A DNA stretch of 64,000 nucleotides from the NCBI GenBank assembly GCA_021795715.1, contig JAJYPD010000002.1, positions 62,001 to 126,000 on the forward strand, written 5' to 3'. Origin of the DNA: Pseudomonadota bacterium (GTDB lineage: Bacteria > Pseudomonadota > Gammaproteobacteria > Acidiferrobacterales > Acidiferrobacteraceae). Made by a program: the position numbers and the translations under genes. The notes below the pieces were generated by a model. The model was not told the DNA's origin. It saw nothing but the letters and a program-made list of their open reading frames with translations, and searched no databases. Positions within the stretch are counted from its first letter, which is position 1. Each line of letters starts with the position of its first letter. Below are positions 1 to 64,000 of the stretch, one piece after another.

Positions 1-32
1 ATCCTCTGATCTACGAGTCTGGCAAGCATTAA
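1..32 (+). CDS. possible 3' end of hdrC1 (partial)
   Basis: A reading frame entering from the window edge ends with TAA at 30-32 and encodes PLIYESGKH. In known sHdr loci hdrC1 directly precedes hdrB1, so this tail is a reasonable candidate for the HdrC1-like iron-sulfur subunit. Nine residues cannot prove identity, and another frame is also open here. A good Shine-Dalgarno sequence (AAGGAGA, 32-38) for the next gene follows directly. Confidence 0.35.
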   Translation, partial: PLIYESGKH

Positions 33-43
33 AGGAGACGATT

Positions 44-1456
44 ATGAAACCGACCGAACAAAGCCCTGGTAACCACAATTCCACGGCCCAGGGAGCGGGC
101 GCCGGCACCATGAAACCCGGGTTCCACAACACGGATGGACAAGGGATCGCCGGACACGGCTCTTTTTTCCAGCAGACCAATCTGTCGCCGGCCGACGCCG
201 CAGCGGCCACGGAGTGGGTCCGCAAGCAGGTCGATCGCCGGACGATGGACTTGAGCGAGCGCATGGATGACATCCGCGAGCACATGTGGGAGCTCGAGAA
301 GGACGGGCAGATCATCGTCCACCGGATCGGCGACGATCATGAGCCGAAGATGGTCAAGACGCTTTTTGGCTGGGATAAAAAGATTCCGACGAAACAGCTC
401 TGGCATCACAAGTCCTGCGGCCAATGCGGCAACATCCCCGGTTATCCGACATCCCTGCTGTGGTTCATGAACAAATTCGGATTCGTGCCCGGCAAGGATT
501 ACCTGGACGAAACCGATCAGACATCCTGCACCGCCTGGAACTACCACGGTTCCGGCATCGGCAACGTCGAATCCCTCGCCGCCGTGTTCCTCCGCAACTT
601 TCATCAGGCCTACGTATCGGGCAAACAGCACGGTTTCGAGCTGGGACACTTCTTCCCGCTGGTCCACTGCGGCACCTCCTTCGGCAACTACAAGGAAATC
701 CGCAAGTATCTGATCGAATCCGCCGAGCTGCGTGAAAAGGTTACGAAGATCCTCGGCAAGCTGGGCCGGCTGGTCGACGGCAAGCTGGTCATCCCCGAGG
801 AGATCGTGCATTACTCCGAATGGGTGCATGTGATGCGCAACCGCATCGCGTCGGAGCTGCAGACGATCGACATGTCCAACATCCGTGTGACCATGCATGT
901 GGCCTGCCACTACTACAAGATGGTGCACGAGGATGCGGTCTACGATGCCGAGACCATGAATGGCAACCGCACGGCCATCGGCACGGCGGTGGCGCAGGCC
1001 CTCGGCGCGCAGGTCATCGATTACTCGACCTGGTATGACTGCTGCGGCTTCGGGTTTCGCCACATCATCTCCGAGCGCGAATTTACACGCTCCTTCACGA
1101 TGGATCGCAAGATCAAGGTCGCCCGCCAGGAAGCCAACGCGGATGTCATGATCGGCAACGACACCGGTTGCATCACGACCATGGACAAGAACCAGTGGAT
1201 CGGCAAGGCGCACGGTCAGAATTTCCAGATCCCCATCATGGCCGACGTGCAGCTTGCGGCGCTGGCCTGCGGGGCGGATCCCTTCAAGATCGTTCAGCTG
1301 CAGTGGCACGCGAGCCCGTGCGAGGAGCTGGTCGAGAAGATGGGCATCGACTGGAACAAGGCGAAGGGCGATTTCGAGAAGTATCTGAAGCAGGTCGAAC
1401 AGGGCAATATCGAATATCTTTACAATCCTGAATTGGCGCTGGGAGGCAAGGCGTAA
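44..1456 (+). CDS. shdrB1: sHdrB1, CCG-domain subunit of the sulfur-oxidising Hdr-like complex
   Basis: This 470-residue cytoplasmic protein resembles the HdrB-type subunit of the sHdr complex, which oxidises protein-bound sulfane sulfur to sulfite. Cysteines form two sets: Cys125, Cys128, Cys162 and Cys209 in the first half, and Cys288, the pair Cys333-Cys334 followed by Gly, and Cys376 in the second. This is the CCG pattern that binds noncubane or cubane clusters in HdrB relatives. It is longer than HdrB2 downstream (303 residues), and the longer paralogue placed before hdrA is B1. The start follows a strong ribosome-binding site; the stop lies 3 nt before shdrA. Catalytic detail is from the family, not from this sequence. 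Confidence 0.85.
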   Translation: MKPTEQSPGNHNSTAQGAGAGTMKPGFHNTDGQGIAGHGSFFQQTNLSPADAAAATEWVRKQVDRRTMDLSERMDDIREHMWELEKDGQIIVHRIGDDHEPKMVKTLFGWDKKIPTKQLWHHKSCGQCGNIPGYPTSLLWFMNKFGFVPGKDYLDETDQTSCTAWNYHGSGIGNVESLAAVFLRNFHQAYVSGKQHGFELGHFFPLVHCGTSFGNYKEIRKYLIESAELREKVTKILGKLGRLVDGKLVIPEEIVHYSEWVHVMRNRIASELQTIDMSNIRVTMHVACHYYKMVHEDAVYDAETMNGNRTAIGTAVAQALGAQVIDYSTWYDCCGFGFRHIISEREFTRSFTMDRKIKVARQEANADVMIGNDTGCITTMDKNQWIGKAHGQNFQIPIMADVQLAALACGADPFKIVQLQWHASPCEELVEKMGIDWNKAKGDFEKYLKQVEQGNIEYLYNPELALGGKA

Positions 1457-1459
1457 GCA

Positions 1460-2509
1460 ATGCAAAAGACCGTACTAGTGGTAGGAGCGGGGCCTGCCGG
1501 CCTTTCCGCAGCAGCTGGCGTCGCAGCCAGCGGCCTCAATGTTGTCCTGGTCGAGAAGGCGGCGCGGTTGGGCGGCACGCCCATTCTGTCGGGTTACGCC
1601 AAGCTTGTGCCTTCCGGTGAATGGGCGAAGGATGCCATGGGCCGCATGGTCAAACGCGTCGAGGACGCCTCGAACGTGAAGATCCACAAGGAGACAAAGG
1701 TCACCAAGCTCTCCGGTGAGGCGGGCCATTTCACCGCCACCTTGTCGAACGGGTCCACCGTGGAATGTGGGTCCGTGATCCTGGCCACCGGCTTTACGCA
1801 CTTCGATTCGATCAACAAGCCGGAGTGGGGTTTCGGGTCCTATGAGGACGTGGTCACCACGACCCAGGTCGAACAGATGGTGGCCGCCGGCAAGATTGCC
1901 TGCCCATCCGATGGCCGGGTCCCCGAGCGGGTTGCCATCTTGCTGTGCGTGGGGTCCCGCGACCGGCAGATCGGCCGCGAGTGGTGCTCGAAGATCTGTT
2001 GCACCGTGTCGACCAATCTGGCGATGGAGATCAAGGAACTGTCGCCGCAGACGGATGTGTTCATCTATTACATGGACATCCGCACCTTTGGTTTGTACGA
2101 GGACCGCTTCTACTGGAAGTCGCAGGAGGAGTTCAAGACCAAGTTCGTCAAGGCACGTATCGCCGAGGTGACGCGCTCGCCTGACGGCCGTCTGTTGGTC
2201 AAGGGTGAGGATACGCTCGTCAAGCGGCCTATCGTCATCCCGATGGACATGGTCGTGCATGCAGTCGGCATGGATCCCAACGAGGACAACCCGGAAATCG
2301 CGCGCGTGTTTGGTGTCGGTCTTGAGAAGCATGGTTTTGTCGATCGTGCCGAGCACTATACCAACACCTGCGGCACGACGCGGCGCGGCATCTATGCCGT
2401 GGGTGCGGCCCTGGGTCCGGAGACGATCGACGACTCCATTTCCCAGGGACAGGCTGCGGCCATGCGCGCAGTGGCGGATCTCAATGCTCTGGTTCAAAAG
2501 ACGGCCTGA
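1460..2509 (+). CDS. shdrA: sHdrA, FAD-binding subunit of the sHdr complex
   Basis: A 349-residue flavoprotein with an N-terminal dinucleotide-binding GxGxxG motif (Gly9, Gly11, Gly14) and the acidic strand end VLVEK. A cysteine cluster at Cys163, Cys176, Cys180 and Cys181 matches the iron-sulfur site of sHdrA proteins. It lacks the extra ferredoxin domains of methanogen HdrA, as expected for the sulfur-oxidising type. The C-terminal part keeps the FAD-binding stretch in which a glycine-rich AVGAALG segment precedes DDSISQGQAAA. It sits between the two HdrB/C sets and probably bifurcates or transfers electrons within the complex. Its last 26 nt overlap the preferred start of the next gene. 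Confidence 0.88.
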   Translation: MQKTVLVVGAGPAGLSAAAGVAASGLNVVLVEKAARLGGTPILSGYAKLVPSGEWAKDAMGRMVKRVEDASNVKIHKETKVTKLSGEAGHFTATLSNGSTVECGSVILATGFTHFDSINKPEWGFGSYEDVVTTTQVEQMVAAGKIACPSDGRVPERVAILLCVGSRDRQIGREWCSKICCTVSTNLAMEIKELSPQTDVFIYYMDIRTFGLYEDRFYWKSQEEFKTKFVKARIAEVTRSPDGRLLVKGEDTLVKRPIVIPMDMVVHAVGMDPNEDNPEIARVFGVGLEKHGFVDRAEHYTNTCGTTRRGIYAVGAALGPETIDDSISQGQAAAMRAVADLNALVQKTA

Positions 2510-3347
2510 TGCCGCCTCGGGCGGCGGCGGGACCGAATCGGTCGAACCGGTCGGTCTCGCGGTCGAACTCGATCCGCGTGTCTTTGGGATGAAATTCCGG
2601 GTCTTGCTGGAGGCCTTGTCGGAAGGGGGCGGCATCGACTGGTTTCTTGCTGCCTTGGCGGCCAAAAACACACTCTTTGCCGAAGCCCTGGCGCCCGGTG
2701 CCCTAAGCCAGCTGGATCTGGGCAAAGTCGAGATTCTGCTCGAAACGGTCATGCCGGCCCGCAAGCGCGTGTGGCCTTCGCTGGTCGCGGCTGGCGAGGA
2801 GCCGGTGCGTGCCGCCATCCAGGAGCTGCTCTACGGCAAGGCGCCGTTGCAGGCGCGTATGGAGGCGTTCGTGGCGGCACTGCCTGTGGCACCCGATCTC
2901 GACAACAAGGCGGCGAAGACCGTGCGGCGGGCGCTTGGTGATTTTGCAGCCGAGCTTTTGCACTTCCGGTCGCCCGTCCAGTATCCGTTGATGACGCGGT
3001 GGGTCTGGGATCAGGGAACGCATGCCGGCGCGCTGCGGGAACTGGTCAAGGGCGGAGATGCGCTGGACAAGGTCGAACTGGGGTCGGAACCGGGGGTATA
3101 CGAGGCGGGGAGGCAGTGGGTGGCCGACCGCATGGCCGAACAGGGCATGTACCGGGAGCCCCATTTCATCGTCGACATCTTCCTGGCCCACGCGTATGCG
3201 GACTACATGCGGGCCTTGTCGAGCGGCATGGGTCTTTTGAACGCGGACTTCGGCGGCAAGAACGATCCCCTCGAGGTGGTCAGGAAGCTGCTTGGGATCG
3301 ATCAGCCGCGACGTACGGAATCACGAGTCAAAAAAGCGCTGCATTAA
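2484..3347 (+). CDS. shdrH: sHdrH, conserved sHdr-locus protein of unknown function
   Basis: A 287-residue soluble protein in the position always taken in sHdr loci by the conserved protein called 'Hyp' or sHdrH, between hdrA and hdrC2. I see no cofactor motif and almost no cysteine. The chain looks mostly helical, with a charged Lys/Arg C-terminus. Two starts are possible. ATG 2484 (MLWFKRRPDAAS) overlaps shdrA by 26 nt; ATG 2589 would remove 35 residues. I chose 2484 because no other ATG, GTG or TTG lies between and overlaps are common here. Function is unknown; the assignment rests on gene order and size. Confidence 0.75.
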   Translation: MLWFKRRPDAASGGGGTESVEPVGLAVELDPRVFGMKFRVLLEALSEGGGIDWFLAALAAKNTLFAEALAPGALSQLDLGKVEILLETVMPARKRVWPSLVAAGEEPVRAAIQELLYGKAPLQARMEAFVAALPVAPDLDNKAAKTVRRALGDFAAELLHFRSPVQYPLMTRWVWDQGTHAGALRELVKGGDALDKVELGSEPGVYEAGRQWVADRMAEQGMYREPHFIVDIFLAHAYADYMRALSSGMGLLNADFGGKNDPLEVVRKLLGIDQPRRTESRVKKALH

Positions 3348-3371
3348 GCGCAAGCAGGAGAAACGGATTAC

Positions 3372-4121
3372 ATGGCTATTCACGAGAAGTCATTGATTGA
3401 CAGCGACCGCATCAAGACCAGTGACAATCTGGTGCTTGATGGGGTGGATGTGTCGGGGCACTGGAACACCATGATTCTGCCCCGTTATCTCAGCAACTAT
3501 GACACCGATTTCGGGCGCAAGATCCAGACGTTTACGGGCGCGGAAAATGTGCATCGCTGCTGGCAGTGCGGATCGTGCACCAATTCCTGCACGGTGTACG
3601 CGCAGAACACGGATTTCAATCCGCGTTACTGGATCTATCTGACGAATCTCGGCCTCAAAGACGACCTTTTGAAGGACAAGGACATCATCTGGACGTGCGT
3701 GTCGTGCAACAAGTGCACGAACATCTGTCCGAAGGACGTGCGTCCGGAGGGCGTGATGAAGGCGCTTGCGCACTGGCTCGAGGAAGAGGGCCATACGCCG
3801 CACACGAAATCTTCGATTTTCGACGAGGAATTCACGGGCCAGGTGTATGAGACCGGCCGCATCGAGGATTCGCGCGTCATGATAAACTTCTTCCGGAAGA
3901 CGAACCAGCCGCTGACGCCGCCGTGGTTCATCGAGCTCACCAAGCGCATGATGAAGCATCTGCCGGTGGGATTCCTCATGCATATGGGTCTGCATCTCGT
4001 TTTCAAGCCGCGCACGAAGTCGTGGGGCCGCACCGGCCAGGTTCTGCGTGAATACGTCCGTGAACAGAAGGAAGCGGCCCACAAGGCCCGCACCATGCCG
4101 AAGGAGGCTGTCCATGTCTAA
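3372..4121 (+). CDS. shdrC2: sHdrC2, two-[4Fe-4S] subunit of the sHdr complex
   Basis: A 249-residue ferredoxin-like protein with two classical CxxCxxCxxxC/P-type motifs: Cys63, Cys66, Cys69, Cys73 and Cys109, Cys112, Cys115, Cys119, the latter followed by Pro. This is the hallmark of HdrC, which wires electrons between HdrA and HdrB. A Shine-Dalgarno sequence AGGAGA lies upstream of ATG 3372. It overlaps the next gene, shdrB2, by 8 nt, so the C2 and B2 subunits are probably translationally coupled. The C-terminal third has no clear cluster ligands and ends in a basic, alanine-rich tail. Confidence 0.88.
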   Translation: MAIHEKSLIDSDRIKTSDNLVLDGVDVSGHWNTMILPRYLSNYDTDFGRKIQTFTGAENVHRCWQCGSCTNSCTVYAQNTDFNPRYWIYLTNLGLKDDLLKDKDIIWTCVSCNKCTNICPKDVRPEGVMKALAHWLEEEGHTPHTKSSIFDEEFTGQVYETGRIEDSRVMINFFRKTNQPLTPPWFIELTKRMMKHLPVGFLMHMGLHLVFKPRTKSWGRTGQVLREYVREQKEAAHKARTMPKEAVHV

Positions 4122-5025
4122 GGTTGCTTATTACCCCGGATGCGCACTCGAGGGATCAGGCGGCCCCTACGACAAGTCCACGCGCGCACTGGTCGACAAG
4201 CTTGGCCTCGAGATGGAAAACCTCGACGACTACAACTGCTGTGGTGCGATGGAAGTGAAAAACATCCATCCCATGCTGCAGACCTACATGTCGGCGCGCA
4301 ACATGGCGATCGCCAGCGAGAAGATGGGCTTTGATACGGTGATGGCGCCCTGCAACGGCTGCTATCACAACCTGAAGAAGGCGGAATACGAACTGGCGAC
4401 GTCGCCTGAACACCTGGAGACGGTCCAGGATCTGGCCCGCAAGGCGGACGATCCGGTCTACAAGGGCGACGTGCGCACCGTGCATCTTCTTGAGTGGCTG
4501 ATGGAAGAGTTGGGTCCTGAGGGCATCAAGGACAAGATGGCGAAGAGCCTGAAGGGCGTGAAGATTGCCAACTATTACGGCTGCATGTACACGCGCCCGC
4601 GTCAGATCTTCCCGGAAAAGGATCAGGGCCCGGGTTCCGAATCCAGCTACAAGCCGCATTTCATGGACGATCTGCTCGCCGCCGCCGGCGCCGAGAACGT
4701 GGATTTCCCGCTGAAGACCGCGTGCTGCGGTGGCGCGCATACGCTGTCGGACTCGGATACGTCCACGCAGCTTGTGCTGAATATTCTGCAGGCGGCGGAA
4801 GAGGCGGGCGCGGAAGTCATCGCCACGGAATGCCCGACCTGCCACTCGGGTCTGGAAATGCACCAGATCCGCGCGGAGACGGAGTTTGGTATCAAGACCA
4901 ACGTGCGTATCGTGTATTTCACGCAGTTGCTGGGTCTGGCCATGGGCCTGTCGCCGCGCAAGGTCGGTATCCATGAAAACATCAGCGACTCGCTGGATTT
5001 CTTCAAGGACAAAGGCGTCGCTTAA
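4114..5025 (+). CDS. shdrB2: sHdrB2, second CCG-domain subunit of the sHdr complex
   Basis: A 303-residue HdrB-type protein. The first CCG motif comprises Cys10, the Cys42-Cys43-Gly pair, Cys80 and Cys83. The second comprises the cysteines of YYGCMY, ACCGGAH and ECPTCHSG. This arrangement binds the noncubane [4Fe-4S] clusters that act on disulfides or sulfur-carrying thiols in the family. Start ATG 4114 follows AAGGAGG at 4101-4107 and overlaps the end of shdrC2 by 8 nt; an upstream in-frame start at 4048 would lie wholly inside shdrC2. The stop is followed after 29 nt by the first lipoate-binding protein, the presumed substrate carrier. Confidence 0.88.
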   Translation: MSKVAYYPGCALEGSGGPYDKSTRALVDKLGLEMENLDDYNCCGAMEVKNIHPMLQTYMSARNMAIASEKMGFDTVMAPCNGCYHNLKKAEYELATSPEHLETVQDLARKADDPVYKGDVRTVHLLEWLMEELGPEGIKDKMAKSLKGVKIANYYGCMYTRPRQIFPEKDQGPGSESSYKPHFMDDLLAAAGAENVDFPLKTACCGGAHTLSDSDTSTQLVLNILQAAEEAGAEVIATECPTCHSGLEMHQIRAETEFGIKTNVRIVYFTQLLGLAMGLSPRKVGIHENISDSLDFFKDKGVA

Positions 5026-5054
5026 GCGCTTTTAGATGACCGGACGGAGGCGGC

Positions 5055-5501
5055 GTGGAGTTCAACGGCTGTGAGTTTCGTCCAGAGCTGTACTATGACA
5101 GTGAGTACCAGATCTGGTTGCGCCGGGAAGAGGACGGAACGATCACGGTCGGCATGACGGATATCTCGCAAACCATCGCCGGCAAGATCCTTCACGCGCG
5201 CGTCCGGCGGCCGGGTACCATGCGGCCGGTGGGCAAACCGGTGGCCACCATCGAAAGTGGCAAATGGGCCGGCCCGATTCCGAACGTGTTCGACTGCGTC
5301 ATCGTCGAGGGCCATCAGCAGGTTTTGGATGATCCAAACCTGCTGAACATCGAACCGTACGAGGCCTGGATCGCCCGCGTGCGGCCGATCGCACCCATCG
5401 GCGAGGTGCTGGCGGGGCTCGTGACGGGCGAACAGGCGGCGCAGGGTTACGCCGAGCGCTGCCGCCGGGACGATATCAAATGCACGCGGGGCATTCGTTG
5501 A
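5055..5501 (+). CDS. lbpA: LbpA1, lipoate-binding GcvH-like protein
   Basis: A 148-residue GcvH-fold protein. Its likely lipoylation site is Lys70 in the motif IESGKW, the same ESxKx hairpin as glycine-cleavage H protein. No glycine-cleavage T or P genes are nearby. In sHdr organisms LbpA carries the sulfur substrate on lipoate, not aminomethyl groups. The start is GTG 5055, 5 nt after GGAGG at 5046-5050. Compared with the second LbpA at 6000 it has a longer C-terminal tail with two cysteines (near CRRDDIKC). It ends in a 1-nt overlap with the DsrE gene, indicating one transcript. Confidence 0.85.
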   Translation: MEFNGCEFRPELYYDSEYQIWLRREEDGTITVGMTDISQTIAGKILHARVRRPGTMRPVGKPVATIESGKWAGPIPNVFDCVIVEGHQQVLDDPNLLNIEPYEAWIARVRPIAPIGEVLAGLVTGEQAAQGYAERCRRDDIKCTRGIR

Positions 5502-5899
5502 TGTCGGACGCGCATTATCTCGACAACGAAGAGAAGTCGGTGCTGATCGTCATGACGAGCGGACCGTCCACGCCCCACCGCTGCGCGACGCCGTTTTATA
5601 TTGGCGCGATCCTCGCGTCGATGGACGCCGATGTGAAGATCTTCTTTACCATGGAAGGCGTGAATTTGGTGAAGAAAGGGGTTGCGGAAAATCTGGTGGC
5701 GATGGAGGGCGGCAAGCGGGTGATTGATTTCATGCGCGATGCAAAGAGCGCGGGTGTCAAGTTGCACCTGTGCCTGCCAGCCCTTCCCGGCTATAAAATC
5801 GACGAGAAAACGGATATTATCGATGAGGTTGACGAGTTCTCCGGCGGCGGAGCGCTCGCGGATCTGATTCTATCCTGCGATAAAGTGCTGTTTTTCTGA
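5501..5899 (+). CDS. DsrE-family sulfurtransferase (DsrE3-like)
   Basis: A 132-residue protein of the DsrE/DsrF-like fold, with an N-terminal strand VLIVMTSGP and the segment ADVKIFFTMEGV typical of the family. Cys91 in KLHLC lies where family members hold the persulfide-carrying cysteine; Cys28 and Cys126 are additional. DsrE-type proteins pass sulfane sulfur between TusA or rhodaneses and the sHdr system. The start at ATG 5501 shares its A with the lbpA stop. An in-frame ATG at 5480 would add seven residues and overlap lbpA by 22 nt. Position between two lbpA genes suggests it loads sulfur to or near LbpA (inference). Confidence 0.8.
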   Translation: MSDAHYLDNEEKSVLIVMTSGPSTPHRCATPFYIGAILASMDADVKIFFTMEGVNLVKKGVAENLVAMEGGKRVIDFMRDAKSAGVKLHLCLPALPGYKIDEKTDIIDEVDEFSGGGALADLILSCDKVLFF

Positions 5900-5999
5900 C
5901 GGTTCTGGCGGTGGGTCCATCCCGGGGATTGATTTGGACGGACCATCGGCATTAATTAGCGTTTTTCTTATTTTCGGTTCACACGGGAGGCATTGCTCA

Positions 6000-6437
6000 A
6001 TGGGTGCGGTACGCGGCTGTAACATTCCGGAAGACCTGAGCTACAACGTCGATAACAACGTCTGGGCGCGTCGCGAGGCGGATGGCACGGTCACGATCGG
6101 CCTGACCGCCTACGCCTGCTCGCTCGCCGGCGAAATCGTTGCCTACACGCCGAAAAAGGCGGGCAAGGACATCGCCAAGGACAAATCCTGCGCGACCGTC
6201 GAGTCGGGCAAGTGGGTGGGTCCGGTGAAGACGCCTGTGACCGGCGCGATCACCGCGGTGAACGATGCGGTGGCGAGCAAGCCTGGCCTTATCAACAAGG
6301 ATCCCTATGGTGAAGGCTGGGTTGTGAAGATGAAGCCGAGCGACTGGGACGGCGAGTCGAAGACCCTGAAGACGGGTGGCGATGCGCTGAAGGCGTTCGA
6401 CACCAAGATGGAAGCGGAAGGATTCAAGGGTTGCTAA
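6000..6437 (+). CDS. lbpA: LbpA2, second lipoate-binding GcvH-like protein
   Basis: A 145-residue GcvH-like protein with the predicted lipoylation site Lys71 in VESGKW. It aligns well with the LbpA1 core (RREADGTVTIGLT against RREEDGTITVGMT) but diverges elsewhere, is lysine-rich near its C-terminus and ends in Cys145. It starts at ATG 6000 after GGGAGG; the 100 nt before it are the longest gap inside the sulfur cluster, so it may have its own promoter or processing site. It is followed by a strong hairpin (6442-6468). The role as sulfur-substrate carrier for sHdr is known for the family; which of the two LbpA proteins serves sHdr here is not visible. Confidence 0.87.
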   Translation: MGAVRGCNIPEDLSYNVDNNVWARREADGTVTIGLTAYACSLAGEIVAYTPKKAGKDIAKDKSCATVESGKWVGPVKTPVTGAITAVNDAVASKPGLINKDPYGEGWVVKMKPSDWDGESKTLKTGGDALKAFDTKMEAEGFKGC

Positions 6438-6441
6438 GCAA

Positions 6442-6468
6442 GCAAGGCGCGGTTTTCCCGCGCCTTGC
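6442..6468 (+). terminator. strong hairpin after lbpA2, no U-tract
   Basis: An 11-bp perfect stem (GCAAGGCGCGG at 6442-6452 with CCGCGCCTTGC at 6458-6468) closes a 5-nt loop TTTTC. No T-run follows, so it is not a canonical intrinsic terminator. It lies exactly between the sHdr/LbpA genes and the lipoate-assembly genes and could reduce read-through or protect the 3' end of an abundant upstream mRNA. It also covers a possible TTG start at 6465 of the next gene, which I therefore rejected. Confidence 0.6.
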
Positions 6469-6485
6469 GCATCGATGAAGGGTCT

Positions 6486-7634
6486 ATGGGCGCTTGGGCT
6501 GATATTTTGGGGCAGGTGGAGCCACTGGAAGACCTGGCGTTTGACGAGCGGCTTTTGGCGCAGCTCGAAGGACGCAGGGATCCGCTGCCGGCGATCCACT
6601 TCTACACGCCGACGTTCAAGAACTACGCGAGCAGCGAGATCAAGGGCTGCGGCCGGAATGCGTGGCCTGCCGTGTCGATTACAGGCGGCGACTGCAAGCT
6701 GAACTGCGATCACTGCAAGGCGAAAATCCTCGAGCCCATGATTGCGGCGAAAACGCCGGAAGACCTGTGGCGCGTGGTCAACGAGGTGATCGCCAACGGT
6801 GCCGGCGGCATGTTGTTGACGGGTGGTTCCAACCACCGCAACGAGGTGGAGTACGATCCCTACTACGAGACGATCCGGCGTATCAAGGATGAGTTCCCGC
6901 TGTTCCGGATCGCCATGCATACGGCGCTCGTGGATGACGCGATCGCCGGCCGCATGGCCGACGCGGGCATCGACGCGGCCATGATGGACGTGATCGGATC
7001 GCAGGATACGATCACACAGGTCTATCACTTAAAGCGCACACCCGAGGATTTCGAGCGGGCTCTTGAGGCGCTGACGAAAACCTCGATGAAGGTGGTGCCG
7101 CACATCGTGGTGGGACTGCACTACGGCCAATTGCTCGGGGAATGGCGCGCACTGGAGATGGTTGCGCGCCATCAGCCCGCCGCACTCGTGCTCGTGGTGG
7201 TCATGCCGACGTACGCCAACGAGCTGCGGCCCTTCGTCGCACCGGATGCTCATGAGGTCGGCCAGTTTTTCCTGGATGCCCGGCAGGCGCTGCCGGAGCT
7301 CCCATTGCTCCTTGGCTGTGCGCGGCCGGCCGGAGAGGTCAAGCGCGTCATCGACGCGTACGCCGTGATGGCCGGTGTCAACGGCATGGCGCACCCCAGT
7401 GACGGAATGGTGGAGCTCGCGGCGCGTCTGGACCGGCCGGTGCGTGTGACGGCGTCTTGTTGTTCGATCGCCGTCGGTGACGAAGTGATGGCGCTCGACG
7501 GGGCCGATGAGGGTTTCGAGATCGATCTGGCGCGCATCCTCGACGAAGAACGCGCGCGGCGGGCGGTGCGATCGGGTCCGCTGGGCCGCATCAGGGTGGT
7601 GAGCGATTCGGGCTCGGGCTGTTGTAGCGCATGA
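6486..7634 (+). CDS. lipS1: LipS1-like radical SAM lipoyl synthase subunit
   Basis: A 382-residue radical SAM protein. Cys70, Cys74 and Cys77 (GDCKLNCDHC) form the CxxxCxxC motif for the SAM-binding [4Fe-4S] cluster. Further cysteines, Cys55 and two CC pairs near the C-terminus (ASCCSIAV, SGCCSA), could hold the auxiliary cluster that donates sulfur. LipS1 and LipS2 together insert two sulfurs into protein-bound octanoyl groups, replacing LipA. LipS1 versus LipS2 was assigned mainly from gene order (lipS1-sLpl-lipT-lipS2) and from the other synthase being more biotin-synthase-like. ATG 6486 was preferred over TTG 6465, which lies within the hairpin. Its stop overlaps the next gene (ATGA). Confidence 0.82.
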   Translation: MGAWADILGQVEPLEDLAFDERLLAQLEGRRDPLPAIHFYTPTFKNYASSEIKGCGRNAWPAVSITGGDCKLNCDHCKAKILEPMIAAKTPEDLWRVVNEVIANGAGGMLLTGGSNHRNEVEYDPYYETIRRIKDEFPLFRIAMHTALVDDAIAGRMADAGIDAAMMDVIGSQDTITQVYHLKRTPEDFERALEALTKTSMKVVPHIVVGLHYGQLLGEWRALEMVARHQPAALVLVVVMPTYANELRPFVAPDAHEVGQFFLDARQALPELPLLLGCARPAGEVKRVIDAYAVMAGVNGMAHPSDGMVELAARLDRPVRVTASCCSIAVGDEVMALDGADEGFEIDLARILDEERARRAVRSGPLGRIRVVSDSGSGCCSA

Positions 7635-8701
7635 CGCGGGAATGGCGGCTCCTCGATACGGGGCTGCGGTCGGCCGCCGAGAACATGGCTCTCGACCGGA
7701 CCCTGCTTGAGTCGGCTCAGGCGGGGGGGATCAACACCCTGCGATTCCTCCGCTTCAAGCCATCCGCTTTGATTGGTTTTCATCAGAGCGCAGGGCAGGA
7801 ACTGCATCTGGAATACTGTCGCGAACACGGTATCGATGTGTCGCGGCGCATCACCGGCGGTGGCGCCCTTTACTGTGACGAGGGCCAGATCGGCTGGGAG
7901 CTGTTTCTGGATCGGCGGACCTTCGATACGGCCGACATGCTCGCCATTGCAGGCAAGGTGTGCGGGATGGCCGTGCAGGGTCTGCGGCGGCTCGGTATCG
8001 ATGCGGCGTTCCGTCCACGCAATGACATCGAAGTGGCGGGCCGCAAGATCGGCGGGACCGGCGGCGCGTTCGACGGCGAGGCGCTCTTGTATCAGGGTAC
8101 GGTGCTGGTGGACTTCGACATCGAGCGGATGCTGAAAGTCTTGCGCATCCCCCAGGAAAAGCTGTCCGACAAGGCCATCGCGTCGGCGCGCGAACGCATC
8201 ACGACGCTAAACGAGCTCGCCGGCGACACGATTACGATTGCGGCCGTGCAGGAGGCGCTGACGGGTGCTTTTGCGGATGGATTCGGCGTCACGTGGCGCG
8301 CGCAGCAGCTGACCGCCGATGAGCAGGGGCTCTTTGCCCGCTACCGGCAGGAAATGGATTCGCAGGCATGGGTCTACGAAACCGACCGTCCGAGGCTCGA
8401 TGTGGCGACGGTCAGTGCGGTGCGCAAGACGTCGGGCGGGCTTGTGCGCGTGATGCTGCTGGTGGATCGGCCGCGGGAGCGCATCAAGCAGGCGTTCATA
8501 ACCGGCGACTTTTTCGTCAACCCAAAGCGCACGATCGTGGATCTGGAGGCCGCGTTACGCGATTCCGCCTACGAACGTCTGGCGGATATCGTAGACGGGT
8601 TTTTTGCCACGCACCCGGCGCAGATGCTGCTTTTGACACCCGCCGACATCCGGGCGGTGATCGAGGAGGCGTTGGCGCAAGAGGATCGGGCGGCATCATG
8701 A
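7631..8701 (+). CDS. sLpl(AB), lipoate-protein ligase for LbpA
   Basis: A 356-residue protein of the biotin/lipoate ligase fold. The lipoyl-AMP-binding motif RRITGGGA spans residues 72-79, and NDIEVAGRKIGG contains the conserved catalytic lysine Lys139. The chain continues past the LplA core into a C-terminal accessory region (about residue 240 on), so both LplA and LplB parts are on one polypeptide, as in the sHdr-linked ligase sLpl(AB). It should attach octanoate or lipoate to the LbpA lysines. It overlaps lipS1 by 4 nt (7631-7634) and lipT by 4 nt (8698-8701), so the three are probably translated together. Confidence 0.85.
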   Translation: MTREWRLLDTGLRSAAENMALDRTLLESAQAGGINTLRFLRFKPSALIGFHQSAGQELHLEYCREHGIDVSRRITGGGALYCDEGQIGWELFLDRRTFDTADMLAIAGKVCGMAVQGLRRLGIDAAFRPRNDIEVAGRKIGGTGGAFDGEALLYQGTVLVDFDIERMLKVLRIPQEKLSDKAIASARERITTLNELAGDTITIAAVQEALTGAFADGFGVTWRAQQLTADEQGLFARYRQEMDSQAWVYETDRPRLDVATVSAVRKTSGGLVRVMLLVDRPRERIKQAFITGDFFVNPKRTIVDLEAALRDSAYERLADIVDGFFATHPAQMLLLTPADIRAVIEEALAQEDRAAS

Positions 8702-9762
8702 ACGCCACCGCGTTCGACGTGCTGGTGGTGGGGCTTGGACCGGGTGGCGCGGCGGCGGCTTTGGCCGCGGCGCGCGCCGGTCTGTCGGTTCTGGCCGTAG
8801 ACAAGCGGCGGCAGATCGGCGAGCCGGTGCAGTGCGCCGAATTCGTGCCGCTGCCCATGGGCCGCTATGCCAAGCCGGCTTTGGTGCAGCAGATCGCCGG
8901 CATGCGCAGTATTTTGCCGTCGGGTGCCATCGAGCGATCGGATTTTCCGGGCCTCATGGTGGATCGGGCCGCCTTCGATCAGGCGATCGCAACCGAAGCG
9001 TCGCGCAATGGGGCGCTGCTGCGTGTCCAGACGGCTTTGAAGGATCTGCATGCCCGGCGCGGCGAGGCGGTGTTGCGCGGTGCGAATGGACAGACGGAAG
9101 TGGCGCGCTATCGCGTGCTGATCGCGGCCGATGGTCCGCATTCGCCGGTGGCGCGCCTCATCGGCTGGCCGGCACTGCCAACAGTGGAGACCCGCCAGTA
9201 CAGTTTGCCGTTGTTCCGGTCCTATACGGACACCGACATCTGGCTGTCGGATGCTTATCCAGGCGGCTATGCGTGGCTGTTTCCGAAAGGGAACGTCGCC
9301 AACGTGGGGTTGGGTGCCGACCCCCGCCTGTTGCCGGACATGAAGCGCCCGCTCGAAACACTGTGCGTACAGCTTGCCGGCGAGGGCCTGGTGGGCCGCG
9401 CCATCCTCGCGAGGACGGGTGGCGCCATTCCGGTCGGTGGCATGCGGCGCTCGCTCGTGCATGAGAACATCCTGTTCGTCGGTGATGCGGCAGGTCTTAC
9501 CCACCCCATCACCGGCGCCGGCATCGCCAGCGCCGTGCTGTCGGGCGAGAAAGCAGGGCAGGCGGCCGCGGCGTTCCTTGCGGGCCGGGCCGGCGCCCTG
9601 GCGGAATTTGACGAAGACATGCGTGATGAATTCGAAGACAGCCTGGCGCGGGCGGTTGCGCGCCGGCAGTGGTTGATGGAGCGTTGGCACACACCTGCAG
9701 CGCGGTTGGATGCGACCCACAAGCGGGGCTGGGTTGCGTTTCGTGAGTATTTTGCCGCTTAA
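8698..9762 (+). CDS. lipT: LipT, FAD-dependent oxidoreductase of lipoate assembly
   Basis: A 354-residue flavoprotein of the geranylgeranyl-reductase/PHBH type. It opens with the dinucleotide motif GLGPGGAAAA, has the PVQCAEF segment characteristic of geranylgeranyl-reductase-like enzymes near residue 44, and the second FAD motif FVGDAAGLTHPITGAG in the C-terminal half. LipT is conserved with LipS1/LipS2 in sHdr organisms and has been proposed to supply electrons to the radical SAM lipoyl synthases; this role is not shown by sequence. Start ATG 8698 overlaps the sLpl stop. The longer frame reaching back to 8368 lies inside sLpl and was rejected. Confidence 0.82.
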   Translation: MNATAFDVLVVGLGPGGAAAALAAARAGLSVLAVDKRRQIGEPVQCAEFVPLPMGRYAKPALVQQIAGMRSILPSGAIERSDFPGLMVDRAAFDQAIATEASRNGALLRVQTALKDLHARRGEAVLRGANGQTEVARYRVLIAADGPHSPVARLIGWPALPTVETRQYSLPLFRSYTDTDIWLSDAYPGGYAWLFPKGNVANVGLGADPRLLPDMKRPLETLCVQLAGEGLVGRAILARTGGAIPVGGMRRSLVHENILFVGDAAGLTHPITGAGIASAVLSGEKAGQAAAAFLAGRAGALAEFDEDMRDEFEDSLARAVARRQWLMERWHTPAARLDATHKRGWVAFREYFAA

Positions 9763-9782
9763 AGATTGTTGAGGAGATCATC

Positions 9783-10913
9783 ATGAGCGTTCCTGCCGAC
9801 ACGGTCAGCCCGGTCACCTTCTATCGGCCGAACTACCATATCAAGACCCCCGACATGCGTTCACCGGAATACGTACAGATGTCGACGGCGGCCGCGATGA
9901 CCCTCGGGTTGGTGCCCGGTACGATGCATAGGACGGGCTGTACACACTGTCTCAATCTCCTCGTGACGTATGCGGAAGGCTGCCGCGCCAATTGTGCGTA
10001 TTGTGGGCTTGCGCGTCACCGTGAAGAGGCGCGCGACTACGCGGATCGCAACTTCATCCGGGTCGACTGGCCGACCGTGCGTTTCGATGAGGTCATAGAG
10101 CGCATGGTCGGCGGCAGCGATGCCTCGCAGTTTCAGCGCATGTGCATCTCCATGATCACGCATCCGGATTCTGACGCCGATACGATGGTGTTGCTGAAGA
10201 AGTGGATGGCGGCGTTGCCGCATGTTCCTGTATCGATTCTGTCGAACCCGACATCGATGGAAAAGGCCGACCTCATCGCGTTGCGCGACGCCGGCGCCGA
10301 CATTTTCACTGTGGCGCTCGATGCCGTGACACCCGAGATTTTCGACCGCACGCGCGGCAAGGCGGTTGACAGCCCGCACAAATGGGACAAGTACTGGCAG
10401 GCGATCGAATGGGCTGCGGAGGTGTTCGGTCCCGAGAAATTCGGTGCGCATCTGATTTGCGGCATGGGCGAGACCGAAGAAGACATCCTGCGGGTGGCCC
10501 AGCGCATCACGGACATGGGGGGACACAACCACATGTTCGCATTCTTTCCGGAGCGCGGATCGCTGATGGAGGACTGGGCGCCGGTCCCCCGTGATCAATG
10601 GCGTCGTGTCCAGCTTGCGCGCTTCGTGATCGACTACGCAGGCGGACACATCAGCAAGATGCGCTTCGACGAAGAAGGGCGCGTTGTGGATTTCGGCATG
10701 GCCAAGGAGGATCTGGCGGCGTTGATCGAGTCCGGCAAGCCGTTCCAGACATCGGGCTGCCCGGGCAAGGACGACGAGGAGATCTCGGCCTGCAACCGGC
10801 CTTACGGTGATTCCAGTCCGTCCGACATCCGGTCCTTCCCGTTTGCCTTAAACCGCCGCGACGTCGAAATCGTCAAGCGGCAGATGGCGGGCGAAGACAT
10901 CGGCACGCTCTGA
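9783..10913 (+). CDS. lipS2: LipS2-like radical SAM lipoyl synthase subunit
   Basis: A 376-residue radical SAM protein similar to biotin-synthase-family enzymes. Cys67, Cys71 and Cys74 (GCRANCAYC) form the CxxxCxxC motif, preceded by Cys53 and Cys56 (GCTHC). The C-terminal SGCPG and ACNRPYGDS segments could ligate an auxiliary cluster. No biotin genes are present, and the neighbours are the lipoate ligase and LipT, so a role in sulfur insertion with LipS1 is much more likely than biotin synthesis. It starts 20 nt after lipT with a GGAG ribosome-binding site and ends before a 13-bp hairpin terminator. Confidence 0.82.
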   Translation: MSVPADTVSPVTFYRPNYHIKTPDMRSPEYVQMSTAAAMTLGLVPGTMHRTGCTHCLNLLVTYAEGCRANCAYCGLARHREEARDYADRNFIRVDWPTVRFDEVIERMVGGSDASQFQRMCISMITHPDSDADTMVLLKKWMAALPHVPVSILSNPTSMEKADLIALRDAGADIFTVALDAVTPEIFDRTRGKAVDSPHKWDKYWQAIEWAAEVFGPEKFGAHLICGMGETEEDILRVAQRITDMGGHNHMFAFFPERGSLMEDWAPVPRDQWRRVQLARFVIDYAGGHISKMRFDEEGRVVDFGMAKEDLAALIESGKPFQTSGCPGKDDEEISACNRPYGDSSPSDIRSFPFALNRRDVEIVKRQMAGEDIGTL

Positions 10914-10921
10914 TCGTCTGC

Positions 10922-10950
10922 CGGTCACCGGGATGCCATCCCGGTGACCG
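10922..10950. terminator. bidirectional hairpin between lipS2 and the FadL-type gene
   Basis: A perfect 13-bp stem (10922-10934 with 10938-10950) closes the 3-nt loop GCC. It lies between two convergent genes, so it can serve both strands. There is no T-run on either side. Confidence 0.7.
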
Positions 10951-10970
10951 CCGTCCCGCGCCTTGGGATC

Positions 10971-12125
10971 TTATGAGAACCGCCGGCTGAAGCTCAAGCC
11001 AAAGAGCTGTGCCGATCCCCGGTATGTCCCATCATAGGCGCTCGATCCGTTCGGGTTCGAGCCCGCCGGCGCTGTGGCCGCATTCACTGTGCGCGGGTTG
11101 AAATGGATGTACTGGTAGCCCGCGCTCAGCGTCCATGGCCCCATCCGCTGGGTGGCGCCAAGACTGGCCACTTCCTGGCTGGCGGCAGGCAGGCGCGCGG
11201 AGAAAGGCGCCGGACTGACATCGTTGTAACCAAGACCGGCACGCAGTGCGACCCCCTCGCCGAGTCCGTACCGGAAACCCAGATGATAGCCGTTCACATT
11301 GCCTGCACTGGTCAGCATGGCCGGCCCGGCCGTGGTCGCGGGACTCGTAAATCCGCTCCAGCCACTGCGCGTGAAATCCACTTCCATCCCGAGCCGCTTT
11401 GTGATGGTGCCGTGAACGCCAAATGCCATCTGCCAGGGGAGGTGAACGCTCGTCGCGCCCCCGATCGGCAGATTGACGGCGGAACGGAAGGTGGCGCCCA
11501 AACCGACAGGACCGATGCGGGTGGCGACGCCGACATTGCCGCCAAAACGGCTGCCGGATCCGTCAACCGCCATCGCAGGCGTGTTCGCGGCGAAATCGCG
11601 CGCGTAGTAATAGTCGGCCCCGACATTGATGCCGACGTCGCCGATACGGTAGGTCAGGTTCGGGCTGGCGTCATAAACCTGCAGTTCCGTGTATGTCGGC
11701 GCAAGCCCCGCGTTGGTGCCGCTTAAAGCCGGGAACGCATTGGCCGGCCACGCGATGCTGCTGTCGTAAGGTTCGTTCAGGGAAAGCCCAAAGCGGGTGT
11801 TGTCTGTCAATTCGGCATTGATGAAAGCATCCGGTCTTGTCGCCCAGTGCGCGGTGACCGCGGGGATGCGCTGGGACTGGCCGGGCGGCTGGACGCTGGT
11901 GTGGAGATAAAGGCCCAGTACACCGATTTCATAGCCGCTTTTGTGAAAGGCCATGAGGGCCGGGTTGTACGCCAGCGCGCCCAGGCTGCCGGTGTTGGCG
12001 ACGACAGCACCGCCTTCGCTTACGCCCAAAATCGACAGCGGGGCGGGTGCATAGGCGGCGGCGTGGACGGCCCCTGGCAGCAAGAGCATGGCAAGTGGCC
12101 CGAAAACCGGCCCAAGACGACGCAT
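10971..12125 (-). CDS. FadL/OmpP1-type outer-membrane channel protein
   Basis: A 384-residue exported beta-barrel protein. It starts with a signal peptide (basic MRR, hydrophobic stretch, cleavage near VHAAA). It then shows the OmpP1/FadL-like segment near residue 54 in which a small-residue stretch leads to YNPAL, followed by alternating strands and a C-terminal Phe-Ser, with the aromatic SFSRRF pattern of barrel proteins. FadL channels move hydrophobic molecules across the outer membrane. AAGGAGA lies upstream of its ATG. It is divergent from a second FadL-like gene at 12388. Its substrate is unknown; next to the sulfur cluster, polysulfur or elemental sulfur is conceivable. Confidence 0.75.
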   Translation of the reverse strand: MRRLGPVFGPLAMLLLPGAVHAAAYAPAPLSILGVSEGGAVVANTGSLGALAYNPALMAFHKSGYEIGVLGLYLHTSVQPPGQSQRIPAVTAHWATRPDAFINAELTDNTRFGLSLNEPYDSSIAWPANAFPALSGTNAGLAPTYTELQVYDASPNLTYRIGDVGINVGADYYYARDFAANTPAMAVDGSGSRFGGNVGVATRIGPVGLGATFRSAVNLPIGGATSVHLPWQMAFGVHGTITKRLGMEVDFTRSGWSGFTSPATTAGPAMLTSAGNVNGYHLGFRYGLGEGVALRAGLGYNDVSPAPFSARLPAASQEVASLGATQRMGPWTLSAGYQYIHFNPRTVNAATAPAGSNPNGSSAYDGTYRGSAQLFGLSFSRRFS

Positions 12126-12229
12126 AACGTCTCCTTAGAATGTGAATGAACAAGAGGGTCCATGATCGGCCATACCCGCGGGCCGTTCAAGCGCCGTCAC
12201 GAATCGCCGGTCGGAAAGATGTTGCCATA

Positions 12230-12258
12230 TTGACAGGAACGTGACGGACGCGGAATAT
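12230..12258 (+). promoter_or_regulatory. sigma-70-type promoter for the 12388 gene
   Basis: A perfect -35 TTGACA (12230-12235) is followed after 17 nt by GAATAT (12253-12258), one base from the TATAAT-like pattern at its strong positions. It would give a leader of about 120 nt that is purine-rich and ends in AGGAGGA just before ATG 12388. This is the clearest promoter in the window and suggests high expression of the outer-membrane gene. Confidence 0.6.
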
Positions 12259-12387
12259 TGACTCCATCCTCGACGTCGCTCAAAAAGACCCTTTCAAAAG
12301 TGCGCCGACAAAACAAAAGAAGACGAGAGGAGAGGGCGGCCTAGAGGCTGCATATCCAAAGGGTGTCCATTAGGAGGACATAAAACA

Positions 12388-13689
12388 ATGATTAGCAAGA
12401 AGAAGTGGGCCTTGGCTTCCGCGGTGGCTGCGGCTCTCGCGATGCCGGTCAGCGCGTTTGCGACGACTGCCGGTTACTTTCAGCTGGGTTACAGCACGAT
12501 CGCCGATGGTATGGCCGGCGCCTCCGCCGCCCTGCCGCAGGATGCCATGATCATGGCGACCAACCCTGCCGGCATCGCCATCGTTGGCAACCATCTGGAC
12601 ATCGGGGTGGCGGGTTTCTGGCCGTTTCGGGGTTATTCGAGTGGTACTGCCGGCACAGCCGGTTGTTCGGCAGCGGGTTGCGGTCCCATGCCCAACCCGG
12701 GTTCTTATGGCAGCAGCACCAATTTCTTCCTCATCCCGCATATCGGCTACAGCCAGAAGCTGAGTCACGACAACTACTTCGGTCTGGCTATGTACGGCAA
12801 TGGCGGTATGAACACCAACTACCACACCCCAGTCGCAAAGGGGACGGTGCCAGGCGGGCCCTTCTTTGGGGGTCAAACGGGCGTCAACCTGACACAGATG
12901 TTCCTGCAGGCGACCTATGCCCGCCGCTTCCTGCGCCATGACGCCATCGGCTTGAGCGTCATCTATGCCTACCAGCGGTTCAGCGCCGATGGCCTGGGCG
13001 GGTTTGCGGGCTACTCCGCCAGCCCAAGTAACCTGAGCAACAAGGGTACGGCGACTTCGGATGGCGTTGGCGTCAAGGTCGGCGGCCAGTTCCAGCTGTT
13101 CCCGGGGTTGAGCCTCGGTGTGGCCTACTCACCGCGCATGACGATGTCGAAGTTCTCCAAGTACTCCGGCCTCTTTGCAGACCAGGGCCGGATGGACATC
13201 CCCGCCAATGGCGTCGTCGGTCTGGCGTTCCAGCCGACCAACCGTCAGGCCTTCGATTTCGACTTCCAGCGCATTTTCTATGCGGATGTGCCGGCGATCG
13301 GCGACTCCGTTTCCCCGCTTTTCAGTGGCAAGCTGTTCGGCTCCACCAATGGCCCGGGGTTCGGCTGGCAGGATATCGATGTCTACAAGCTGGGCTACCA
13401 GTACCGCGTGACGCACGACACGACCTGGCGCGTCGGGTTTGCGTATAACAACCAGCCGATCCCGCCGTCGCAGGTTCTGCTGAACATCATCGCCCCTGGT
13501 GTCATCCAGCGCCATGTCACGCTGGGCGTCACGACACGCGTCGCACCCGGCCAGGATGTGAGTGTGGCGGCCATGTACGGTCTGCCACAGGCGATCTATG
13601 GCAATGCCCCCGCCGCTTTTGGCGGTGCGCCGATCAAGATCAGCATGCACGAATATCAGATCGAGGCGAATTGGGGTTGGAAGTTCTAA
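12388..13689 (+). CDS. FadL/OmpP1-type outer-membrane channel protein
   Basis: A 433-residue exported protein. A signal peptide (MISKKK, hydrophobic stretch, cleavage near AFATT) precedes the FadL/OmpP1 N-terminal pattern, where ADGMAGASAA and ATNPAGIA correspond to the plug region of FadL. Repeated amphipathic strands follow, and the chain ends in the aromatic WGWKF typical of barrel proteins. It is about 50 residues longer than its divergent neighbour and only distantly similar. A near-consensus promoter and a strong AGGAGGA site precede it and a GC-rich terminator follows, indicating a strongly expressed monocistronic gene. The transported compound is not shown. Confidence 0.8.
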   Translation: MISKKKWALASAVAAALAMPVSAFATTAGYFQLGYSTIADGMAGASAALPQDAMIMATNPAGIAIVGNHLDIGVAGFWPFRGYSSGTAGTAGCSAAGCGPMPNPGSYGSSTNFFLIPHIGYSQKLSHDNYFGLAMYGNGGMNTNYHTPVAKGTVPGGPFFGGQTGVNLTQMFLQATYARRFLRHDAIGLSVIYAYQRFSADGLGGFAGYSASPSNLSNKGTATSDGVGVKVGGQFQLFPGLSLGVAYSPRMTMSKFSKYSGLFADQGRMDIPANGVVGLAFQPTNRQAFDFDFQRIFYADVPAIGDSVSPLFSGKLFGSTNGPGFGWQDIDVYKLGYQYRVTHDTTWRVGFAYNNQPIPPSQVLLNIIAPGVIQRHVTLGVTTRVAPGQDVSVAAMYGLPQAIYGNAPAAFGGAPIKISMHEYQIEANWGWKF

Positions 13690-13718
13690 GCACACAGGCA
13701 GTCAAGGTGATGTAACCC

Positions 13719-13743
13719 AAAGGGGGCCCTCGTGGCCCCCTTT
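13719..13743 (+). terminator. intrinsic terminator after the FadL-type gene
   Basis: A perfect 10-bp stem, AAAGGGGGCC (13719-13728) with GGCCCCCTTT (13734-13743), closes a 5-nt loop CTCGT. The 3' arm ends in TTT and is followed by GCGTTTG. Confidence 0.75.
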
Positions 13744-13811
13744 GCGTTTGAAAAACCACAGAAAGTGTGTCCGAGAAGACCACACAAAAAAACCATACTA
13801 GGAGAGTGACC

Positions 13812-14717
13812 ATGAGCAACGTCATGAAAGTGATATGTCTGGCGGGAGGCCTGGCGGTGAGCACAGGGGCAATCGCGCACGAGATGCGCTACAAGCCCTT
13901 TATCCTCGGTCACGAAAGCACCGGTTCCCTGCAGGCGGTGGTCAGCGCCACACGCATGGCACTGCAAGCCCATGGCTTTAGGGTGGTAGGCCAGTATTCC
14001 CCGGTGCCAGGGGCGACGGTGATCTGTGCCACGGATCCGGAACTGCTGCATGCGGCGGCCCACGCGCGGCGTAATGGCGGGTTTGGCGCGGTACAGCGGG
14101 TCTCGGTGACCCAGGTGCAGAACACCATCCAGGTGTCCTACGCGAACCCGGCCTATGTCGCCATTGCCTACGGACTCGGACCGCTGCCGACCACCGTGGC
14201 AAACCTGAAGGCGGCCCTTGGTGCCAAATTGTCCTTCGGGGTGCATCGGGGGCTTACCCGCAGTGACCTGAAGCCGGGCAACTACCACTACTTCATCGGC
14301 ATGCCGTACTTCGAGAACGTCGACCACATCCGCAAATTCAAGACCTATGCCGATGCGGTCAATACGGTCAGGCGGAACCTGCAGGCGCACGTCGCCGGTA
14401 CGTCGCTCGTCTACGAGGTCAACGTACCCGGCACCAAGCAGCCGACGACCGTGTTTGGGGTGGGCTTGAGCCAGGGTAAGGGGGCAGATGCCAAGGTGTT
14501 GAGTGTGACCGACTACAAGACCTACAAAGGCAACGCCTATGCACCCTATGAGATCATGGTCGAGGGGCGGCGCGTCATTGCGTTGCGGCCGCGCTATCGC
14601 ATCGCCGTCAATTTCCCCGGCACGCCGATGATGGGTTCGCACGGATTCATGTCGATCATGAGTGCGCCGGGAGCCATCCGTCACACGTTGGCGCATGTGG
14701 CCGGCAGGCACGACTGA
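13812..14717 (+). CDS. exported protein of unknown function
   Basis: A 301-residue protein with a clear signal peptide (MSNVMK, hydrophobic core, predicted cleavage after AIAHE or nearby). The mature part begins with a segment of alternating helices and strands (QAVVSATRMALQAHGF, then VICATDPELL) that faintly recalls DUF302-type folds, but I do not recognise the family. Only one cysteine, Cys75 by my count, remains in the mature protein. ATG 13812 follows GGAGAG and gives the signal peptide; an upstream ATG at 13767 would bury it. It lies in the same direction as the FadL-type gene, past a terminator, and has its own terminator, so it is probably expressed independently. Confidence 0.6.
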   Translation: MSNVMKVICLAGGLAVSTGAIAHEMRYKPFILGHESTGSLQAVVSATRMALQAHGFRVVGQYSPVPGATVICATDPELLHAAAHARRNGGFGAVQRVSVTQVQNTIQVSYANPAYVAIAYGLGPLPTTVANLKAALGAKLSFGVHRGLTRSDLKPGNYHYFIGMPYFENVDHIRKFKTYADAVNTVRRNLQAHVAGTSLVYEVNVPGTKQPTTVFGVGLSQGKGADAKVLSVTDYKTYKGNAYAPYEIMVEGRRVIALRPRYRIAVNFPGTPMMGSHGFMSIMSAPGAIRHTLAHVAGRHD

Positions 14718-14725
14718 TGCACGAG

Positions 14726-14756
14726 GCCAGCGGGCGCGAAGGCGCCTGCTGGCTTT
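14726..14756 (+). terminator. intrinsic terminator after the exported protein gene
   Basis: A 12-bp stem with one G-T pair (14726-14737 with 14742-14753) closes a GAAG tetraloop and is followed by TTT. Confidence 0.75.
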
Positions 14757-14805
14757 CCCTACTGGGCCAGTCAGGATAAAATGGAATCTTTTCAAAGGCG
14801 GGCCC

Positions 14806-15207
14806 ATGAAGTCCATCAAGGTCACCGATATCGGGCAGCTCAAAAACGAGCTGAACAAGTATCGCAAGGGTAAGAAACTCGAAATCCGGCAGTTCAATCA
14901 GGCGGCTCGCCTGGCTTGGCTTGGCCGGGTCACCATGATGCCGCTTGAGCCAGATGATCCCGAAACGGAGTCATACCTGGCTTATGTGGATTTTCCCGAG
15001 GGATTGAGCGCCCAGTTGCTCAACATCGACGAAGATCTGGTCGGCCGCATCTTCATCCTCGACGGCGAGCAGGGCCGCTATCTGGCCGAGATCATTGAAC
15101 AGGGCGTGCATGAGCGCGCCGCGTTCTACCAGGAGCTCGACCGGCGGGATTTCTATTTCGGCAAGTTCTACAAATCCACGGACACGCAGGACAAAGCGGG
15201 CGGCTAG
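14806..15207 (+). CDS. conserved-looking cytoplasmic protein, function unknown
   Basis: A 133-residue soluble protein without signal peptide, membrane segment or cysteine. The first 25 residues are lysine-rich; the middle is acidic (PDDPETES, NIDEDL) and the C-terminal part looks helical with several aromatic residues (DFYFGKFY). I do not recognise a domain. ATG 14806 follows AAAGGCGG; frames starting at 14662 run through the terminator and were rejected. It lies 4 nt before the receiver-like gene at 15212, so the two are likely co-transcribed and may act together. Confidence 0.6.
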   Translation: MKSIKVTDIGQLKNELNKYRKGKKLEIRQFNQAARLAWLGRVTMMPLEPDDPETESYLAYVDFPEGLSAQLLNIDEDLVGRIFILDGEQGRYLAEIIEQGVHERAAFYQELDRRDFYFGKFYKSTDTQDKAGG

Positions 15208-15211
15208 GCTC

Positions 15212-15595
15212 ATGGCGGCACCCACCATAGCCGACCGGCTCAACCGGCGGTTTCTGCTGATGACGAACGACGCAGACGTGGTGAACCGGCTGCGGGTTCA
15301 TGTCCCCGCCGATTGGCAGATGCGGGTGGTGACGAATCTGGACGATGTCGGCGGCTGGAGTGACATCCTCCTCTACCGCTTCCTGCTTCTGGATCTCGAT
15401 GAAGTCGAGAGCTTCGATCCCATCGACGTCATCCGTGTCTTGCGGATGGAGTATCTGCTGCAGATCGCCGTGTTCTGTTTCGGCGGTGATGCGGATGTTC
15501 GGGATGAAATGCGGATGTCCCGGGCTGATCGCTTCTACGAACGCGATCAGCTCGTGACGGTATTGCCGCAATTTCTGGCGCAGTACGGCTGGTAG
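15212..15595 (+). CDS. small degenerate receiver-like protein
   Basis: A 127-residue single-domain protein whose strand pattern resembles a CheY-like receiver. RFLLMTNDAD would be the first strand with the acidic pair, FLLLDLDE the third strand with possible phospho-acceptor Asp, and ADRFYERDQL the last loop. The conserved Lys of true receivers appears to be replaced in this last loop. No output domain or kinase gene is nearby. It starts 4 nt after the preceding unknown gene, with no strong ribosome-binding site, so translation is probably coupled. The receiver assignment comes from the pattern only and could be wrong. Confidence 0.5.
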   Translation: MAAPTIADRLNRRFLLMTNDADVVNRLRVHVPADWQMRVVTNLDDVGGWSDILLYRFLLLDLDEVESFDPIDVIRVLRMEYLLQIAVFCFGGDADVRDEMRMSRADRFYERDQLVTVLPQFLAQYGW

Positions 15596-15596
15596 T

Positions 15597-15923
15597 TCAG
15601 CCGATCCACTCGTGGGCCATGACGTCCAGGCGCAGATCCTGCCGGAATGTCTGGCCACCGCTTTCGATTACCAAAGTGGCGACGCGGGTGCCGGGCGTAT
15701 CGAACGCGACTTCGCAGGTGAACGTGTCAGGCAGGCTGATCTGCTGGTCGCAGCGCGCGCTGGTTTCGCCATCGACGAGCACCTGGGCATGGGCGCGGCC
15801 GCTGCCGTTTAGGAGCGCCTGGATACGAAAGGGCTTTTTCGGTACGCGCCGGTAAACGGCCGGATCACGGTTGGCGTTGTATGTCAGATTATTGAGGCGC
15901 ACGAATTTGACGAGTGTGTTCAT
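15597..15923 (-). CDS. small beta-rich protein, function unknown
   Basis: A 108-residue protein without signal peptide or membrane segment. It begins MNTLVKFVRL and continues with alternating strands (FRIQALLNG, HAQVLVDGE, EVAFDTPGT, VATLVIESGG), suggesting an immunoglobulin-like or other beta sandwich; two cysteines, in ARCDQQ and FTCEV, could pair. It is convergent with the receiver-like gene, with one base between the stops. I do not recognise the family. A non-coding or chance frame is possible, but the strand pattern and the absence of a competing frame favour a real gene. Confidence 0.5.
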   Translation of the reverse strand: MNTLVKFVRLNNLTYNANRDPAVYRRVPKKPFRIQALLNGSGRAHAQVLVDGETSARCDQQISLPDTFTCEVAFDTPGTRVATLVIESGGQTFRQDLRLDVMAHEWIG

Positions 15924-16012
15924 AAGCTCCCGGGATGCGACTTTTTTGGCTGCAATGCTGTGATACGATCGGCGATTTTACGGCGTATTCTAGACGAGGT
16001 CCAGCACATCCC

Positions 16013-16426
16013 ATGACAACCTCCCCCTTGCAGTCCCTGATGGCGGACGTGGATCGGGAGATCCGCGCCCTGGAGCAGGCACCGAGCCGCGATGCGTGTG
16101 ATCTGCAGCCCCTTGTCGAGCACGCGCTCCTCCTTGCCAACCGCCTCATGCTGGCTTTTGCCGGGGTGATGGATCATCCGCTGGACGGGCTGGGGGTTGA
16201 TGCCGATCCTCTTGAGGTCTTCCGGGTTTTCGTCAAGGGCGAGCCCTCCCTGAATGCCATTCGCGACAACGTGCGCGAGCTCGTGTATTATCGGAATTGC
16301 CTGGCCGCCGGACGCGCGGATGCGTTGCCGGCGCGGCCTGCGGCGATGGCGGTGCGGACCGTCCGCCATATCTACCTCTATCTGCGTACCCGCGCCATCA
16401 AAGAGCATGGCCTTGAAGGCGCATGA
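16013..16426 (+). CDS. helical protein of unknown function upstream of the HDAC-fold gene
   Basis: A 137-residue soluble, mostly helical protein with no recognised motif. It has an amphipathic N-terminal helix (SLMADVDREIRALEQ) and a basic C-terminal helix (VRHIYLYLRTRAIK). Its stop overlaps the start of the histone-deacetylase-fold gene by 4 nt (ATGA at 16423-16426), so the two are translationally coupled and may work together. ATG 16013 has a weak upstream site; an in-frame start at 15935 would add 26 residues rich in Cys and Arg that look non-coding. Confidence 0.6.
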   Translation: MTTSPLQSLMADVDREIRALEQAPSRDACDLQPLVEHALLLANRLMLAFAGVMDHPLDGLGVDADPLEVFRVFVKGEPSLNAIRDNVRELVYYRNCLAAGRADALPARPAAMAVRTVRHIYLYLRTRAIKEHGLEGA

Positions 16427-17586
16427 CGGTGAACAGGCGCGAGGCCGTTTTGATCGGCGCGGCCCACTATCGGCGCAAAAGCTACGGCAAGAATCACCCC
16501 TTGGCCATTCCGCGCGTGTCGCTTGCCTTCGATGTGATCCGGGCCTACGGGGCGCTCTCTGACGACGAGTTCCGGGTCTCGCGCGTGGCGACGCCGCGCG
16601 AGCTGGAGCGCTTTCATACCCGCGACTACATCCAGGCTTTGCGGCGCAGCGAGGCATTCGGGCATGTGCGGCACGAAGACCGGCTCCGCCATGCGCTGGG
16701 CACGCTCGAAAACCCCTACTTTCCTGGTGTGTTCCACACACCGGCGCTGGCGACCGGTGGCAGTATCCAGGGCGCCGAAGAGGTGCTCGCCGGGCGCCAT
16801 GCCTTCAGCCCCGCAGGCGGCATGCACCACGCCATGCCCGATCAGGCACGGGGGTTTTGCTATTTCAACGATGTGGTGCTGGCGATCCTGACCTTGCGGG
16901 ATGCGGGCAGGCGCGTACTGTACCTGGATCTCGACGCCCACCATGGTGACGGGGTGGAGGCGGCGTTTTGGGACGATCCCGCGGTGCTCACGGTGTCTGT
17001 GCACATGGACACGGCCTATGCCTATCCCTTTCACGGGGGGACACTGCAGGATCAGGGCGGCCCGCTGGCGCCCGGGTCGAGTCTCAACGTGCCGCTGCCC
17101 AAGGGTACGGGCGACGCGGATTATCTGGCGGTGCTGCGTCACATCCTGCCCGTGGCCTGTGCGCGCTTTGCGCCCGATGTGATCGTTTTGCAGGCGGGTA
17201 CGGACGCCCTGCACGGGGATCCACTCGGGCGGTTTCGGTTGTCGACCGCCGGTTTCCTGGCGGCGGTGGCGGATGTGATCGGAGTGGGCTTGCCGATCCT
17301 CGTGACCGGAGGCGGAGGCTACCATCCGCTGCTCCTTGCGCGCGCGTGGACCGGTGTCTGGGCGCTCTTGTCGGGCCGTGAACTGCCCGCGACGCTGCCA
17401 GAGGCCGCCGCGCAGGCGTTGCGCGCGGTCGGGTGGGATGTTGATGAAGACGAACCCTACTACGACAATCTGTTTCTTAGCCGCCTCGATTATCCCGACA
17501 GCGACCGCGCCAGCGATTGGCTGCCGGCGTTTTTGCGGCGGCTGGATGACCACACCGTGTTGAGGCCAAAGCCATGGGTTTCCTGA
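16423..17586 (+). CDS. histone-deacetylase-fold zinc hydrolase (AcuC/HDAH-like)
   Basis: A 387-residue member of the arginase/deacetylase superfamily. GGMHHAM carries the His135-His136 pair and DLDAHHGDG the zinc ligands Asp171 and His173. QAGTDALHGDPLG supplies the third ligand and GGGGYHP the transition-state tyrosine. Bacterial members remove acetyl groups from lysines, polyamines or other small amides; the substrate here cannot be told. It is coupled by overlap to an unknown gene before it and to an aldo/keto reductase after it (13-nt overlap). No acetoin or acetyl-CoA synthetase gene is nearby. Confidence 0.85.
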   Translation: MTVNRREAVLIGAAHYRRKSYGKNHPLAIPRVSLAFDVIRAYGALSDDEFRVSRVATPRELERFHTRDYIQALRRSEAFGHVRHEDRLRHALGTLENPYFPGVFHTPALATGGSIQGAEEVLAGRHAFSPAGGMHHAMPDQARGFCYFNDVVLAILTLRDAGRRVLYLDLDAHHGDGVEAAFWDDPAVLTVSVHMDTAYAYPFHGGTLQDQGGPLAPGSSLNVPLPKGTGDADYLAVLRHILPVACARFAPDVIVLQAGTDALHGDPLGRFRLSTAGFLAAVADVIGVGLPILVTGGGGYHPLLLARAWTGVWALLSGRELPATLPEAAAQALRAVGWDVDEDEPYYDNLFLSRLDYPDSDRASDWLPAFLRRLDDHTVLRPKPWVS

Positions 17587-18734
17587 AAACGGCATCCACA
17601 CCGCCCATCGAGGGTGCGGCCAGCGCGCAGGCCACGGCGCGTTATGCCGCCTTGCAGGGCCGTGCGTTCGATGCCGGCCACTACAGTGACTTCCGCGCCG
17701 GCCTGAAGTTGAGCGCCATCGGCATCGGCACCTTTCCGGGCGCGGCCACCGATGCGGTCGACCGCTCGCTTGCCGACATCGTCCGCAAGGCCGTCACCGG
17801 CGGCATCAATGTCATCGACACCGCGGTCCATTACCGCTATGGCCGTTCGATGACGGCGGTCGGGGCGGGCCTGCGCCGGGCCTTTGCCGATGGCGTTCCA
17901 CGCGAAGCGGTGTGGGTCATCGCAAAAGGCGGCTTCGTGCGCTTTGAGGGGGCTGTGGCCGATCCGGCCGTCTTCGTCCGCGAGCAGGTCATCGAAAAGG
18001 GTCTCGCCCGGGCCGATGAATGCGCCGGCGCGCACGTATTGAGCCCCGCCTACCTGCGCGCGCAGCTCGACGAGAGCCGGGTTGCGCTTGGCCTGCACAC
18101 CCTCGATGCCTTTCTGGTGGACCAGCCCGAGGTGCAAATCGGGCCGTATGGCAAGGAGACGGTCTTGCGCCGCCTTGGCGCGGTGTTTGCGATGCTCGAG
18201 CAGGCGGTCGCAGAGGGCGTTTTGCGCCACTACGGCCTATCCACATTCGAGGCGTTCCGTGTGGCGACGGACGACCCGCATTTCCTGTCGCTTGCGTCGC
18301 TCGTGGCGCTCGCCGAGAAGGCGGCAAAAGGGGTTTTTGGATCGGAGCGCAATCACCATTTCGCAATTGTGGAACTCCCGTTCAATGCCGTCATGCTGGA
18401 CGGCTTTACGCGCTTTAATCAGGTGACGGGGGACGGCCGCGACGACTCCACGCTGCAGGCGGCCTTGAAGCTTGGGATCTACACGGTCGCAAGCCACGGG
18501 TTGTTCAAGGGCCATCTTGCGCGCAATCCACTCGACATTCTCGTGCAGGCGATGCCGCGGCTTGCCAACGACGCCCAGCGGGCCTTGCAGTTCAACCGTT
18601 CGACGCCGGGCCTGGGTACGACTTTGGTCGGCATGAGCACGCCGGGTCACCTGGATGACGTGCTGGCGGTGGCGCGCGCGCCGATGTTGACGCATGCCGC
18701 GTACATGGCCCTTTACCGCCGGACGGAAAATTGA
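17574..18734 (+). CDS. aldo/keto reductase family oxidoreductase
   Basis: A 386-residue protein with aldo/keto reductase features: an early glycine-rich LSAIGIGTFPG, then INVIDTAVHYRYGRS containing the catalytic Asp and Tyr, the WVIAKGG lysine segment, and LGLHTLDAFLVDQPE where the barrel normally has the His of VDLYLVHxP (here Asp-Gln). It is longer than the typical 300-330 residues, with insertions near residues 105-130 and 225-250. NAD(P)H-dependent reduction of carbonyls is known for the family; the missing His suggests an altered substrate or another reaction. It overlaps the HDAC-fold gene, so the three-gene unit 16013-18734 is likely one operon. Confidence 0.7.
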   Translation: MGFLKTASTPPIEGAASAQATARYAALQGRAFDAGHYSDFRAGLKLSAIGIGTFPGAATDAVDRSLADIVRKAVTGGINVIDTAVHYRYGRSMTAVGAGLRRAFADGVPREAVWVIAKGGFVRFEGAVADPAVFVREQVIEKGLARADECAGAHVLSPAYLRAQLDESRVALGLHTLDAFLVDQPEVQIGPYGKETVLRRLGAVFAMLEQAVAEGVLRHYGLSTFEAFRVATDDPHFLSLASLVALAEKAAKGVFGSERNHHFAIVELPFNAVMLDGFTRFNQVTGDGRDDSTLQAALKLGIYTVASHGLFKGHLARNPLDILVQAMPRLANDAQRALQFNRSTPGLGTTLVGMSTPGHLDDVLAVARAPMLTHAAYMALYRRTEN

Positions 18735-18799
18735 CCGCGATGGCGCGATTTACGCAGGGCGCGGCTTTACTCGGCCGGTTCCCTGTCTAGAATGGGGTT

Positions 18800-19894
18800 A
18801 TGGCTGAAATCACTCATGAGGCGCTCGATCTTGTCGGGCGGATGCTGGCGGAATCCAGCCGGCACGCGGCGTCGGACCTGCATCTGCGCGCCCGCAACCA
18901 TCCTGTTGTGCGTGTCGACGGGCTGCTACGCGCGCTCGACCAGTTTCCCCGCCTGACCGCCGAAGCCGTCGAGCAGATCGGGCGGGCGATGATGACACCC
19001 CGCCAGCTCGCCCTGCTCGAGCGTGACCGGCAGGTGGATCTGTCCCGGGGTTTCAAGGGAATCGGGCGCGTGCGCGCCAACATCTTTTTCCAGCGGGGCA
19101 CCATGGCGCTGGTGCTGCGCATCATCCATGGCATCGTCCCGCCGCTTGCCACGCTGGGTCTGCCCGATATGGTCGCGTCATTGACCAACCTCGAAAGGGG
19201 TCTTGTGCTGGTGACCGGTGCGAGCGGCTCGGGCAAGACGACGACCCTGGCCGCGCTCGTCAATGAGATCAACCAGAACCAGACCAAACACGTCCTGACC
19301 ATCGAGGACCCGATCGAATTTCTGTTCGCCGAGCAGCGTTCGCTGATCACGCAGCGGGAGATCGGCATCGACGCGCCGAATTTTCATGAAGCCATGCGTG
19401 CGGCGCTGCGTGAGGATCCGGATGTCGTCTTGCTCGGCGAAATGCGTGACACGGAAACCATCGAGACGGCCTTGCGGGCGGCGGAGACGGGACATCTGGT
19501 CCTGGCGACCGCCCATGCGCCCGCGGCACCCGAGGCGGTCAACCGTCTGATCACGGCGTTTCCGCCGGAGGCGCAGGCCGGCACGCGGGTGAAGGTCGCG
19601 CAGAACCTGCGCGCGGTGGTCAGTCAGCGCCTGCTTCCCAAGGCCACCGGCAAGGGTCGGGTGGCGGCCTGTGAAGTGCTGACGGTTTCGGCGTTGGCGC
19701 GCGAACTCATCCTGGATCCTGCGCGCATCAAGGACCTGCCGGATCTTCTAAAGCGCGGGAGTCTGAGTGAAGGCATGCTGGGATTCGACGCATCGCTGCT
19801 TGCGCTCGTCAAAAACGGCAGCATCACCCCGGCGGTGGCCCTGCAGTACGCGACCAGTCCGACCGATCTGCGGCTCAAGCTCGAGGGTTTTTAG
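18800..19894 (+). CDS. pilU: PilU-like type IV pilus retraction ATPase
   Basis: A 364-residue PilT/PilU-class secretion ATPase. The Walker A motif GASGSGKTTT lies near residue 137, the Asp box around TIEDPIEF, Walker B in VVLLGEMRD, and the His box is the atypical ATAHAPAAPEAVNRL. The C-terminus, with GFDASLLALVKNGSITP and SPTDLRLKLEGF, is PilU-like rather than PilT-like. PilU helps PilT power pilus retraction at the inner membrane. No pilT is adjacent, although pilT-pilU is the usual pair. The stop overlaps the convergent gene at 19875 by 20 nt. Confidence 0.85.
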   Translation: MAEITHEALDLVGRMLAESSRHAASDLHLRARNHPVVRVDGLLRALDQFPRLTAEAVEQIGRAMMTPRQLALLERDRQVDLSRGFKGIGRVRANIFFQRGTMALVLRIIHGIVPPLATLGLPDMVASLTNLERGLVLVTGASGSGKTTTLAALVNEINQNQTKHVLTIEDPIEFLFAEQRSLITQREIGIDAPNFHEAMRAALREDPDVVLLGEMRDTETIETALRAAETGHLVLATAHAPAAPEAVNRLITAFPPEAQAGTRVKVAQNLRAVVSQRLLPKATGKGRVAACEVLTVSALARELILDPARIKDLPDLLKRGSLSEGMLGFDASLLALVKNGSITPAVALQYATSPTDLRLKLEGF

Positions 19895-20423
19895 GGCCGC
19901 GGCGGGCCGCCAGTTGCGCGCGCAACAGCGCCTCCTGCTCGGCAAACGAGCGGCCGGGGGTCCGCATGGGCGGTGCGCGCTTCGCCGTGTGTCCCGCCTG
20001 TTCTTGTTCCTTCGCATGCAGATAGTCGCCGAGATCGTCGTCGGCGTGGGTGTAACGGCCCTGGTAACCCTGCGGCGGCCTGCGTCCGGGCGCAAAGGAC
20101 AAGGCGATGCGCAGTTTCTTGTTCATCGCCACCACCCGGCCATCGATGGTGAAGGCATCGAAGAGTGCGGCCAGCGCATAAGCCGCGCCCCAGGCGATGC
20201 CCGCCACGGGCGCCGACAGGAGCAGCGCGATCAAGACGGCAGTGGCGGCCAGATAGGCGGCCGCGCGGCGGCGCTCTCCGAGATAAAAGGCATGCAATCC
20301 CAAGGGAAATAGGAGCCACAAAACCTGCGCCCGGCGTGGGCGTTTCAGGCGCCGGGTGAGCTCAAGATTGAGCGTCTGAAGGCCCTGTCCCTCGAAATTC
20401 CAGTGGCTCCACGCGCGTTTCAT
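19875..20423 (-). CDS. small membrane protein with TM2-like hydrophobic region
   Basis: A 182-residue protein. About residues 33-55 and 58-90 form hydrophobic segments (AQVLWLLFPLGLHAFYLGE, then alanine- and leucine-rich), with the LGLHAFYLGERR pattern reminiscent of TM2-domain proteins (G-x-H-x-F-Y-x-G). The C-terminal half is hydrophilic, with charged segments and likely a cytoplasmic tail. Function is unknown. The start is ATG 20423, preceded by a TTG codon that could also initiate. It is divergent from the LysR gene, with a TATACT-like element in the 60-nt gap. Confidence 0.6.
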   Translation of the reverse strand: MKRAWSHWNFEGQGLQTLNLELTRRLKRPRRAQVLWLLFPLGLHAFYLGERRRAAAYLAATAVLIALLLSAPVAGIAWGAAYALAALFDAFTIDGRVVAMNKKLRIALSFAPGRRPPQGYQGRYTHADDDLGDYLHAKEQEQAGHTAKRAPPMRTPGRSFAEQEALLRAQLAARRGPKNPRA

Positions 20424-20483
20424 CAAATCATTGTATACTACTTCATTACCTTGTTGCGTCTTTAGCGGTGGAGAAACCGGTTC

Positions 20484-21389
20484 GTGGCCGATCGTCGATT
20501 ACAGGTGTTTCATACCGTTGCCCGGCTTCTCAGTTTTACGAAGGCGGCCGAGACGCTGCATATGACGCAGCCTGCCGTCACGTTTCAGGTGCGCCAGCTC
20601 GAAGAACATTTCAACACCAGGCTGTTTGACCGGACCCACAACCGTATCACGCTGACCGTGGCCGGTGAGCGCGTCTTCGAGTACGCGGAGCGTATCCTCG
20701 GCCTGTACAACGAAATGAACATCCGCGTGCGCGACATCACCGGCGAAGTCTCGGGCGTGTTGCTGATCGGCGCGAGCACGACCATAGCCGAATATGTGCT
20801 GCCAAGCCTGCTCGGGGAATTCCAGTCGCGCCACCGCGACGTGCGCATCCGCCTGAGCGTCTCCAATTCGCTTGGCATCGTCCATATGGTGGAAAGCAAC
20901 TCCGTTGATGTGGGTATCGTCGAGTCACCGGTGACCAACAAGAATCTGGCGGTGGAGATCTGCTGGGAAGATCAGCTCGTCTTCATCTGTCCGCCGGATC
21001 ATCCGCTTGCCAAGGAGAAGTGTGTACCGGTGCGGGATCTGCTCGAATTGCCGTTTCTGGCACGCGAGGAAGGGTCCGGTACGCGCGAAGTGATCAGCGA
21101 TTACCTGAACGAAAACCACCTTCAGTGGCACGATCTCAATCTCAGCATGGAATTCGGCTCCCCGGAATCCGTGAAGAGTTCGGTGGAGGCGGGACTGGGC
21201 GTTTCGATCGTGTCGCAGGCGACGGTGGCCAAGGAATTGAAGCTTGGCACGCTGGTCGCTTTGCCTCTTGACCCGCCCATACAGCGGCCGTTCTCCTTTG
21301 TTCATCAAAGGCAGAAGTTCCGTATGCGGGCGGTGGAGGAATTCATCCGTTTCGCCCGTTCGCGCTGCGAGCAGCGGCAGGCCTGCTGA
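20484..21389 (+). CDS. LysR-family transcriptional regulator
   Basis: A 301-residue LysR regulator. The N-terminal winged HTH spans about residues 1-65 (SFTKAAETLHMTQPAVTFQVRQLEEHF), a linker helix follows, and the periplasmic-binding-like effector domain runs from about residue 90 (SGVLLIGASTTIAEYVLP). This version resembles the CysL/CbbR branch, which responds to sulfur or carbon metabolites; the effector here is unknown. It starts at GTG 20484. It probably controls itself and the divergent gene or the amidotransferase-like gene 137 nt downstream. Confidence 0.85.
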   Translation: MADRRLQVFHTVARLLSFTKAAETLHMTQPAVTFQVRQLEEHFNTRLFDRTHNRITLTVAGERVFEYAERILGLYNEMNIRVRDITGEVSGVLLIGASTTIAEYVLPSLLGEFQSRHRDVRIRLSVSNSLGIVHMVESNSVDVGIVESPVTNKNLAVEICWEDQLVFICPPDHPLAKEKCVPVRDLLELPFLAREEGSGTREVISDYLNENHLQWHDLNLSMEFGSPESVKSSVEAGLGVSIVSQATVAKELKLGTLVALPLDPPIQRPFSFVHQRQKFRMRAVEEFIRFARSRCEQRQAC

Positions 21390-21526
21390 GAGGGCCGTAA
21401 GGCGGCGCCTTGCAGCAAACCGCGCCTGCCTCTGCCGGTGGTGACGGGTAGTGCGCCCGGATCATCAGCCGCGACTGTCTGCCTGTTTCGTCCGCACCAT
21501 GGCGAGCCTGTCGTTGCGAGGAATTT

Positions 21527-22267
21527 ATGAAGCAGTTTGCCGTCATTCAGCATACCTATGCGGAATTTCTCGGGCTGATCGAAAATCAGCTCGAAAAACG
21601 CGATATCGGTTTTGCCTATTTCCGGCCGTTCGTGGGCCAGGAGCTGCCGGGAAGCGCCGGTCAATTCGATGCGCTTTTCATTCTCGGGGCGAAGACTCCC
21701 CCTACCGATCACGACGAGGCGCCCTGGCATGACGACGAATTGAAGTTGATCGGCGTCTTCCGGGAGGCCAAGCGGCCGTTTGTCGGTATCGGCTATGGCG
21801 CGCTCCTGCTCGCCGAATACGAGGGGGGGCGATCGAGCGCCGAGCCCTTTCATAATGCCTACTGGACCGTGGCCCACAAGACACCGGCCGGTGCGGGCGA
21901 CGCCGTGGCCGATGCGCTCGATGGCAGGCCCGTGCTGGTGATGGCCAACGGCAGCGTCACGTTGCCGCAAGGAGTCGAGCCTCTGGTGGTGGATGACGAG
22001 GGCCGCTGGCTGGTGATCCGCCCCGATGCGCTCGCCTATGGCCTCCTGTGCCGGCCGGAACTGAAGCCCGGAATGATCGAAGACATGATCATGGAGGCGC
22101 ATCGTGATACGCCGCCAGACATCGGTGCGCTGCTCGAGGCGGCGCGGCGCCATTGGCAGGACACGCAGGTGACCACCGACCAGTTGATCGTGGCTCTGGT
22201 CCGGGAACTCGATCTCATGACCGAGCGGCGCAAGATGCCCGTTTTCCGTCTCAACATCAGTGAATGA
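21527..22267 (+). CDS. catalytically altered class I glutamine-amidotransferase-fold protein
   Basis: A 246-residue protein with the class I amidotransferase fold. In the nucleophile elbow the usual G-x-C-x-G reads GIGYG (residues 87-91), with Gly89 in place of Cys. Where the catalytic HPE triad part is expected the sequence reads CRPE (175-178), with Arg for His. Both substitutions argue against glutaminase activity; a binding, regulatory or scaffold role is more likely. The C-terminal 65 residues form an extra helical extension. It follows the LysR gene and overlaps the next small gene by 4 nt (ATGA). It could also be a very divergent active enzyme of another kind. Confidence 0.65.
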   Translation: MKQFAVIQHTYAEFLGLIENQLEKRDIGFAYFRPFVGQELPGSAGQFDALFILGAKTPPTDHDEAPWHDDELKLIGVFREAKRPFVGIGYGALLLAEYEGGRSSAEPFHNAYWTVAHKTPAGAGDAVADALDGRPVLVMANGSVTLPQGVEPLVVDDEGRWLVIRPDALAYGLLCRPELKPGMIEDMIMEAHRDTPPDIGALLEAARRHWQDTQVTTDQLIVALVRELDLMTERRKMPVFRLNISE

Positions 22268-22605
22268 CCATGGATCGTACTGAAAAACGCATATTGACGC
22301 TGTTGCGCGAATTTCCGCCCGATGCCAAGGGGCAGGTGCTGGCCTTCGTCGAGTTTCTGCAGACCCGGATCGAGCGCCCCGCCGTCCCCGCCGAACCCGT
22401 TGCCATTCCGCGCCCCGCCGAGGAGACGGTCGTCAAGGCCATCCGCCGGCTGTCTGCCACCTATCCGATGCTCGATAGAGGCAAGATGCTAAACGAGACA
22501 TCGAGCCTCATGAGCCAGCATGTGCTGGGCGGGCGCGAGGCGGCGGAGGTGATCGACGAGCTCGAGCGCCTGTTTCAGGCGCACTTCGAGCGGCTGCGCG
22601 GCTGA
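22264..22605 (+). CDS. small helical protein coupled to the amidotransferase-like gene
   Basis: A 113-residue soluble protein with predicted helices (EKRILTLLREFP, QVLAFVEFLQTRIE), a proline-rich linker (residues 38-52) and two further helices ending in HFERLRG. No motif is recognised. The first helix-turn pair resembles small antitoxin-like N-termini, but no toxin gene follows. It starts at ATG 22264, overlapping the preceding stop, so it is likely a partner of that protein. The sequence at its stop (22596-22615) can form a 7-bp hairpin. Confidence 0.55.
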   Translation: MTMDRTEKRILTLLREFPPDAKGQVLAFVEFLQTRIERPAVPAEPVAIPRPAEETVVKAIRRLSATYPMLDRGKMLNETSSLMSQHVLGGREAAEVIDELERLFQAHFERLRG

Positions 22606-22745
22606 GCGGCCGCGCCGCAGGCCGGTCTTGGGCGGATCAGACCGGGTGAGGCGATGCGTCCGCCCAGACGGCAGGCGCCGGGCGGGCCCCGCCGGGGACG
22701 GTGATAGGCCTGCCCGTGGGGTTTTTGGTACACTGCACCCCCTTT

Positions 22746-23366
22746 ATGCGTACCCGGGTCAAAATCTGCGGCATTACCCGCATCCAGGATGCCATGGCGG
22801 CCGTCGAGGCGGGCGCGGATGCCGTGGGCTTCGTGTTTTACCGGCCCAGCCCGCGTTGTGTGGAGATCGATGCGGCAGCGGCGATTATGGCCGCCCTGCC
22901 GCCTTTCGTGACCCCGGTCGGACTCTTCGTGGACGCCGCAGAAGACTGGGTGCGGCAGGTGCTCTCCTGTGCACCTCTGGCGCTTTTGCAGTTCCATGGA
23001 TCCGAGCCGCCTGCATACTGCGGCGCTTTCGGCCGCCCCTACATCAAGGTCGTGCGGATGGCCCCGGGAACGGATGTGGGCGCGCAGGCACGGCTCTACG
23101 GCGCGGCGGCGGGGTTGTTGCTGGACACCTATGATGCGGCCCGTCCCGGCGGTACCGGTGCGTCTTTCGACTGGGCGCGGGTGCCTGCCGATCTCGGCCG
23201 TCCCCTGGTGTTGGCAGGGGGGTTGACCCCTGATAATGTCGGTCTGGCCGTCGCTCAGGTCCGGCCCTATGCGGTGGATGTCAGCGGCGGCGTCGAGAGT
23301 GCGCCCGGCATCAAGGATCGGGAGCGCATGACGCTCTTTTGCCGCCGTGCGCGGGAGGAACGATGA
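22746..23366 (+). CDS. trpF: phosphoribosylanthranilate isomerase
   Basis: A 206-residue TIM-barrel enzyme that isomerises N-phosphoribosylanthranilate in tryptophan synthesis. It starts with the family signature VKICGIT (catalytic Cys), then [23 protein letters not shown] near the C-terminus and the phosphate-binding loop. Length fits the family. ATG 22746 was chosen because the protein begins [11 protein letters not shown]; the upstream extension from 22701 is not conserved in style. It overlaps trpB by 4 nt. trpF-trpB-trpA-accD-folC is a common proteobacterial order. Confidence 0.95.
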
Positions 23367-24559
23367 CATACGATTTGCCGGACGCCCGGGGCCATTTCGG
23401 GCCCTACGGGGGCCAGTTCGTCGCCGAAACCTTGATGGGACCGTTGGCCGAGCTGATCAGCGCCTATGAGACCGCCAAGGATGATCCGGATTTTCAGGCC
23501 GCGTTGACCCGCGATTTGCACGACTATGTCGGGCGTCCTTCCCCCCTTTATCTGGCCGAGCGCCTGACCGCCGCTGCCGGCGGGGCGCGCATCTATCTCA
23601 AGCGCGAAGACCTGAATCATACCGGTGCGCACAAGATCAACAACACCCTGGGCCAGGGATTGCTCGCCAAGCGCATGGGGAAAACGCGTCTGATCGCGGA
23701 GACCGGCGCCGGCCAGCATGGCGTCGCCACGGCGACGGTTGCCGCCCGTCTCGGCATGCGCTGTGCCGTTTACATGGGCGCGGAGGATATGCGCCGGCAG
23801 GCGCCCAATGTGCGCCGCATGCGGCTTTTGGGCGCCGACGTAGTCGGTGTGACGCTTGGCTCCCAGACCCTGAAGGATGCCATGAACGAGGCCTTGCGCG
23901 ACTGGGCGACGACGGTGGATGACACGTTCTATGTGATCGGCAGCGTCAGCGGCCCCCATCCGTACCCGGCCATGGTGCGCGATTTTCAGGCCATCATTGG
24001 CCGCGAGGCGCGTGCCCAGATTCTCGAGCGGGAGGGGCGCCTGCCCGATGCAGCGGTCGCCTGCGTCGGGGGCGGTTCCAACGCCATGGGGCTTTTTTAC
24101 GCCTTCCTGGAGGACCAGGCGGTGGATTTGTACGGTGTCGAAGCGGCCGGCGAGGGGCTGGCCACGGGTCGCCACGCGGCGCCCCTGACCGCCGGCGCCC
24201 GCCCGGGCGTGCTGCATGGTACGCGCAGCTACCTGATGTATGACGCGCACGGACAGATTCTGGAGACGCATTCCATATCCGCGGGTCTGGATTATCCGGG
24301 CGTAGGCCCCGAGCATGCCTGGCTCAAAGACAGCGGCCGCGCGCGCTACGTGGCCGTCGGCGACCAGCAGGCGCTGGCGGCGTTCCGCGCCCTTACTCAC
24401 CTCGAAGGAATCCTGCCGGCCCTTGAATCGAGCCATGCGCTTGCCTACGCTCAGATTCTGGCCCGTGAACTCGGTCGCGAAAAGGTCATCGTTGTGTCCT
24501 TGTCCGGCCGGGGCGACAAGGATGTCGAGACCGTGGCCGCCTATGAGGAGCATCACTAG
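23363..24559 (+). CDS. trpB: tryptophan synthase beta chain
   Basis: A 398-residue PLP enzyme that joins indole and serine. The PLP lysine lies in HKINNTLGQ, the tunnel and substrate motif is ETGAGQHGV, and the phosphate-binding loop GGGSNAMG is present. Length is typical. It starts at ATG 23363 after GGGAGG, overlapping the trpF stop (ATGA), and its stop overlaps the GTG of trpA by one base. The unit thus makes the last three tryptophan steps from one mRNA. Confidence 0.97.
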
Positions 24560-25359
24560 TGTCGCGCCTGCAGAATGTATTTGCGCAATTGCAGGGTAAG
24601 CGGGCGGCGCTCGTGACCTTCGTGACGGGCGGCGACCCGGAACCGGCCCTGACGGTGCCACTGCTGCATGCGCTGGTGGAAGCGGGTGCAGACGTCCTGG
24701 AGGTGGGCATTCCGTTTTCGGATCCGATGGCAGACGGGCCGGTCATCCAGATGAGCCATCAGCGCGCGCTGGCCCACGGGACCACCATGGGCGATGTGCT
24801 GGCCATGGTCGCGTCCTTTAGGCAGCAGGACACGCGCACGCCGGTGGTGTTGATGGGTTATGTCAATCCCGTCGAGGCGATGGGCTATGCGGTGTTTGCA
24901 CGGGCCTGCGCCGATGCCGGTGTCGATGGCGTGATCCTTGTCGACCTGCCACCGGAAGAGGCAACGGAATGGCTGGCGGCCGCGCGCCGGGCGGGCGTCG
25001 ACCGGGTGTTTTTGCTGGCACCGACCAGTCCGCCGGAGCGCATCACCCGCGTCGGCGAAGCCTCTTCGGGTTTCGTCTACTACGTGGCGCTCAAGGGCGT
25101 GACCGGTGCGGCCCATCTGGATATCGCAGACGTGGCGAAGAAGCTGGCCGTGGTGCGATCGCATTTGCGGTTGCCCGTGGGTGTGGGTTTTGGCGTGCAG
25201 GATGCGGCATCGGCCCGCGCGCTCGGTGAAGTGGCGGATGCCGTGATCGTCGGCAGCGCACTGATACGGCGTCTGGTTGCCCCTGAGGGCAAGGACGCGA
25301 TTGCCGGGGCCCGTTCGTTCGTGGCCGGTCTGAGAGCGGCGTTGCCGCCGAGGCAGTGA
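24559..25359 (+). CDS. trpA: tryptophan synthase alpha chain
   Basis: A 266-residue TIM barrel that cleaves indole-3-glycerol phosphate and channels indole to TrpB. The catalytic Glu is in [15 protein letters not shown] and the catalytic Asp in [10 protein letters not shown]; the phosphate site GFGVQ and GSALI follow. It begins with GTG 24559, sharing its G with the trpB stop TAG. accD follows after 4 nt. Confidence 0.96.
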
Positions 25360-25363
25360 GGGT

Positions 25364-26254
25364 ATGAACTGGTTCGATAAGCTGTTACCTCCCAAGATCA
25401 AAAGTCGCGGAACGGCCAAAAAGGCCGTGCCGGAGGGTTTGTGGAGCAAATGCCCTGGCTGTGGCAGCGTTCTCTATCACGCCGAGATCGAAAAGAACCA
25501 GAGCGTCTGTCCGCGCTGCGACCATCACATGCGCATCGGCGCGCGCAAGCGGCTGGACGCGTTTCTGGATGCCGGTGAGCGCACCGAGATCGGTGCGGAT
25601 CTGCGCCCGGTCGATTTTCTCAAGTTCAAGGATTCCAAGCGCTACAAGGACCGCCTCGCCGAGGCGCACAAGAACACCGGCGAATCCGATGCGCTCGTGG
25701 TCGTGCGCGGCCAGCTGCTGGGTCTGGAGCTGGTGGTGGCGGCGTTCGAGTTCGGCTTCATGGGCGGATCGATGGGGTCGGTGGTCGGCGAGCGCTTCAC
25801 CCGCGGCGTCGACGCCAGTCTTGAGGCCGGCATCCCCTTTGTCTGTTTTGCCGCAAGCGGCGGCGCGCGCATGCAGGAGGGACTGACGTCGCTCATGCAG
25901 ATGGCCAAGACGAGCGCGGCTTTGACCCGGCTCGAAGCCGCCTCGCTGCCTTTCATTTCCGTGCTCACCGATCCCACCATGGGGGGTGTATCGGCCAGTT
26001 TCGCGATGCTCGGCGATGTGATCATCGCCGAACCCAAGGCATTGATCGGTTTTGCGGGGCCGCGCGTCATCGAGCAAACCGTGCGCGAGACCCTGCCTGA
26101 AGGCTTCCAGCGCGCCGAGTTTCTGCTCGACCATGGCGCGGTCGACATGATCGTGCACCGCCATCGCCTGCGGGAAACCATCGCCAAACTGCTGGCGGCG
26201 ATGACGCACCAGCCGCTCAAAACTTTGCTTCCCTGTCCGACCGTCGAATCCTGA
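25364..26254 (+). CDS. accD: acetyl-CoA carboxylase carboxyltransferase subunit beta
   Basis: A 296-residue carboxyltransferase subunit for malonyl-CoA formation in fatty acid synthesis. The N-terminal zinc finger has Cys30, Cys33, Cys49 and Cys52; the crotonase-type core shows GGARMQEG and [11 protein letters not shown]. It is typical in size. It lies between trpA and folC as in many Gammaproteobacteria. Its TGA is embedded in the CTGA at which folC probably begins. Confidence 0.96.
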
Positions 26255-27504
26255 AACCCCGCGACCTCAACGACTGGCTGTCCTACATCACCACGCAGCA
26301 CGCGCGGGTCATCGATCTTGGCCTGGACCGCCTGGCCGCAGTGGCCGCCCGGCTGAGCCCTTTGCACAGCCGCGTGATCACGGTCGGAGGCACCAACGGC
26401 AAGGGATCGACCGTGGCCTATCTCGAACACATCTACAGGGCCTCTGGCTACCGGGTCGGCGCCTATTTTTCCCCCCATCTTATCCGTTACAACGAGCGGG
26501 TGCGCATCATGGGAGAGGAGGCAAGCGATGCGGTGTTGTGCGCGGCGTTTGCCGAAGTGGAGCGCGTGCGTGCAGACACGCCGCTTACCTATTTCGAATT
26601 CGGCACGCTCGCGGCCTTCATCGTGTTCGCCGATGCCGGCCTCGATGTGGTGATCCTCGAGGTGGGTCTGGGCGGGCGGCTCGATGCGGTCAATGTGATC
26701 GATGGTGACGTGGGCGTGGTGGTGTCCGTCGGCACCGATCACAAGGATTGGCTCGGCGAGGACCGCGAGACCATCGGCCGGGAAAAGGCGGGTATTTTCC
26801 GCGGCGGCCGGCCGGCCATCCTGGGCGCGGACATGCCGGAGAGCGTACGCACGGTCGCGCGCGGCATCGGCGCCCGGGTGATGGAGGCCGGGCGGGATTT
26901 CCGGATCCGGCCGCTCCCGTCGCAGTGGCACTACGAAAGTGCCCAGGGCGCGCGGGATCTGCCGTATCCGGCACTGCGCGGCGCGTACCAGCTGAACAAT
27001 GCCGCCTGTGCGATTGCCGCCGTCGAGGCGCTCGATCTGCCGGTGCAGGCCGGCGCGATCCGCATGGGGCTGGTCGGGGTCCGCCTGCCGGGACGGTTCC
27101 AGACCCTGCCTGGACGGCCTCTGGTCGTGCTGGATGTGGCGCACAACGCGGAGGCGGCGGCCGTGCTCGCCGACACGCTCATGACGCAACCGGTGGCCGG
27201 ATGCACGAGGGCGGTAGTCGGCATGCTCCGCGACAAGCCCATCGAGGAGGTGCTGGCGGTGTTGATGCCGCGCGTCGATGTGTGGCACGTCGCCAGTGTC
27301 GACGATCCGCGGGGCGCCGATGGCGCCGCTCTGGCCGCGGTGCTGGCGGCCCATGGTGTCACCGCCGTAACCGTGCACGCGGATGTGGTGGCAGCGTTCG
27401 ACGCCGCCCGGTGTCAGGCGCAGGAAAGTGACCGCATCGTGGTTTTTGGGTCCTTCAAGACGGTCGGTGCTATACTACGCTACGTCTCCAGGCACGAGGA
27501 CTAG
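26251..27504 (+). CDS. folC: folylpolyglutamate/dihydrofolate synthase
   Basis: A Mur-ligase-fold enzyme that makes dihydrofolate and adds glutamates to folates. The P-loop is GGTNGKGST and LGGRLDAVN follows. The conserved N-terminal region (DWLSYI, IDLGLDR) lies upstream of the first ATG/GTG/TTG in frame, GTG 26341, which would delete 30 conserved residues. The only fitting upstream initiator is CTG 26251, within CTGA overlapping the accD stop; this gives 417 residues, normal for the family. I therefore propose a rare CTG start coupled to accD termination; no Shine-Dalgarno is visible. A sequencing error is the alternative. Confidence 0.85.
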
Positions 27505-27505
27505 G

Positions 27506-28051
27506 ATGGCTGAAGACAGGTCATTTGATCCCCGGCGCCGCGTGCTGGGTGCGGTGGTGTTGGTGACGGCGGCGGTGATCTTTCTGCCGATGGTGTTCAA
27601 GGCCCCGCGCGCGGTGGCGCCGGGCGATGACGTGCTGACGGTCGTGCGCAGCGGCAAGGGCCTGCGTGCGCAATGGCACCCGGCGAGCGCGCCTGTGGCC
27701 GCGATACGGCCACAGGCAGCCGCCGCGCCTGCGGTGGCGGTGGTGCGCAAGACGGCGCCCGTGGTGGCGGCCCCTCCGGCGCCCGTGCCGTCGGCGCGGC
27801 CCGCAGCGGTGCCCCCGTCCTCCTGGATCGTTCAGGTCGGCGCCTATGTCAACGCATCTGACGCCATCGCGTTTGCCAATCGCCTGAAGACCCAGGGTTT
27901 CCATGTCCATATGCATCTGATGCCGCTTGCCCACAGTCGCGGAATCGTTGTGACGATCGGCCCGTATGGCCAAGCCACCGCGGCGGCAGCAGTCCGGCGC
28001 ATCGCCCGGCTCGATCACATCCGCGGCCTTGTCGAACCGGGTCCGGGGTAA
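27506..28051 (+). CDS. dedD: DedD-like SPOR-domain cell-division protein
   Basis: A 181-residue bitopic protein: a basic N-terminus (DPRRR), one transmembrane helix (about residues 13-31), an Ala/Pro-rich periplasmic linker (about 55-104) and a C-terminal SPOR domain (SWIVQVGAYVNASDAIAFA to RGLVEP) that binds denuded septal peptidoglycan. The size and the position folC-dedD-cvpA-purF match the gammaproteobacterial dedD. It starts at ATG 27506, one base after the folC stop. Confidence 0.85.
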   Translation: MAEDRSFDPRRRVLGAVVLVTAAVIFLPMVFKAPRAVAPGDDVLTVVRSGKGLRAQWHPASAPVAAIRPQAAAAPAVAVVRKTAPVVAAPPAPVPSARPAAVPPSSWIVQVGAYVNASDAIAFANRLKTQGFHVHMHLMPLAHSRGIVVTIGPYGQATAAAAVRRIARLDHIRGLVEPGPG

Positions 28052-28143
28052 CGCAAAGCCGGGGCCGTGCTCCCGGACCGAACGGGATAGCTCTCAAAAG
28101 GAGGGAAGGTGGACCGCGGCGGGTGGCGGTCCGTCGCAGACGT

Positions 28144-28635
28144 ATGAACGGTCTTGATGCAGCCATTGTGGTCATAATCACCTTGTTCGTCGCGGTGGGG
28201 GCGTTGCGCGGGTTTTTGAGCGAGGTCTTTTCGTTCCTGACCTGGACTTTGAGTCTTGCCTTTGCCTGGTTCTTTTCGGGCGACTTCACCGGCTGGTTCG
28301 CCGGTCGTATCCATGACGCCGATCTGCGTTCCGTGCTCGTCTTCTTTGCGCTGTTTTTCGTCGCCTTCATCGTCATGACGATCCTCAGCCATTTCGTGCG
28401 CACGCTGTGGCTCGAAGTCGGCCCGCTGGGTGTGGACCGGGCGCTCGGGGCCTTCGTCGGTTTTCTGAAGGGCGCGGGCGTCATCGTCATCCTCGTGTTG
28501 CTTGCGGGTCTGACGCCCTTTCCCAAGTATCACTTCTGGCGGTCGTCGCTGTTTGTCGGCTACTTTCAGGTGATGGCCATCCATGTGACGCGGTGGCTGC
28601 CGCCGGATGTTGCCCGCAATGTCCGCTATGGCTAG
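28144..28635 (+). CDS. cvpA: CvpA family membrane protein
   Basis: A 163-residue inner-membrane protein with four hydrophobic segments, opening with MNGLDAAIVVIITLFVAVGALRG in the CvpA style (a polar start, then GALRGF). CvpA is associated with envelope homeostasis and is nearly always located next to purF, as here. ATG 28144 gives the canonical N-terminus; a GTG at 28123 would add seven arginine-rich residues. GGAGGGAAGG at 28101-28110 is rather distant as a ribosome-binding site. Confidence 0.88.
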   Translation: MNGLDAAIVVIITLFVAVGALRGFLSEVFSFLTWTLSLAFAWFFSGDFTGWFAGRIHDADLRSVLVFFALFFVAFIVMTILSHFVRTLWLEVGPLGVDRALGAFVGFLKGAGVIVILVLLAGLTPFPKYHFWRSSLFVGYFQVMAIHVTRWLPPDVARNVRYG

Positions 28636-28671
28636 AATCCATCGCTTTTCACGCTTGTCAGGAGTGGGCTC

Positions 28672-30180
28672 ATGTGTGGGATAGTGGGAATACTCGCGAA
28701 GAGTCCTGTCAATCAAGCGATCTACGACGGCCTGACAGTGCTGCAGCACCGTGGCCAGGACGCGGCCGGCATCATCACAAGCGATGGCAAGCGCGTCTAC
28801 CTGCGCAAGGACAACGGCCTGGTGCGGGACGTTTTCCAGGCGCACCACATGCTGGCGCTGCGCGGCACCATGGGCATCGGTCATGTGCGCTACCCGACGG
28901 CGGGCTGTTCCAGTTCGGCGGAAGCGCAGCCCTTTTACGTCAATTCGCCGTTTGGCCTGGCGATCGCCCACAATGGCAATCTCACCAATACCGCTTCGCT
29001 GCGCGAGGAGCTGTTCCGTGAGGATCTGCGCCACATCAACACCGAGTCCGATTCCGAGGTGCTGCTCAATGTCTTCGCCCACGAGTTGCGCGAATTCGCG
29101 GGGTTGAGCCCGACGCCCGAGCATATCTTCCGGGCGGTGGCGGCTGTGCACCGGCGCTGCCGCGGGGCCTATGCGGTCGTGATCATGATCGCCGGGCTTG
29201 GCATCGTCGCCTTCCGCGATCCGCATGGTATCCGGCCCATCGTGTATGGCCGCCGTGACACCGATCAGGGCCCTGAGCACATGATCGCCTCGGAAAGCGT
29301 CGCGCTCGATGTGCTGGGCTACACGCTGGTGCGCGATGTCGGCGCCGGCGAAGCGATCTTCATCAGCATGGATGGTGTCGTGCACAGCCGGCAGTGCGCC
29401 GAAAGGCCGCGCCTTACCCCCTGCATCTTTGAACATGTCTACATGGCCCGGCCGGATTCGATCATGGACGGCATCAGCGTCTACAAGGCCCGGCTGCGGA
29501 TGGGCGAGCGTCTCGCGCGCAAACTGCTGCGTGAGTGGCCGGATCAGGACATCGATGTGGTGATCCCGATTCCCGACACGAGCCGCGCGGCGGCTCTTGA
29601 GCTGGCCAAGGAGCTCGATGTCAAATATCGCGAAGGATTCATCAAGAATCGCTATATCGGCCGCACATTCATCATGCCCGGCCAGAACGAACGCAAGCGG
29701 TCGGTGCGGCAGAAGCTAAACGCCATCGATCTTGAGTTCCGCGGCAAGAACGTTTTGCTGGTGGACGATTCGATCGTGCGCGGCACCACATCCAAGCAGA
29801 TCATCCAGATGGCGCGTGACGCCGGCGCGGTCAAGGTCTATTTCGCATCGGCCGCGCCGGCGGTGCGCTATCCCAACGTCTACGGCATCGATATGCCATC
29901 GACCCATGAACTCATCGCCGCCGGGCGCACCACCGAAGAGGTGGCCGCGGAGATCGGCGCCGATCGCGTTCTGTACCAGGATCTGGATGACCTGATCGAA
30001 GCGGCGCGCGAGGGGAATCCGCGCATCACGCAATTCGATACATCCTGTTTCGACGGAATCTATGTGACGGGCGATGTCGGTCAGGAGTACCTGGAGACTG
30101 TCGAGCGTCTGCGCCGCAACGCCGGCAATTGCGAAGAGATCAACGATCTCGGATCGACTGAACTCCATACGTATTACTGA
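28672..30180 (+). CDS. purF: amidophosphoribosyltransferase
   Basis: A 502-residue enzyme for the first committed step of purine synthesis, PRPP plus glutamine to phosphoribosylamine. The N-terminal nucleophile is Cys2 (MCGIVG), with no propeptide. The glutaminase domain shows GHVRYPTAG and AHNGNLTN, and the PRPP loop is [13 protein letters not shown]. It lacks the CxxxC iron-sulfur motifs of the Bacillus type, as expected for the E. coli type. AGGAG precedes the ATG. metZ follows after 7 nt. Confidence 0.97.
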
Positions 30181-30187
30181 GGACGCG

Positions 30188-31384
30188 ATGGACAAGGACA
30201 AGGAACCCCGTCAGCGGGAAACAGAGGCGGTCCGCGCAGGACATCACCGCACGGCCGAAGGCGAACACAGCGAGCCGCTCTTTATTACGTCGAGCTACGT
30301 TTTCGCGAATGCCGAGGAGGCTGCGGCGCGTTTTGCCGGGCGCGAGCGCGGCAACATCTACTCCCGCAACGGCAATCCGACCGTGCGCATATTCGAGGAG
30401 CGGCTCGCGGCTTTGGAGGGCGCAGAGCGCGCACTCGCCACCGCCTCCGGGATGTCGGCCATTCTCGCGGTATGCCTGGGGTTGCTGCGCGCGGGCGACC
30501 ACATCGTTGCCTCGCAGAGCCTGTTTGGTCCGACCGTGGCGCTCCTGCAGATGCTGGCGCGCTTTGGTATCGACACCACCTTCGTGGCCCTGGATGATGT
30601 GGACGCCTGGCGCCGCGCATGCACGAAGCATACGCGGCTCTTCTTTCTGGAGACGCCGTCGAATCCGCTGAGCGTGCTGGGCGATATTGTGGCGCTGGCC
30701 GATGTCGCGCACGCCGCCGGCGCGCGTCTGGTGGTGGACAACAGCTTTTGCACGCCGATTCTGCAGCAGCCGCTTGCGCTCGGCGCGGACCTTGTCATCC
30801 ACTCCGCGACGAAATATATCGACGGCCAGGGTCGCGGGCTCGGCGGCGCCATTGTCGGCAGCGAAGCGCTGATTGGCGGTGATATTTTCCTGTTTGTGCG
30901 CACCGCGGGCCCGGTGATGAGTCCGTTCAATGCCTGGATTTTCCTGAAAGGCCTGGAAACCCTGCCGTTGCGGATGGAGGCCCATTCCGCGCGGGCGCTT
31001 TCCCTCAGCCTGTGGCTTGAGGATCAGCCGCTGGTGGAAGAAGTCTTTTATTCGCACCTGCCCAGTCACCCGCAGTACGCTTTGGCGCGCGCCCAGCAGA
31101 GTGCCGGCGGCGGTGTCCTTGCGTTCCGCCTGCGCGGGGGACGCAAGGAGGCGTTTGCCTTCATCGATGCCAGCCGCATCATGTCGATCACGGCGAACCT
31201 CGGTGATACCAAGACGACCATAACGCATCCGGCGACCACGACGCACGGCCGCCTCACCCCGGAGGCGCGGGCGGCGGCGGGTGTGGGCGACGAACTGATC
31301 CGGATATCGGTCGGACTCGAATCTCTGGAGGATCTCAAAAGGGATCTCGAGGGCGGCTTTGCCGCCGTGCGTGCTTGCGGTTAG
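30188..31384 (+). CDS. metZ: O-succinylhomoserine sulfhydrylase (Cys/Met metabolism PLP enzyme)
   Basis: A 398-residue gamma-family PLP enzyme with YSRNGNPTVR, the PLP-binding stacking tyrosine region, ETPSNPL and the Schiff-base lysine in SATKYIDGQG. The DGQGR sequence after the lysine is typical of MetZ, which forms homocysteine directly from O-succinylhomoserine and sulfide. The order purF-metZ is common in Gammaproteobacteria. Start ATG 30188; frames reaching upstream overlap purF. A different substrate preference within the family (O-acetylhomoserine) cannot be excluded. Confidence 0.88.
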   Translation: MDKDKEPRQRETEAVRAGHHRTAEGEHSEPLFITSSYVFANAEEAAARFAGRERGNIYSRNGNPTVRIFEERLAALEGAERALATASGMSAILAVCLGLLRAGDHIVASQSLFGPTVALLQMLARFGIDTTFVALDDVDAWRRACTKHTRLFFLETPSNPLSVLGDIVALADVAHAAGARLVVDNSFCTPILQQPLALGADLVIHSATKYIDGQGRGLGGAIVGSEALIGGDIFLFVRTAGPVMSPFNAWIFLKGLETLPLRMEAHSARALSLSLWLEDQPLVEEVFYSHLPSHPQYALARAQQSAGGGVLAFRLRGGRKEAFAFIDASRIMSITANLGDTKTTITHPATTTHGRLTPEARAAAGVGDELIRISVGLESLEDLKRDLEGGFAAVRACG

Positions 31385-31407
31385 GACCGGTACGGAAAGG
31401 AGGATCG

Positions 31408-32118
31408 ATGGGCAAAAGGATGGTACGGGCGGTGGCCGCCGGCGTGACCTTGGTGCTGGCGGGCTGCGGACGGGGCGCACCGCATGCGACGATCCTCTAC
31501 CTGCAGGCGCGTGAGTCCGGGGGCTCGCCGTTTCCGGCACGCGTTTTGGTCAACCGCCACTTCGTGCGGATCGATCCGGACATGGCGACGGGCAACTACA
31601 TCCTGTTCAACCGCAAGCGGCGCGTCATCTACAGCGTCGATGCGGCCGACCGCACGATCCTTGTGATCCGCAGCCATCCGGTGACCTACACGCCGCCGAT
31701 CCTGCTCGAAAACCGCGTGGCGAGATTGCCGGGATCCGTAACGTTCGACGGCCACAAGGCGCTCCATTATGCGCTGTCGACCAACGGCGAACAGTGCTAT
31801 GAAGTCTATGCCGCCAAGGGATTTCTGCGCGGCGCGGCGAGGGCGCTGGCGGGCTACAAGAAGGCGCTGGCAGGCGAACAGGCGCTGGCCGCCGAACAGG
31901 GCGCGCCGGAACTGCAGGGACCGTGTGGTCTGGCAGACAGCATCTTTTCTGCCGGCCGCGAGTATGCGCAGGGCTTTCCCATCAAGATGATCGACCAGAA
32001 CCATAACGAGAAGACCCTGATGCGGGTGCGCCGCGATGTCGCCGTCAACCGGGACACCTTCACGCTACCTGCGCATTACCTCCGTTACAGCCCCAACGAG
32101 GTCCGTAGCGGCAGTTAG
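31408..32118 (+). CDS. lipoprotein of unknown function
   Basis: A 236-residue exported protein with a lipobox (LAGC at about residues 18-21) after a hydrophobic signal. The mature part begins GRGAPHATILYLQA; a central region alternates strands and there are two further cysteines (GEQCYE, GPCGLA). No family is recognised. A strong ribosome-binding site AAAGGAGGA (31396-31404) precedes ATG 31408. Its last 54 nt overlap the 3' end of lpxH on the other strand. It may be the last gene of the purF-metZ transcript. Confidence 0.7.
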   Translation: MGKRMVRAVAAGVTLVLAGCGRGAPHATILYLQARESGGSPFPARVLVNRHFVRIDPDMATGNYILFNRKRRVIYSVDAADRTILVIRSHPVTYTPPILLENRVARLPGSVTFDGHKALHYALSTNGEQCYEVYAAKGFLRGAARALAGYKKALAGEQALAAEQGAPELQGPCGLADSIFSAGREYAQGFPIKMIDQNHNEKTLMRVRRDVAVNRDTFTLPAHYLRYSPNEVRSGS

Positions 32119-32823
32119 ACGCAGCCCGCCGGGGCCGGCCACAAGCAGGCTCGAGCCTTCGTACCAGTCGCCCACGACAATACGCTCGAGCGGTTCGGTG
32201 GGTGTGTCCACGCGGTAGTGACCCGGTCTGTGGGTGTGTCCGTGAATCAGCCGTTTCAGGCCGTGGTCGCGCAGCAGCATGCGCACGGCGTCGGCGTTCA
32301 CATCCATGATCGTTTCCGGCTTGTAACCGGTCGCGGTCCCGCTTTCCTGACGCAGATTGCGCGCCATGGCCATGCGTTCGGGAATGCTGCGGGCCAGGAT
32401 CTGCGCCTGCCAGCGCGGGTCCCGCACCTGGCGGCGCATGGCCATGTAATCGGTGTCGTCGGTGCACAAGGCATCGCCATGGCTTAGCAAGGTGGGCGTG
32501 CCAAACAGGTCGAGCCGGTAGGGGTCGGGGAGGAGCCGGCATCCGGTCAGGTCCGCAAAACCGCCGGAAAGGAGGAAGTCGCGGTTGCCATGCATGACCG
32601 AAATGGACAGCCCCCCGCCGGTGGCGTTTTTCAAGGCCGCCAAAACCGGCGCAAATTCAGGGGCGCAAGCGGCATCATCGCCGATCCAGTATTCGAACAG
32701 ATCGCCGAGTATGTACAGATGATCGACCTGTCCGACGGCCGCGCCCAGCAGCGCCTCAAACAGCGCGATGGCTTCCGGCCGCTCCGTCGTCAGATGGAGA
32801 TCGGCGATGAAAGCCTGCGCCAT
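32065..32823 (-). CDS. lpxH: UDP-2,3-diacylglucosamine pyrophosphohydrolase
   Basis: A 252-residue calcineurin-like metallophosphoesterase of the lipid A pathway, acting at the inner membrane to make lipid X. The metal motifs are DLHL (residues 8-11), GDLFEYWIGDD, GNRDFLL and HGHTHRPG. It is typical in size. It begins at 32823 next to ppiB, whose stop it overlaps by one base, and its C-terminus overlaps the convergent lipoprotein gene. ppiB-lpxH opposite cysS is a familiar arrangement. Confidence 0.93.
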   Translation of the reverse strand: MAQAFIADLHLTTERPEAIALFEALLGAAVGQVDHLYILGDLFEYWIGDDAACAPEFAPVLAALKNATGGGLSISVMHGNRDFLLSGGFADLTGCRLLPDPYRLDLFGTPTLLSHGDALCTDDTDYMAMRRQVRDPRWQAQILARSIPERMAMARNLRQESGTATGYKPETIMDVNADAVRMLLRDHGLKRLIHGHTHRPGHYRVDTPTEPLERIVVGDWYEGSSLLVAGPGGLRLTAATDLVGAVTEVMRR

Positions 32824-33314
32824 CAGTCGATGGATACGCGCGTGATGGCGATGGTGCTCACCGGCACGTCCTGATGGCCGGCGCGGCTTGTGGTCGCCGT
32901 GCCCTTGATGGTGTCGATGACGTCCATGCCGGTGACGACATGGCCGAACACGCAGTAGCCCCAGCCCGACGGCGTAGGCGCGGTGAAATTCAGAAAGTCG
33001 TTGTCGGCCACGTTGATGAAAAACTGGCTGGTCGCCGAATGCGGATCGCTGGTGCGGGCCATGGCGATGGTGCCGCGGCTGTTGCGCAGGCCGTTGTTGG
33101 CCTCATTGTCGATCGGTGGCCGCGTCGGCTTTTGCTTCATGTCGGAGGTAAAGCCCCCGCCCTGGATCATGAAACCATCGATCACGCGATGGAAAATCGT
33201 ATCGTCAAAGAAGCCGTCCCGGACATATGTCAGAAAGTTGGCGACGGTCTTGGGTGCCTTTTCGGCGTTCAGGTCCAGTACGATCTTGCCGTGGGTGGTC
33301 TCGAGGGTCACCAT
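32823..33314 (-). CDS. ppiB: cyclophilin-type peptidyl-prolyl isomerase
   Basis: A 163-residue cytoplasmic cyclophilin, without signal peptide. Family motifs are [19 protein letters not shown], the TIAMAR segment, [10 protein letters not shown] and the [10 protein letters not shown] end. I chose the start at 33314 because it has AGGAGAG about 9 nt upstream and gives [15 protein letters not shown]; a longer frame from 33350 would add 12 unlikely residues. Lack of export suggests the cytoplasmic PpiB rather than PpiA. Confidence 0.93.
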
Positions 33315-33414
33315 GCGCAGACGCTCTCCTATTGCCAGGTCGGTGCTCACGTGAGCAGGTAGCGCATTGTCCCTTAGTTGTCACCAGAGGGCAAATCTTG
33401 CGTATCATAGGCAC

Positions 33415-34794
33415 ATGAAACCGATCGTCACCCGCTTTGCGCCGAGCCCAAGCGGTTTTCTCCATCTGGGCAACGCCCGCACGGCGCTTTTCAGCCTGCT
33501 GGCCGCCCTGCCCGATGGCCGCTTTCTCCTGCGCATCGAGGACACGGATCGCGCGCGCGTTTCGGCCGTGTTCACGGACGCGGTGCGCGCGGATCTCGAC
33601 TGGCTGGGTTTCGGGGCTTATATCGACCAGCAGGCGATCTGGCACCAGTCGGCGCGCGAAGCGGTCTATCGCGAGCATCTCGATCGGCTGTCGCGGCTTG
33701 CATTCTCCTACCCCTGTTTCTGCAGTCCCGCAGAACTTGCGCGCGAGCGCGAACAGGCGCACGCGCGCGGCCTGCCGCCGCGCTATTCGGGGCGCTGTGC
33801 GCACCTGCCCGAGACACAGGCCAAGGACCGTCTGGCGCGCGGCGAGCCGGCGGCCTGGCGTTTCCGCGTGCCGCGCGGGGAGACCGTCCACTTCATCGAC
33901 CGGGTGCGCGGACCGCAGACCGTGCCGACGGATGCGCTCGGCGATTTCGTCATCGCGCGCGCAAGCGGCGAGCCCATGTTCTTTTTTGCCAACGCCATAG
34001 ACGATGCGCTTTCGGGTGTCACGCTGGTCTTGCGTGGCGAGGATCATCTGCCGAATACGCCGCGGCAAATCCTTTTGCTGAACGCGCTGAAGCTGCCGGT
34101 GCCCGAATACGGGCATCTGCCACTTGTGCTCGGCGCGTCGGGGGCGCCCTTGTCCAAGCGCGAGGGGGCGGCCGGCATCGGCGATCTGCGCGATGAGGGG
34201 TTCTTGCCGCTTGCCATCGTCAACTATCTGGCGCGGCTCGGCGCCACCATCGCCTGCGAACACATCGCCGATCTGACGGCGCTTGCGCGCGCCTTTTCGG
34301 TCGATCACATCGGACGCGCGCCGGCGCATTTCGATCGCCAGCAGCTGTTGCATTGGCAGCGCCTCGCGCTGGCGCAGACGTCCGACGAGACGATCGCCGC
34401 GTGGCTGCCGGCGGATGTGCCGGTGGGCCAGCGCGCGGCCTTTGTCCGGGCGGTGCGGCCGAATGCGACGTTCGCCCGCGAATTCGGCGAGTGGGCGGCG
34501 GTGGTTTATGGGGCCGGGCCCATCACCCTCGGCAGTGCCGCCAAAGAGGCATTGCAGGCCGTCGGCCGTTCGTTTTTCGATATCGCCCTGGATGCCTTGG
34601 CCGATCAGGTGCCGCCAAGCGAACTGCCGGCGCGGCTCAAGGCGGCCGGCATCGGTGGCAAAGGACTGTTCCATGCGCTGCGCGCGGCGCTGACCGGTTC
34701 GCTCGAGGGTCCGGAGATGCGGGATCTTCTGGTTTTGATGCCGCCTGATATCATCAGGCGGCGCTTGATGGATTCGGTGGGGGCCCTATGCTGA
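33415..34794 (+). CDS. gltX: glutamyl-tRNA synthetase
   Basis: A 459-residue class I synthetase. The HIGH element reads HLGN in [15 protein letters not shown]; the KMSKS element is LSKREGA. Cysteines in YPCFCS and YSGRC match the zinc site of some GluRS proteins. The C-terminal anticodon-binding region is present, so it is a full synthetase and not the short GluQ. It overlaps the start of cysS by 7 nt. The start is ATG 33415; an in-frame ATG at 33367 gives 16 atypical residues. Confidence 0.92.
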
Positions 34795-36170
34795 AGATTT
34801 ACGACACACTGACCCGCGGCAAGACCGAGCTTGTGCCAATCGAACCCGGGCATGTGCGCATGTATGTGTGCGGCATGACCGTCTACGATCATTGCCATCT
34901 GGGTCATGCACGGGTGTTTGTCGTCTTCGACATGGTGGTCCGCTATCTGCGCGCCTGCGGTCTGCGGGTGACCTATGTACGCAACATCACGGACATCGAC
35001 GACAAGATCATCACGCGCGCCCGCGAGGCGGGCGAAACCATTACGCGGCTGACCGACCGCTTCATTGCCGCCATGGACGAGGACGCCGCGGCCTTGGGGG
35101 CGCAGCCGCCGGATTGTGCGCCGCGGGCGACCCACCATATCAGCGAAATCATCCGCATGATCAGTACCCTGATCGAGCGCGGCCATGCCTACCGTGCCGG
35201 CAATGGCGACGTCTATTACCGTGTGCGCAGCTGGCCCGCTTACGGGCGCCTGTCGAACCGGTCTTTGGATGACCTTCTCGTCGGTGCCCGCGTGGAGACG
35301 GGCGAGGCCAAGGACGACCCGCTGGATTTCGTGCTGTGGAAGGCGGCGCGTCCCGGCGAGCCGTCCTGGGATGCCCCGTTCGGGGCCGGGCGGCCGGGCT
35401 GGCACATCGAGTGCTCGGCCATGGCGATCCATTGCCTTGGGTCTCATTTTGACATCCATGGGGGCGGTATGGATCTGACTTTCCCGCACCATGAGAACGA
35501 GATCGCGCAGAGCGAGGCGGCGACCGGCTGCCACTTTGCCAACATCTGGATGCACAACGGTTTCGTGCGCATAAACGGCGAGAAGATGGCCAAGTCGCTC
35601 GGGAATTTCCTGACCATTCGCGATCTCCTCGCCGAGTTTGATGGCGAGGTCCTGCGCTATCTTCTGCTGGCAAGCCATTATCGGAGCCCCTTGAACTACG
35701 ACCGTGCCGCGCTCGTCCAGGCGCAGGAGGCCCTGACGCGCCTGTATCAGGCGCTGAGGGAGGTGCCGGAGGGCTCCGCGGGGCCGGTTGCGCAGGCCGA
35801 TCCTGAGGAACTTCGCTTCAGGGCGGCCATGGACGATGATTTCAACACGCCAACGGCGCTTGCGGTGCTGTTTGAGGTTGCGCATGCGATTCACCGCGCC
35901 CGGGAGGCCGGCGACCTGGTGGAAGTGGCGCGGCGGGGCGCGCTGCTGCGCCGGCTGGGCGGAATGATCGGCCTGCTCGAGCGGCCCCCGCAGGAGTTTC
36001 TGCAAGGCGGCGCGGCGGACCGGGAGGCGATCGAGGCGCTGGTTGCGGCCCGGGATGCCGCACGGCGGGCGCGGCAGTGGGCGCGCTCAGACGAGCTGCG
36101 CGACGAACTGAAGGCCCGCGGCGTCATCGTCGAGGATTCGGCGGCCGGAACCGTCTGGCGGCGGGCATGA
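34788..36170 (+). CDS. cysS: cysteinyl-tRNA synthetase
   Basis: A 460-residue class I synthetase. [18 protein letters not shown] contains the zinc-ligand Cys and the HIGH motif as [12 protein letters not shown] is the KMSKS variant. The zinc ligands also include the Cys of HIECSAMAI and the HHENE segment. It overlaps gltX by 7 nt and is followed by an 83-nt gap with a weak hairpin (36196-36228) before ilvB. Confidence 0.97.
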
Positions 36171-36195
36171 ACCCCAGGCGCCGTCGCCGCACTTG

Positions 36196-36228
36196 ACCCC
36201 CGCTTCGTCTTTACCGACAATCGGGGGT
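36196..36228 (+). terminator. weak hairpin between cysS and ilvB
   Basis: ACCCCCG (36196-36202) can pair with CGGGGGT (36222-36228) across a 19-nt loop, followed by TT. It may be a partial terminator or leader structure of ilvB; no leader peptide rich in Ile, Val or Leu codons is visible. Confidence 0.35.
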
Positions 36229-36253
36229 TTCCGGTCAGATCATTAGGTTGGTA

Positions 36254-37987
36254 ATGAAGCGGGGTGGTGTCGTGGAACTCACGGGTGCCGAGATTTTTGT
36301 GCAGTGCCTCCAGGATGAGGGTGTCGAGTACCTTTTCGGATATCCCGGGGGTGCCGTACTGTACATTTACGACGCGCTCTACAAGCAGGACCAAATCCGG
36401 CACATCCTCGTCCGCCACGAGCAGGGCGCCACGCACGCGGCCGATGGCTATGCGCGTTCGACCGGCAAGCCGGGGGTGGTTCTCGTCACCTCAGGGCCCG
36501 GCGCGACCAACGCCGTCACCGGCATCGCCACCGCGTACATGGATTCGGTGCCGCTGGTGGTCTTCACCGGACAGGTGATGACACACCTCATTGGGGATGA
36601 CGCGTTCCAGGAGGTCGATGCCATCGGCATCACGCGGCCCTGCGTCAAGCACAGCTTCATGGTGAAGGACGTGCGTGAACTGGCGGTGACGATTCGGCGG
36701 GCTTTTCATGTCGCCACCACCGGCCGCCCGGGCCCCGTCGTGGTCGATATTCCAAAGGACATTACCGCGCAGAAGACGGACTACGTCTTTCCGGCCGATC
36801 CGACCTTGCGCTCGTACAAGCCCGTCACCCAGTGGGACCCGCAAGGCATCCGCAAGGCATCCGAGATCCTGCTCGAGGCCAAGCGCCCGATGGTGTATAC
36901 GGGCGGGGGCGTGATCCTTGGCAACGGCGCCGATGAACTGACGGCGCTCGTGCGCTGGCTCGGCGCGCCGTGCACCAACACCTTGATGGGCCTGGGCGCC
37001 TTTCCGGCCAGTGATCCGCTGTTTGTGGGCATGCTCGGCATGCACGGCACGTATGAAGCCAACATGGCCATGCACGAGTGCGATGTGCTGCTGGCCATCG
37101 GCGCCCGGTTCGATGACCGGGTGACGGGAGATCTGGACAAATTCTGCCCGCATGCGCGCATCATTCATGTCGACATCGATCCGGCCTCGATCCAGAAGAA
37201 CGTGGCGGTGGAGGTGGCGGTCATCGGCGATGCGCGCGGCGTCATGCGTGACATGCTGTCGGCCCTGCAGGCAAGCGGACGGCGCCTCGACAAGGACGCG
37301 CTGGCCCATTGGTGGCGGCAGATCGGCGTGTGGCGGGCGCGGGACTGCCTGCGCTATGACCGTGACAATGTCGATGTCATCAAGCCCCAGTATGTGCTGG
37401 AGGCGCTGCACCGGCTGACCCGCGGGGATGCGTTCATCACCTCGGATGTGGGCCAGCACCAGATGTGGACCGCGCAGTTTTATCACTTCGACAAGCCGCG
37501 CCGCTGGATCAACTCGGGCGGGCTTGGCACGATGGGGTTCGGCCTGCCGGCGGCGATCGGCGTGCAGCTCGCCCATCCAGGCGACACGGTCGTGTGCGTG
37601 ACCGGCGAGGCGAGCATCCAGATGTGCATCCAGGAACTGTCGACGTGCAAGCAGTACGACCTGCCGATCAAGATCGTGAACCTGAACAACCGCTACATGG
37701 GCATGGTCCGGCAGTGGCAGGAATTCTTTTACCAGAGCCGCTACTCGCATTCGTACATGGAGGCCCTGCCGGACTTCGTCAAGCTGGCGGAGAGCTACGG
37801 GCATACGGGCTTGCGCATTGACAGGCGCGGCGACGTCGAAGCGGCGCTGAAGGAGGCGCTGGCGCGGCGGGATCGCCTGGTGTTCCTGGATTTCATTACC
37901 GACCAGACGGAAAACGTCTATCCCATGATCGCCGCCGGCGCGGGGCATCATGAAATGCATCTGTCACCTGACCGCGAACTCGCCTGA
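36254..37987 (+). CDS. ilvB: acetolactate synthase, large subunit
   Basis: A 577-residue thiamine-diphosphate enzyme at the first step of valine/isoleucine synthesis. The cofactor-activating Glu is in RHEQGATHAADGYAR; the ThDP/Mg motif begins GEASIQM and ends NLNNRYMGM, with Glu and Ala where many homologues have GDGS or GEGS. Length is standard. Start ATG 36254 is used; TTG 36248 and GTG 36272 (giving MELTGAEIF, close to the conserved start) are alternatives. ilvH follows with no gap. Confidence 0.95.
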   Translation: MKRGGVVELTGAEIFVQCLQDEGVEYLFGYPGGAVLYIYDALYKQDQIRHILVRHEQGATHAADGYARSTGKPGVVLVTSGPGATNAVTGIATAYMDSVPLVVFTGQVMTHLIGDDAFQEVDAIGITRPCVKHSFMVKDVRELAVTIRRAFHVATTGRPGPVVVDIPKDITAQKTDYVFPADPTLRSYKPVTQWDPQGIRKASEILLEAKRPMVYTGGGVILGNGADELTALVRWLGAPCTNTLMGLGAFPASDPLFVGMLGMHGTYEANMAMHECDVLLAIGARFDDRVTGDLDKFCPHARIIHVDIDPASIQKNVAVEVAVIGDARGVMRDMLSALQASGRRLDKDALAHWWRQIGVWRARDCLRYDRDNVDVIKPQYVLEALHRLTRGDAFITSDVGQHQMWTAQFYHFDKPRRWINSGGLGTMGFGLPAAIGVQLAHPGDTVVCVTGEASIQMCIQELSTCKQYDLPIKIVNLNNRYMGMVRQWQEFFYQSRYSHSYMEALPDFVKLAESYGHTGLRIDRRGDVEAALKEALARRDRLVFLDFITDQTENVYPMIAAGAGHHEMHLSPDRELA

Positions 37988-38491
37988 ATGCGACATATCA
38001 TTTCTATTCTTCTCGAGAACGAGGCGGGAGCCCTGTCGCGCGTGGCCGGGCTCTTTTCCGCCCGCGGATACAATATCGAGTCACTGACCGTGGCCCCCAC
38101 CGAGGATCCCACGCTGTCGCGCATGACGCTGGTGACGAGCGGCCCCGAGGCCGTCGTGGACCAGATCCGCAAGCAGCTGAACAAGCTGGTCGATGTCGTC
38201 AAGCTTGTCGATCTGATGGAAGGGCAGCGCATCGAGCGGGAGATGCTGCTCATCAAGGTACGCGCCGACAACGGCGGTGAGCGCGATGAGATCAAACGCC
38301 TGGCCGACATCTTTCGTGGCCGCATCATCGATGTCACGGAATCGGCCTATACGATCGAACTGACAGGCGATGGCGGCAAACTGGACGCCTTCATTGCCGT
38401 CATCCATCCGCGGCGCATCCTGGAGGTCGTCCGCTCGGGTGTCATCGGGATTGCCCGCGGCGAAGAGATCGCCTGCCGGTTGTCCGCGTAA
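37988..38491 (+). CDS. ilvH: acetolactate synthase, small regulatory subunit
   Basis: A 167-residue regulatory subunit with an N-terminal ACT domain (HIISILLENEAGALSRVAGLF, RGYNIESLTV) that binds valine, and the conserved C-terminal half (ADIFRGRIIDV). It begins directly after the ilvB stop. Full-length ilvH/ilvN type. Confidence 0.97.
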   Translation: MRHIISILLENEAGALSRVAGLFSARGYNIESLTVAPTEDPTLSRMTLVTSGPEAVVDQIRKQLNKLVDVVKLVDLMEGQRIEREMLLIKVRADNGGERDEIKRLADIFRGRIIDVTESAYTIELTGDGGKLDAFIAVIHPRRILEVVRSGVIGIARGEEIACRLSA

Positions 38492-38513
38492 CAGGGACGA
38501 ACTTTAACCGTAA

Positions 38514-40243
<1,730 letters not shown>

Positions 40244-40250
40244 GGAGCCA

Positions 40251-41021
40251 ATGAGGACGACGATGGACGACAAACGCAAGGGCATTTACATTCTGCCGAA
40301 CCTGTTTACGACCGGTGCGTTGTTTGCCGGCTTCTACGCCATCGTGCAGGCGATGAAGGGCCATTTCTATCACGCGCCGATCGCCATCTTCATTGCCATG
40401 GTCCTAGACGGTCTTGATGGCCGCGTGGCGCGCTGGACGCATACCGAAAGCGATTTTGGCGCCCAGTACGACAGCCTGTCGGACATGGTCTCGTTCGGGC
40501 TTGCGCCCGCCCTGGTCGTGTATGAGCGGGCGCTGGCGAGCTTTGGCAAGCTGGGCTGGCTTGCGGCGTTCATCTATTCGGCGGCAGCCGCCCTGCGGCT
40601 GGCGCGCTTCAATACGCAGGCCGCAGGCGACCGCCGCCTGTCGTTCCAGGGCCTGCCGAGCCCGGCGGCCGCCGCGGTCGTGGTGGGTCTCGTGTGGGTC
40701 ATGCAGGGCAATGGCACGCCGCACATGTGGCTGCGTCTGGTCACACTCATCCTGACCGTCCTCGTCGGTGCGGCCATGGTCAGCAACATCCGCTACCAGA
40801 GCTTCAAGCACATCGATCTGAAGGGGCGCGTGCCGTTCATTGCCGTGCTGGCGATGGTGCTCACGTTCGTCCTGATCTCGCTCGATCCGCCATGGGTGCT
40901 GTTTGCGCTCTTCCTCGGTTATGCGTTGTCCGGGCCGGCCCATTCGCTGATCCGCCAGTATCGCCGCGGGTTTATCCATTCACGGCGCGAGACGGACGCG
41001 GATTCAGCCGAGCATCACTAA
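40251..41021 (+). CDS. pssA: CDP-diacylglycerol-serine O-phosphatidyltransferase
   Basis: A 256-residue multi-pass inner-membrane enzyme of the CDP-alcohol phosphotransferase family. The signature D-G-x2-G-R-x-AR followed by G-x3-D-x3-D is seen in VLDGLDGRVARW and GAQYDSLSD. It makes phosphatidylserine for Psd directly upstream, so the two genes form a pathway pair. TTGAGGAG overlaps the psd stop as ribosome-binding site for ATG 40251. About seven hydrophobic segments are visible. Confidence 0.93.
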   Translation: MRTTMDDKRKGIYILPNLFTTGALFAGFYAIVQAMKGHFYHAPIAIFIAMVLDGLDGRVARWTHTESDFGAQYDSLSDMVSFGLAPALVVYERALASFGKLGWLAAFIYSAAAALRLARFNTQAAGDRRLSFQGLPSPAAAAVVVGLVWVMQGNGTPHMWLRLVTLILTVLVGAAMVSNIRYQSFKHIDLKGRVPFIAVLAMVLTFVLISLDPPWVLFALFLGYALSGPAHSLIRQYRRGFIHSRRETDADSAEHH

Positions 41022-41170
41022 GGCCGCGTTTCCCGTCTGGTGCCGCACCCCACCCCGGCTTCCCGGCCGGGCCCGGATGGACTTGCCTGCGTCTTTTGGC
41101 TAGAGTCCAGACTTTCCCTGTTCCGAAGTGAGAAGGCCGGTGGTGGTGCAGACCGCCCTTGGAGAGTGAT

Positions 41171-42715
41171 ATGAGCGAGCGATTGGTGATCTTCGACACG
41201 ACTTTGCGCGACGGCGAGCAGAGCCCCGGGGCATCCATGACATGCGATGAAAAGGTTCGCATAGCCCATGCGCTTGAGCGTCTCAAGGTCGATGTCATCG
41301 AGGCCGGTTTCCCCGTCGCGAGCCCTGACGATTTCAGTGCCGTGAAGGCGGTGGCGGAAGTCGTGACCGAAAGCCGTGTGTGCGGCCTCTCGCGCGCCCT
41401 GCCCAGGGACATCGAGTGTGCGGCGGAGGCGCTAAAGCCCGCCCGCGCCTCGCGTATCCACACCTTCATTGCCACATCGCCCATCCATATGCGCGAAAAG
41501 CTGCGCATGAGCCCCGAAGATGTGCTGGCGGGCGCCGTCAAGGCGGTCCGGCATGCGCGGCGATTTACCGATGACGTCGAGTTCTCGGCCGAAGACGCGG
41601 GCCGCTCCGATGCCGATTTTCTGAGCCGGATCATGGAGGCGGTGATCGACGCGGGCGCGCGCACGGTCAACATTCCCGATACCGTCGGCTACAACATGCC
41701 CTCGCAATTCGGCGAACTGATCGCGACGCTGATGACGCGGGTGCCGAATGCGGACAAGGCCGTCTGGTCGGTGCACTGCCACAATGATCTGGGTCTGGCG
41801 GTGGCCAATTCCCTGGCTGCGGTTTTGCGGGGCGCGCGGCAGGTCGAGTGCACCATCAATGGTCTGGGTGAGCGTGCCGGCAATGCCGCGCTCGAGGAGA
41901 TCGTCATGGCGGTACGCACGCGCCGCGATCTGTTTGACTGCGATACGCGCATTGATGCGACACAGATCGTGGCCGCAAGCCGCCTGGTGTCGACGGTGAC
42001 GGGTTTCGCGGTACAGCCAAACAAGGCCATCGTCGGCGCCAACGCCTTTGCGCACGAGGCCGGGATCCATCAGGACGGGGTCATCAAGAACCGCGAGACA
42101 TACGAGATCATGCGCGCCGAGGACGTGGGTTGGACGGCCAACCGCATGGTGCTCGGCAAGCACTCGGGCCGCAACGCCTTTCGTACGCGGCTGGCCGAGA
42201 TCGGTATCGTACTGAAAGACGATGAAGCCCTGAATGCGGCCTTTGCGCGCTTCAAGGAACTGGCGGACAAAAAGCACGAGATCTTCGACGAGGATCTGCA
42301 GGCGCTGCTCAGCGAACGTGCGACCGAGGCGGTCGAGAGCGTGCGGCTCGTCAGTCTCAAGGTGTGCTCGGAGACCGGCACCAAGCCGGTGGCGGAGATC
42401 GCGCTGGCGGTGGACGGGCAGCCCCGGCACGCGTCGGCGGAAGGCGGCGGGCCGGTGGACGCATCGTTTCGCGCAATCGAAAAGATCGTGGCCACGGGTG
42501 CGAGCCTGCAGCTGTACGCCGTCAACGCCATCACCGGCGGCACCGATGCCCAGGGGGAGGTGACGGTTCGCCTGGAGCGTGAGGGGCGGATCGTCAATGG
42601 CAACGGTGCCGATACCGACATCGTCATCGCCTCGGCGAAGGCCTATCTCAACGCCCTGAACAAGCTCATCGTGCCGCACGAACGGACGCACCCGCAGTCA
42701 TCGCGCGCAATCTAG
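41171..42715 (+). CDS. leuA: 2-isopropylmalate synthase
   Basis: A 514-residue long-form LeuA. The catalytic barrel starts with [13 protein letters not shown], metal-binding HCHNDLGLA is in the middle, and the C-terminal LeuA dimer/regulatory domain (about residues 390-510) is present, giving leucine feedback. ATG 41171 follows GGAGAG. The 149-nt gap upstream (41022-41170) contains GC-rich inverted stretches but no obvious leader peptide with leucine codons. leuB/C/D are not in the window. Confidence 0.95.
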
Positions 42716-43097
42716 GAAAGCCCTCTCCGACCTTTGGTGGATAGGGGTTCTGGCGGCGGCCCCTTATGGTAGGGGGGGCTGGGATGGCGATCAGGGATTT
42801 GATTGAAGTCGGAGCGCAGGAAGCGCGGGCACGACACAGACAAGGACGAAATCAGGACACAGGGATGTCCGGGTGGGGTCGATCCCCCATCACCTGAGTG
42901 GACGGCCGGCAGGGAGGCCGCCGTCTCTTTTGTCGCCGGTGGCAGGACCGGTTTTCCCCAGTTACGATCAGTGGCGCGACACACCTCGCCGTTTCCCCGC
43001 AGGGAACGGGGGAGGCCGCCGATGGATGAATCCGCGACTTATGCAGGCCAAGGCGGACGGGCATCGTCCCATGCGCCCCTTTACCCCTTCTTTCTCA
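42716..43097. other. non-coding region between leuA and lexA
   Basis: About 380 nt without a convincing gene. At 42741-42778 three short segments (ATAGGGG, CCCCTTAT and TAGGGGG) can pair in two mutually exclusive hairpins. At 42873-42897 a GGTGGGG arm pairs with the CCCC(C)ATCACC segment around TCGAT, resembling a tRNA T-arm but without a matching acceptor strand. The rest shows no repeat, promoter or coding pattern I can support. Frames that cross into lexA (for example 42803-43222) have unnatural composition. Confidence 0.5.
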
Positions 43098-43117
43098 TAC
43101 TGTATATATATACAGTA
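43098..43117. promoter_or_regulatory. LexA operator (SOS box) at the lexA start codon
   Basis: The 16-bp sequence CTGTATATATATACAG (43100-43115) is a perfect palindrome identical to the consensus gammaproteobacterial SOS box, flanked by TA and TA. The lexA ATG begins at 43117, so the box ends one base before the start codon. Transcription from a promoter whose -10 lies in the AT-rich box would yield a leaderless or nearly leaderless message; LexA would then repress itself and the downstream imu genes. Confidence 0.93.
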
Positions 43118-43722
43118 TGCATTCCCTCACCGATCGTCAGCGGCAGATTCTGGATTGGATCCGGCGTGAAACCGAGGCCAATGGCAGGCCGCCTACGCGG
43201 GCGGAAATGGCCACGGCACTAGGCTTCCGGTCCGTCAACGCCGCCGAGGACCATCTGCGGGCGCTGGCCCGCAAGGGGGCCATCCGGCTGATTCCGGGCA
43301 GCGCGCGCGGCATCCAGCTGAAGGATGGTCCGCCCGAAGACGCAGGTTTGTGGGTGGTCGGGCGTGTGGCAGCCGGTCAGCCGGTTCTGGCCCGGGAACA
43401 CCTGACCGTCCGGCACGCCATCGACCCCCGAACGTTCCGGCCGGCGGCCGATTATCTGTTGACCGTCATCGGGGAGAGCATGCGCGACGCAGGGCTGCTG
43501 GACGGCGATTTGCTGGCGGTGCACAAGAGTCCGGAGGCCCGCGAGGGGCAGATCGTGGTGGCACGGCTGGGTGAGGAGGTGACGGTCAAGCGCTTCAGCC
43601 GGCGCCAGGGTGCGATCTGGCTTTTGCCGGAGAATCCGGCCTACCAGCCCATCATCGTCCGGCCCGGCGAGGATCTGGTGATCGAGGGTGTGGGTGTGGG
43701 TGTGGTACGCCTGGAGGTGTAG
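43117..43722 (+). CDS. lexA: LexA repressor
   Basis: A 201-residue SOS repressor. The N-terminal winged HTH runs to about residue 65 (PTRAEMATALGF). The self-cleavage site is Ala86-Gly87 in RVAAGQP, and the catalytic dyad is Ser121 (GESM) and Lys158 (TVKRF), spaced 37 residues apart as in E. coli. RecA-activated cleavage would relieve the cassette. The start abuts the SOS box with no room for a Shine-Dalgarno sequence; no later in-frame ATG keeps the HTH. imuA starts at the base after its stop. Confidence 0.96.
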   Translation: MHSLTDRQRQILDWIRRETEANGRPPTRAEMATALGFRSVNAAEDHLRALARKGAIRLIPGSARGIQLKDGPPEDAGLWVVGRVAAGQPVLAREHLTVRHAIDPRTFRPAADYLLTVIGESMRDAGLLDGDLLAVHKSPEAREGQIVVARLGEEVTVKRFSRRQGAIWLLPENPAYQPIIVRPGEDLVIEGVGVGVVRLEV

Positions 43723-44382
43723 ATGCGATTGACATCTGCGCTCGTCCGGGCGGGTGTGACGCGCGGTATGCCGGTTCGCCCCCCGCGCGCCCTGCCAACC
43801 GGATTTGCGGATCTCGATGCCTGCCTGCCGGATCGCGGGTGGCCGCAGGGTGCGCTCGTGGAATTGCGGCCAGCGGCCAGCGGGATTGGTGAATTGCAGT
43901 TGCTGATGCCCGTGTTGGCACGGCTCAGCCAGGAAGCCCGGTATCTGGTCTGGGTGGCGCCGCCGCATCGCCTGTCGGCGCCCATGCTGGTGGCGCACCA
44001 GATTGCCCTGGAGCGGGTGCTGACCGTGCATCCACAGACCCACAAAGAGACGTTGTGGTCGGTGTACCAGGCCTTGTCGAGCGCCTCTGTGGGCGCCGTG
44101 ATGTGCTGGTTTTCTGCCATCCGGCACGGCGAATTCCGCGCGCTCGCGCGAGCCGCCGCGCAAGGCGGCCGGGTCGGGTTTTGTTTTTTGCCCACAGCCA
44201 TGGCACCGCAGACCGCCCGGCTGCGGCTGGTGTTGCGCCCCGTGCCCCAGGGTTTGCGGGTCGATGTGGATGGCCGGCGCGTGCGGGCGCCGGTCGTCAT
44301 TACCGATATCCACCGCAAGGTCTCCGTTTTGTGCCGCGCGGAAGGCCGGAGGCGGCAGGGCTTGGACGATGCGCCGGGATAG
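43723..44382 (+). CDS. imuA: ImuA, RecA-like accessory protein of the SOS mutasome
   Basis: A 219-residue protein resembling ImuA/SulA-like RecA-related proteins: ALPTGFADLDACLPDRGWPQGALVEL matches the RecA-like N-terminal core, but the ATP-binding loop is degenerate (PAASGIGELQL). It helps ImuB and DnaE2 in translesion synthesis in the known operon. It begins immediately after lexA, so all four genes likely share the lexA promoter and SOS control. A GC-rich hairpin (44401-44429) follows. Confidence 0.85.
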   Translation: MRLTSALVRAGVTRGMPVRPPRALPTGFADLDACLPDRGWPQGALVELRPAASGIGELQLLMPVLARLSQEARYLVWVAPPHRLSAPMLVAHQIALERVLTVHPQTHKETLWSVYQALSSASVGAVMCWFSAIRHGEFRALARAAAQGGRVGFCFLPTAMAPQTARLRLVLRPVPQGLRVDVDGRRVRAPVVITDIHRKVSVLCRAEGRRRQGLDDAPG

Positions 44383-44400
44383 CTGGTTTCGGGCTGCGGC

Positions 44401-44429
44401 CGGGCCGTTGCGGCCGTAAAGACGGCCCG
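44401..44429 (+). terminator. hairpin between imuA and imuB
   Basis: CGGGCCGT (44401-44408) pairs with ACGGCCCG (44422-44429) across a 13-nt loop. No T-run follows directly. It may lower expression of imuB relative to lexA-imuA. Confidence 0.4.
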
Positions 44430-44541
44430 CGGGCCCTCTTTCCGCGCCGGGGCGCACAAGCGGAGAGGCCGGATCAACGATCGGGCAAGCCTGGCGGAAC
44501 GGTTTGCCGTTTTGGAGTCTTTGGGAAGCAGGTCGGAAACG

Positions 44542-45951
44542 ATGTTGTGGCTTGCGGTGGTGGTGCCCGATTTACCGCTTCTGGCATTCCCCGGTCACCC
44601 GTCCCCCTTTGCTGTGACGGAGGGCCGCCGGCTGCTGGCCTGTGACGGCAAGGCGCGCTCGCACGGTCTTTCCCCCGGCATGTCGGCGACCGAGTCGGGC
44701 GTGCTGTGTTCGGATCTGTCTTTGCGCGACCGGGACCGGGAAGCCGAAGGGCGGGTGTTGTCCATCGTGGCGTCGATTCTGTACCGGGTCAGTCCGCATG
44801 TGGGCGTCCGTCCCAGTGGCGCGGTGGCACAGTTTACCGATCAGGTCACGCCGTTTCGGGATATCCGGCGTGTGCTGGACGATCTGCAGGAGCGTTTCTG
44901 CAAGGCGGGTATCACGGCGACGATGGCCTGCGCGCCGACGGCAGAGGCGGCGATGCTGTGCGCGACAGCCGATCCCGGACGCGTTCTGACCAGACAGGAC
45001 AACTGGCGGGAGCATGTGGCGCGGCTGCCGGTGACGTGTCTGCCCTTTGCCGAATACGCCGGCCTTTTCGAGGAACTGCGGCTCCGGACGCTCGGCGAGT
45101 GCCTGGCGTTGCCACGCGCGGGGCTCATGCGCCGTTTCGGTGCCGGGGTGGGGGCGTTCTTCGACCGCCTGCTGGGCACGCAGGCCGAAATCCTCGTGCC
45201 CTGGCGGCCACCGGTGGCGTTTTCCCGCCGGCTGCATGCGCCTTATGCGCTAGACAGCGAGGAGGCCCTGCTGTTTGCCCTGAGAAGGCCGTTGGCGCAT
45301 CTCACGCAGGTCCTGCGCCGCCACGACGCCATGGCAGACCAGTTGGTGCTGGACCTGACCGGGGACGGGCAGACACAGACACAGACGTTTCGTCTGACGA
45401 CACCGGCGCGCCGCGGCGAGGCCTTTCTGATGCTGATCCGCGAGCGATTCCGTGACCGGAGTCTGCCGTTTGCCGTCACGGATATCCGTGTCCACTGTGA
45501 TGTGTCGGTGGCACGCGAAGGCAGTCTCACGTTGTGGCCGGAAGGGGGTGTCAGGGCGGAGGAGTGGGGCGTTCTGGTCGACCGTCTGCAGGCGCGGCTC
45601 GGATCGTCATCGGTCTGCACTGTGCGCTGGCATGCGGATCATCGCCCGGAGAAGGCCACCCGGGAGTGGCCGTGGTCATCTTCCGTGCCGGCGTCGTGCG
45701 GCGGGGCGGTGGAGGCGCATCACCCCTTGTGGCTCGTCGATCCGCCGGAGAGTCTGGCCATGGCGGATGGCCAGCCGCGGTGGCAGGGAGAACCGCTGGA
45801 ATGGCTGGAGGGACCCGAGCGGATCGAGAGCGGGTGGTGGGATGGGGCCGTCCCGCGCGAGTATTTCGTGGTGCGCGCCACGCCGGGACAGCGTCTGTGG
45901 ATCTTCAGGACCCGCGAAAACCAGTGGTTTCTGCAGGGATATTTCGCATAA
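44542..45951 (+). CDS. imuB: ImuB, catalytically inactive Y-family polymerase adaptor
   Basis: A 469-residue Y-family DNA-polymerase-like protein. The opening strand LWLAVVVPDLPLLAF lacks the catalytic Asp-Met motif of active Y-family enzymes, consistent with ImuB acting as a hub that binds the beta clamp, ImuA and DnaE2. The palm and little-finger-like parts extend to about residue 330, followed by a long C-terminal region ending in the motif WFLQGYFA. ATG 44542 was preferred; TTG 44512 would add ten residues. dnaE2 follows after 112 nt. Confidence 0.87.
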   Translation: MLWLAVVVPDLPLLAFPGHPSPFAVTEGRRLLACDGKARSHGLSPGMSATESGVLCSDLSLRDRDREAEGRVLSIVASILYRVSPHVGVRPSGAVAQFTDQVTPFRDIRRVLDDLQERFCKAGITATMACAPTAEAAMLCATADPGRVLTRQDNWREHVARLPVTCLPFAEYAGLFEELRLRTLGECLALPRAGLMRRFGAGVGAFFDRLLGTQAEILVPWRPPVAFSRRLHAPYALDSEEALLFALRRPLAHLTQVLRRHDAMADQLVLDLTGDGQTQTQTFRLTTPARRGEAFLMLIRERFRDRSLPFAVTDIRVHCDVSVAREGSLTLWPEGGVRAEEWGVLVDRLQARLGSSSVCTVRWHADHRPEKATREWPWSSSVPASCGGAVEAHHPLWLVDPPESLAMADGQPRWQGEPLEWLEGPERIESGWWDGAVPREYFVVRATPGQRLWIFRTRENQWFLQGYFA

Positions 45952-46063
45952 AGGCGATGTGCGGGCCTTGGGTGCCCGTCTTGAGGTTTACGACAACGAA
46001 AGGCCGAGGCACACGGAAGGAGCCTGCCGGCGCATGGGTTCGGGCGGACTGCACGGGTGGAAA

Positions 46064-49000
46064 ATGCGCTATGCAGAATTGCACTGTCTGAGTCACTTCA
46101 GTTTTCAGCGTGGCGCCTCTTCACCCCGCGAACTGGTGCAGCGGGCGAAGTCCCTCGGCTACCAGGCGCTCGCGCTGACTGATGAATGCTCTTTTGCCGG
46201 TCTCGTGGAGGCGCATTGCGCCGCCCGGGAGGCTGGCCTGAAGCTCATCGTCGGCATGGAGGTGACGTTCGTTGAAGGACCCAAGTGCGTTTTGCTGGCC
46301 TGTCACGCCGAAGGATATGCCGGACTCACGGCCCTGATCACCCGGGGCCGTGGATCCGCCAAGGGCACCTATCATCTGAGTGTCCATGATGCCCTGGATC
46401 TCCGCGACTGCCTCCTGCTCTGGTGCGCCAGCGACGCGACCGGTGAAGCCGTCCGGCCGCTGGCAGCCGCCTTCGCGGCGCGTTTCTGGATTCTGGCGGA
46501 ATTGCACCGGACGGCGGCCGATGCACGGCACAGGCGGTGCCTTACGGCCTGGTCTGCAGAATTCCACCGGCCGGTCGTGGCCGCCGGCGATGTGCACATG
46601 CATGTCCGCGGGCGGCGGGCTCTGCAGGATGTGATGACGGCCATCCGCCTGAAGGTGCCCGTCTCCGAGGCCGGATACGCCCTTTTCCAGAACGGCGAGC
46701 GTCATTTGCGCCCGCTGGCGAGTCTGGAGGCGCTTTATCCGCCGTCATGGCTTGCGGAGACCCAGGTGGTGGCCGGGTTGTGCTCCTTTCATCTCGACGA
46801 ACTGCGTTATGGGTATCCACAGGCTGCGCCGACGCCGGGGCGGTCTGTCCGGAAGCTGGTGCGCTCGACCATCCGTGGTCTGCGCGAGCGCTATCCCGGA
46901 GGGGTCCCGGCATCGGTGCGCACGCTCGCGGCGCACGAATTGCGGCTCATCGCCGAGCTCGCATATGCGGACTATTTTCTCACCGTCCACGATCTTGTCA
47001 CCTTTGCCCGGTCTCGCGGCATCCTCTGCCAGGGGCGGGGTTCGGCGGCGAATTCGGTCGTCTGTTATGCCCTTGGCATCACCTCGGTTGATCCCTCGCG
47101 CATGGAGGTTCTGTTTGAACGGTTCGTATCGCGCGAGCGTGATGAGCCGCCGGACATTGATATCGACTTCGAGCATGAGCGGCGCGAAGAGGTCATTCAG
47201 TATCTTTATGATCGCTATGGAAGGACACACGCGGCGATGACCGGCAGCGCCATCACCTACCGGGCGCGCAGCGCAGTGCGCGACGTGGCACGCGCCCTCG
47301 GCTGGGAGCCTGCGCTGGTGGACCGCCTGGCCGGGATTCTGAGCTGGTGGGACGGCGCAGACGTCCTGGAAAAGCGCCTTGCCGACCATCATTACGATCC
47401 CAATGCCCGTGCGTTCCGGCAACTTGCCGGACTGGTCCGGGATCTGGTCGGGCGGCCGCGGCATTGGTCCCAGCACACAGGCGGCATGGTGTTGTCGCGC
47501 GAACCGCTCAGCAGGCTTGTGCCGGTGGAGAGGGCGGCCATGCCGGGGCGTACAGTGCTGCAGTGGACCAAGGATGATCTCGACGTCATGCGCATCATGA
47601 AGGTCGACTGCCTGGGACTTGGCATCCTCACGGTGTTGAGGAAGGCATTTGCCATGATGCAAATGTACGGACTCGGCCCAGGTGATCTGGCATCCATACC
47701 GGCAGAGGATCCGGTGGTGTTCCGCATGATCGCATCGGCCGACACCGTGGGCGTGTTTCAGATCGAATCCCGTGCGCAGATGGCGCTGTTGCCCCGCCTG
47801 AAACCCCGTTCCTTCTATGATCTGGTGATCCAGGTGGCGATCGTGCGGCCAGGGCCCATCCAGGGACGCATGGTGCATCCCTATCTGCGCCGCCGCGCCG
47901 GCAAAGAGACGGTGACCTACCCGGATGCAGTCATCGAACAGGTCCTTGGGCGGACGCTGGGTGTGCCGCTCTTCCAGGAACAGGTTATCAAGCTGGCTGT
48001 CGTGGCCGCCGGATTTTCGCCGGGCGAGGCCGATGGCCTGCGGCGATCGATGGCGGCCTGGCATCACGAGGGGGATCTGGCGGCGTTTCGCGAGCGGTTG
48101 TGTGAGGGTATGCGGGCGCGCGGGTATTCATCCTCTTATGCCAGCGAGATCTACGCACAGATCAAGGGATTTGGCGCCTACGGTTTTCCGGAATCGCATG
48201 CGGCGAGCTTCGCGTTGCTGGCCTATGCCAGCGCCTGGCTGAAATGCTATGTGCCCGACGTGTACTTGTGCGCGATGCTAAATAGCCAGCCGCTCGGTTT
48301 TTACGCCCCCGCCCAGCTGATCGCGGATGCAAGGCGTCACGGCGTGCGCATCCTGCCGCCCGACATCTGCCACAGCGGCAGGGACACGCAGCTGGTGGTC
48401 GACGGCCGGGAGCGGGTGGTGCGGCTGGGGCTTGGCCTCGTGCGGCATTTGTCGGCGGCCGGCAACGCAGCCATCGGACGGGTCTGTCACCGGCACACTA
48501 GGACGGCGGATGAAATCGTGCGGGCGGCGGGCCTGTCGCGGACCGACGTGGTGGCATTGGCGCGCGCCGGGGCGCTGCGTGCCTCCGGGTCGCGCAGCCA
48601 GGCCTTGTGGAAGGGGCTGGGCGTCATGCCTCCGCTCGACTTGTTCGATGAAACGGAAGGACCGGACAGGCGCTGGCCGTCATTGGGGCATGCGGGAGAG
48701 GTTGCCGCGGACTACCGGTCCCTGGGGTTTTCCTTGCAGGGCCATCCGCTGACGTTTCTGCGCCGATGGGCCCCCGAAACCCTGCCTATCGCCTCCCTGG
48801 GCGGTCATCGTTCCGGCGCGCAGGTGGCCATCAGCGGCCTGGTGATCAGCCGGCAGCGCCCGCAGTCGGCGGCAGGGCTTGTCTTTTTGCTGGTCGAAGA
48901 CGACACGGGCACTGCGAATCTCATCATCAAGCCGGAGATTGGCGAGCGGTACCGGGCGCAGGTCCTGGGGGCCCGGGGTCTGGTGGCGCGCGGACGGCTG

Positions 49001-49066
49001 GAGCGGACCAAGGAGGGTGTCCAGCATATCCTGGTCGGCGCACTGGAGGATTTGGTGTGCGGGTAG
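46064..49066 (+). CDS. dnaE2: error-prone DNA polymerase DnaE2
   Basis: A 1000-residue C-family polymerase. The N-terminal PHP domain (LHCLSHFSFQRGASSP, LALTDE) is followed by the polymerase core with GRGSAANSVVCYALG, the catalytic Asp region DIDIDFEHERR, and IMKVDCLGLGIL. Helix-hairpin-helix and OB-fold segments lie towards the C-terminus (from about residue 900). It is shorter than DnaE1, as is normal for DnaE2. ATG 46064 gives the usual MRYAELHCLSHFSF start; the same frame is open back to 45452 inside imuB, but those residues are not DnaE-like. Confidence 0.93.
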   Translation: MRYAELHCLSHFSFQRGASSPRELVQRAKSLGYQALALTDECSFAGLVEAHCAAREAGLKLIVGMEVTFVEGPKCVLLACHAEGYAGLTALITRGRGSAKGTYHLSVHDALDLRDCLLLWCASDATGEAVRPLAAAFAARFWILAELHRTAADARHRRCLTAWSAEFHRPVVAAGDVHMHVRGRRALQDVMTAIRLKVPVSEAGYALFQNGERHLRPLASLEALYPPSWLAETQVVAGLCSFHLDELRYGYPQAAPTPGRSVRKLVRSTIRGLRERYPGGVPASVRTLAAHELRLIAELAYADYFLTVHDLVTFARSRGILCQGRGSAANSVVCYALGITSVDPSRMEVLFERFVSRERDEPPDIDIDFEHERREEVIQYLYDRYGRTHAAMTGSAITYRARSAVRDVARALGWEPALVDRLAGILSWWDGADVLEKRLADHHYDPNARAFRQLAGLVRDLVGRPRHWSQHTGGMVLSREPLSRLVPVERAAMPGRTVLQWTKDDLDVMRIMKVDCLGLGILTVLRKAFAMMQMYGLGPGDLASIPAEDPVVFRMIASADTVGVFQIESRAQMALLPRLKPRSFYDLVIQVAIVRPGPIQGRMVHPYLRRRAGKETVTYPDAVIEQVLGRTLGVPLFQEQVIKLAVVAAGFSPGEADGLRRSMAAWHHEGDLAAFRERLCEGMRARGYSSSYASEIYAQIKGFGAYGFPESHAASFALLAYASAWLKCYVPDVYLCAMLNSQPLGFYAPAQLIADARRHGVRILPPDICHSGRDTQLVVDGRERVVRLGLGLVRHLSAAGNAAIGRVCHRHTRTADEIVRAAGLSRTDVVALARAGALRASGSRSQALWKGLGVMPPLDLFDETEGPDRRWPSLGHAGEVAADYRSLGFSLQGHPLTFLRRWAPETLPIASLGGHRSGAQVAISGLVISRQRPQSAAGLVFLLVEDDTGTANLIIKPEIGERYRAQVLGARGLVARGRLERTKEGVQHILVGALEDLVCG

Positions 49067-49068
49067 TG

Positions 49069-49091
49069 GCCCGTCAGGCTCCCTGGCGGGC
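49069..49091 (+). terminator. hairpin after dnaE2
   Basis: A 10-bp stem with one G-T pair (49069-49078 with 49082-49091) around the loop CTC lies 2 nt after the dnaE2 stop, between convergent genes. No T-run follows. Confidence 0.6.
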
Positions 49092-49187
49092 ACCGTTCCG
49101 GCAAAAAAAGGATGCGTATTTCCGATGTCCGCCGCGCGGCACCGATGCCGGTTTGCGCGGCCGCACGGCGGACATTTGTGGCAGACC

Positions 49188-49985
49188 CTACAAAAGACCC
49201 AGCTCAACGGCCTTTTTGATGCAGGCCCGCCGGCTCTTTGTGCCCATTTTGTTGCGCACTGCATCCAGGTGTTCTTCTACGGTCTTTATCGAAATGTCGA
49301 GGTGCCTTGCGATTTCCTTGTAGCTCGCCCCCTGCGCGAAAAGTTCCAGGACCTGGCGTTGACGCGATGTCACCACAAACTGCGGACGGCGCAGCGTACT
49401 GCCCATCAGCCGTCCCAGTTCGCGGCTGATGGAGCGTGCCAGAGCCAGCTTTTCGTGCAAGGGGCCGTTGCCGGCGGAAATGTCGACACAGCCGACCAGA
49501 TCGCCGTCACGATCGAAGATCGGGGCCGCCGCGCACGACCAGTCCCAGAACATGCGGCACAGGTGTTGTTCACCGCGCAGCGCCACGGCCGTCTTCAGGT
49601 TCAAGGCCATGGCCACCGCATTGGTGCCGGCGCTGCTTTCGGCCAGCGATGTGCCCGGCCGCAGCCCATGCTCACTCGCCCGCGCGAGGATGGCGGGGTC
49701 CGCCCAAAGCTCGAGAAGGCGTCCCTCGGAATTGGTGAGAAGGAACAGGTCATGACCGGCCAGGTCACGCAAGGCTTCGCCGATGACCAAGCGTCCGTAG
49801 CTTAGCAGCCGCGTGTGCCCCTGCAACAGGTCCTTGAGCTCCCCCTCCCCGAGACGATCGCTCAGGGCTGCCAGCTCTTCGGAGACGGCAAGCGTCCGGC
49901 AGCGGGCGTAAGATTCCGCAAGCAGGTCTGGCGTGATGAGACTTGCCGCCTCGGCGGCACGCAGGTCAGATACTCCCTTCCACAT
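49188..49985 (-). CDS. LuxR-type regulator with AcoR-like sensor region
   Basis: A 265-residue regulator. The N-terminal part (LAESYARCRTLAV, the GHDLFLLTNSEGRLLELW GAF-like stretch, GTSLAESSAGTNAVAMAL, RMFWDWSCAAAPIFDRDGDLVG) matches the sensor region of AcoR/sigma-54-type activators. The C-terminal 65 residues (TSRQRQVLELFAQGASYKEIARHL, SIKTVEEHLDAV) are a LuxR/GerE HTH instead of the usual AAA+ and Fis domains. It starts at 49985 with GGGAGGGG upstream; a longer frame from 50195 is rejected as arginine/proline-rich. Effector and targets are unknown. Confidence 0.8.
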   Translation of the reverse strand: MWKGVSDLRAAEAASLITPDLLAESYARCRTLAVSEELAALSDRLGEGELKDLLQGHTRLLSYGRLVIGEALRDLAGHDLFLLTNSEGRLLELWADPAILARASEHGLRPGTSLAESSAGTNAVAMALNLKTAVALRGEQHLCRMFWDWSCAAAPIFDRDGDLVGCVDISAGNGPLHEKLALARSISRELGRLMGSTLRRPQFVVTSRQRQVLELFAQGASYKEIARHLDISIKTVEEHLDAVRNKMGTKSRRACIKKAVELGLL

Positions 49986-50472
49986 ATCCCCTCCCGACTC
50001 CCTGGCAGAGCACTTTGGATAATCCAAGAGGGGGCACGGCCAGCCTGAAGGCCGGCAAAGACGGGCGCCAGAGTGACCCTGTGTGTTCATGCCCCTTCCT
50101 GGGACAGGCCTTAGCGGCCGCGCGCCTACTATTGTCTGTCTGTGTGCCGGGGTCAACCAGGGGAAAAGAGGGTATTTGGCGCGGGGTCTGCGCACGGGGG
50201 CCGGATCATGGCCGCGCCAAGGACCCGCCCGGGCGGCTTGGGCGGGTTGGGGGATCCCCGGGGGCGGCGGCCGGGGTCTGATCGCCTGGATGATTTCATC
50301 GCCTATAGTCTTTATTATCTATCCGCAAAGGCCCGCAAATGCGCTCACAGGCGCCCAAGGCCCGTCGCGCCGAGGAAGACAAAGAGAATCGTCATGTCCG
50401 TCCTTATGTCCTCATCCCCGCCCCGGCCCGGCCCGGTCCGTCCGCCGGATCCCGCCCGTGCAGGATGTGCTT
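49986..50472. promoter_or_regulatory. divergent intergenic region between the LuxR-type gene and the uracil glycosylase
   Basis: 487 nt without a convincing gene. The minus-strand part holds the LuxR ribosome-binding site (complement of 49988-49997). A locally AT-rich island at 50291-50320 includes TATAGT and TATTAT, plausible -10 elements for the uracil glycosylase gene, but no matching -35 was found. From about 50410 to 50460 the sequence is a C/G-rich run of CCGGCC-like repeats. No SOS box is present. Confidence 0.4.
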
Positions 50473-51105
50473 ATGCGTGATGCCCGTGCCCGGTATATCC
50501 TGACGGCCATGGGCATACCGCTCTGGCAGGGTCGTGAGAGCCTGCCGGCGGCCGCCGATCCGTGGGTGCCGCTGGCAGCGCGGGTGCAGGATTGCCGGCT
50601 CTGCGTTTTGCATCAGACCCGCACCCAGACCGTTTTGGGTACCGGGTCGCGCGAGGCGCGCTGGTTTTTCGTCGGCGAAGCGCCGGGCGCGGATGAAGAC
50701 CGGCAGGGCGAGCCTTTCGTGGGACGTGCCGGACAGCTTCTGGATGCGATGCTAAGGGCGCTGTCTCTGGCGCGCGAGGAAGTCTACATCGCCAACGTAC
50801 TCAAGTGTCGGCCACCGCGCAACCGGGATCCCGAGGCGGCGGAGGTGCAACAATGTTTGCCCTATCTGGAGCAGCAGATCGCACTGGTCGCGCCCACCGT
50901 GCTGGTGGCGCTTGGCCGCATCGCCGCCCAGAGCCTGCTTGGCACCACCGCGCCGCTTGGCGGCCTGCGCGGCAGGGTGCACCACTATCAGGGCATTCCG
51001 CTGATTGTCACCTATCATCCGGCCTATCTGCTCCGCTCGCCCGCCGACAAGCGCCATGCCTGGGACGATCTCAAGCGTGCGCGTGCCCTGGTCGGCCATG
51101 AGTAG
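50473..51105 (+). CDS. family-4 uracil-DNA glycosylase (iron-sulfur type)
   Basis: A 210-residue base-excision enzyme removing uracil from DNA. The catalytic motif is GEAPGADEDRQGEPFVGRAG near residue 75, and the iron-sulfur ligands are the cysteines of DCRLC, LKCRPP and QQCLPYL. The second active-site motif is VTYHPAYLLR. The frame is open far upstream (to 50083), but the residues before ATG 50473 are Pro/Arg-rich and unlike the family. It overlaps rimI by 8 nt. Confidence 0.88.
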   Translation: MRDARARYILTAMGIPLWQGRESLPAAADPWVPLAARVQDCRLCVLHQTRTQTVLGTGSREARWFFVGEAPGADEDRQGEPFVGRAGQLLDAMLRALSLAREEVYIANVLKCRPPRNRDPEAAEVQQCLPYLEQQIALVAPTVLVALGRIAAQSLLGTTAPLGGLRGRVHHYQGIPLIVTYHPAYLLRSPADKRHAWDDLKRARALVGHE

Positions 51106-51592
51106 CTGGCGCAATCCGGCGGGATCGGCGGCGCCTGAGGCGCCGGATCATGTCAGGCTGCGTCTTATGTGTCTTGGTGATTTGCCGGACGTCATGCGCG
51201 TGGAGCGGGCCGCCTATGCGTTCCCGTGGACGGAAGGGATTTTTCGTGACTGTCTGCGTGTCGGGTATGTCTGCAAGCTGCTCGAAAACGAGAGGGTGCC
51301 CGTCGGGCACGGTATCATGTCCATCGCCGCCGGCGAGTGCCATGTGCTGAATCTCTGTGTCCATCCCGACTATCAGCGGCGTGGCCTTGGCCGCCACCTG
51401 TTGTCGCACCTGCTGGATCTGGCGCGCCGCCGCGGTGCCGGTTCGGCCATCCTCGAGGTCCGCCGCTCCAACCACGCGGCGTTTACCCTGTATGACCGGC
51501 TGGGCTTCAATCAGATCGGCGTGCGCAGGGACTATTACCCGGGCCACGGCGGCCGCCGCGAGGACGCGCTCGTGCTCGCGCGCGAACTCTAG
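51098..51592 (+). CDS. rimI: ribosomal protein S18 alanine N-acetyltransferase
   Basis: A 164-residue GNAT-fold acetyltransferase. The acetyl-CoA loop Q/RxxGxG/A is QRRGLGRHLL, and the RimI-like stretches are LCVHPDYQRRGLG, EVRRSNHAAFTLYDRLGF and VRRDYYPGHGG. It acetylates the N-terminus of S18. It begins within the end of the uracil glycosylase gene and ends 28 nt before the convergent valS stop. It has about 20 extra residues at the N-terminus, so a start further inside is possible. Confidence 0.88.
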   Translation: MSSWRNPAGSAAPEAPDHVRLRLMCLGDLPDVMRVERAAYAFPWTEGIFRDCLRVGYVCKLLENERVPVGHGIMSIAAGECHVLNLCVHPDYQRRGLGRHLLSHLLDLARRRGAGSAILEVRRSNHAAFTLYDRLGFNQIGVRRDYYPGHGGRREDALVLAREL

Positions 51593-51619
51593 CCGACCGC
51601 GGTGGCGGCGGCTGTCTTT

Positions 51620-54394
51620 TCAGTCGTCGAGTCCCGCAACCCGCTGCCGCTGTCCCTCCAGCTGTTGCAGGCGCGTTTCGAAGTCGCTCAGGCGGCGTTG
51701 CTCCTCCTCGACCACCGCCTGCGGGGCGCGCGCCACGAAATCCGGGCGTGACAGCTTGCTGCGGGCGCGTTCGATTTCGTTGTGGATCCGGGCGATCTCC
51801 TTGCCGAGGCGCTTGGTTTCGGCCTCCTTGTCGATCAGGCCCTTGAGCGGGACCAGCGCCTTCCAGGTACCCACCAGGCCCACCGCGGCCTTGGGCGGTT
51901 GTTGTCCGGGTTCGAGTACGGTCAAAGTCGAGAGGCGGGCAAGCTGGATGAGCACGCGGCTGTTGTCGTCGATGAGCGCGCGATCGGCGTTTGCGCCCTC
52001 GATGACAAGCGGGATCTTTTGGCCGGGTGCTATGTTCATCTCGCCGCGGATGTTGCGCACGGCCTCGACGATGCCCATGAGCCGGGTCATCTGCGCGACG
52101 GCGGTTTCGTCGATGCGCGAGGGCTCGGGTTGCGGGTAGGGCGCCAGCATGATCGTCGGTCCGGTCCGGCCCGCGAGCGGTGCGATCTTGAGCCACAGCG
52201 CTTCTGTGATGAACGGCGTCAGCGGGTGCAGCAGGCGCAATGTGGTCTCGAGTACGCGCACGAGGGTTCTGCGCGTGCCGCGGGCCGCCGCCTCGCCGGC
52301 CTTCTGCAGGGCGGTCTTCGACCATTCCAGGTACCAGCTGCAGTACTCGTCCCAGACGAACGTGTAGAGGCTCTGGGCAGCCAGGTCGAAGCGGTAGTCG
52401 CCAAACGCGCGGATGACGTCGCGTTCGGTTTCCTGCAGGCGGCTTATGATCCAGCGGTCACCGACATCGAGGTGGACCTCTTCGCCGTTCAGGCCGCAAT
52501 CGGCGTGTTCCGTGTTCATGAGGACAAAGCGGGCCGCGTTCCACAATTTGTTGCAGAAATTGCGGTAGCCCTGTATGCGTCCGAGATCGAAATTGATGTT
52601 GCGGCCCTGCGTGGCGAGGCTTGCGAAGGTGAAGCGCAGCGCATCGGTGCCGAAGGCCGGGATGCCTTCTGGAAACTCGCGTTCGGTGCTGGCGCGGATC
52701 TCTTTGGCCTTGCCGGGCTGCATGAGGCCGCTGGTGCGCTTTTCGAGAAGGGCAGGCAGACTGATGCCGTCGATGAGATCGATCGGATCGAGGACGTTGC
52801 CACGGGACTTCGACATCTTCTGGCCCCTGGCGTCGAGGACAAGGCCGTGCACGTAAACCTCGCGAAACGGCACCTGTCCCGTGAACTTCAGGCCCATCAT
52901 GATCATGCGCGCGACCCAGAAGAAGATGATGTCAAAGCCGGTGACAAGGACGCTGGTCGGGTAGAAGGTCGCGAGGTCCTGCGTTGATTCGGGAAAGCCA
53001 AGTGTCGAGAACGGCCACAGCGCCGATGAAAACCATGTGTCGAGGACATCGGGGTCCTGCGTCAGGACCGTGCCCGCGCCGAGCCCGAAGCGCTTGCGCG
53101 CCTCGTCTTCGCTGCGCGCCACGTAGACGTTTCCCGCGCCGTCATACCACGCCGGAATGCGGTGGCCCCACCAGATCTGCCGCGATATGCACCAGTCTTT
53201 GATGTTGCGCATCCATTCGAAATAGGTCTTCGCCCAGTTGTCGGGCACGAAGCGCACGGCCCCTTTCTCGACCGCCTCGACGGCGGGTCCTGCGAGCGGC
53301 GCGGTGCGCACATACCATTGGTCCGTGAGCCACGGTTCTATGATGGTCCCGGAGCGCTCGCCGCGCGGCACTTTCAGGCGGTGGCTGTCGGTTTTTACGA
53401 GGAAACCCTGTGCCTGCAGGTCAGCCAGCACACGTTCGCGCGCGGCCTCACGGCTGAGTCCGTGATAAGGCGAGCCGGGCAGATGAATGTGCGCGGTCTT
53501 GTCGAGGATATTGGTGAGCGGCAGATTGTGGCGCAACCCGACCTCGTAGTCGTTGAAGTCGTGCGCAGGCGTGATCTTCACAACGCCGGAACCGAACGCC
53601 GGGTCGACATAATCGTCGGCGATGACCGGAATGGTGCGCCCGGTGAGCGGGAGGACCAGCCGGCGGCCGACCAGGTGGTGGTAGCGCGCATCCTCTGGGT
53701 GCACGGCCACCGCCTCGTCGCCGAGCAAGGTTTCAGGGCGCGTGGTGGCGACCACCAAGGCGTCGCGGCCGTCGGTGGTCGGATAGCGGATGTGCCAAAG
53801 GAAGCCTTCCTCTTCCTCGGCCACCACCTCGAGATCCGAGACCGCCGTTTCCAGCAGCGGGTCCCAGTTGACGAGCCGTTTCCCGCGATAAATGAGATCT
53901 TCTTCGTAGAGGCGGACAAACACCTCACGGACCGCCGCAGACAGCCCCTCATCCAGCGTGAAGCGCTCGCGTGACCAGTCCACCGATGCGCCCATACGCC
54001 GCAGCTGTTCGCTGATGCGGCCGCCGGAGCGGGCCTTCCACTCCCAGACCGCGGCGATGAAACGGTCCCGGCCGAGCTCCGCCCGGTTCGTCCCCTGCGC
54101 TTCGAGCTGCCGTTCGACCACCATCTGCGTGGCGATGCCCGCATGATCGGTGCCCGGTTGCCAGAGCGTGCGTGACCCGCGCATGCGCTGGTAGCGCACG
54201 AGGGCGTCCATGATCGTGTCCTGGAAGGCGTGACCCATGTGCAGACTGCCGGTGACGTTCGGCGGGGGGATCATGATGCAGTAGCTTTCGCCCTGGCCTG
54301 CGGGCTGGAAATAGCCTGCGGCATCCCATTTGGCGTAGAGCGCGCTCTCGATGTCGACGGGCTCGTAACTTTTGCTTTGCGTGGTATCGGTCAT
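51620..54394 (-). CDS. valS: valyl-tRNA synthetase
   Basis: A 924-residue class I synthetase. The HIGH motif is [12 protein letters not shown] and the KMSKS motif KMSKSRGN; an editing domain (about residues 190-340) and the C-terminal coiled coil (about 860-920, [19 protein letters not shown]) are present. Length is full. It is the last gene of the minus-strand unit pepA-holC-unknown-valS, overlapping the preceding gene by 4 nt. Confidence 0.97.
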
Positions 54395-54786
54395 GGTTGC
54401 GGGTCGGTATCGTTTTGCAATGCTTCCGTGAGGGCGCGCTCAATGGCGGCGATGATAGCAAGGCTGAGGGCGGGACGCCCGCTTTCCCGCCAGATACGGG
54501 TGAAGCGGCGCAGGGTGTCCTCGGCGTGCAGCTGCGCGCGCAAGGCGCGTGCCTGGGATTCGGCGAACGCATCGACCTGCGTTTGCCCTTCAGGGCGCGC
54601 CACCACCGCGCTTAGTGTCGGGATCGGCGCACCGATCGCGCGGGCGCGTGTGTCGACGGGTGTGGGCTTGGCGACCGCTGTGGTCAGGACCGGTATGCCG
54701 TCATCGCCAGCGGGTTCGGTTTTGAGTTCGGTGGCGAGCTGTTTCAATGTCGCCAGGATTTCGCCAAGCGTGTCGGTTCTGTTCAT
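54391..54786 (-). CDS. unknown protein between holC and valS
   Basis: A 131-residue soluble protein with an N-terminal helix ([17 protein letters not shown]), a proline-rich middle and a second, helical C-terminal half ([26 protein letters not shown]). Such small genes lie between holC and valS in many Gammaproteobacteria. It overlaps valS and holC by 4 nt each, so it is translated with them. I do not recognise a domain. Confidence 0.65.
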
Positions 54787-55184
54787 GGGAGGTTGTGGAC
54801 CGTGGGTGTCAGGCCTTTCTCGCGGTAGTAGCGAAAGCGCGGCCGCGAGGCCGATTTCTCGGCCTCCGAGCCGCCGACGATCTCGACGATGCGGGCGAAA
54901 TTTTCAAGATGTTGCGGCAGGTCAGGGGAGAGCGTGATCAGCACGTCTCCGCCCCCGGGCTCCGCGGACGCGAGCACCACCGGCTCATCCTGTCCGTGCA
55001 GACCATGGGGCACGAACGCGCCTGCCGCAAATGTCCACAGCAGGTCATCGAGCGCGGCCAGCTGGTCCGAAGGCGCGATGATCAGGACCTGGTGGCCGCG
55101 CTGGTAGGCGATCTCGGCGAGACGGCAGGCGAGGAGTTCTTTACGGCTGCCCTCCTGGGCTATGTAAAAATCCACCCTGGTCAT
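54783..55184 (-). CDS. holC: DNA polymerase III chi subunit
   Basis: A 133-residue HolC-type protein that links the clamp loader to SSB. It opens with TRVDFYIAQEGSRKELLACRLAEIAYQRGHQVLI, the typical chi start, and has ALDDLLWTFAAGAFVPHGL. It starts at 55184, overlapping the pepA stop by 4 nt; the longer frame from 55298 reads into pepA. Confidence 0.92.
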   Translation of the reverse strand: MTRVDFYIAQEGSRKELLACRLAEIAYQRGHQVLIIAPSDQLAALDDLLWTFAAGAFVPHGLHGQDEPVVLASAEPGGGDVLITLSPDLPQHLENFARIVEIVGGSEAEKSASRPRFRYYREKGLTPTVHNLP

Positions 55185-56665
55185 GTGCTGCGGGCGCGAC
55201 CTCGCAGAAACTCGATTAGCAAAGGGACCGGCCGGCCGCTCGAACCCTTTTCCTTGCCGGTCTTGTAGGCCACGCCGGCGATGTCGAGATGCGCCCACGG
55301 GTAGGCCTTGGTGAAGCGTGACAGGAAGCAGGCCGCCGTGATGGTGCCGGCTTCACGCCCGCCGACGTTGGCCATGTCGGCAAAATTGGAGTCGAGCTGC
55401 TTTTGGTAGTCCTCCCACAGCGGCAGCGGCCAGGCCCGATCGGCGGCGGTGTCGCCCGCCTTCCTGAGTTCGTCGCCCAGCGCCTCGTTGTTGCTCATAA
55501 GGCCGGCCGCGTGCCCGCCAAGGGCGATCACGCAGGCGCCCGTAAGTGTCGCCAGATCGACCACGGCCGCCGGCTTGTAGCGTTCGGCGTAGGTGAGCGC
55601 ATCGCAGAGGATGAGCCGCCCTTCCGCATCGGTGTTCAGGATTTCGATGGTCTGCCCCGACATGCTGGTGACCACGTCACCGGGCTTGATGGCGCTGCCT
55701 CCGGGCATGTTCTCGGTCGTCGGAATCAAGGCCACCAGATTGAGGGGCAGCTTCAGTTCCGCCACGGCCTGCACGGTTGCCAGCACGGTGGCGGCGCCGG
55801 ACATGTCGAATTTCATCTCGTCCATGTTGGCGGGCGGCTTGAGCGAAATGCCGCCCGAATCGAAGGTGACGCCCTTGCCCACGAGGACGATGGGCGCAAG
55901 GCCCGTACGGCCCTGGTACTCGAGAATGATGAGCTTGGCGGGTTCGTGCGTGCCGCGGGCGACGGCAAGCAGCGCGCCCATGCCAAGCGCCTCCATGTCC
56001 GCCTCTTCAAGGACCTTGATGGTAAGACCATGCCGGCCTGCGAGCGTGTGGGCCTCGTCGGCGAGATAAGACGGGGTACACATATTGCCCGGCAGATTGG
56101 CCAGATTCCTCGCCAGCGTCATGGCGTTGGCGGTCGCCTGGCCGGTGGCCAGCGCTTCTTGCGCGGTATCGCGCGCCAGTTCGCGCAGCCCAAGGAGGCA
56201 GCCGACCGGTCCCGGTCCGCGGACGCCGCGGGTCTTTAGCCGATCGAAGCGGTACAGGGCTTCGTAAGTGGCGATGACGGCATGTTCGAGCCGCCAGGCG
56301 GCACTCCGGTCGGCGACCGCGACTTCGGCCAGGTAGCTCGCAAAGGATTGCACGTGCAGGTCCGAGGCCACCTGGGCGCCGCGGGCCACCAGTTCATGAA
56401 ACTGGGTCGCCTTCAGCTGGCCGGCCACGCCCGCGCCCACCAGTATCACGCGCATGATGGGCCGCCCGGCCGGTTGTATCAATGTCAACGTCTGGCCGAG
56501 TTTGCCTTCGATATCGCCCCGTTGCACAATGGCGGCGATTTCGCCGTTGAGGATTTTGTCGAGGGCCAGGGCTGCGCCGGAGAGTTCGCGGTTCTCGTGG
56601 ACGGCGACGACGAGACATTCGGCGGCCAGCGTTTCAGGGGCTTCTTGTGTGAATGTGCATTCCAT
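55181..56665 (-). CDS. pepA: cytosol aminopeptidase (leucyl aminopeptidase)
   Basis: A 494-residue M17 metallopeptidase. The two-metal site lies in VGKGVTFDSGGISLKPP, NTDAEGRL and the adjacent Lys/Asp residues. It starts at 56665, divergent from lptF. pepA-holC-valS is a common gammaproteobacterial unit; PepA also binds DNA in some species, for which nothing can be seen here. Confidence 0.96.
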   Translation of the reverse strand: MECTFTQEAPETLAAECLVVAVHENRELSGAALALDKILNGEIAAIVQRGDIEGKLGQTLTLIQPAGRPIMRVILVGAGVAGQLKATQFHELVARGAQVASDLHVQSFASYLAEVAVADRSAAWRLEHAVIATYEALYRFDRLKTRGVRGPGPVGCLLGLRELARDTAQEALATGQATANAMTLARNLANLPGNMCTPSYLADEAHTLAGRHGLTIKVLEEADMEALGMGALLAVARGTHEPAKLIILEYQGRTGLAPIVLVGKGVTFDSGGISLKPPANMDEMKFDMSGAATVLATVQAVAELKLPLNLVALIPTTENMPGGSAIKPGDVVTSMSGQTIEILNTDAEGRLILCDALTYAERYKPAAVVDLATLTGACVIALGGHAAGLMSNNEALGDELRKAGDTAADRAWPLPLWEDYQKQLDSNFADMANVGGREAGTITAACFLSRFTKAYPWAHLDIAGVAYKTGKEKGSSGRPVPLLIEFLRGRARST

Positions 56666-56761
56666 AGGTCAGGGGATCTCGCATGCCAGGTTTGACGGAT
56701 GGGCGGCGCGCGGGCGCACCGAAACGCCCATGATAAACCGCTTGCGTCGCCAGCAAAAGCC

Positions 56762-57850
56762 GTGATCATCTACCGGGCGTTCTACCGCGAGGCCACCCAG
56801 ACCACGTTGCTCGTCACACTGACGTTTCTGAGCCTGTATGTGGTGGTCAGTCTCGTCAAGCTGCTGAGCGAGGCGGCCAATGGCCAGTTTCCGGCGCACG
56901 TCGTCTTCCTGCTGCTGGGCCTGGAGCTCCTGAAGAACCTGGCGATGATCCTGCCGTTGACGGTGTTCGTGGGCCTGTTGCTGGCGGTGGCCCGGTGGTA
57001 CCGGGACAATGAGGTCACGGTGCTGGCGGCCTGCGGGATCGGTCTGGGCCAGCTCCTGCGGCCTACCTACCTGTGGACGGCGGCGGTGGCGGGCCTGGTG
57101 GCAGCCATCGCCTTTTACCTGGCGCCCATGGCGGCGCTTTTGCTGCACAAGGTCAAGGTCGAAAACACGTCTGCCTACGCCGCCGGCATCATCCCGGGCC
57201 GCTTCAACCACACCCATAACGGGCGCGCGATCTTCTATGTGCAGAAGGTCGGGCAGCGCGGCCAGTTGCACGACATCTTCGTCAGCGCCACCGAATTCGG
57301 AAAAAGCGGCGTGCTGGTCGCCAAGCGCGGCTACGAGTTCAGGAATCCGCACACCGGGGCGCACTTTCTCGTGCTGCTCAACGGACGCCGCTACCAGGGC
57401 ATACCCGGCCAGGCCAATTTCCGCATCCTGCGGTATCGCATCTATGCCCTGCGCGTGCGCCACCACCGCTTCGCCACGATCACGACCCTCACCCACGACG
57501 AGGTGCCGACACTGACATTGCTGCGCTCGGGCAAGCCGCGGGCCATCGCCGAATGGCAGTGGCGGCTGGCGCAACCGCTGTCGCTGTTCGTGCTGGCGCC
57601 GCTTGCGCTGGTGTTTGCCTACACGGATTCCCGCCGTGGCGCATTTGCGCCGCTGTTTGCCGCCGTGCTTACGTACTTTGCCTACGCCAATCTGCTGAGC
57701 ATCGCGCATGCGCTGCTCGCGCGCGGGCAGATTGCGCCGGCCGTCGGCCTGTGGTGGGTGCATGCGCTGTTTGCCGTTGTGGCGGCCTATCTCTTTGTCC
57801 GCCGCGTGCACGGACTGTCCCTGCTGCCCACGATACGCGGGTGGTCATGA
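56762..57850 (+). CDS. lptF: LPS export permease LptF
   Basis: A 362-residue inner-membrane permease of the LptB2FG ABC transporter. It has three N-terminal membrane helices, a long periplasmic beta-jellyroll part (about residues 140-245) and three C-terminal helices. The start is GTG 56762 (VIIYRAFYREA), as in LptF; an upstream in-frame ATG at 56699 would lie in the divergent promoter. It overlaps lptG by 4 nt. It lies opposite pepA, the typical arrangement. Confidence 0.93.
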   Translation: MIIYRAFYREATQTTLLVTLTFLSLYVVVSLVKLLSEAANGQFPAHVVFLLLGLELLKNLAMILPLTVFVGLLLAVARWYRDNEVTVLAACGIGLGQLLRPTYLWTAAVAGLVAAIAFYLAPMAALLLHKVKVENTSAYAAGIIPGRFNHTHNGRAIFYVQKVGQRGQLHDIFVSATEFGKSGVLVAKRGYEFRNPHTGAHFLVLLNGRRYQGIPGQANFRILRYRIYALRVRHHRFATITTLTHDEVPTLTLLRSGKPRAIAEWQWRLAQPLSLFVLAPLALVFAYTDSRRGAFAPLFAAVLTYFAYANLLSIAHALLARGQIAPAVGLWWVHALFAVVAAYLFVRRVHGLSLLPTIRGWS

Positions 57851-58902
57851 AGATCATCTACCGGTACATAGCCCGGCGGCTCGTGATCAGCACGGGTCTC
57901 GTGTTGAGCCTCTTCGTCGGTCTTTTCCTGTTTTTCGACCTTGTCACCAAGCTCGGAGAGATCAGCCAGCGAGGCAGCCTGTACCAGGTTCTGGCGATGC
58001 TCGCGCTCAGCCTGCCCGGCAAGATCTCCACGCTGTTTCCCATGTCGGCCCTGGTCGGCGCGACACTTGGTCTGTCATCGCTTGCGATCGACGGTGAGTT
58101 GACGGCACTGCGCGCAGCCGGCGTCTCGGTTTTGCAGATCGCCTATGCCGCGCTACGCGCGGCGCTTGTTCTGTCTCTGCTCGCAGCCGTCTTTGGTGAC
58201 ATGGTGGGGCCGAAGGCGGCCTCGCTGGCGCGTGCCGAAGAGGCCAAGGCGGCCGGTCTCGATGTCGCGCTCGGCCATGCCCAGGGATTCTGGTTGAGAG
58301 AGGGCCGCAGCTTTGTCAATATCGGTGACGTGCTGCCGGATCTGACCATATTGCGGTTGACGATCTATCGTTTTCGCCAGGGACATCTCAGCCGGGAGCT
58401 GTTGGCGCTGAGCGGCCGTTACGAGCATGGCCGCTGGTTCTTGAACGGGGTGGCGGAGACGCGTTTTCTCAAAGGGCGTCTCGTCGTGCATAAGAGCCGC
58501 CATGGGTACTGGGACGGGATCGCCCCCAGCCTGCTGTCGGTTTTTGCCGTCGATCCGCATGCGCTGTCCGTGTTCAATCTGTTCCGTTACATAAATCACC
58601 TGCGCCGCAATCACCAGGACACGGCACGTTATGAGCTCGTCTTGTGGTACAAGCTGCTCGCGCCGATCACGACCGCCGCGATGGTGCTGCTCGCCGTGCC
58701 GTTCGTTTTCCGCAATCCGCGCCACGGCGGGTTGGGTTTCCGCCTTTTCCTCGCCGTTGTCCTGGGTCTGATTTTTTACGTATTCAACCGCGGCTTTGGT
58801 GATCTCAGCCTGCTTTACCACTTTCCGGCCCCGCTGGGGGCGATGGTGCCGACTCTGATGCTGATTGTTCTGAGTCTGTGGCTGCTGCGGCGCGCCGGTT
58901 AG
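57847..58902 (+). CDS. lptG: LPS export permease LptG
   Basis: A 351-residue partner of LptF with the same plan: MKIIYRYIARRLVISTGLVLSL, three N-terminal helices, a periplasmic jellyroll and three C-terminal helices ending in LLRRAG. It overlaps lptF by 4 nt. The last 98 nt overlap, in antisense, the convergent RDD gene (58805-59416); both frames look well formed. Confidence 0.94.
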   Translation: MKIIYRYIARRLVISTGLVLSLFVGLFLFFDLVTKLGEISQRGSLYQVLAMLALSLPGKISTLFPMSALVGATLGLSSLAIDGELTALRAAGVSVLQIAYAALRAALVLSLLAAVFGDMVGPKAASLARAEEAKAAGLDVALGHAQGFWLREGRSFVNIGDVLPDLTILRLTIYRFRQGHLSRELLALSGRYEHGRWFLNGVAETRFLKGRLVVHKSRHGYWDGIAPSLLSVFAVDPHALSVFNLFRYINHLRRNHQDTARYELVLWYKLLAPITTAAMVLLAVPFVFRNPRHGGLGFRLFLAVVLGLIFYVFNRGFGDLSLLYHFPAPLGAMVPTLMLIVLSLWLLRRAG

Positions 58903-59416
58903 GGCGCGGAACAAACAGAACCTTAGTGCCCGCCAGCGTATCGTGCAGGGCCTGTTCCGGCCGATTCGCGAGCATCCAGGCATAGGCCGCGAAAAAGACG
59001 GCCAGAAGCGGCACGGCCAGGACGTAGTGTCCGGCGAACCATTGTTCGCCCCCGGTGGTGAGCGCAGCCAGCCACGCTGCGGCAAGCAGCGTGCGCGCCA
59101 GAGCGCGGCCCTTGCCAAGAGGGGCGCCCGTAATGGTGACCACGCGCAGCCGCCAGGCCTGCATGCCCAGTGTCTGCCCGTTCTTGGTGCTGTAATGCAC
59201 GAAGTAGGCGAGAAACATGCCCGCAAGCGAGACATGGCCGATGAGCTGCATGCTTCCCGGGTCCTTGAGGACGCCGACCATGTACAGGGCAATGGGCGTC
59301 ATCGCAATCATCCACACGGTGACAAGCAGCAAAGCGTCGTAGATGTCGGCTGCGAAACGTCGCGACAATGCGGCGCCCGGACCGGGTCTCCTGGTATTCT
59401 GTGCGTTCGTGTTCAA
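58805..59416 (-). CDS. RDD-family membrane protein
   Basis: A 203-residue protein with a basic N-terminus, the RDD signature (AALSRRFAADIYDALLL, with Arg, Asp, Asp), membrane segments near residues 28-48, 57-75, 109-122 and 128-150, and GQTLGMQAWRLRVV typical of the family. The Ser/Pro-rich tail (about residues 172-203) is encoded opposite the end of lptG. Function of RDD proteins is mostly unknown (transport proposed). Confidence 0.82.
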   Translation of the reverse strand: MNTNAQNTRRPGPGAALSRRFAADIYDALLLVTVWMIAMTPIALYMVGVLKDPGSMQLIGHVSLAGMFLAYFVHYSTKNGQTLGMQAWRLRVVTITGAPLGKGRALARTLLAAAWLAALTTGGEQWFAGHYVLAVPLLAVFFAAYAWMLANRPEQALHDTLAGTKVLFVPRPNRRAAAATDSEQSASESAPSPPAGPESGKAG

Positions 59417-59629
59417 ACTGTGATCAATCCGAAAGAAACAAAGGAAAGCCGCCGGTGTCCAAGGAATCGTACAAAGTTATGCACAGGTTTACGCACCATT
59501 TCTGTCGATATCTTCGTCATGGCCGCATACTATACACGCTCCGCGCTTTGCGATAACCTGCTGAACCCAATAGCGGCATTGACATGAAGCATTTGAGTTT
59601 GCCCTAAGCGGCGATCGGGGGGCTTTATC

Positions 59630-61621
59630 ATGTTGTCAGGCATTTCGTTCAATCTGATCGAGCTGGGGCATTTTGCCGCTTATCTCGCCTTTTTCGTTGC
59701 CATAGCCCAGGCGCTGGCGCCATTTGCGGCACGCTATCTCAAAAACGAGGGATTGCGTGTCATCACGGTCAATGGCGCCCTGATCGTTTTTCTTCTGACG
59801 ACGATCGGTGCGTTGACGATTGTCAACGCATTCATCACGAACAACTTTTCCGTCCTCTATGTGGCGTTGAATTCCAACACGCATCTGCCGCTGTTCTACA
59901 AGGTGGCGGCACTCTGGGGCGGGCATCGCGGATCGCTGTATCTGTGGATCTGGATGCTGACGGGCTATTCGGCGGCCGTTGCCTATCATGGCCGGCGCCA
60001 TTATCCGGACCGCATCGTGACGATCATGGCGGTTCAGGCCGCCCTGATTGCCGGCTTCTTCGGCCTGTCCCTGTTCATGTCGAGCCCCTTCGTCCGGCTC
60101 TATCCGGTCCCACCGCAGGGCGCCAACCTGAACCCGCTGCTGCAGGATCCCGGAATGGCCATCCATCCGCCGATGCTGTACATGGGTTATGTCGGCTTTT
60201 CCGTGCCGTTCTCATTTGCCATGGCGGCGCTGCTGACGCGCTGGAAGAGCGAGCTGTGGGTCGGGCACATCCGGCGGTGGTCGCTGATTGCCTGGGGTTT
60301 CCTGACGGCCGGCATCATTTTTGGCGCCTGGTGGTCCTACTACGTCCTGGGATGGGGCGGGTACTGGGGCTGGGACCCGGTGGAAAATGCCTCGTTCATG
60401 CCCTGGCTCATGGGTACCGCGCTGATTCATTCGATCTCGGTCCAGGAGCGCCGGCGCATGCTGCATACCTGGAACATCTTTCTCATCATCACCACGTTTG
60501 CGCTGTCACTGCTTGGCACATTCCTTGTGCGGTCCGGTGTGCTGGCATCCGTTCATGCGTTCGCGGCGGCGCCGGGGCAGGGCATCTACCTGCTGAGCTT
60601 CATGGTCATCGTCCTGATTTTGGCGTTTGGCCTTTTTCTCGCCAAAGGCGGCTACCAGCAGGCCGAGGAATATTTCGTTTCGCCCATGTCCCGCGAGTCC
60701 CTGTTCGTCTGGAATAACATCATCTTCACGGTGGCGGCGGCCTGTGTCCTGCTTGGCACGCTGTACCCGCTTTTCCTGCAGGCCCTCTCCGGTGCGCGCA
60801 TCAGCGTGGGCCCGCCGTATTTCGATCTGGTCATGGTGCCGATCTTCCTGGTCATGCTCGTGGTCATGGGCCTGGGCCCGCTGGTCTCCTGGCGCAAGGC
60901 CAATCTGGACAGGCTCAAAGGGCGGGTCGCCGTGCCGCTGGTCCTCGGCATTCTGGCGGCCGGCCTGATGGCGTGGCGCGGATGGCCCCTGTCGTGGACG
61001 GCGCCGGTGGCGGTGGCCGTGGTGACGTTCGTCGCAGCGACCATCGTGGGCAACGTCTCGCGGGCGGTGGTGCAGCGGCGGCTGGTGCAGCACGAGAGTC
61101 TGCCCGCCGCCTTCGTGAAAGTCGTAACGGGCAACCGCCGCTACTATGGCGGCATGATCGTGCACGCCGGCATTCTCGTCATCGCCGTCGGTCTGGTCGG
61201 TTCCGGGCTCTTCAAGTCCAGCAAGCTCGTCATGATGGCGCCGGGAGATGTGCTGGTGCTGGCGCACGAGCGCGTCCAGTTTGACGGGGTGCGCCATGTA
61301 CGGGGTTCCGACTACACGGCGATCCAGGGCCGTCTGACCATCCTGAACAATGGCGCCAAACTGTATCCGGAACAGCGGGTGTTCGACGGCAATCCCATGG
61401 AGGTGACACGGCCGAGCGTCAACTCGACCCTGCTCCGGGATGTCTACGTGGACATCGGGGATCACCACCACGGCAAATGGGAGGTCCATCTGTTCGTGAA
61501 CCCCCTTGTGAATTTCATATGGCTGGGTGGCGGCATCAGCGTGTTCGGGCTGCTGTTTGCGCTCAGCGATGGATGGAAGCGGCGGGTGCGGGCGGCGCGC
61601 GCGGTGTTGTCGACGCCATGA
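59630..61621 (+). CDS. ccmF: cytochrome c haem lyase subunit CcmF
   Basis: A 663-residue polytopic inner-membrane protein of the cytochrome c maturation system I. The haem-handling WWD domain is seen in WGGYWGWDPVENASFMPW, and about 14-15 hydrophobic helices are visible. A ribosome-binding site (CGGGGGG) precedes ATG 59630. Its stop overlaps the start of ccmH by 4 nt; ccmG, normally between them, is absent. The 213-nt gap before it is bounded by the RDD gene and holds an isolated TTATGCACA (59477-59485). Confidence 0.96.
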   Translation: MLSGISFNLIELGHFAAYLAFFVAIAQALAPFAARYLKNEGLRVITVNGALIVFLLTTIGALTIVNAFITNNFSVLYVALNSNTHLPLFYKVAALWGGHRGSLYLWIWMLTGYSAAVAYHGRRHYPDRIVTIMAVQAALIAGFFGLSLFMSSPFVRLYPVPPQGANLNPLLQDPGMAIHPPMLYMGYVGFSVPFSFAMAALLTRWKSELWVGHIRRWSLIAWGFLTAGIIFGAWWSYYVLGWGGYWGWDPVENASFMPWLMGTALIHSISVQERRRMLHTWNIFLIITTFALSLLGTFLVRSGVLASVHAFAAAPGQGIYLLSFMVIVLILAFGLFLAKGGYQQAEEYFVSPMSRESLFVWNNIIFTVAAACVLLGTLYPLFLQALSGARISVGPPYFDLVMVPIFLVMLVVMGLGPLVSWRKANLDRLKGRVAVPLVLGILAAGLMAWRGWPLSWTAPVAVAVVTFVAATIVGNVSRAVVQRRLVQHESLPAAFVKVVTGNRRYYGGMIVHAGILVIAVGLVGSGLFKSSKLVMMAPGDVLVLAHERVQFDGVRHVRGSDYTAIQGRLTILNNGAKLYPEQRVFDGNPMEVTRPSVNSTLLRDVYVDIGDHHHGKWEVHLFVNPLVNFIWLGGGISVFGLLFALSDGWKRRVRAARAVLSTP

Positions 61622-62067
61622 GGAGATGGATCGCCCTGTGGTTTGTGCTGGTTGCGTCGGCTGCGCAGGCGGCCGTCGTGCACGAGAGTCCGATCCATCG
61701 CCAGGAGCGGCAGATCGCAAGCACCTTGCGGTGCACGGTCTGTCAGGCCGAGTCACTCGCGGTCTCGCAGGCCGGTCTGGCGCGCGACATGCGCAAGCTG
61801 ATCACCAAAAAGCTAAAGCAAGGCGAGACCCCGGCGCAGATTCGCGCCTATTTCGTTAAACGCTACGGCGATTACATTCTCCTGAAGCCACCCTTCAATC
61901 CCCTGGGCGCCATCCTCTGGATCGCCCCATTCCTCCTCTTCCTGGGTCTTGGGGGAGTGGCCTTTGTTGTCATTCGCAGACGTTCCCGCGCGCCCGCACC
62001 CCCGCCGGTGCCGCCCCTGGCGCCCGCCGAACAGGCGCGGATCGATGCCCTTACGCGCTCGGAGTAG
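61618..62067 (+). CDS. ccmH: CcmH, apocytochrome thiol oxidoreductase
   Basis: A 149-residue membrane-anchored periplasmic protein: signal peptide (cleavage near AQAAV), then the conserved LRCTVCQAESLAVSQ with the active-site CxxC pair, and a C-terminal membrane helix (about residues 100-120) followed by a proline-rich tail. This is the short CcmH/CycL, which keeps apocytochrome cysteines reduced. It overlaps ccmF by 4 nt. A separate CcmI protein follows, as in organisms with split CcmH/CcmI. Confidence 0.95.
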   Translation: MRRWIALWFVLVASAAQAAVVHESPIHRQERQIASTLRCTVCQAESLAVSQAGLARDMRKLITKKLKQGETPAQIRAYFVKRYGDYILLKPPFNPLGAILWIAPFLLFLGLGGVAFVVIRRRSRAPAPPPVPPLAPAEQARIDALTRSE

Positions 62068-62069
62068 GT

Positions 62070-62993
62070 ATGTATACCATCGTGATTTTGGCCGCCTTGC
62101 TGGTTGTGCTCGTCGGCTGGTTTTTGACGCGTCCGATCAAGGGCGGTGAGGCGGCCGCCGAAGAGGGGCTCGCTCTGGCGTACAGCCGGGATGAACTGTT
62201 AAAGCAGATCCGGGAGCTGGATCAGGACCGCAAGGAAGGCCGCCTGGACGAAACGGTGGCCACCGAGGAGCGTAAGCGCCTCGAGTATGAACTCGCGCAA
62301 GCGGTCCAGCGGCTCGACCAACGCGCCGCCGATGGCACAACGGCTGGCACGTTGCAACTGCGTCACCGTCCGCTGGGGGTCGTGGCCATCACGACGCTCC
62401 TGGTCGTGCTGGCCGGTGGCGTGGACTACTGGCAGAACCGGCCCGCGCTCGTCACCTTTGCGCACCTAAACGCCCAGGGTCAGGTCGAGGGCCTCCATGG
62501 GTTGCCGCCCATGGTGCTCAGCATGGTGAACAAGCTAAAGCGGCACCTCAAATATCATCCCGATGACACCAACGGATGGATTGAACTGGCGCGCGCCAAT
62601 ATCGTTTTGGGCAACATGGATGGTGCGCGCAAAGCTTACGGCAAGGCCTACAGGCTCGCACCCGATAATCTGAATGTGCTGACCAATTACGCCTGGCTTC
62701 TCTATGCCGCCAATCCGGCGCAGACGACCGGTCTTGTCGATCAGCTCTATCACAAATTGTATCTGCGCGACCCGCATCAGCAGGATGCGTTGTGGTTTCT
62801 CGGGCTGGCCGCCTTCCACAAAGGCCATCTGAAAAAGACTCTGAGATACTGGACTCAACTGCAAAACGAACTGCCGCCTGGCAGCAAGGCCCGCGCGGGC
62901 GTCGAGAGCGCGATCAGCAAGATCCGTGCGCGACTGTTCGGGCCGACCGCGCCGGCATCATCCGGGACGGCTTCGCCGGTGCCGCATGCCTGA
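62070..62993 (+). CDS. ccmI: CcmI, TPR cytochrome c maturation protein
   Basis: A 307-residue protein with two N-terminal membrane helices (about residues 2-20 and 98-115) separated by a charged coiled-coil loop (YSRDELLKQIRELDQDRKEG), then a periplasmic TPR region (about residues 165-275; NGWIELARANIVLGNMDGARKAYGKAY) that chaperones apocytochromes. It starts 2 nt after ccmH, and its stop overlaps ccmA by 8 nt. Confidence 0.9.
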   Translation: MYTIVILAALLVVLVGWFLTRPIKGGEAAAEEGLALAYSRDELLKQIRELDQDRKEGRLDETVATEERKRLEYELAQAVQRLDQRAADGTTAGTLQLRHRPLGVVAITTLLVVLAGGVDYWQNRPALVTFAHLNAQGQVEGLHGLPPMVLSMVNKLKRHLKYHPDDTNGWIELARANIVLGNMDGARKAYGKAYRLAPDNLNVLTNYAWLLYAANPAQTTGLVDQLYHKLYLRDPHQQDALWFLGLAAFHKGHLKKTLRYWTQLQNELPPGSKARAGVESAISKIRARLFGPTAPASSGTASPVPHA

Positions 62994-63630
62994 AGCCATG
63001 TTTTCGGTGCGGGCACTCAGTTGCGCCCGCGGCGACCGTGTGTTGTTTGGTGGCGTGTCGTTCGAACTGCATGCCGGCGAAGCCCTGCACATTCGCGGCC
63101 CCAACGGCCACGGCAAGACCACGTTGCTGCGCGCGCTGTGCGGCCTGGGCCGACCGCTGCGCGGCGACATCCGCTGGCGGGGCGAGCGCGTTCGCGATCT
63201 GGGCGACGAGTTTTACGCCGTGCTGGCCTATCTTGGCCATTTGAACGGCCTGCGCGATGAACTGACGGCGGCCGAGAACGTGTGGACGTATGCGCGGATC
63301 CATGGCGGCGCCGATTGCGACGGCAAGACGGTTCGCGCGGCGCTGGCGCGGGTGGGTCTTGCGGCGGCGGCGGGGCGACCGGCCCGTCACATGTCGCAGG
63401 GACAAAAGCGCCGCCTGGCGCTTGCCTGCCTTCTGGTCGTCGACCGTCCGCTGTGGCTCCTGGATGAACCTTTCACGGCCCTCGATGTCGCATCCGTTGG
63501 CGCCCTGGTGAGTCTGATCGAAGAGCACCTGCACGGCGGCGGCGTGGCCCTGATCGTTTCGCATCAGGCTTTCGACCTGCCGGGAATCCGGGCCTTTGAT
63601 CTGGAACATTTCGTGCGGGTGAAGCGATGA
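62986..63630 (+). CDS. ccmA: CcmA, ABC-type haem exporter ATPase
   Basis: A 214-residue ABC ATPase with Walker A GPNGHGKTTL, the signature MSQGQKRRLALA and Walker B LWLLDEPFTALD. It powers release of haem-loaded CcmE through CcmAB-CcmCD. ATG 62986 was used; an ATG at 62998 would remove four residues. It overlaps ccmI by 8 nt and ccmB by 4 nt. Confidence 0.93.
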   Translation: MPEAMFSVRALSCARGDRVLFGGVSFELHAGEALHIRGPNGHGKTTLLRALCGLGRPLRGDIRWRGERVRDLGDEFYAVLAYLGHLNGLRDELTAAENVWTYARIHGGADCDGKTVRAALARVGLAAAAGRPARHMSQGQKRRLALACLLVVDRPLWLLDEPFTALDVASVGALVSLIEEHLHGGGVALIVSHQAFDLPGIRAFDLEHFVRVKR

Positions 63631-64000
63631 GAAGCTCCCTTCTGGGTGCCATGCGTGCGGTGTTCGTGCGGGAGCTGCTGCTGTTTTGGCGACGCCGGAC
63701 CGAAGTCGCGAACGTGCTCGTGTTCTTCGTCATCGTGACGACGCTGTTTCCGCTGGCAGTGGGACCGGAGCGCCTGGAGCTTGCGCACATTGCGCCGGGA
63801 GTCCTGTGGGTGGCGGCCTTGCTGGCGACGACATTGTCGTTGACCCAGCTGTTCATCATCGATTACACGGAGGGCAGTCTGGATCAGTTGCTGTTGAGTC
63901 CTTATCCGCTCACGGCGCTTGTGTTCGCGAAACTGGCGGCACACTGGGTCTTGACCGGACTGCCGCTGGCGCTGCTTTCGCCGCTGCTGGCCGTCCAGAT
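63627..64000 (+). CDS. ccmB: CcmB, haem exporter membrane subunit (partial)
   Basis: The 5' part (about 124 codons) of ccmB, cut off by the window end. MRSSLLGAMRAVFVRELLLFWRRRTEVANVLVFF is the usual CcmB start, and several hydrophobic helices follow. It begins in ATGA overlapping the ccmA stop. ccmC, ccmD, ccmE and perhaps ccmG would be expected downstream. Confidence 0.92.
   Translation, partial: MRSSLLGAMRAVFVRELLLFWRRRTEVANVLVFFVIVTTLFPLAVGPERLELAHIAPGVLWVAALLATTLSLTQLFIIDYTEGSLDQLLLSPYPLTALVFAKLAAHWVLTGLPLALLSPLLAVQ

Follow-up and report, generated by a model that had tools for sequence, protein, structure and literature searches.

The closest described relatives of the channel genes considered here are the FadL-type outer-membrane channels, a family in which the hatch carries an NPA motif. 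The characterised FadL proteins are uptake channels, and FadL channels in general are passive and could work both ways. Two kinds are relevant for comparison, E. coli FadL and the monoaromatic hydrocarbon channels TodX, TbuX and CymD. As for sulfur, an outer-membrane route for the elemental form has been proposed to run through OprD-like porins, which belong to a porin family other than FadL, and through Omp40 and Omp44, and passages of the same source describe true S0 transport proteins as still without experimental confirmation (PMC10045233). In sHdr bacteria, the SoxT/YeeE importers bring in sulfur for oxidation, but according to sections of PMC11582611 its destination is the cytoplasm, and the main text of that paper does not use the terms outer membrane, FadL, porin or DUF302. 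A search of the open-access literature, with subscription journals and preprints outside its scope, gave no tie between FadL and sulfur oxidation, and the FadL passages found were in portions of PMC10487802, PMC4287430 and PMC10092268. In the first of these, a FadL of Acidithiobacillus thiooxidans that is up-regulated under acid stress is interpreted, in the passages concerned, as a fatty acid transporter.

The window, that is, the whole stretch of 64,000 nucleotides that was analysed, contains two FadL-type genes and a gene for a secreted protein, here SecX, directly 3' of the sHdr and lipoate-assembly genes (Table 1). This layout had been the starting point of the original prediction and is confirmed by the Pfam matches and the arrangement of the genes. 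The neighbouring cluster reads HdrB1, HdrA, hypothetical, HdrC2, HdrB2, LbpA, DsrE, LbpA, LipS1, LplA, LipT and LipS2, where the subunit names and the labels LbpA and LipT are our presumptive assignments. With hdrB1, hdrA, hdrC2 and hdrB2 accompanied by lbpA and lipoate-assembly genes, it qualifies as an sHdr system, hdrC1 being expected before the window. The trio stands beside the sHdr operon and not inside it, since FadL1 is convergent with its neighbour LipS2, the final sHdr-associated lipoate gene, and divergent from FadL2. No Rfam family matched anywhere in the window at gathering scores.

Table 1. Features of the FadL-SecX locus (positions in the window)
Feature	Position	Strand	Description	Evidence or remark
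sHdr and lipoate-assembly cluster (context)	44..10913	plus		NCBIfam matches, many below curated cut-offs
FadL1	10971..12125	minus	384 aa, FadL/TodX-family outer-membrane barrel	Pfam PF03349, 71.3 bits
Possible sigma-70-like FadL2 promoter	12230..12259	plus	TTGACA-18-AATATT	10/12 consensus; weak
FadL2	12388..13689	plus	433 aa, FadL/TodX-family channel, predicted barrel and N-terminal hatch	PF03349, 53.3 bits
GC-rich hairpin, FadL2-SecX gap	13718..13744	plus	Attenuator or terminator-like element	
SecX	13812..14717	plus	Secreted, 301 aa; N-terminal diverged DUF302 domain and unassigned C-terminal domain	
Conserved 133-aa gene	14806..15207	plus	Unknown family	3' of SecX in 13/82 loci, window counted
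Conserved 127-aa gene	15212..15595	plus	Same downstream block as the 133-aa gene	10/82 loci, window counted

Both FadL scores are above the curated cut-off of PF03349 (Toluene_X), 29.7 bits, and a search of the host genome (94.9% complete) found no further member of the family. The NPA motif is invariant in both groups of homologues, as N59 P60 A61 in the 55 rows of FadL2 and as N54 P55 A56 in the five rows of FadL1 (window included in each case). FadL1 groups with other divergently oriented FadL genes, 18 of the 19 divergent rows falling together with one other in a single branch. The AlphaFold2 model of FadL2 (pLDDT 89) has 16 DSSP strands, 14 of them with at least 8 residues, and superimposes on FadL over 350 residues, starting at residue 28, with Z 39.4 (38.8-39.3 for the E. 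coli structures 1t16/1t1l). Judged from this model, FadL2 is a true FadL barrel with an N-terminal hatch, the count of 14 strands holding for FadL2 only. Thus barrel, hatch, Pfam family and NPA motif are common to FadL2 and the E. coli protein, but the two are just 17-18% identical, and FadL2 is linked to SecX and sulfur genes in a genome where no 3-hydroxyacyl-CoA dehydrogenase (3HCDH) was found. Likewise, the monoaromatic hydrocarbon channels are structurally close (Z 34-36, TodX at ca. 36) and TodX (E 1e-10), CymD and TbuX are the only clear matches of FadL2 among PDB sequences, but FadL2 has other neighbours and no aromatic ring dioxygenase was found in its host genome.

SecX, which probably starts at the ATG at 13812 rather than at the GTG at 13767, escapes the family models. 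Nothing in Pfam matched it up to E 0.05, NCBIfam gave only a chance-level match far under the cut-off, and the DUF302 model (PF03625), which matches three other places in the same genome, misses it. Nevertheless, fold and profile similarity mark the N-terminal half of SecX as a diverged DUF302 domain, even though the Pfam model does not. This domain superimposes on 1q9u with Z 13.7 and rmsd 2.4 over 111 residues, Foldseek and VIA point also to 1j3m, and hhalign against 29 DUF302 proteins gives 95.8% over 103 columns. What sets SecX apart from DUF302 proteins is, besides its escape from the Pfam model, an additional C-terminal half of ca. 155 residues, for which hhalign against the same family gives 2.8% and the confidence of the structural model is too low for a fold; structure comparison hardly probed it. 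An internal duplication of DUF302 found no support, as the two halves aligned against each other at 0.7% (0.4% in an earlier run). SecX had no match in the plasmid database PLSDB.

The association of these genes with each other and with sulfur genes recurs well beyond the window. A FadL gene lies directly 5' of SecX on the same strand in 53 of 82 SecX loci, with gaps from -25 to 562 nt, while none of 40 control loci holds a FadL; in the other 29 the upstream FadL is missing, four of these ending at or near a contig edge. Sulfur markers (Sox, sHdr-lipoate, DsrE2, TusA or rhodanese) were detected at 48/82 SecX loci vs. 3/40 controls and, when only Sox, lipoate or DsrE2 are counted, at 41/82 vs. 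1/40. The remaining 34 SecX loci show no marker; several contigs, among these loci and those lacking an upstream FadL, are short. For FadL2 taken alone the picture is more mixed. TusA or DsrE2 is again the neighbour of homologues from Alphaproteobacteria, Acidobacteriota and an Armatimonadota MAG. Yet at 56 named loci of more distant homologues a sulfur marker was present in 18 and absent from 38, many of the loci being short, and methanotrophs and Bacteroidota are among those free of markers. The case that was to speak against a sulfur role, occurrence of the genes mainly in users of hydrocarbons or fatty acids that lack sHdr, is therefore partly real for FadL2 on its own.

At the level of whole genomes, SecX is present in 87 of 369 class-sampled genomes, which span 45 family codes. 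SoxB accompanies it in 82/87 and occurs in 68/282 genomes without SecX, counts that carry no correction for phylogeny. The correspondence is not strict in either direction: SecX is missing from 68 of 150 SoxB genomes and from 7 of 22 sHdr genomes, and SoxB from 5 of the 87 SecX genomes. Within a subsample of 80 SoxB genomes, 40 with and 40 without SecX, one of the cytoplasmic routes, rDsr or sHdr, was found in 37/40 vs. 27/40 (Fisher P 0.01, also uncorrected for phylogeny). The original prediction had proposed looking for co-occurrence with sHdr. The sulfur link holds but is broader than that, since sHdr alone is only weakly enriched among SoxB genomes (14/82 with SecX, 6/68 without; Fisher P 0.11); a dedicated link to sHdr is unsupported and the association is one of Sox plus either cytoplasmic route. 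The link of the FadL-SecX module to sulfur oxidation, at first deduced from position, is now well supported by recurrent gene order and genome co-occurrence.

From family membership, gene order and this co-occurrence we infer, with slightly better than even confidence, that FadL2 and SecX together make up a module of the outer membrane and periplasm, which handles hydrophobic zero-valent sulfur in bacteria equipped with both Sox and a cytoplasmic route, the direction being probably uptake. The opposite direction has to be weighed here, as SoxC was rarer in the sampled SoxB genomes with SecX (4/40 vs. 12/40, P 0.05). Where SoxCD is lacking, the module might move zero-valent sulfur made by Sox out of the periplasm, to be laid down extracellularly or at the outer membrane, or might keep it dispersed. 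The Sox association itself would suit such a role, passage through a passive FadL is conceivable in either direction and co-occurrence is blind to direction. Against it, the link to TusA, DsrE2, rhodanese and sHdr/rDsr points to consumption, and the FadL proteins characterised so far take their substrates up, and we regard export or deposition as unlikely.

Another explanation would be that these are ordinary genes for the uptake of fatty acids or hydrocarbons that neighbour sulfur genes by coincidence. The family name and the nearest PDB sequences of FadL2 would suggest as much, as would its homologues away from sulfur markers, the presence of 3HCDH in 13 of 26 SecX genomes and, from the passages of PMC10487802 cited above, the tie of the A. 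thiooxidans FadL to acid stress and membrane lipids. However, the fatty acid degradation pathway that a strict definition of FadL calls for, judged here on 3HCDH (PF00725) alone, was not found in the host genome at its 94.9% completeness, and 3HCDH is missing from the other 13 of the 26 SecX genomes. Two genomes, G082 and G311, have a FadL match that is much better and no more than 0.3 kb away from a 3HCDH match, and the SecX-linked FadL is elsewhere, so that the paralogues have separate neighbourhoods. Both the missing 3HCDH and these separate neighbourhoods disfavour ordinary fatty acid uptake, and sulfur-gene order far above that of the controls also argues against coincidence. The alpha subunit of ring-hydroxylating dioxygenases was found neither in the host genome nor in any of the 26 SecX genomes, which rules against the uptake of aromatic hydrocarbons. 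We consider the whole explanation very improbable.

If the module does take up sulfur, the cargo could be S8, long polysulfides or organic polysulfanes. FadL2 would serve as a passive way across the outer membrane, comparable to what FadL offers to fatty acids and TodX to toluene, and SecX would receive or dock the cargo in the periplasm. Further inward, rhodanese, TusA and DsrE2 may take the sulfur on, followed by sHdr or rDsr, and FadL1 might be an additional channel that differs from FadL2 in specificity or works the opposite way. Contacts between SecX and its cargo are proposed to be non-covalent and hydrophobic because SecX has no conserved cysteine, 54 of 84 sequences being devoid of any after about residue 25. 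FadL2 of the window does have a cysteine pair (93, 98), in a loop of low model confidence, but of 49 SecX-linked FadL sequences only 6, counting the window, show a similarly spaced pair near these positions, and 26 have no cysteine after residue 25; among 54 other rows a single one shows such a pair. With neither a conserved cysteine in SecX nor a shared pattern in FadL, thiol chemistry with S8 is not indicated, and activation of S8 by thiols of an outer-membrane protein, or a persulfide relay, is unsupported as a shared mechanism.

The DUF302-like domain of SecX also suggests a different part in sulfur oxidation. The relevant passages of PMC5037610 suggest a role in trithionate oxidation for a gene of the DUF302 family that lies between soxA and soxB. 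SecX could, for instance, assist Sox or polythionate enzymes in the periplasm as their chaperone or docking protein, while FadL would pass some lipid or quinone-like factor on which the integrity of the outer membrane depends during growth on sulfur. Sulfur markers are kept in 9 of the 28 SecX loci that have no FadL at all. However, the tight pairing of FadL and SecX suggests a joint outer-membrane function, and we hold this alternative to be quite improbable.

Regarding expression, FadL2 had been described as lying behind a near-consensus promoter and a terminator. The promoter motif is there, but the scan returned 2 sites vs. 1.6 in shuffled sequence, and it is therefore not above chance. 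The same analysis listed no terminator 3' of FadL2, though the gap to SecX carries the strong GC hairpin of Table 1; a similar one is found in all six close relatives examined and is absent from the distant L037.

It is a tenable possibility, somewhat short of an even chance, that FadL2-SecX is the long-sought entry of elemental sulfur through the outer membrane, a channel for S8 or polysulfanes with a new two-domain periplasmic acceptor family (one domain DUF302-like, the other new), common to many families of bacteria with Sox+rDsr or Sox+sHdr and with the divergent FadL clade as accessory. In any case, a specific and recurrent two-gene module can now be named, one whose SecX side is without a family name and which accompanies the Sox and rDsr/sHdr routes. 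Since these genes recur jointly next to sulfur genes across many bacteria that are not related, the FadL pair and SecX make good candidates for the outer-membrane route of solid sulfur.

Immediately after the sHdr and lipoate-assembly cluster come two genes for FadL/TodX-family outer-membrane barrels (FadL1 and FadL2) and one for a secreted protein that we call SecX (see Table), with SoxB on the same contig, 8.4 kb ahead of the window start. Both barrels score over the cut-off of the Pfam model Toluene_X, and the 2.1 Mb genome gave no further match to it; SecX matched no Pfam family and came near the cut-off of no NCBIfam family. By these matches and by the gene positions, the original prediction of a FadL pair and a secreted unknown beside the sHdr genes was correct; the near-consensus promoter that it also proposed scored, for FadL2, no better than chance level. 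A strong GC hairpin lies in the gap between FadL2 and SecX, and hairpins of a similar kind were found 5' of SecX in all six close relatives examined (L004, L005, L006, L007, L008, and L010), in some of them followed by a T-run; the distant locus L037 has no similar hairpin before SecX. This suggests that SecX is expressed at a lower level than FadL2, or separately from it.

Table. Features of the window around the FadL and SecX genes, and loci of homologues with particular neighbours
Feature	Position	Strand	Details
FadL1	10971-12125	-	384 aa; convergent with LipS2, divergent from FadL2
FadL2	12388-13689	+	433 aa
GC hairpin	13718-13744		
SecX	13812-14717	+	301 aa; starts 122 bases past FadL2
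Histone-deacetylase-family gene	16423-17586		downstream of the module
SecX loci with a methyl-accepting chemotaxis protein gene			L100, L102, L106, L108, L112, L115, L119, L121, L123, L124, L135, L138, L147, L149, L155, L157
FadL2-homologue loci with a sulfur marker			L011, L012, L020, L023, L024, L025, L027, L029, L033, L037, L038, L040, L043, L044, L058, L061, L062, L066

SecX is present in 87 of 369 class-sampled genomes (E 1e-3), across 45 family codes. We analyzed one neighbourhood from each of 80 of the 86 other SecX genomes (G001, G061, G064, G270, G299, and G360 were left out; one SecX copy per genome was intended), which together with L037 and the window gave 82 loci. In 53 of these, SecX is directly preceded by a FadL gene on its own strand, and four of the other 29 end at or close to a contig edge. 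The neighbouring genes were clustered and one representative of each of 20 clusters was compared with Pfam. Two settings recurred, one resembling the window, with LbpA, LipS1, LplA, LipT, and LipS2 followed by FadL and SecX, the other running SoxA, SoxY, SoxZ, cytochrome c, and M48 peptidase (opposite strand), then rhodanese, TusA, or DsrE2, followed by FadL and SecX. The labels SoxZ, TusA, and LipT are presumptive, taken from similarity or motifs; that of SoxB was checked by position against the SoxB search of the genomes. At least one sulfur marker was found in 48/82 SecX loci vs. 3/40 control loci, the latter taken from 12 genomes that each consist of a single contig (Fisher P 2e-8), a comparison that is indicative, as the marker profiles were derived from the SecX loci and favour detection there. 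FadL was found in 54/82 and 0/40, respectively, and markers occurred in 39 of the 54 SecX loci with FadL and in 9 of the 28 without. By our reading of the list, 15 of the 82 have a divergent FadL pair like that of the window, and a quick tree placed 18 of 19 divergent FadL rows with one other in one supported branch, the one that holds FadL1. SecX was rare in a phylum-wide draw (8/299, the weakest at E 6e-4), where one of nine short loci has SoxY, TusA, and DsrE2 adjoining SecX and one has FadL.

Several other neighbours deserve mention. A methyl-accepting chemotaxis protein gene, possibly encoding a receptor for sulfur compounds, occurs in 16/82 SecX loci, in many of them just downstream and in the same orientation. 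A lipoate-protein ligase cluster gene follows the homologue of the gene at 14806 in L109, L114, L118, L129, L137, L146, L170, L175, and L176, and is missing from that place in the window. At L099 (genome G311), LbpA, LipS1, LplA, LipT, LipS2, TusA, and DsrE2 adjoin FadL and SecX, and sHdrB1 was not matched in this genome at E 1e-40; here a link between lipoate assembly genes and sulfur genes would exist in the absence of this type of sHdr. The cluster of the histone-deacetylase-family gene recurs in 5/82 loci. A gene of this family on L023, a contig from an alphaproteobacterium, directly adjoins LipS1 (from about 3666, minus strand); it may belong to the lipoate metabolism of sHdr bacteria.

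At the genome level, SoxB (E 1e-110 or better; 150/369 genomes, 148 of them over the curated cut-off) was found in 82/87 genomes with SecX vs. 68/282 without, and sHdrB1 in 15/87 vs. 7/282. In a random subsample of 80 SoxB genomes, 40 with and 40 without SecX, SoxC was over its cut-off in 4 vs. 12 (Fisher P 0.05), and a cytoplasmic route, meaning either DsrA (over cut-off or, in G033 and G187, a long fragment) or sHdrB1, was present in 37 vs. 27 (P 0.01), the SecX genomes without one being G270, G285, and G299; all these tests are plain counts that ignore kinship. Gene order and genome co-occurrence thus strengthen the proposed sulfur link to a sulfur-oxidation module that recurs and whose partner family has no name, and correct it in that the module is not exclusive to sHdr: it goes with Sox plus a cytoplasmic route (rDsr or sHdr). 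SecX is also absent from all seven strong-SoxB genomes of 1.0-1.6 Mb (G108, G109, G142, G225, G226, G325, and G351). If their size, the only evidence here, marks them as symbionts or as streamlined cells never exposed to solid sulfur, the absence would fit a role in uptake.

Could these genes belong chiefly to organisms without sulfur oxidation? For FadL2 alone the answer is partly yes. The FadL2 scan gave 63 loci, seven of them (L004-L010) close relatives from metagenome bins. Among the 56 others, 18, including Alphaproteobacteria, an Armatimonadota MAG, and Acidobacteriota, have at least one Sox, TusA, DsrE2, rhodanese, or lipoate gene in the sequence examined, adjoining or up to several kb away; 38, including Methylomonas and Ancylomarina, have no such marker, many of these loci being short. 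FadL2 by itself is therefore no sulfur marker; the pair with SecX is a better one. As to fatty acids and hydrocarbons, neither 3-hydroxyacyl-CoA dehydrogenase (3HCDH) nor ring-hydroxylating dioxygenase was matched in the genome of the window, and 3HCDH was present in 13 and absent in 13 of 26 SecX genomes. The genomes G082 and G311 each have a strong FadL match at most 0.3 kb from a 3HCDH match, and the FadL adjoining SecX sits at another place, with a much lower score against the Pfam model. These copies look like paralogues with separate jobs.

The FadL2 model (AlphaFold2, alignment of 55 rows, pLDDT 89) is a barrel with an N-terminal hatch that aligns with E. coli FadL (Z about 39) and TodX (Z about 36); the only clear matches of FadL2 among PDB sequences were TodX, CymD, and TbuX, and FadL1 had none up to E 1. 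SecX begins with what we read as a signal-like peptide. In its model (8 rows, mean pLDDT 61) the N-terminal half is largely well predicted and the rest mostly poorly. Two DUF302 structures, 1q9u (Z 13.7) and 1j3m (Z 13.0), match the N-domain. PDB 7tj1, titled fluoride transporter CrcB, ranks with DUF302 structures in the comparison with the SecX model, and its title may be wrong. Against 29 DUF302 proteins out of 30 loci, from a search of 20 genomes, the profile of the N-terminal half gave 95.8% over 103 columns and that of the C-terminal half 2.8%; the Pfam DUF302 model itself did not match SecX. SecX thus consists of one diverged DUF302 half plus a half with no assigned family. Positions conserved to at least 85% among 84 sequences are chiefly Pro, Gly, Tyr, Phe, Leu, and Ala, with no conserved Cys.

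The passages of PMC10045233 on sulfur uptake leave its outer-membrane step with no confirmed protein. In the most likely scheme, hydrophobic sulfur would cross the outer membrane via FadL2 and SecX would take it in the periplasm through non-covalent contact, two steps deduced from protein family, signal peptide, and neighbouring genes; further carriers and inner-membrane importers would pass it on to sHdr or rDsr. Export or deposition of sulfur would also agree with these data, as would a SecX that assists Sox or polythionate chemistry in the periplasm, a role speculated on, in passages of PMC5037610 and PMC5248467, for another DUF302 protein of sox clusters. Sulfur as the cargo of the module, moving inward, is the candidate reading that we infer.
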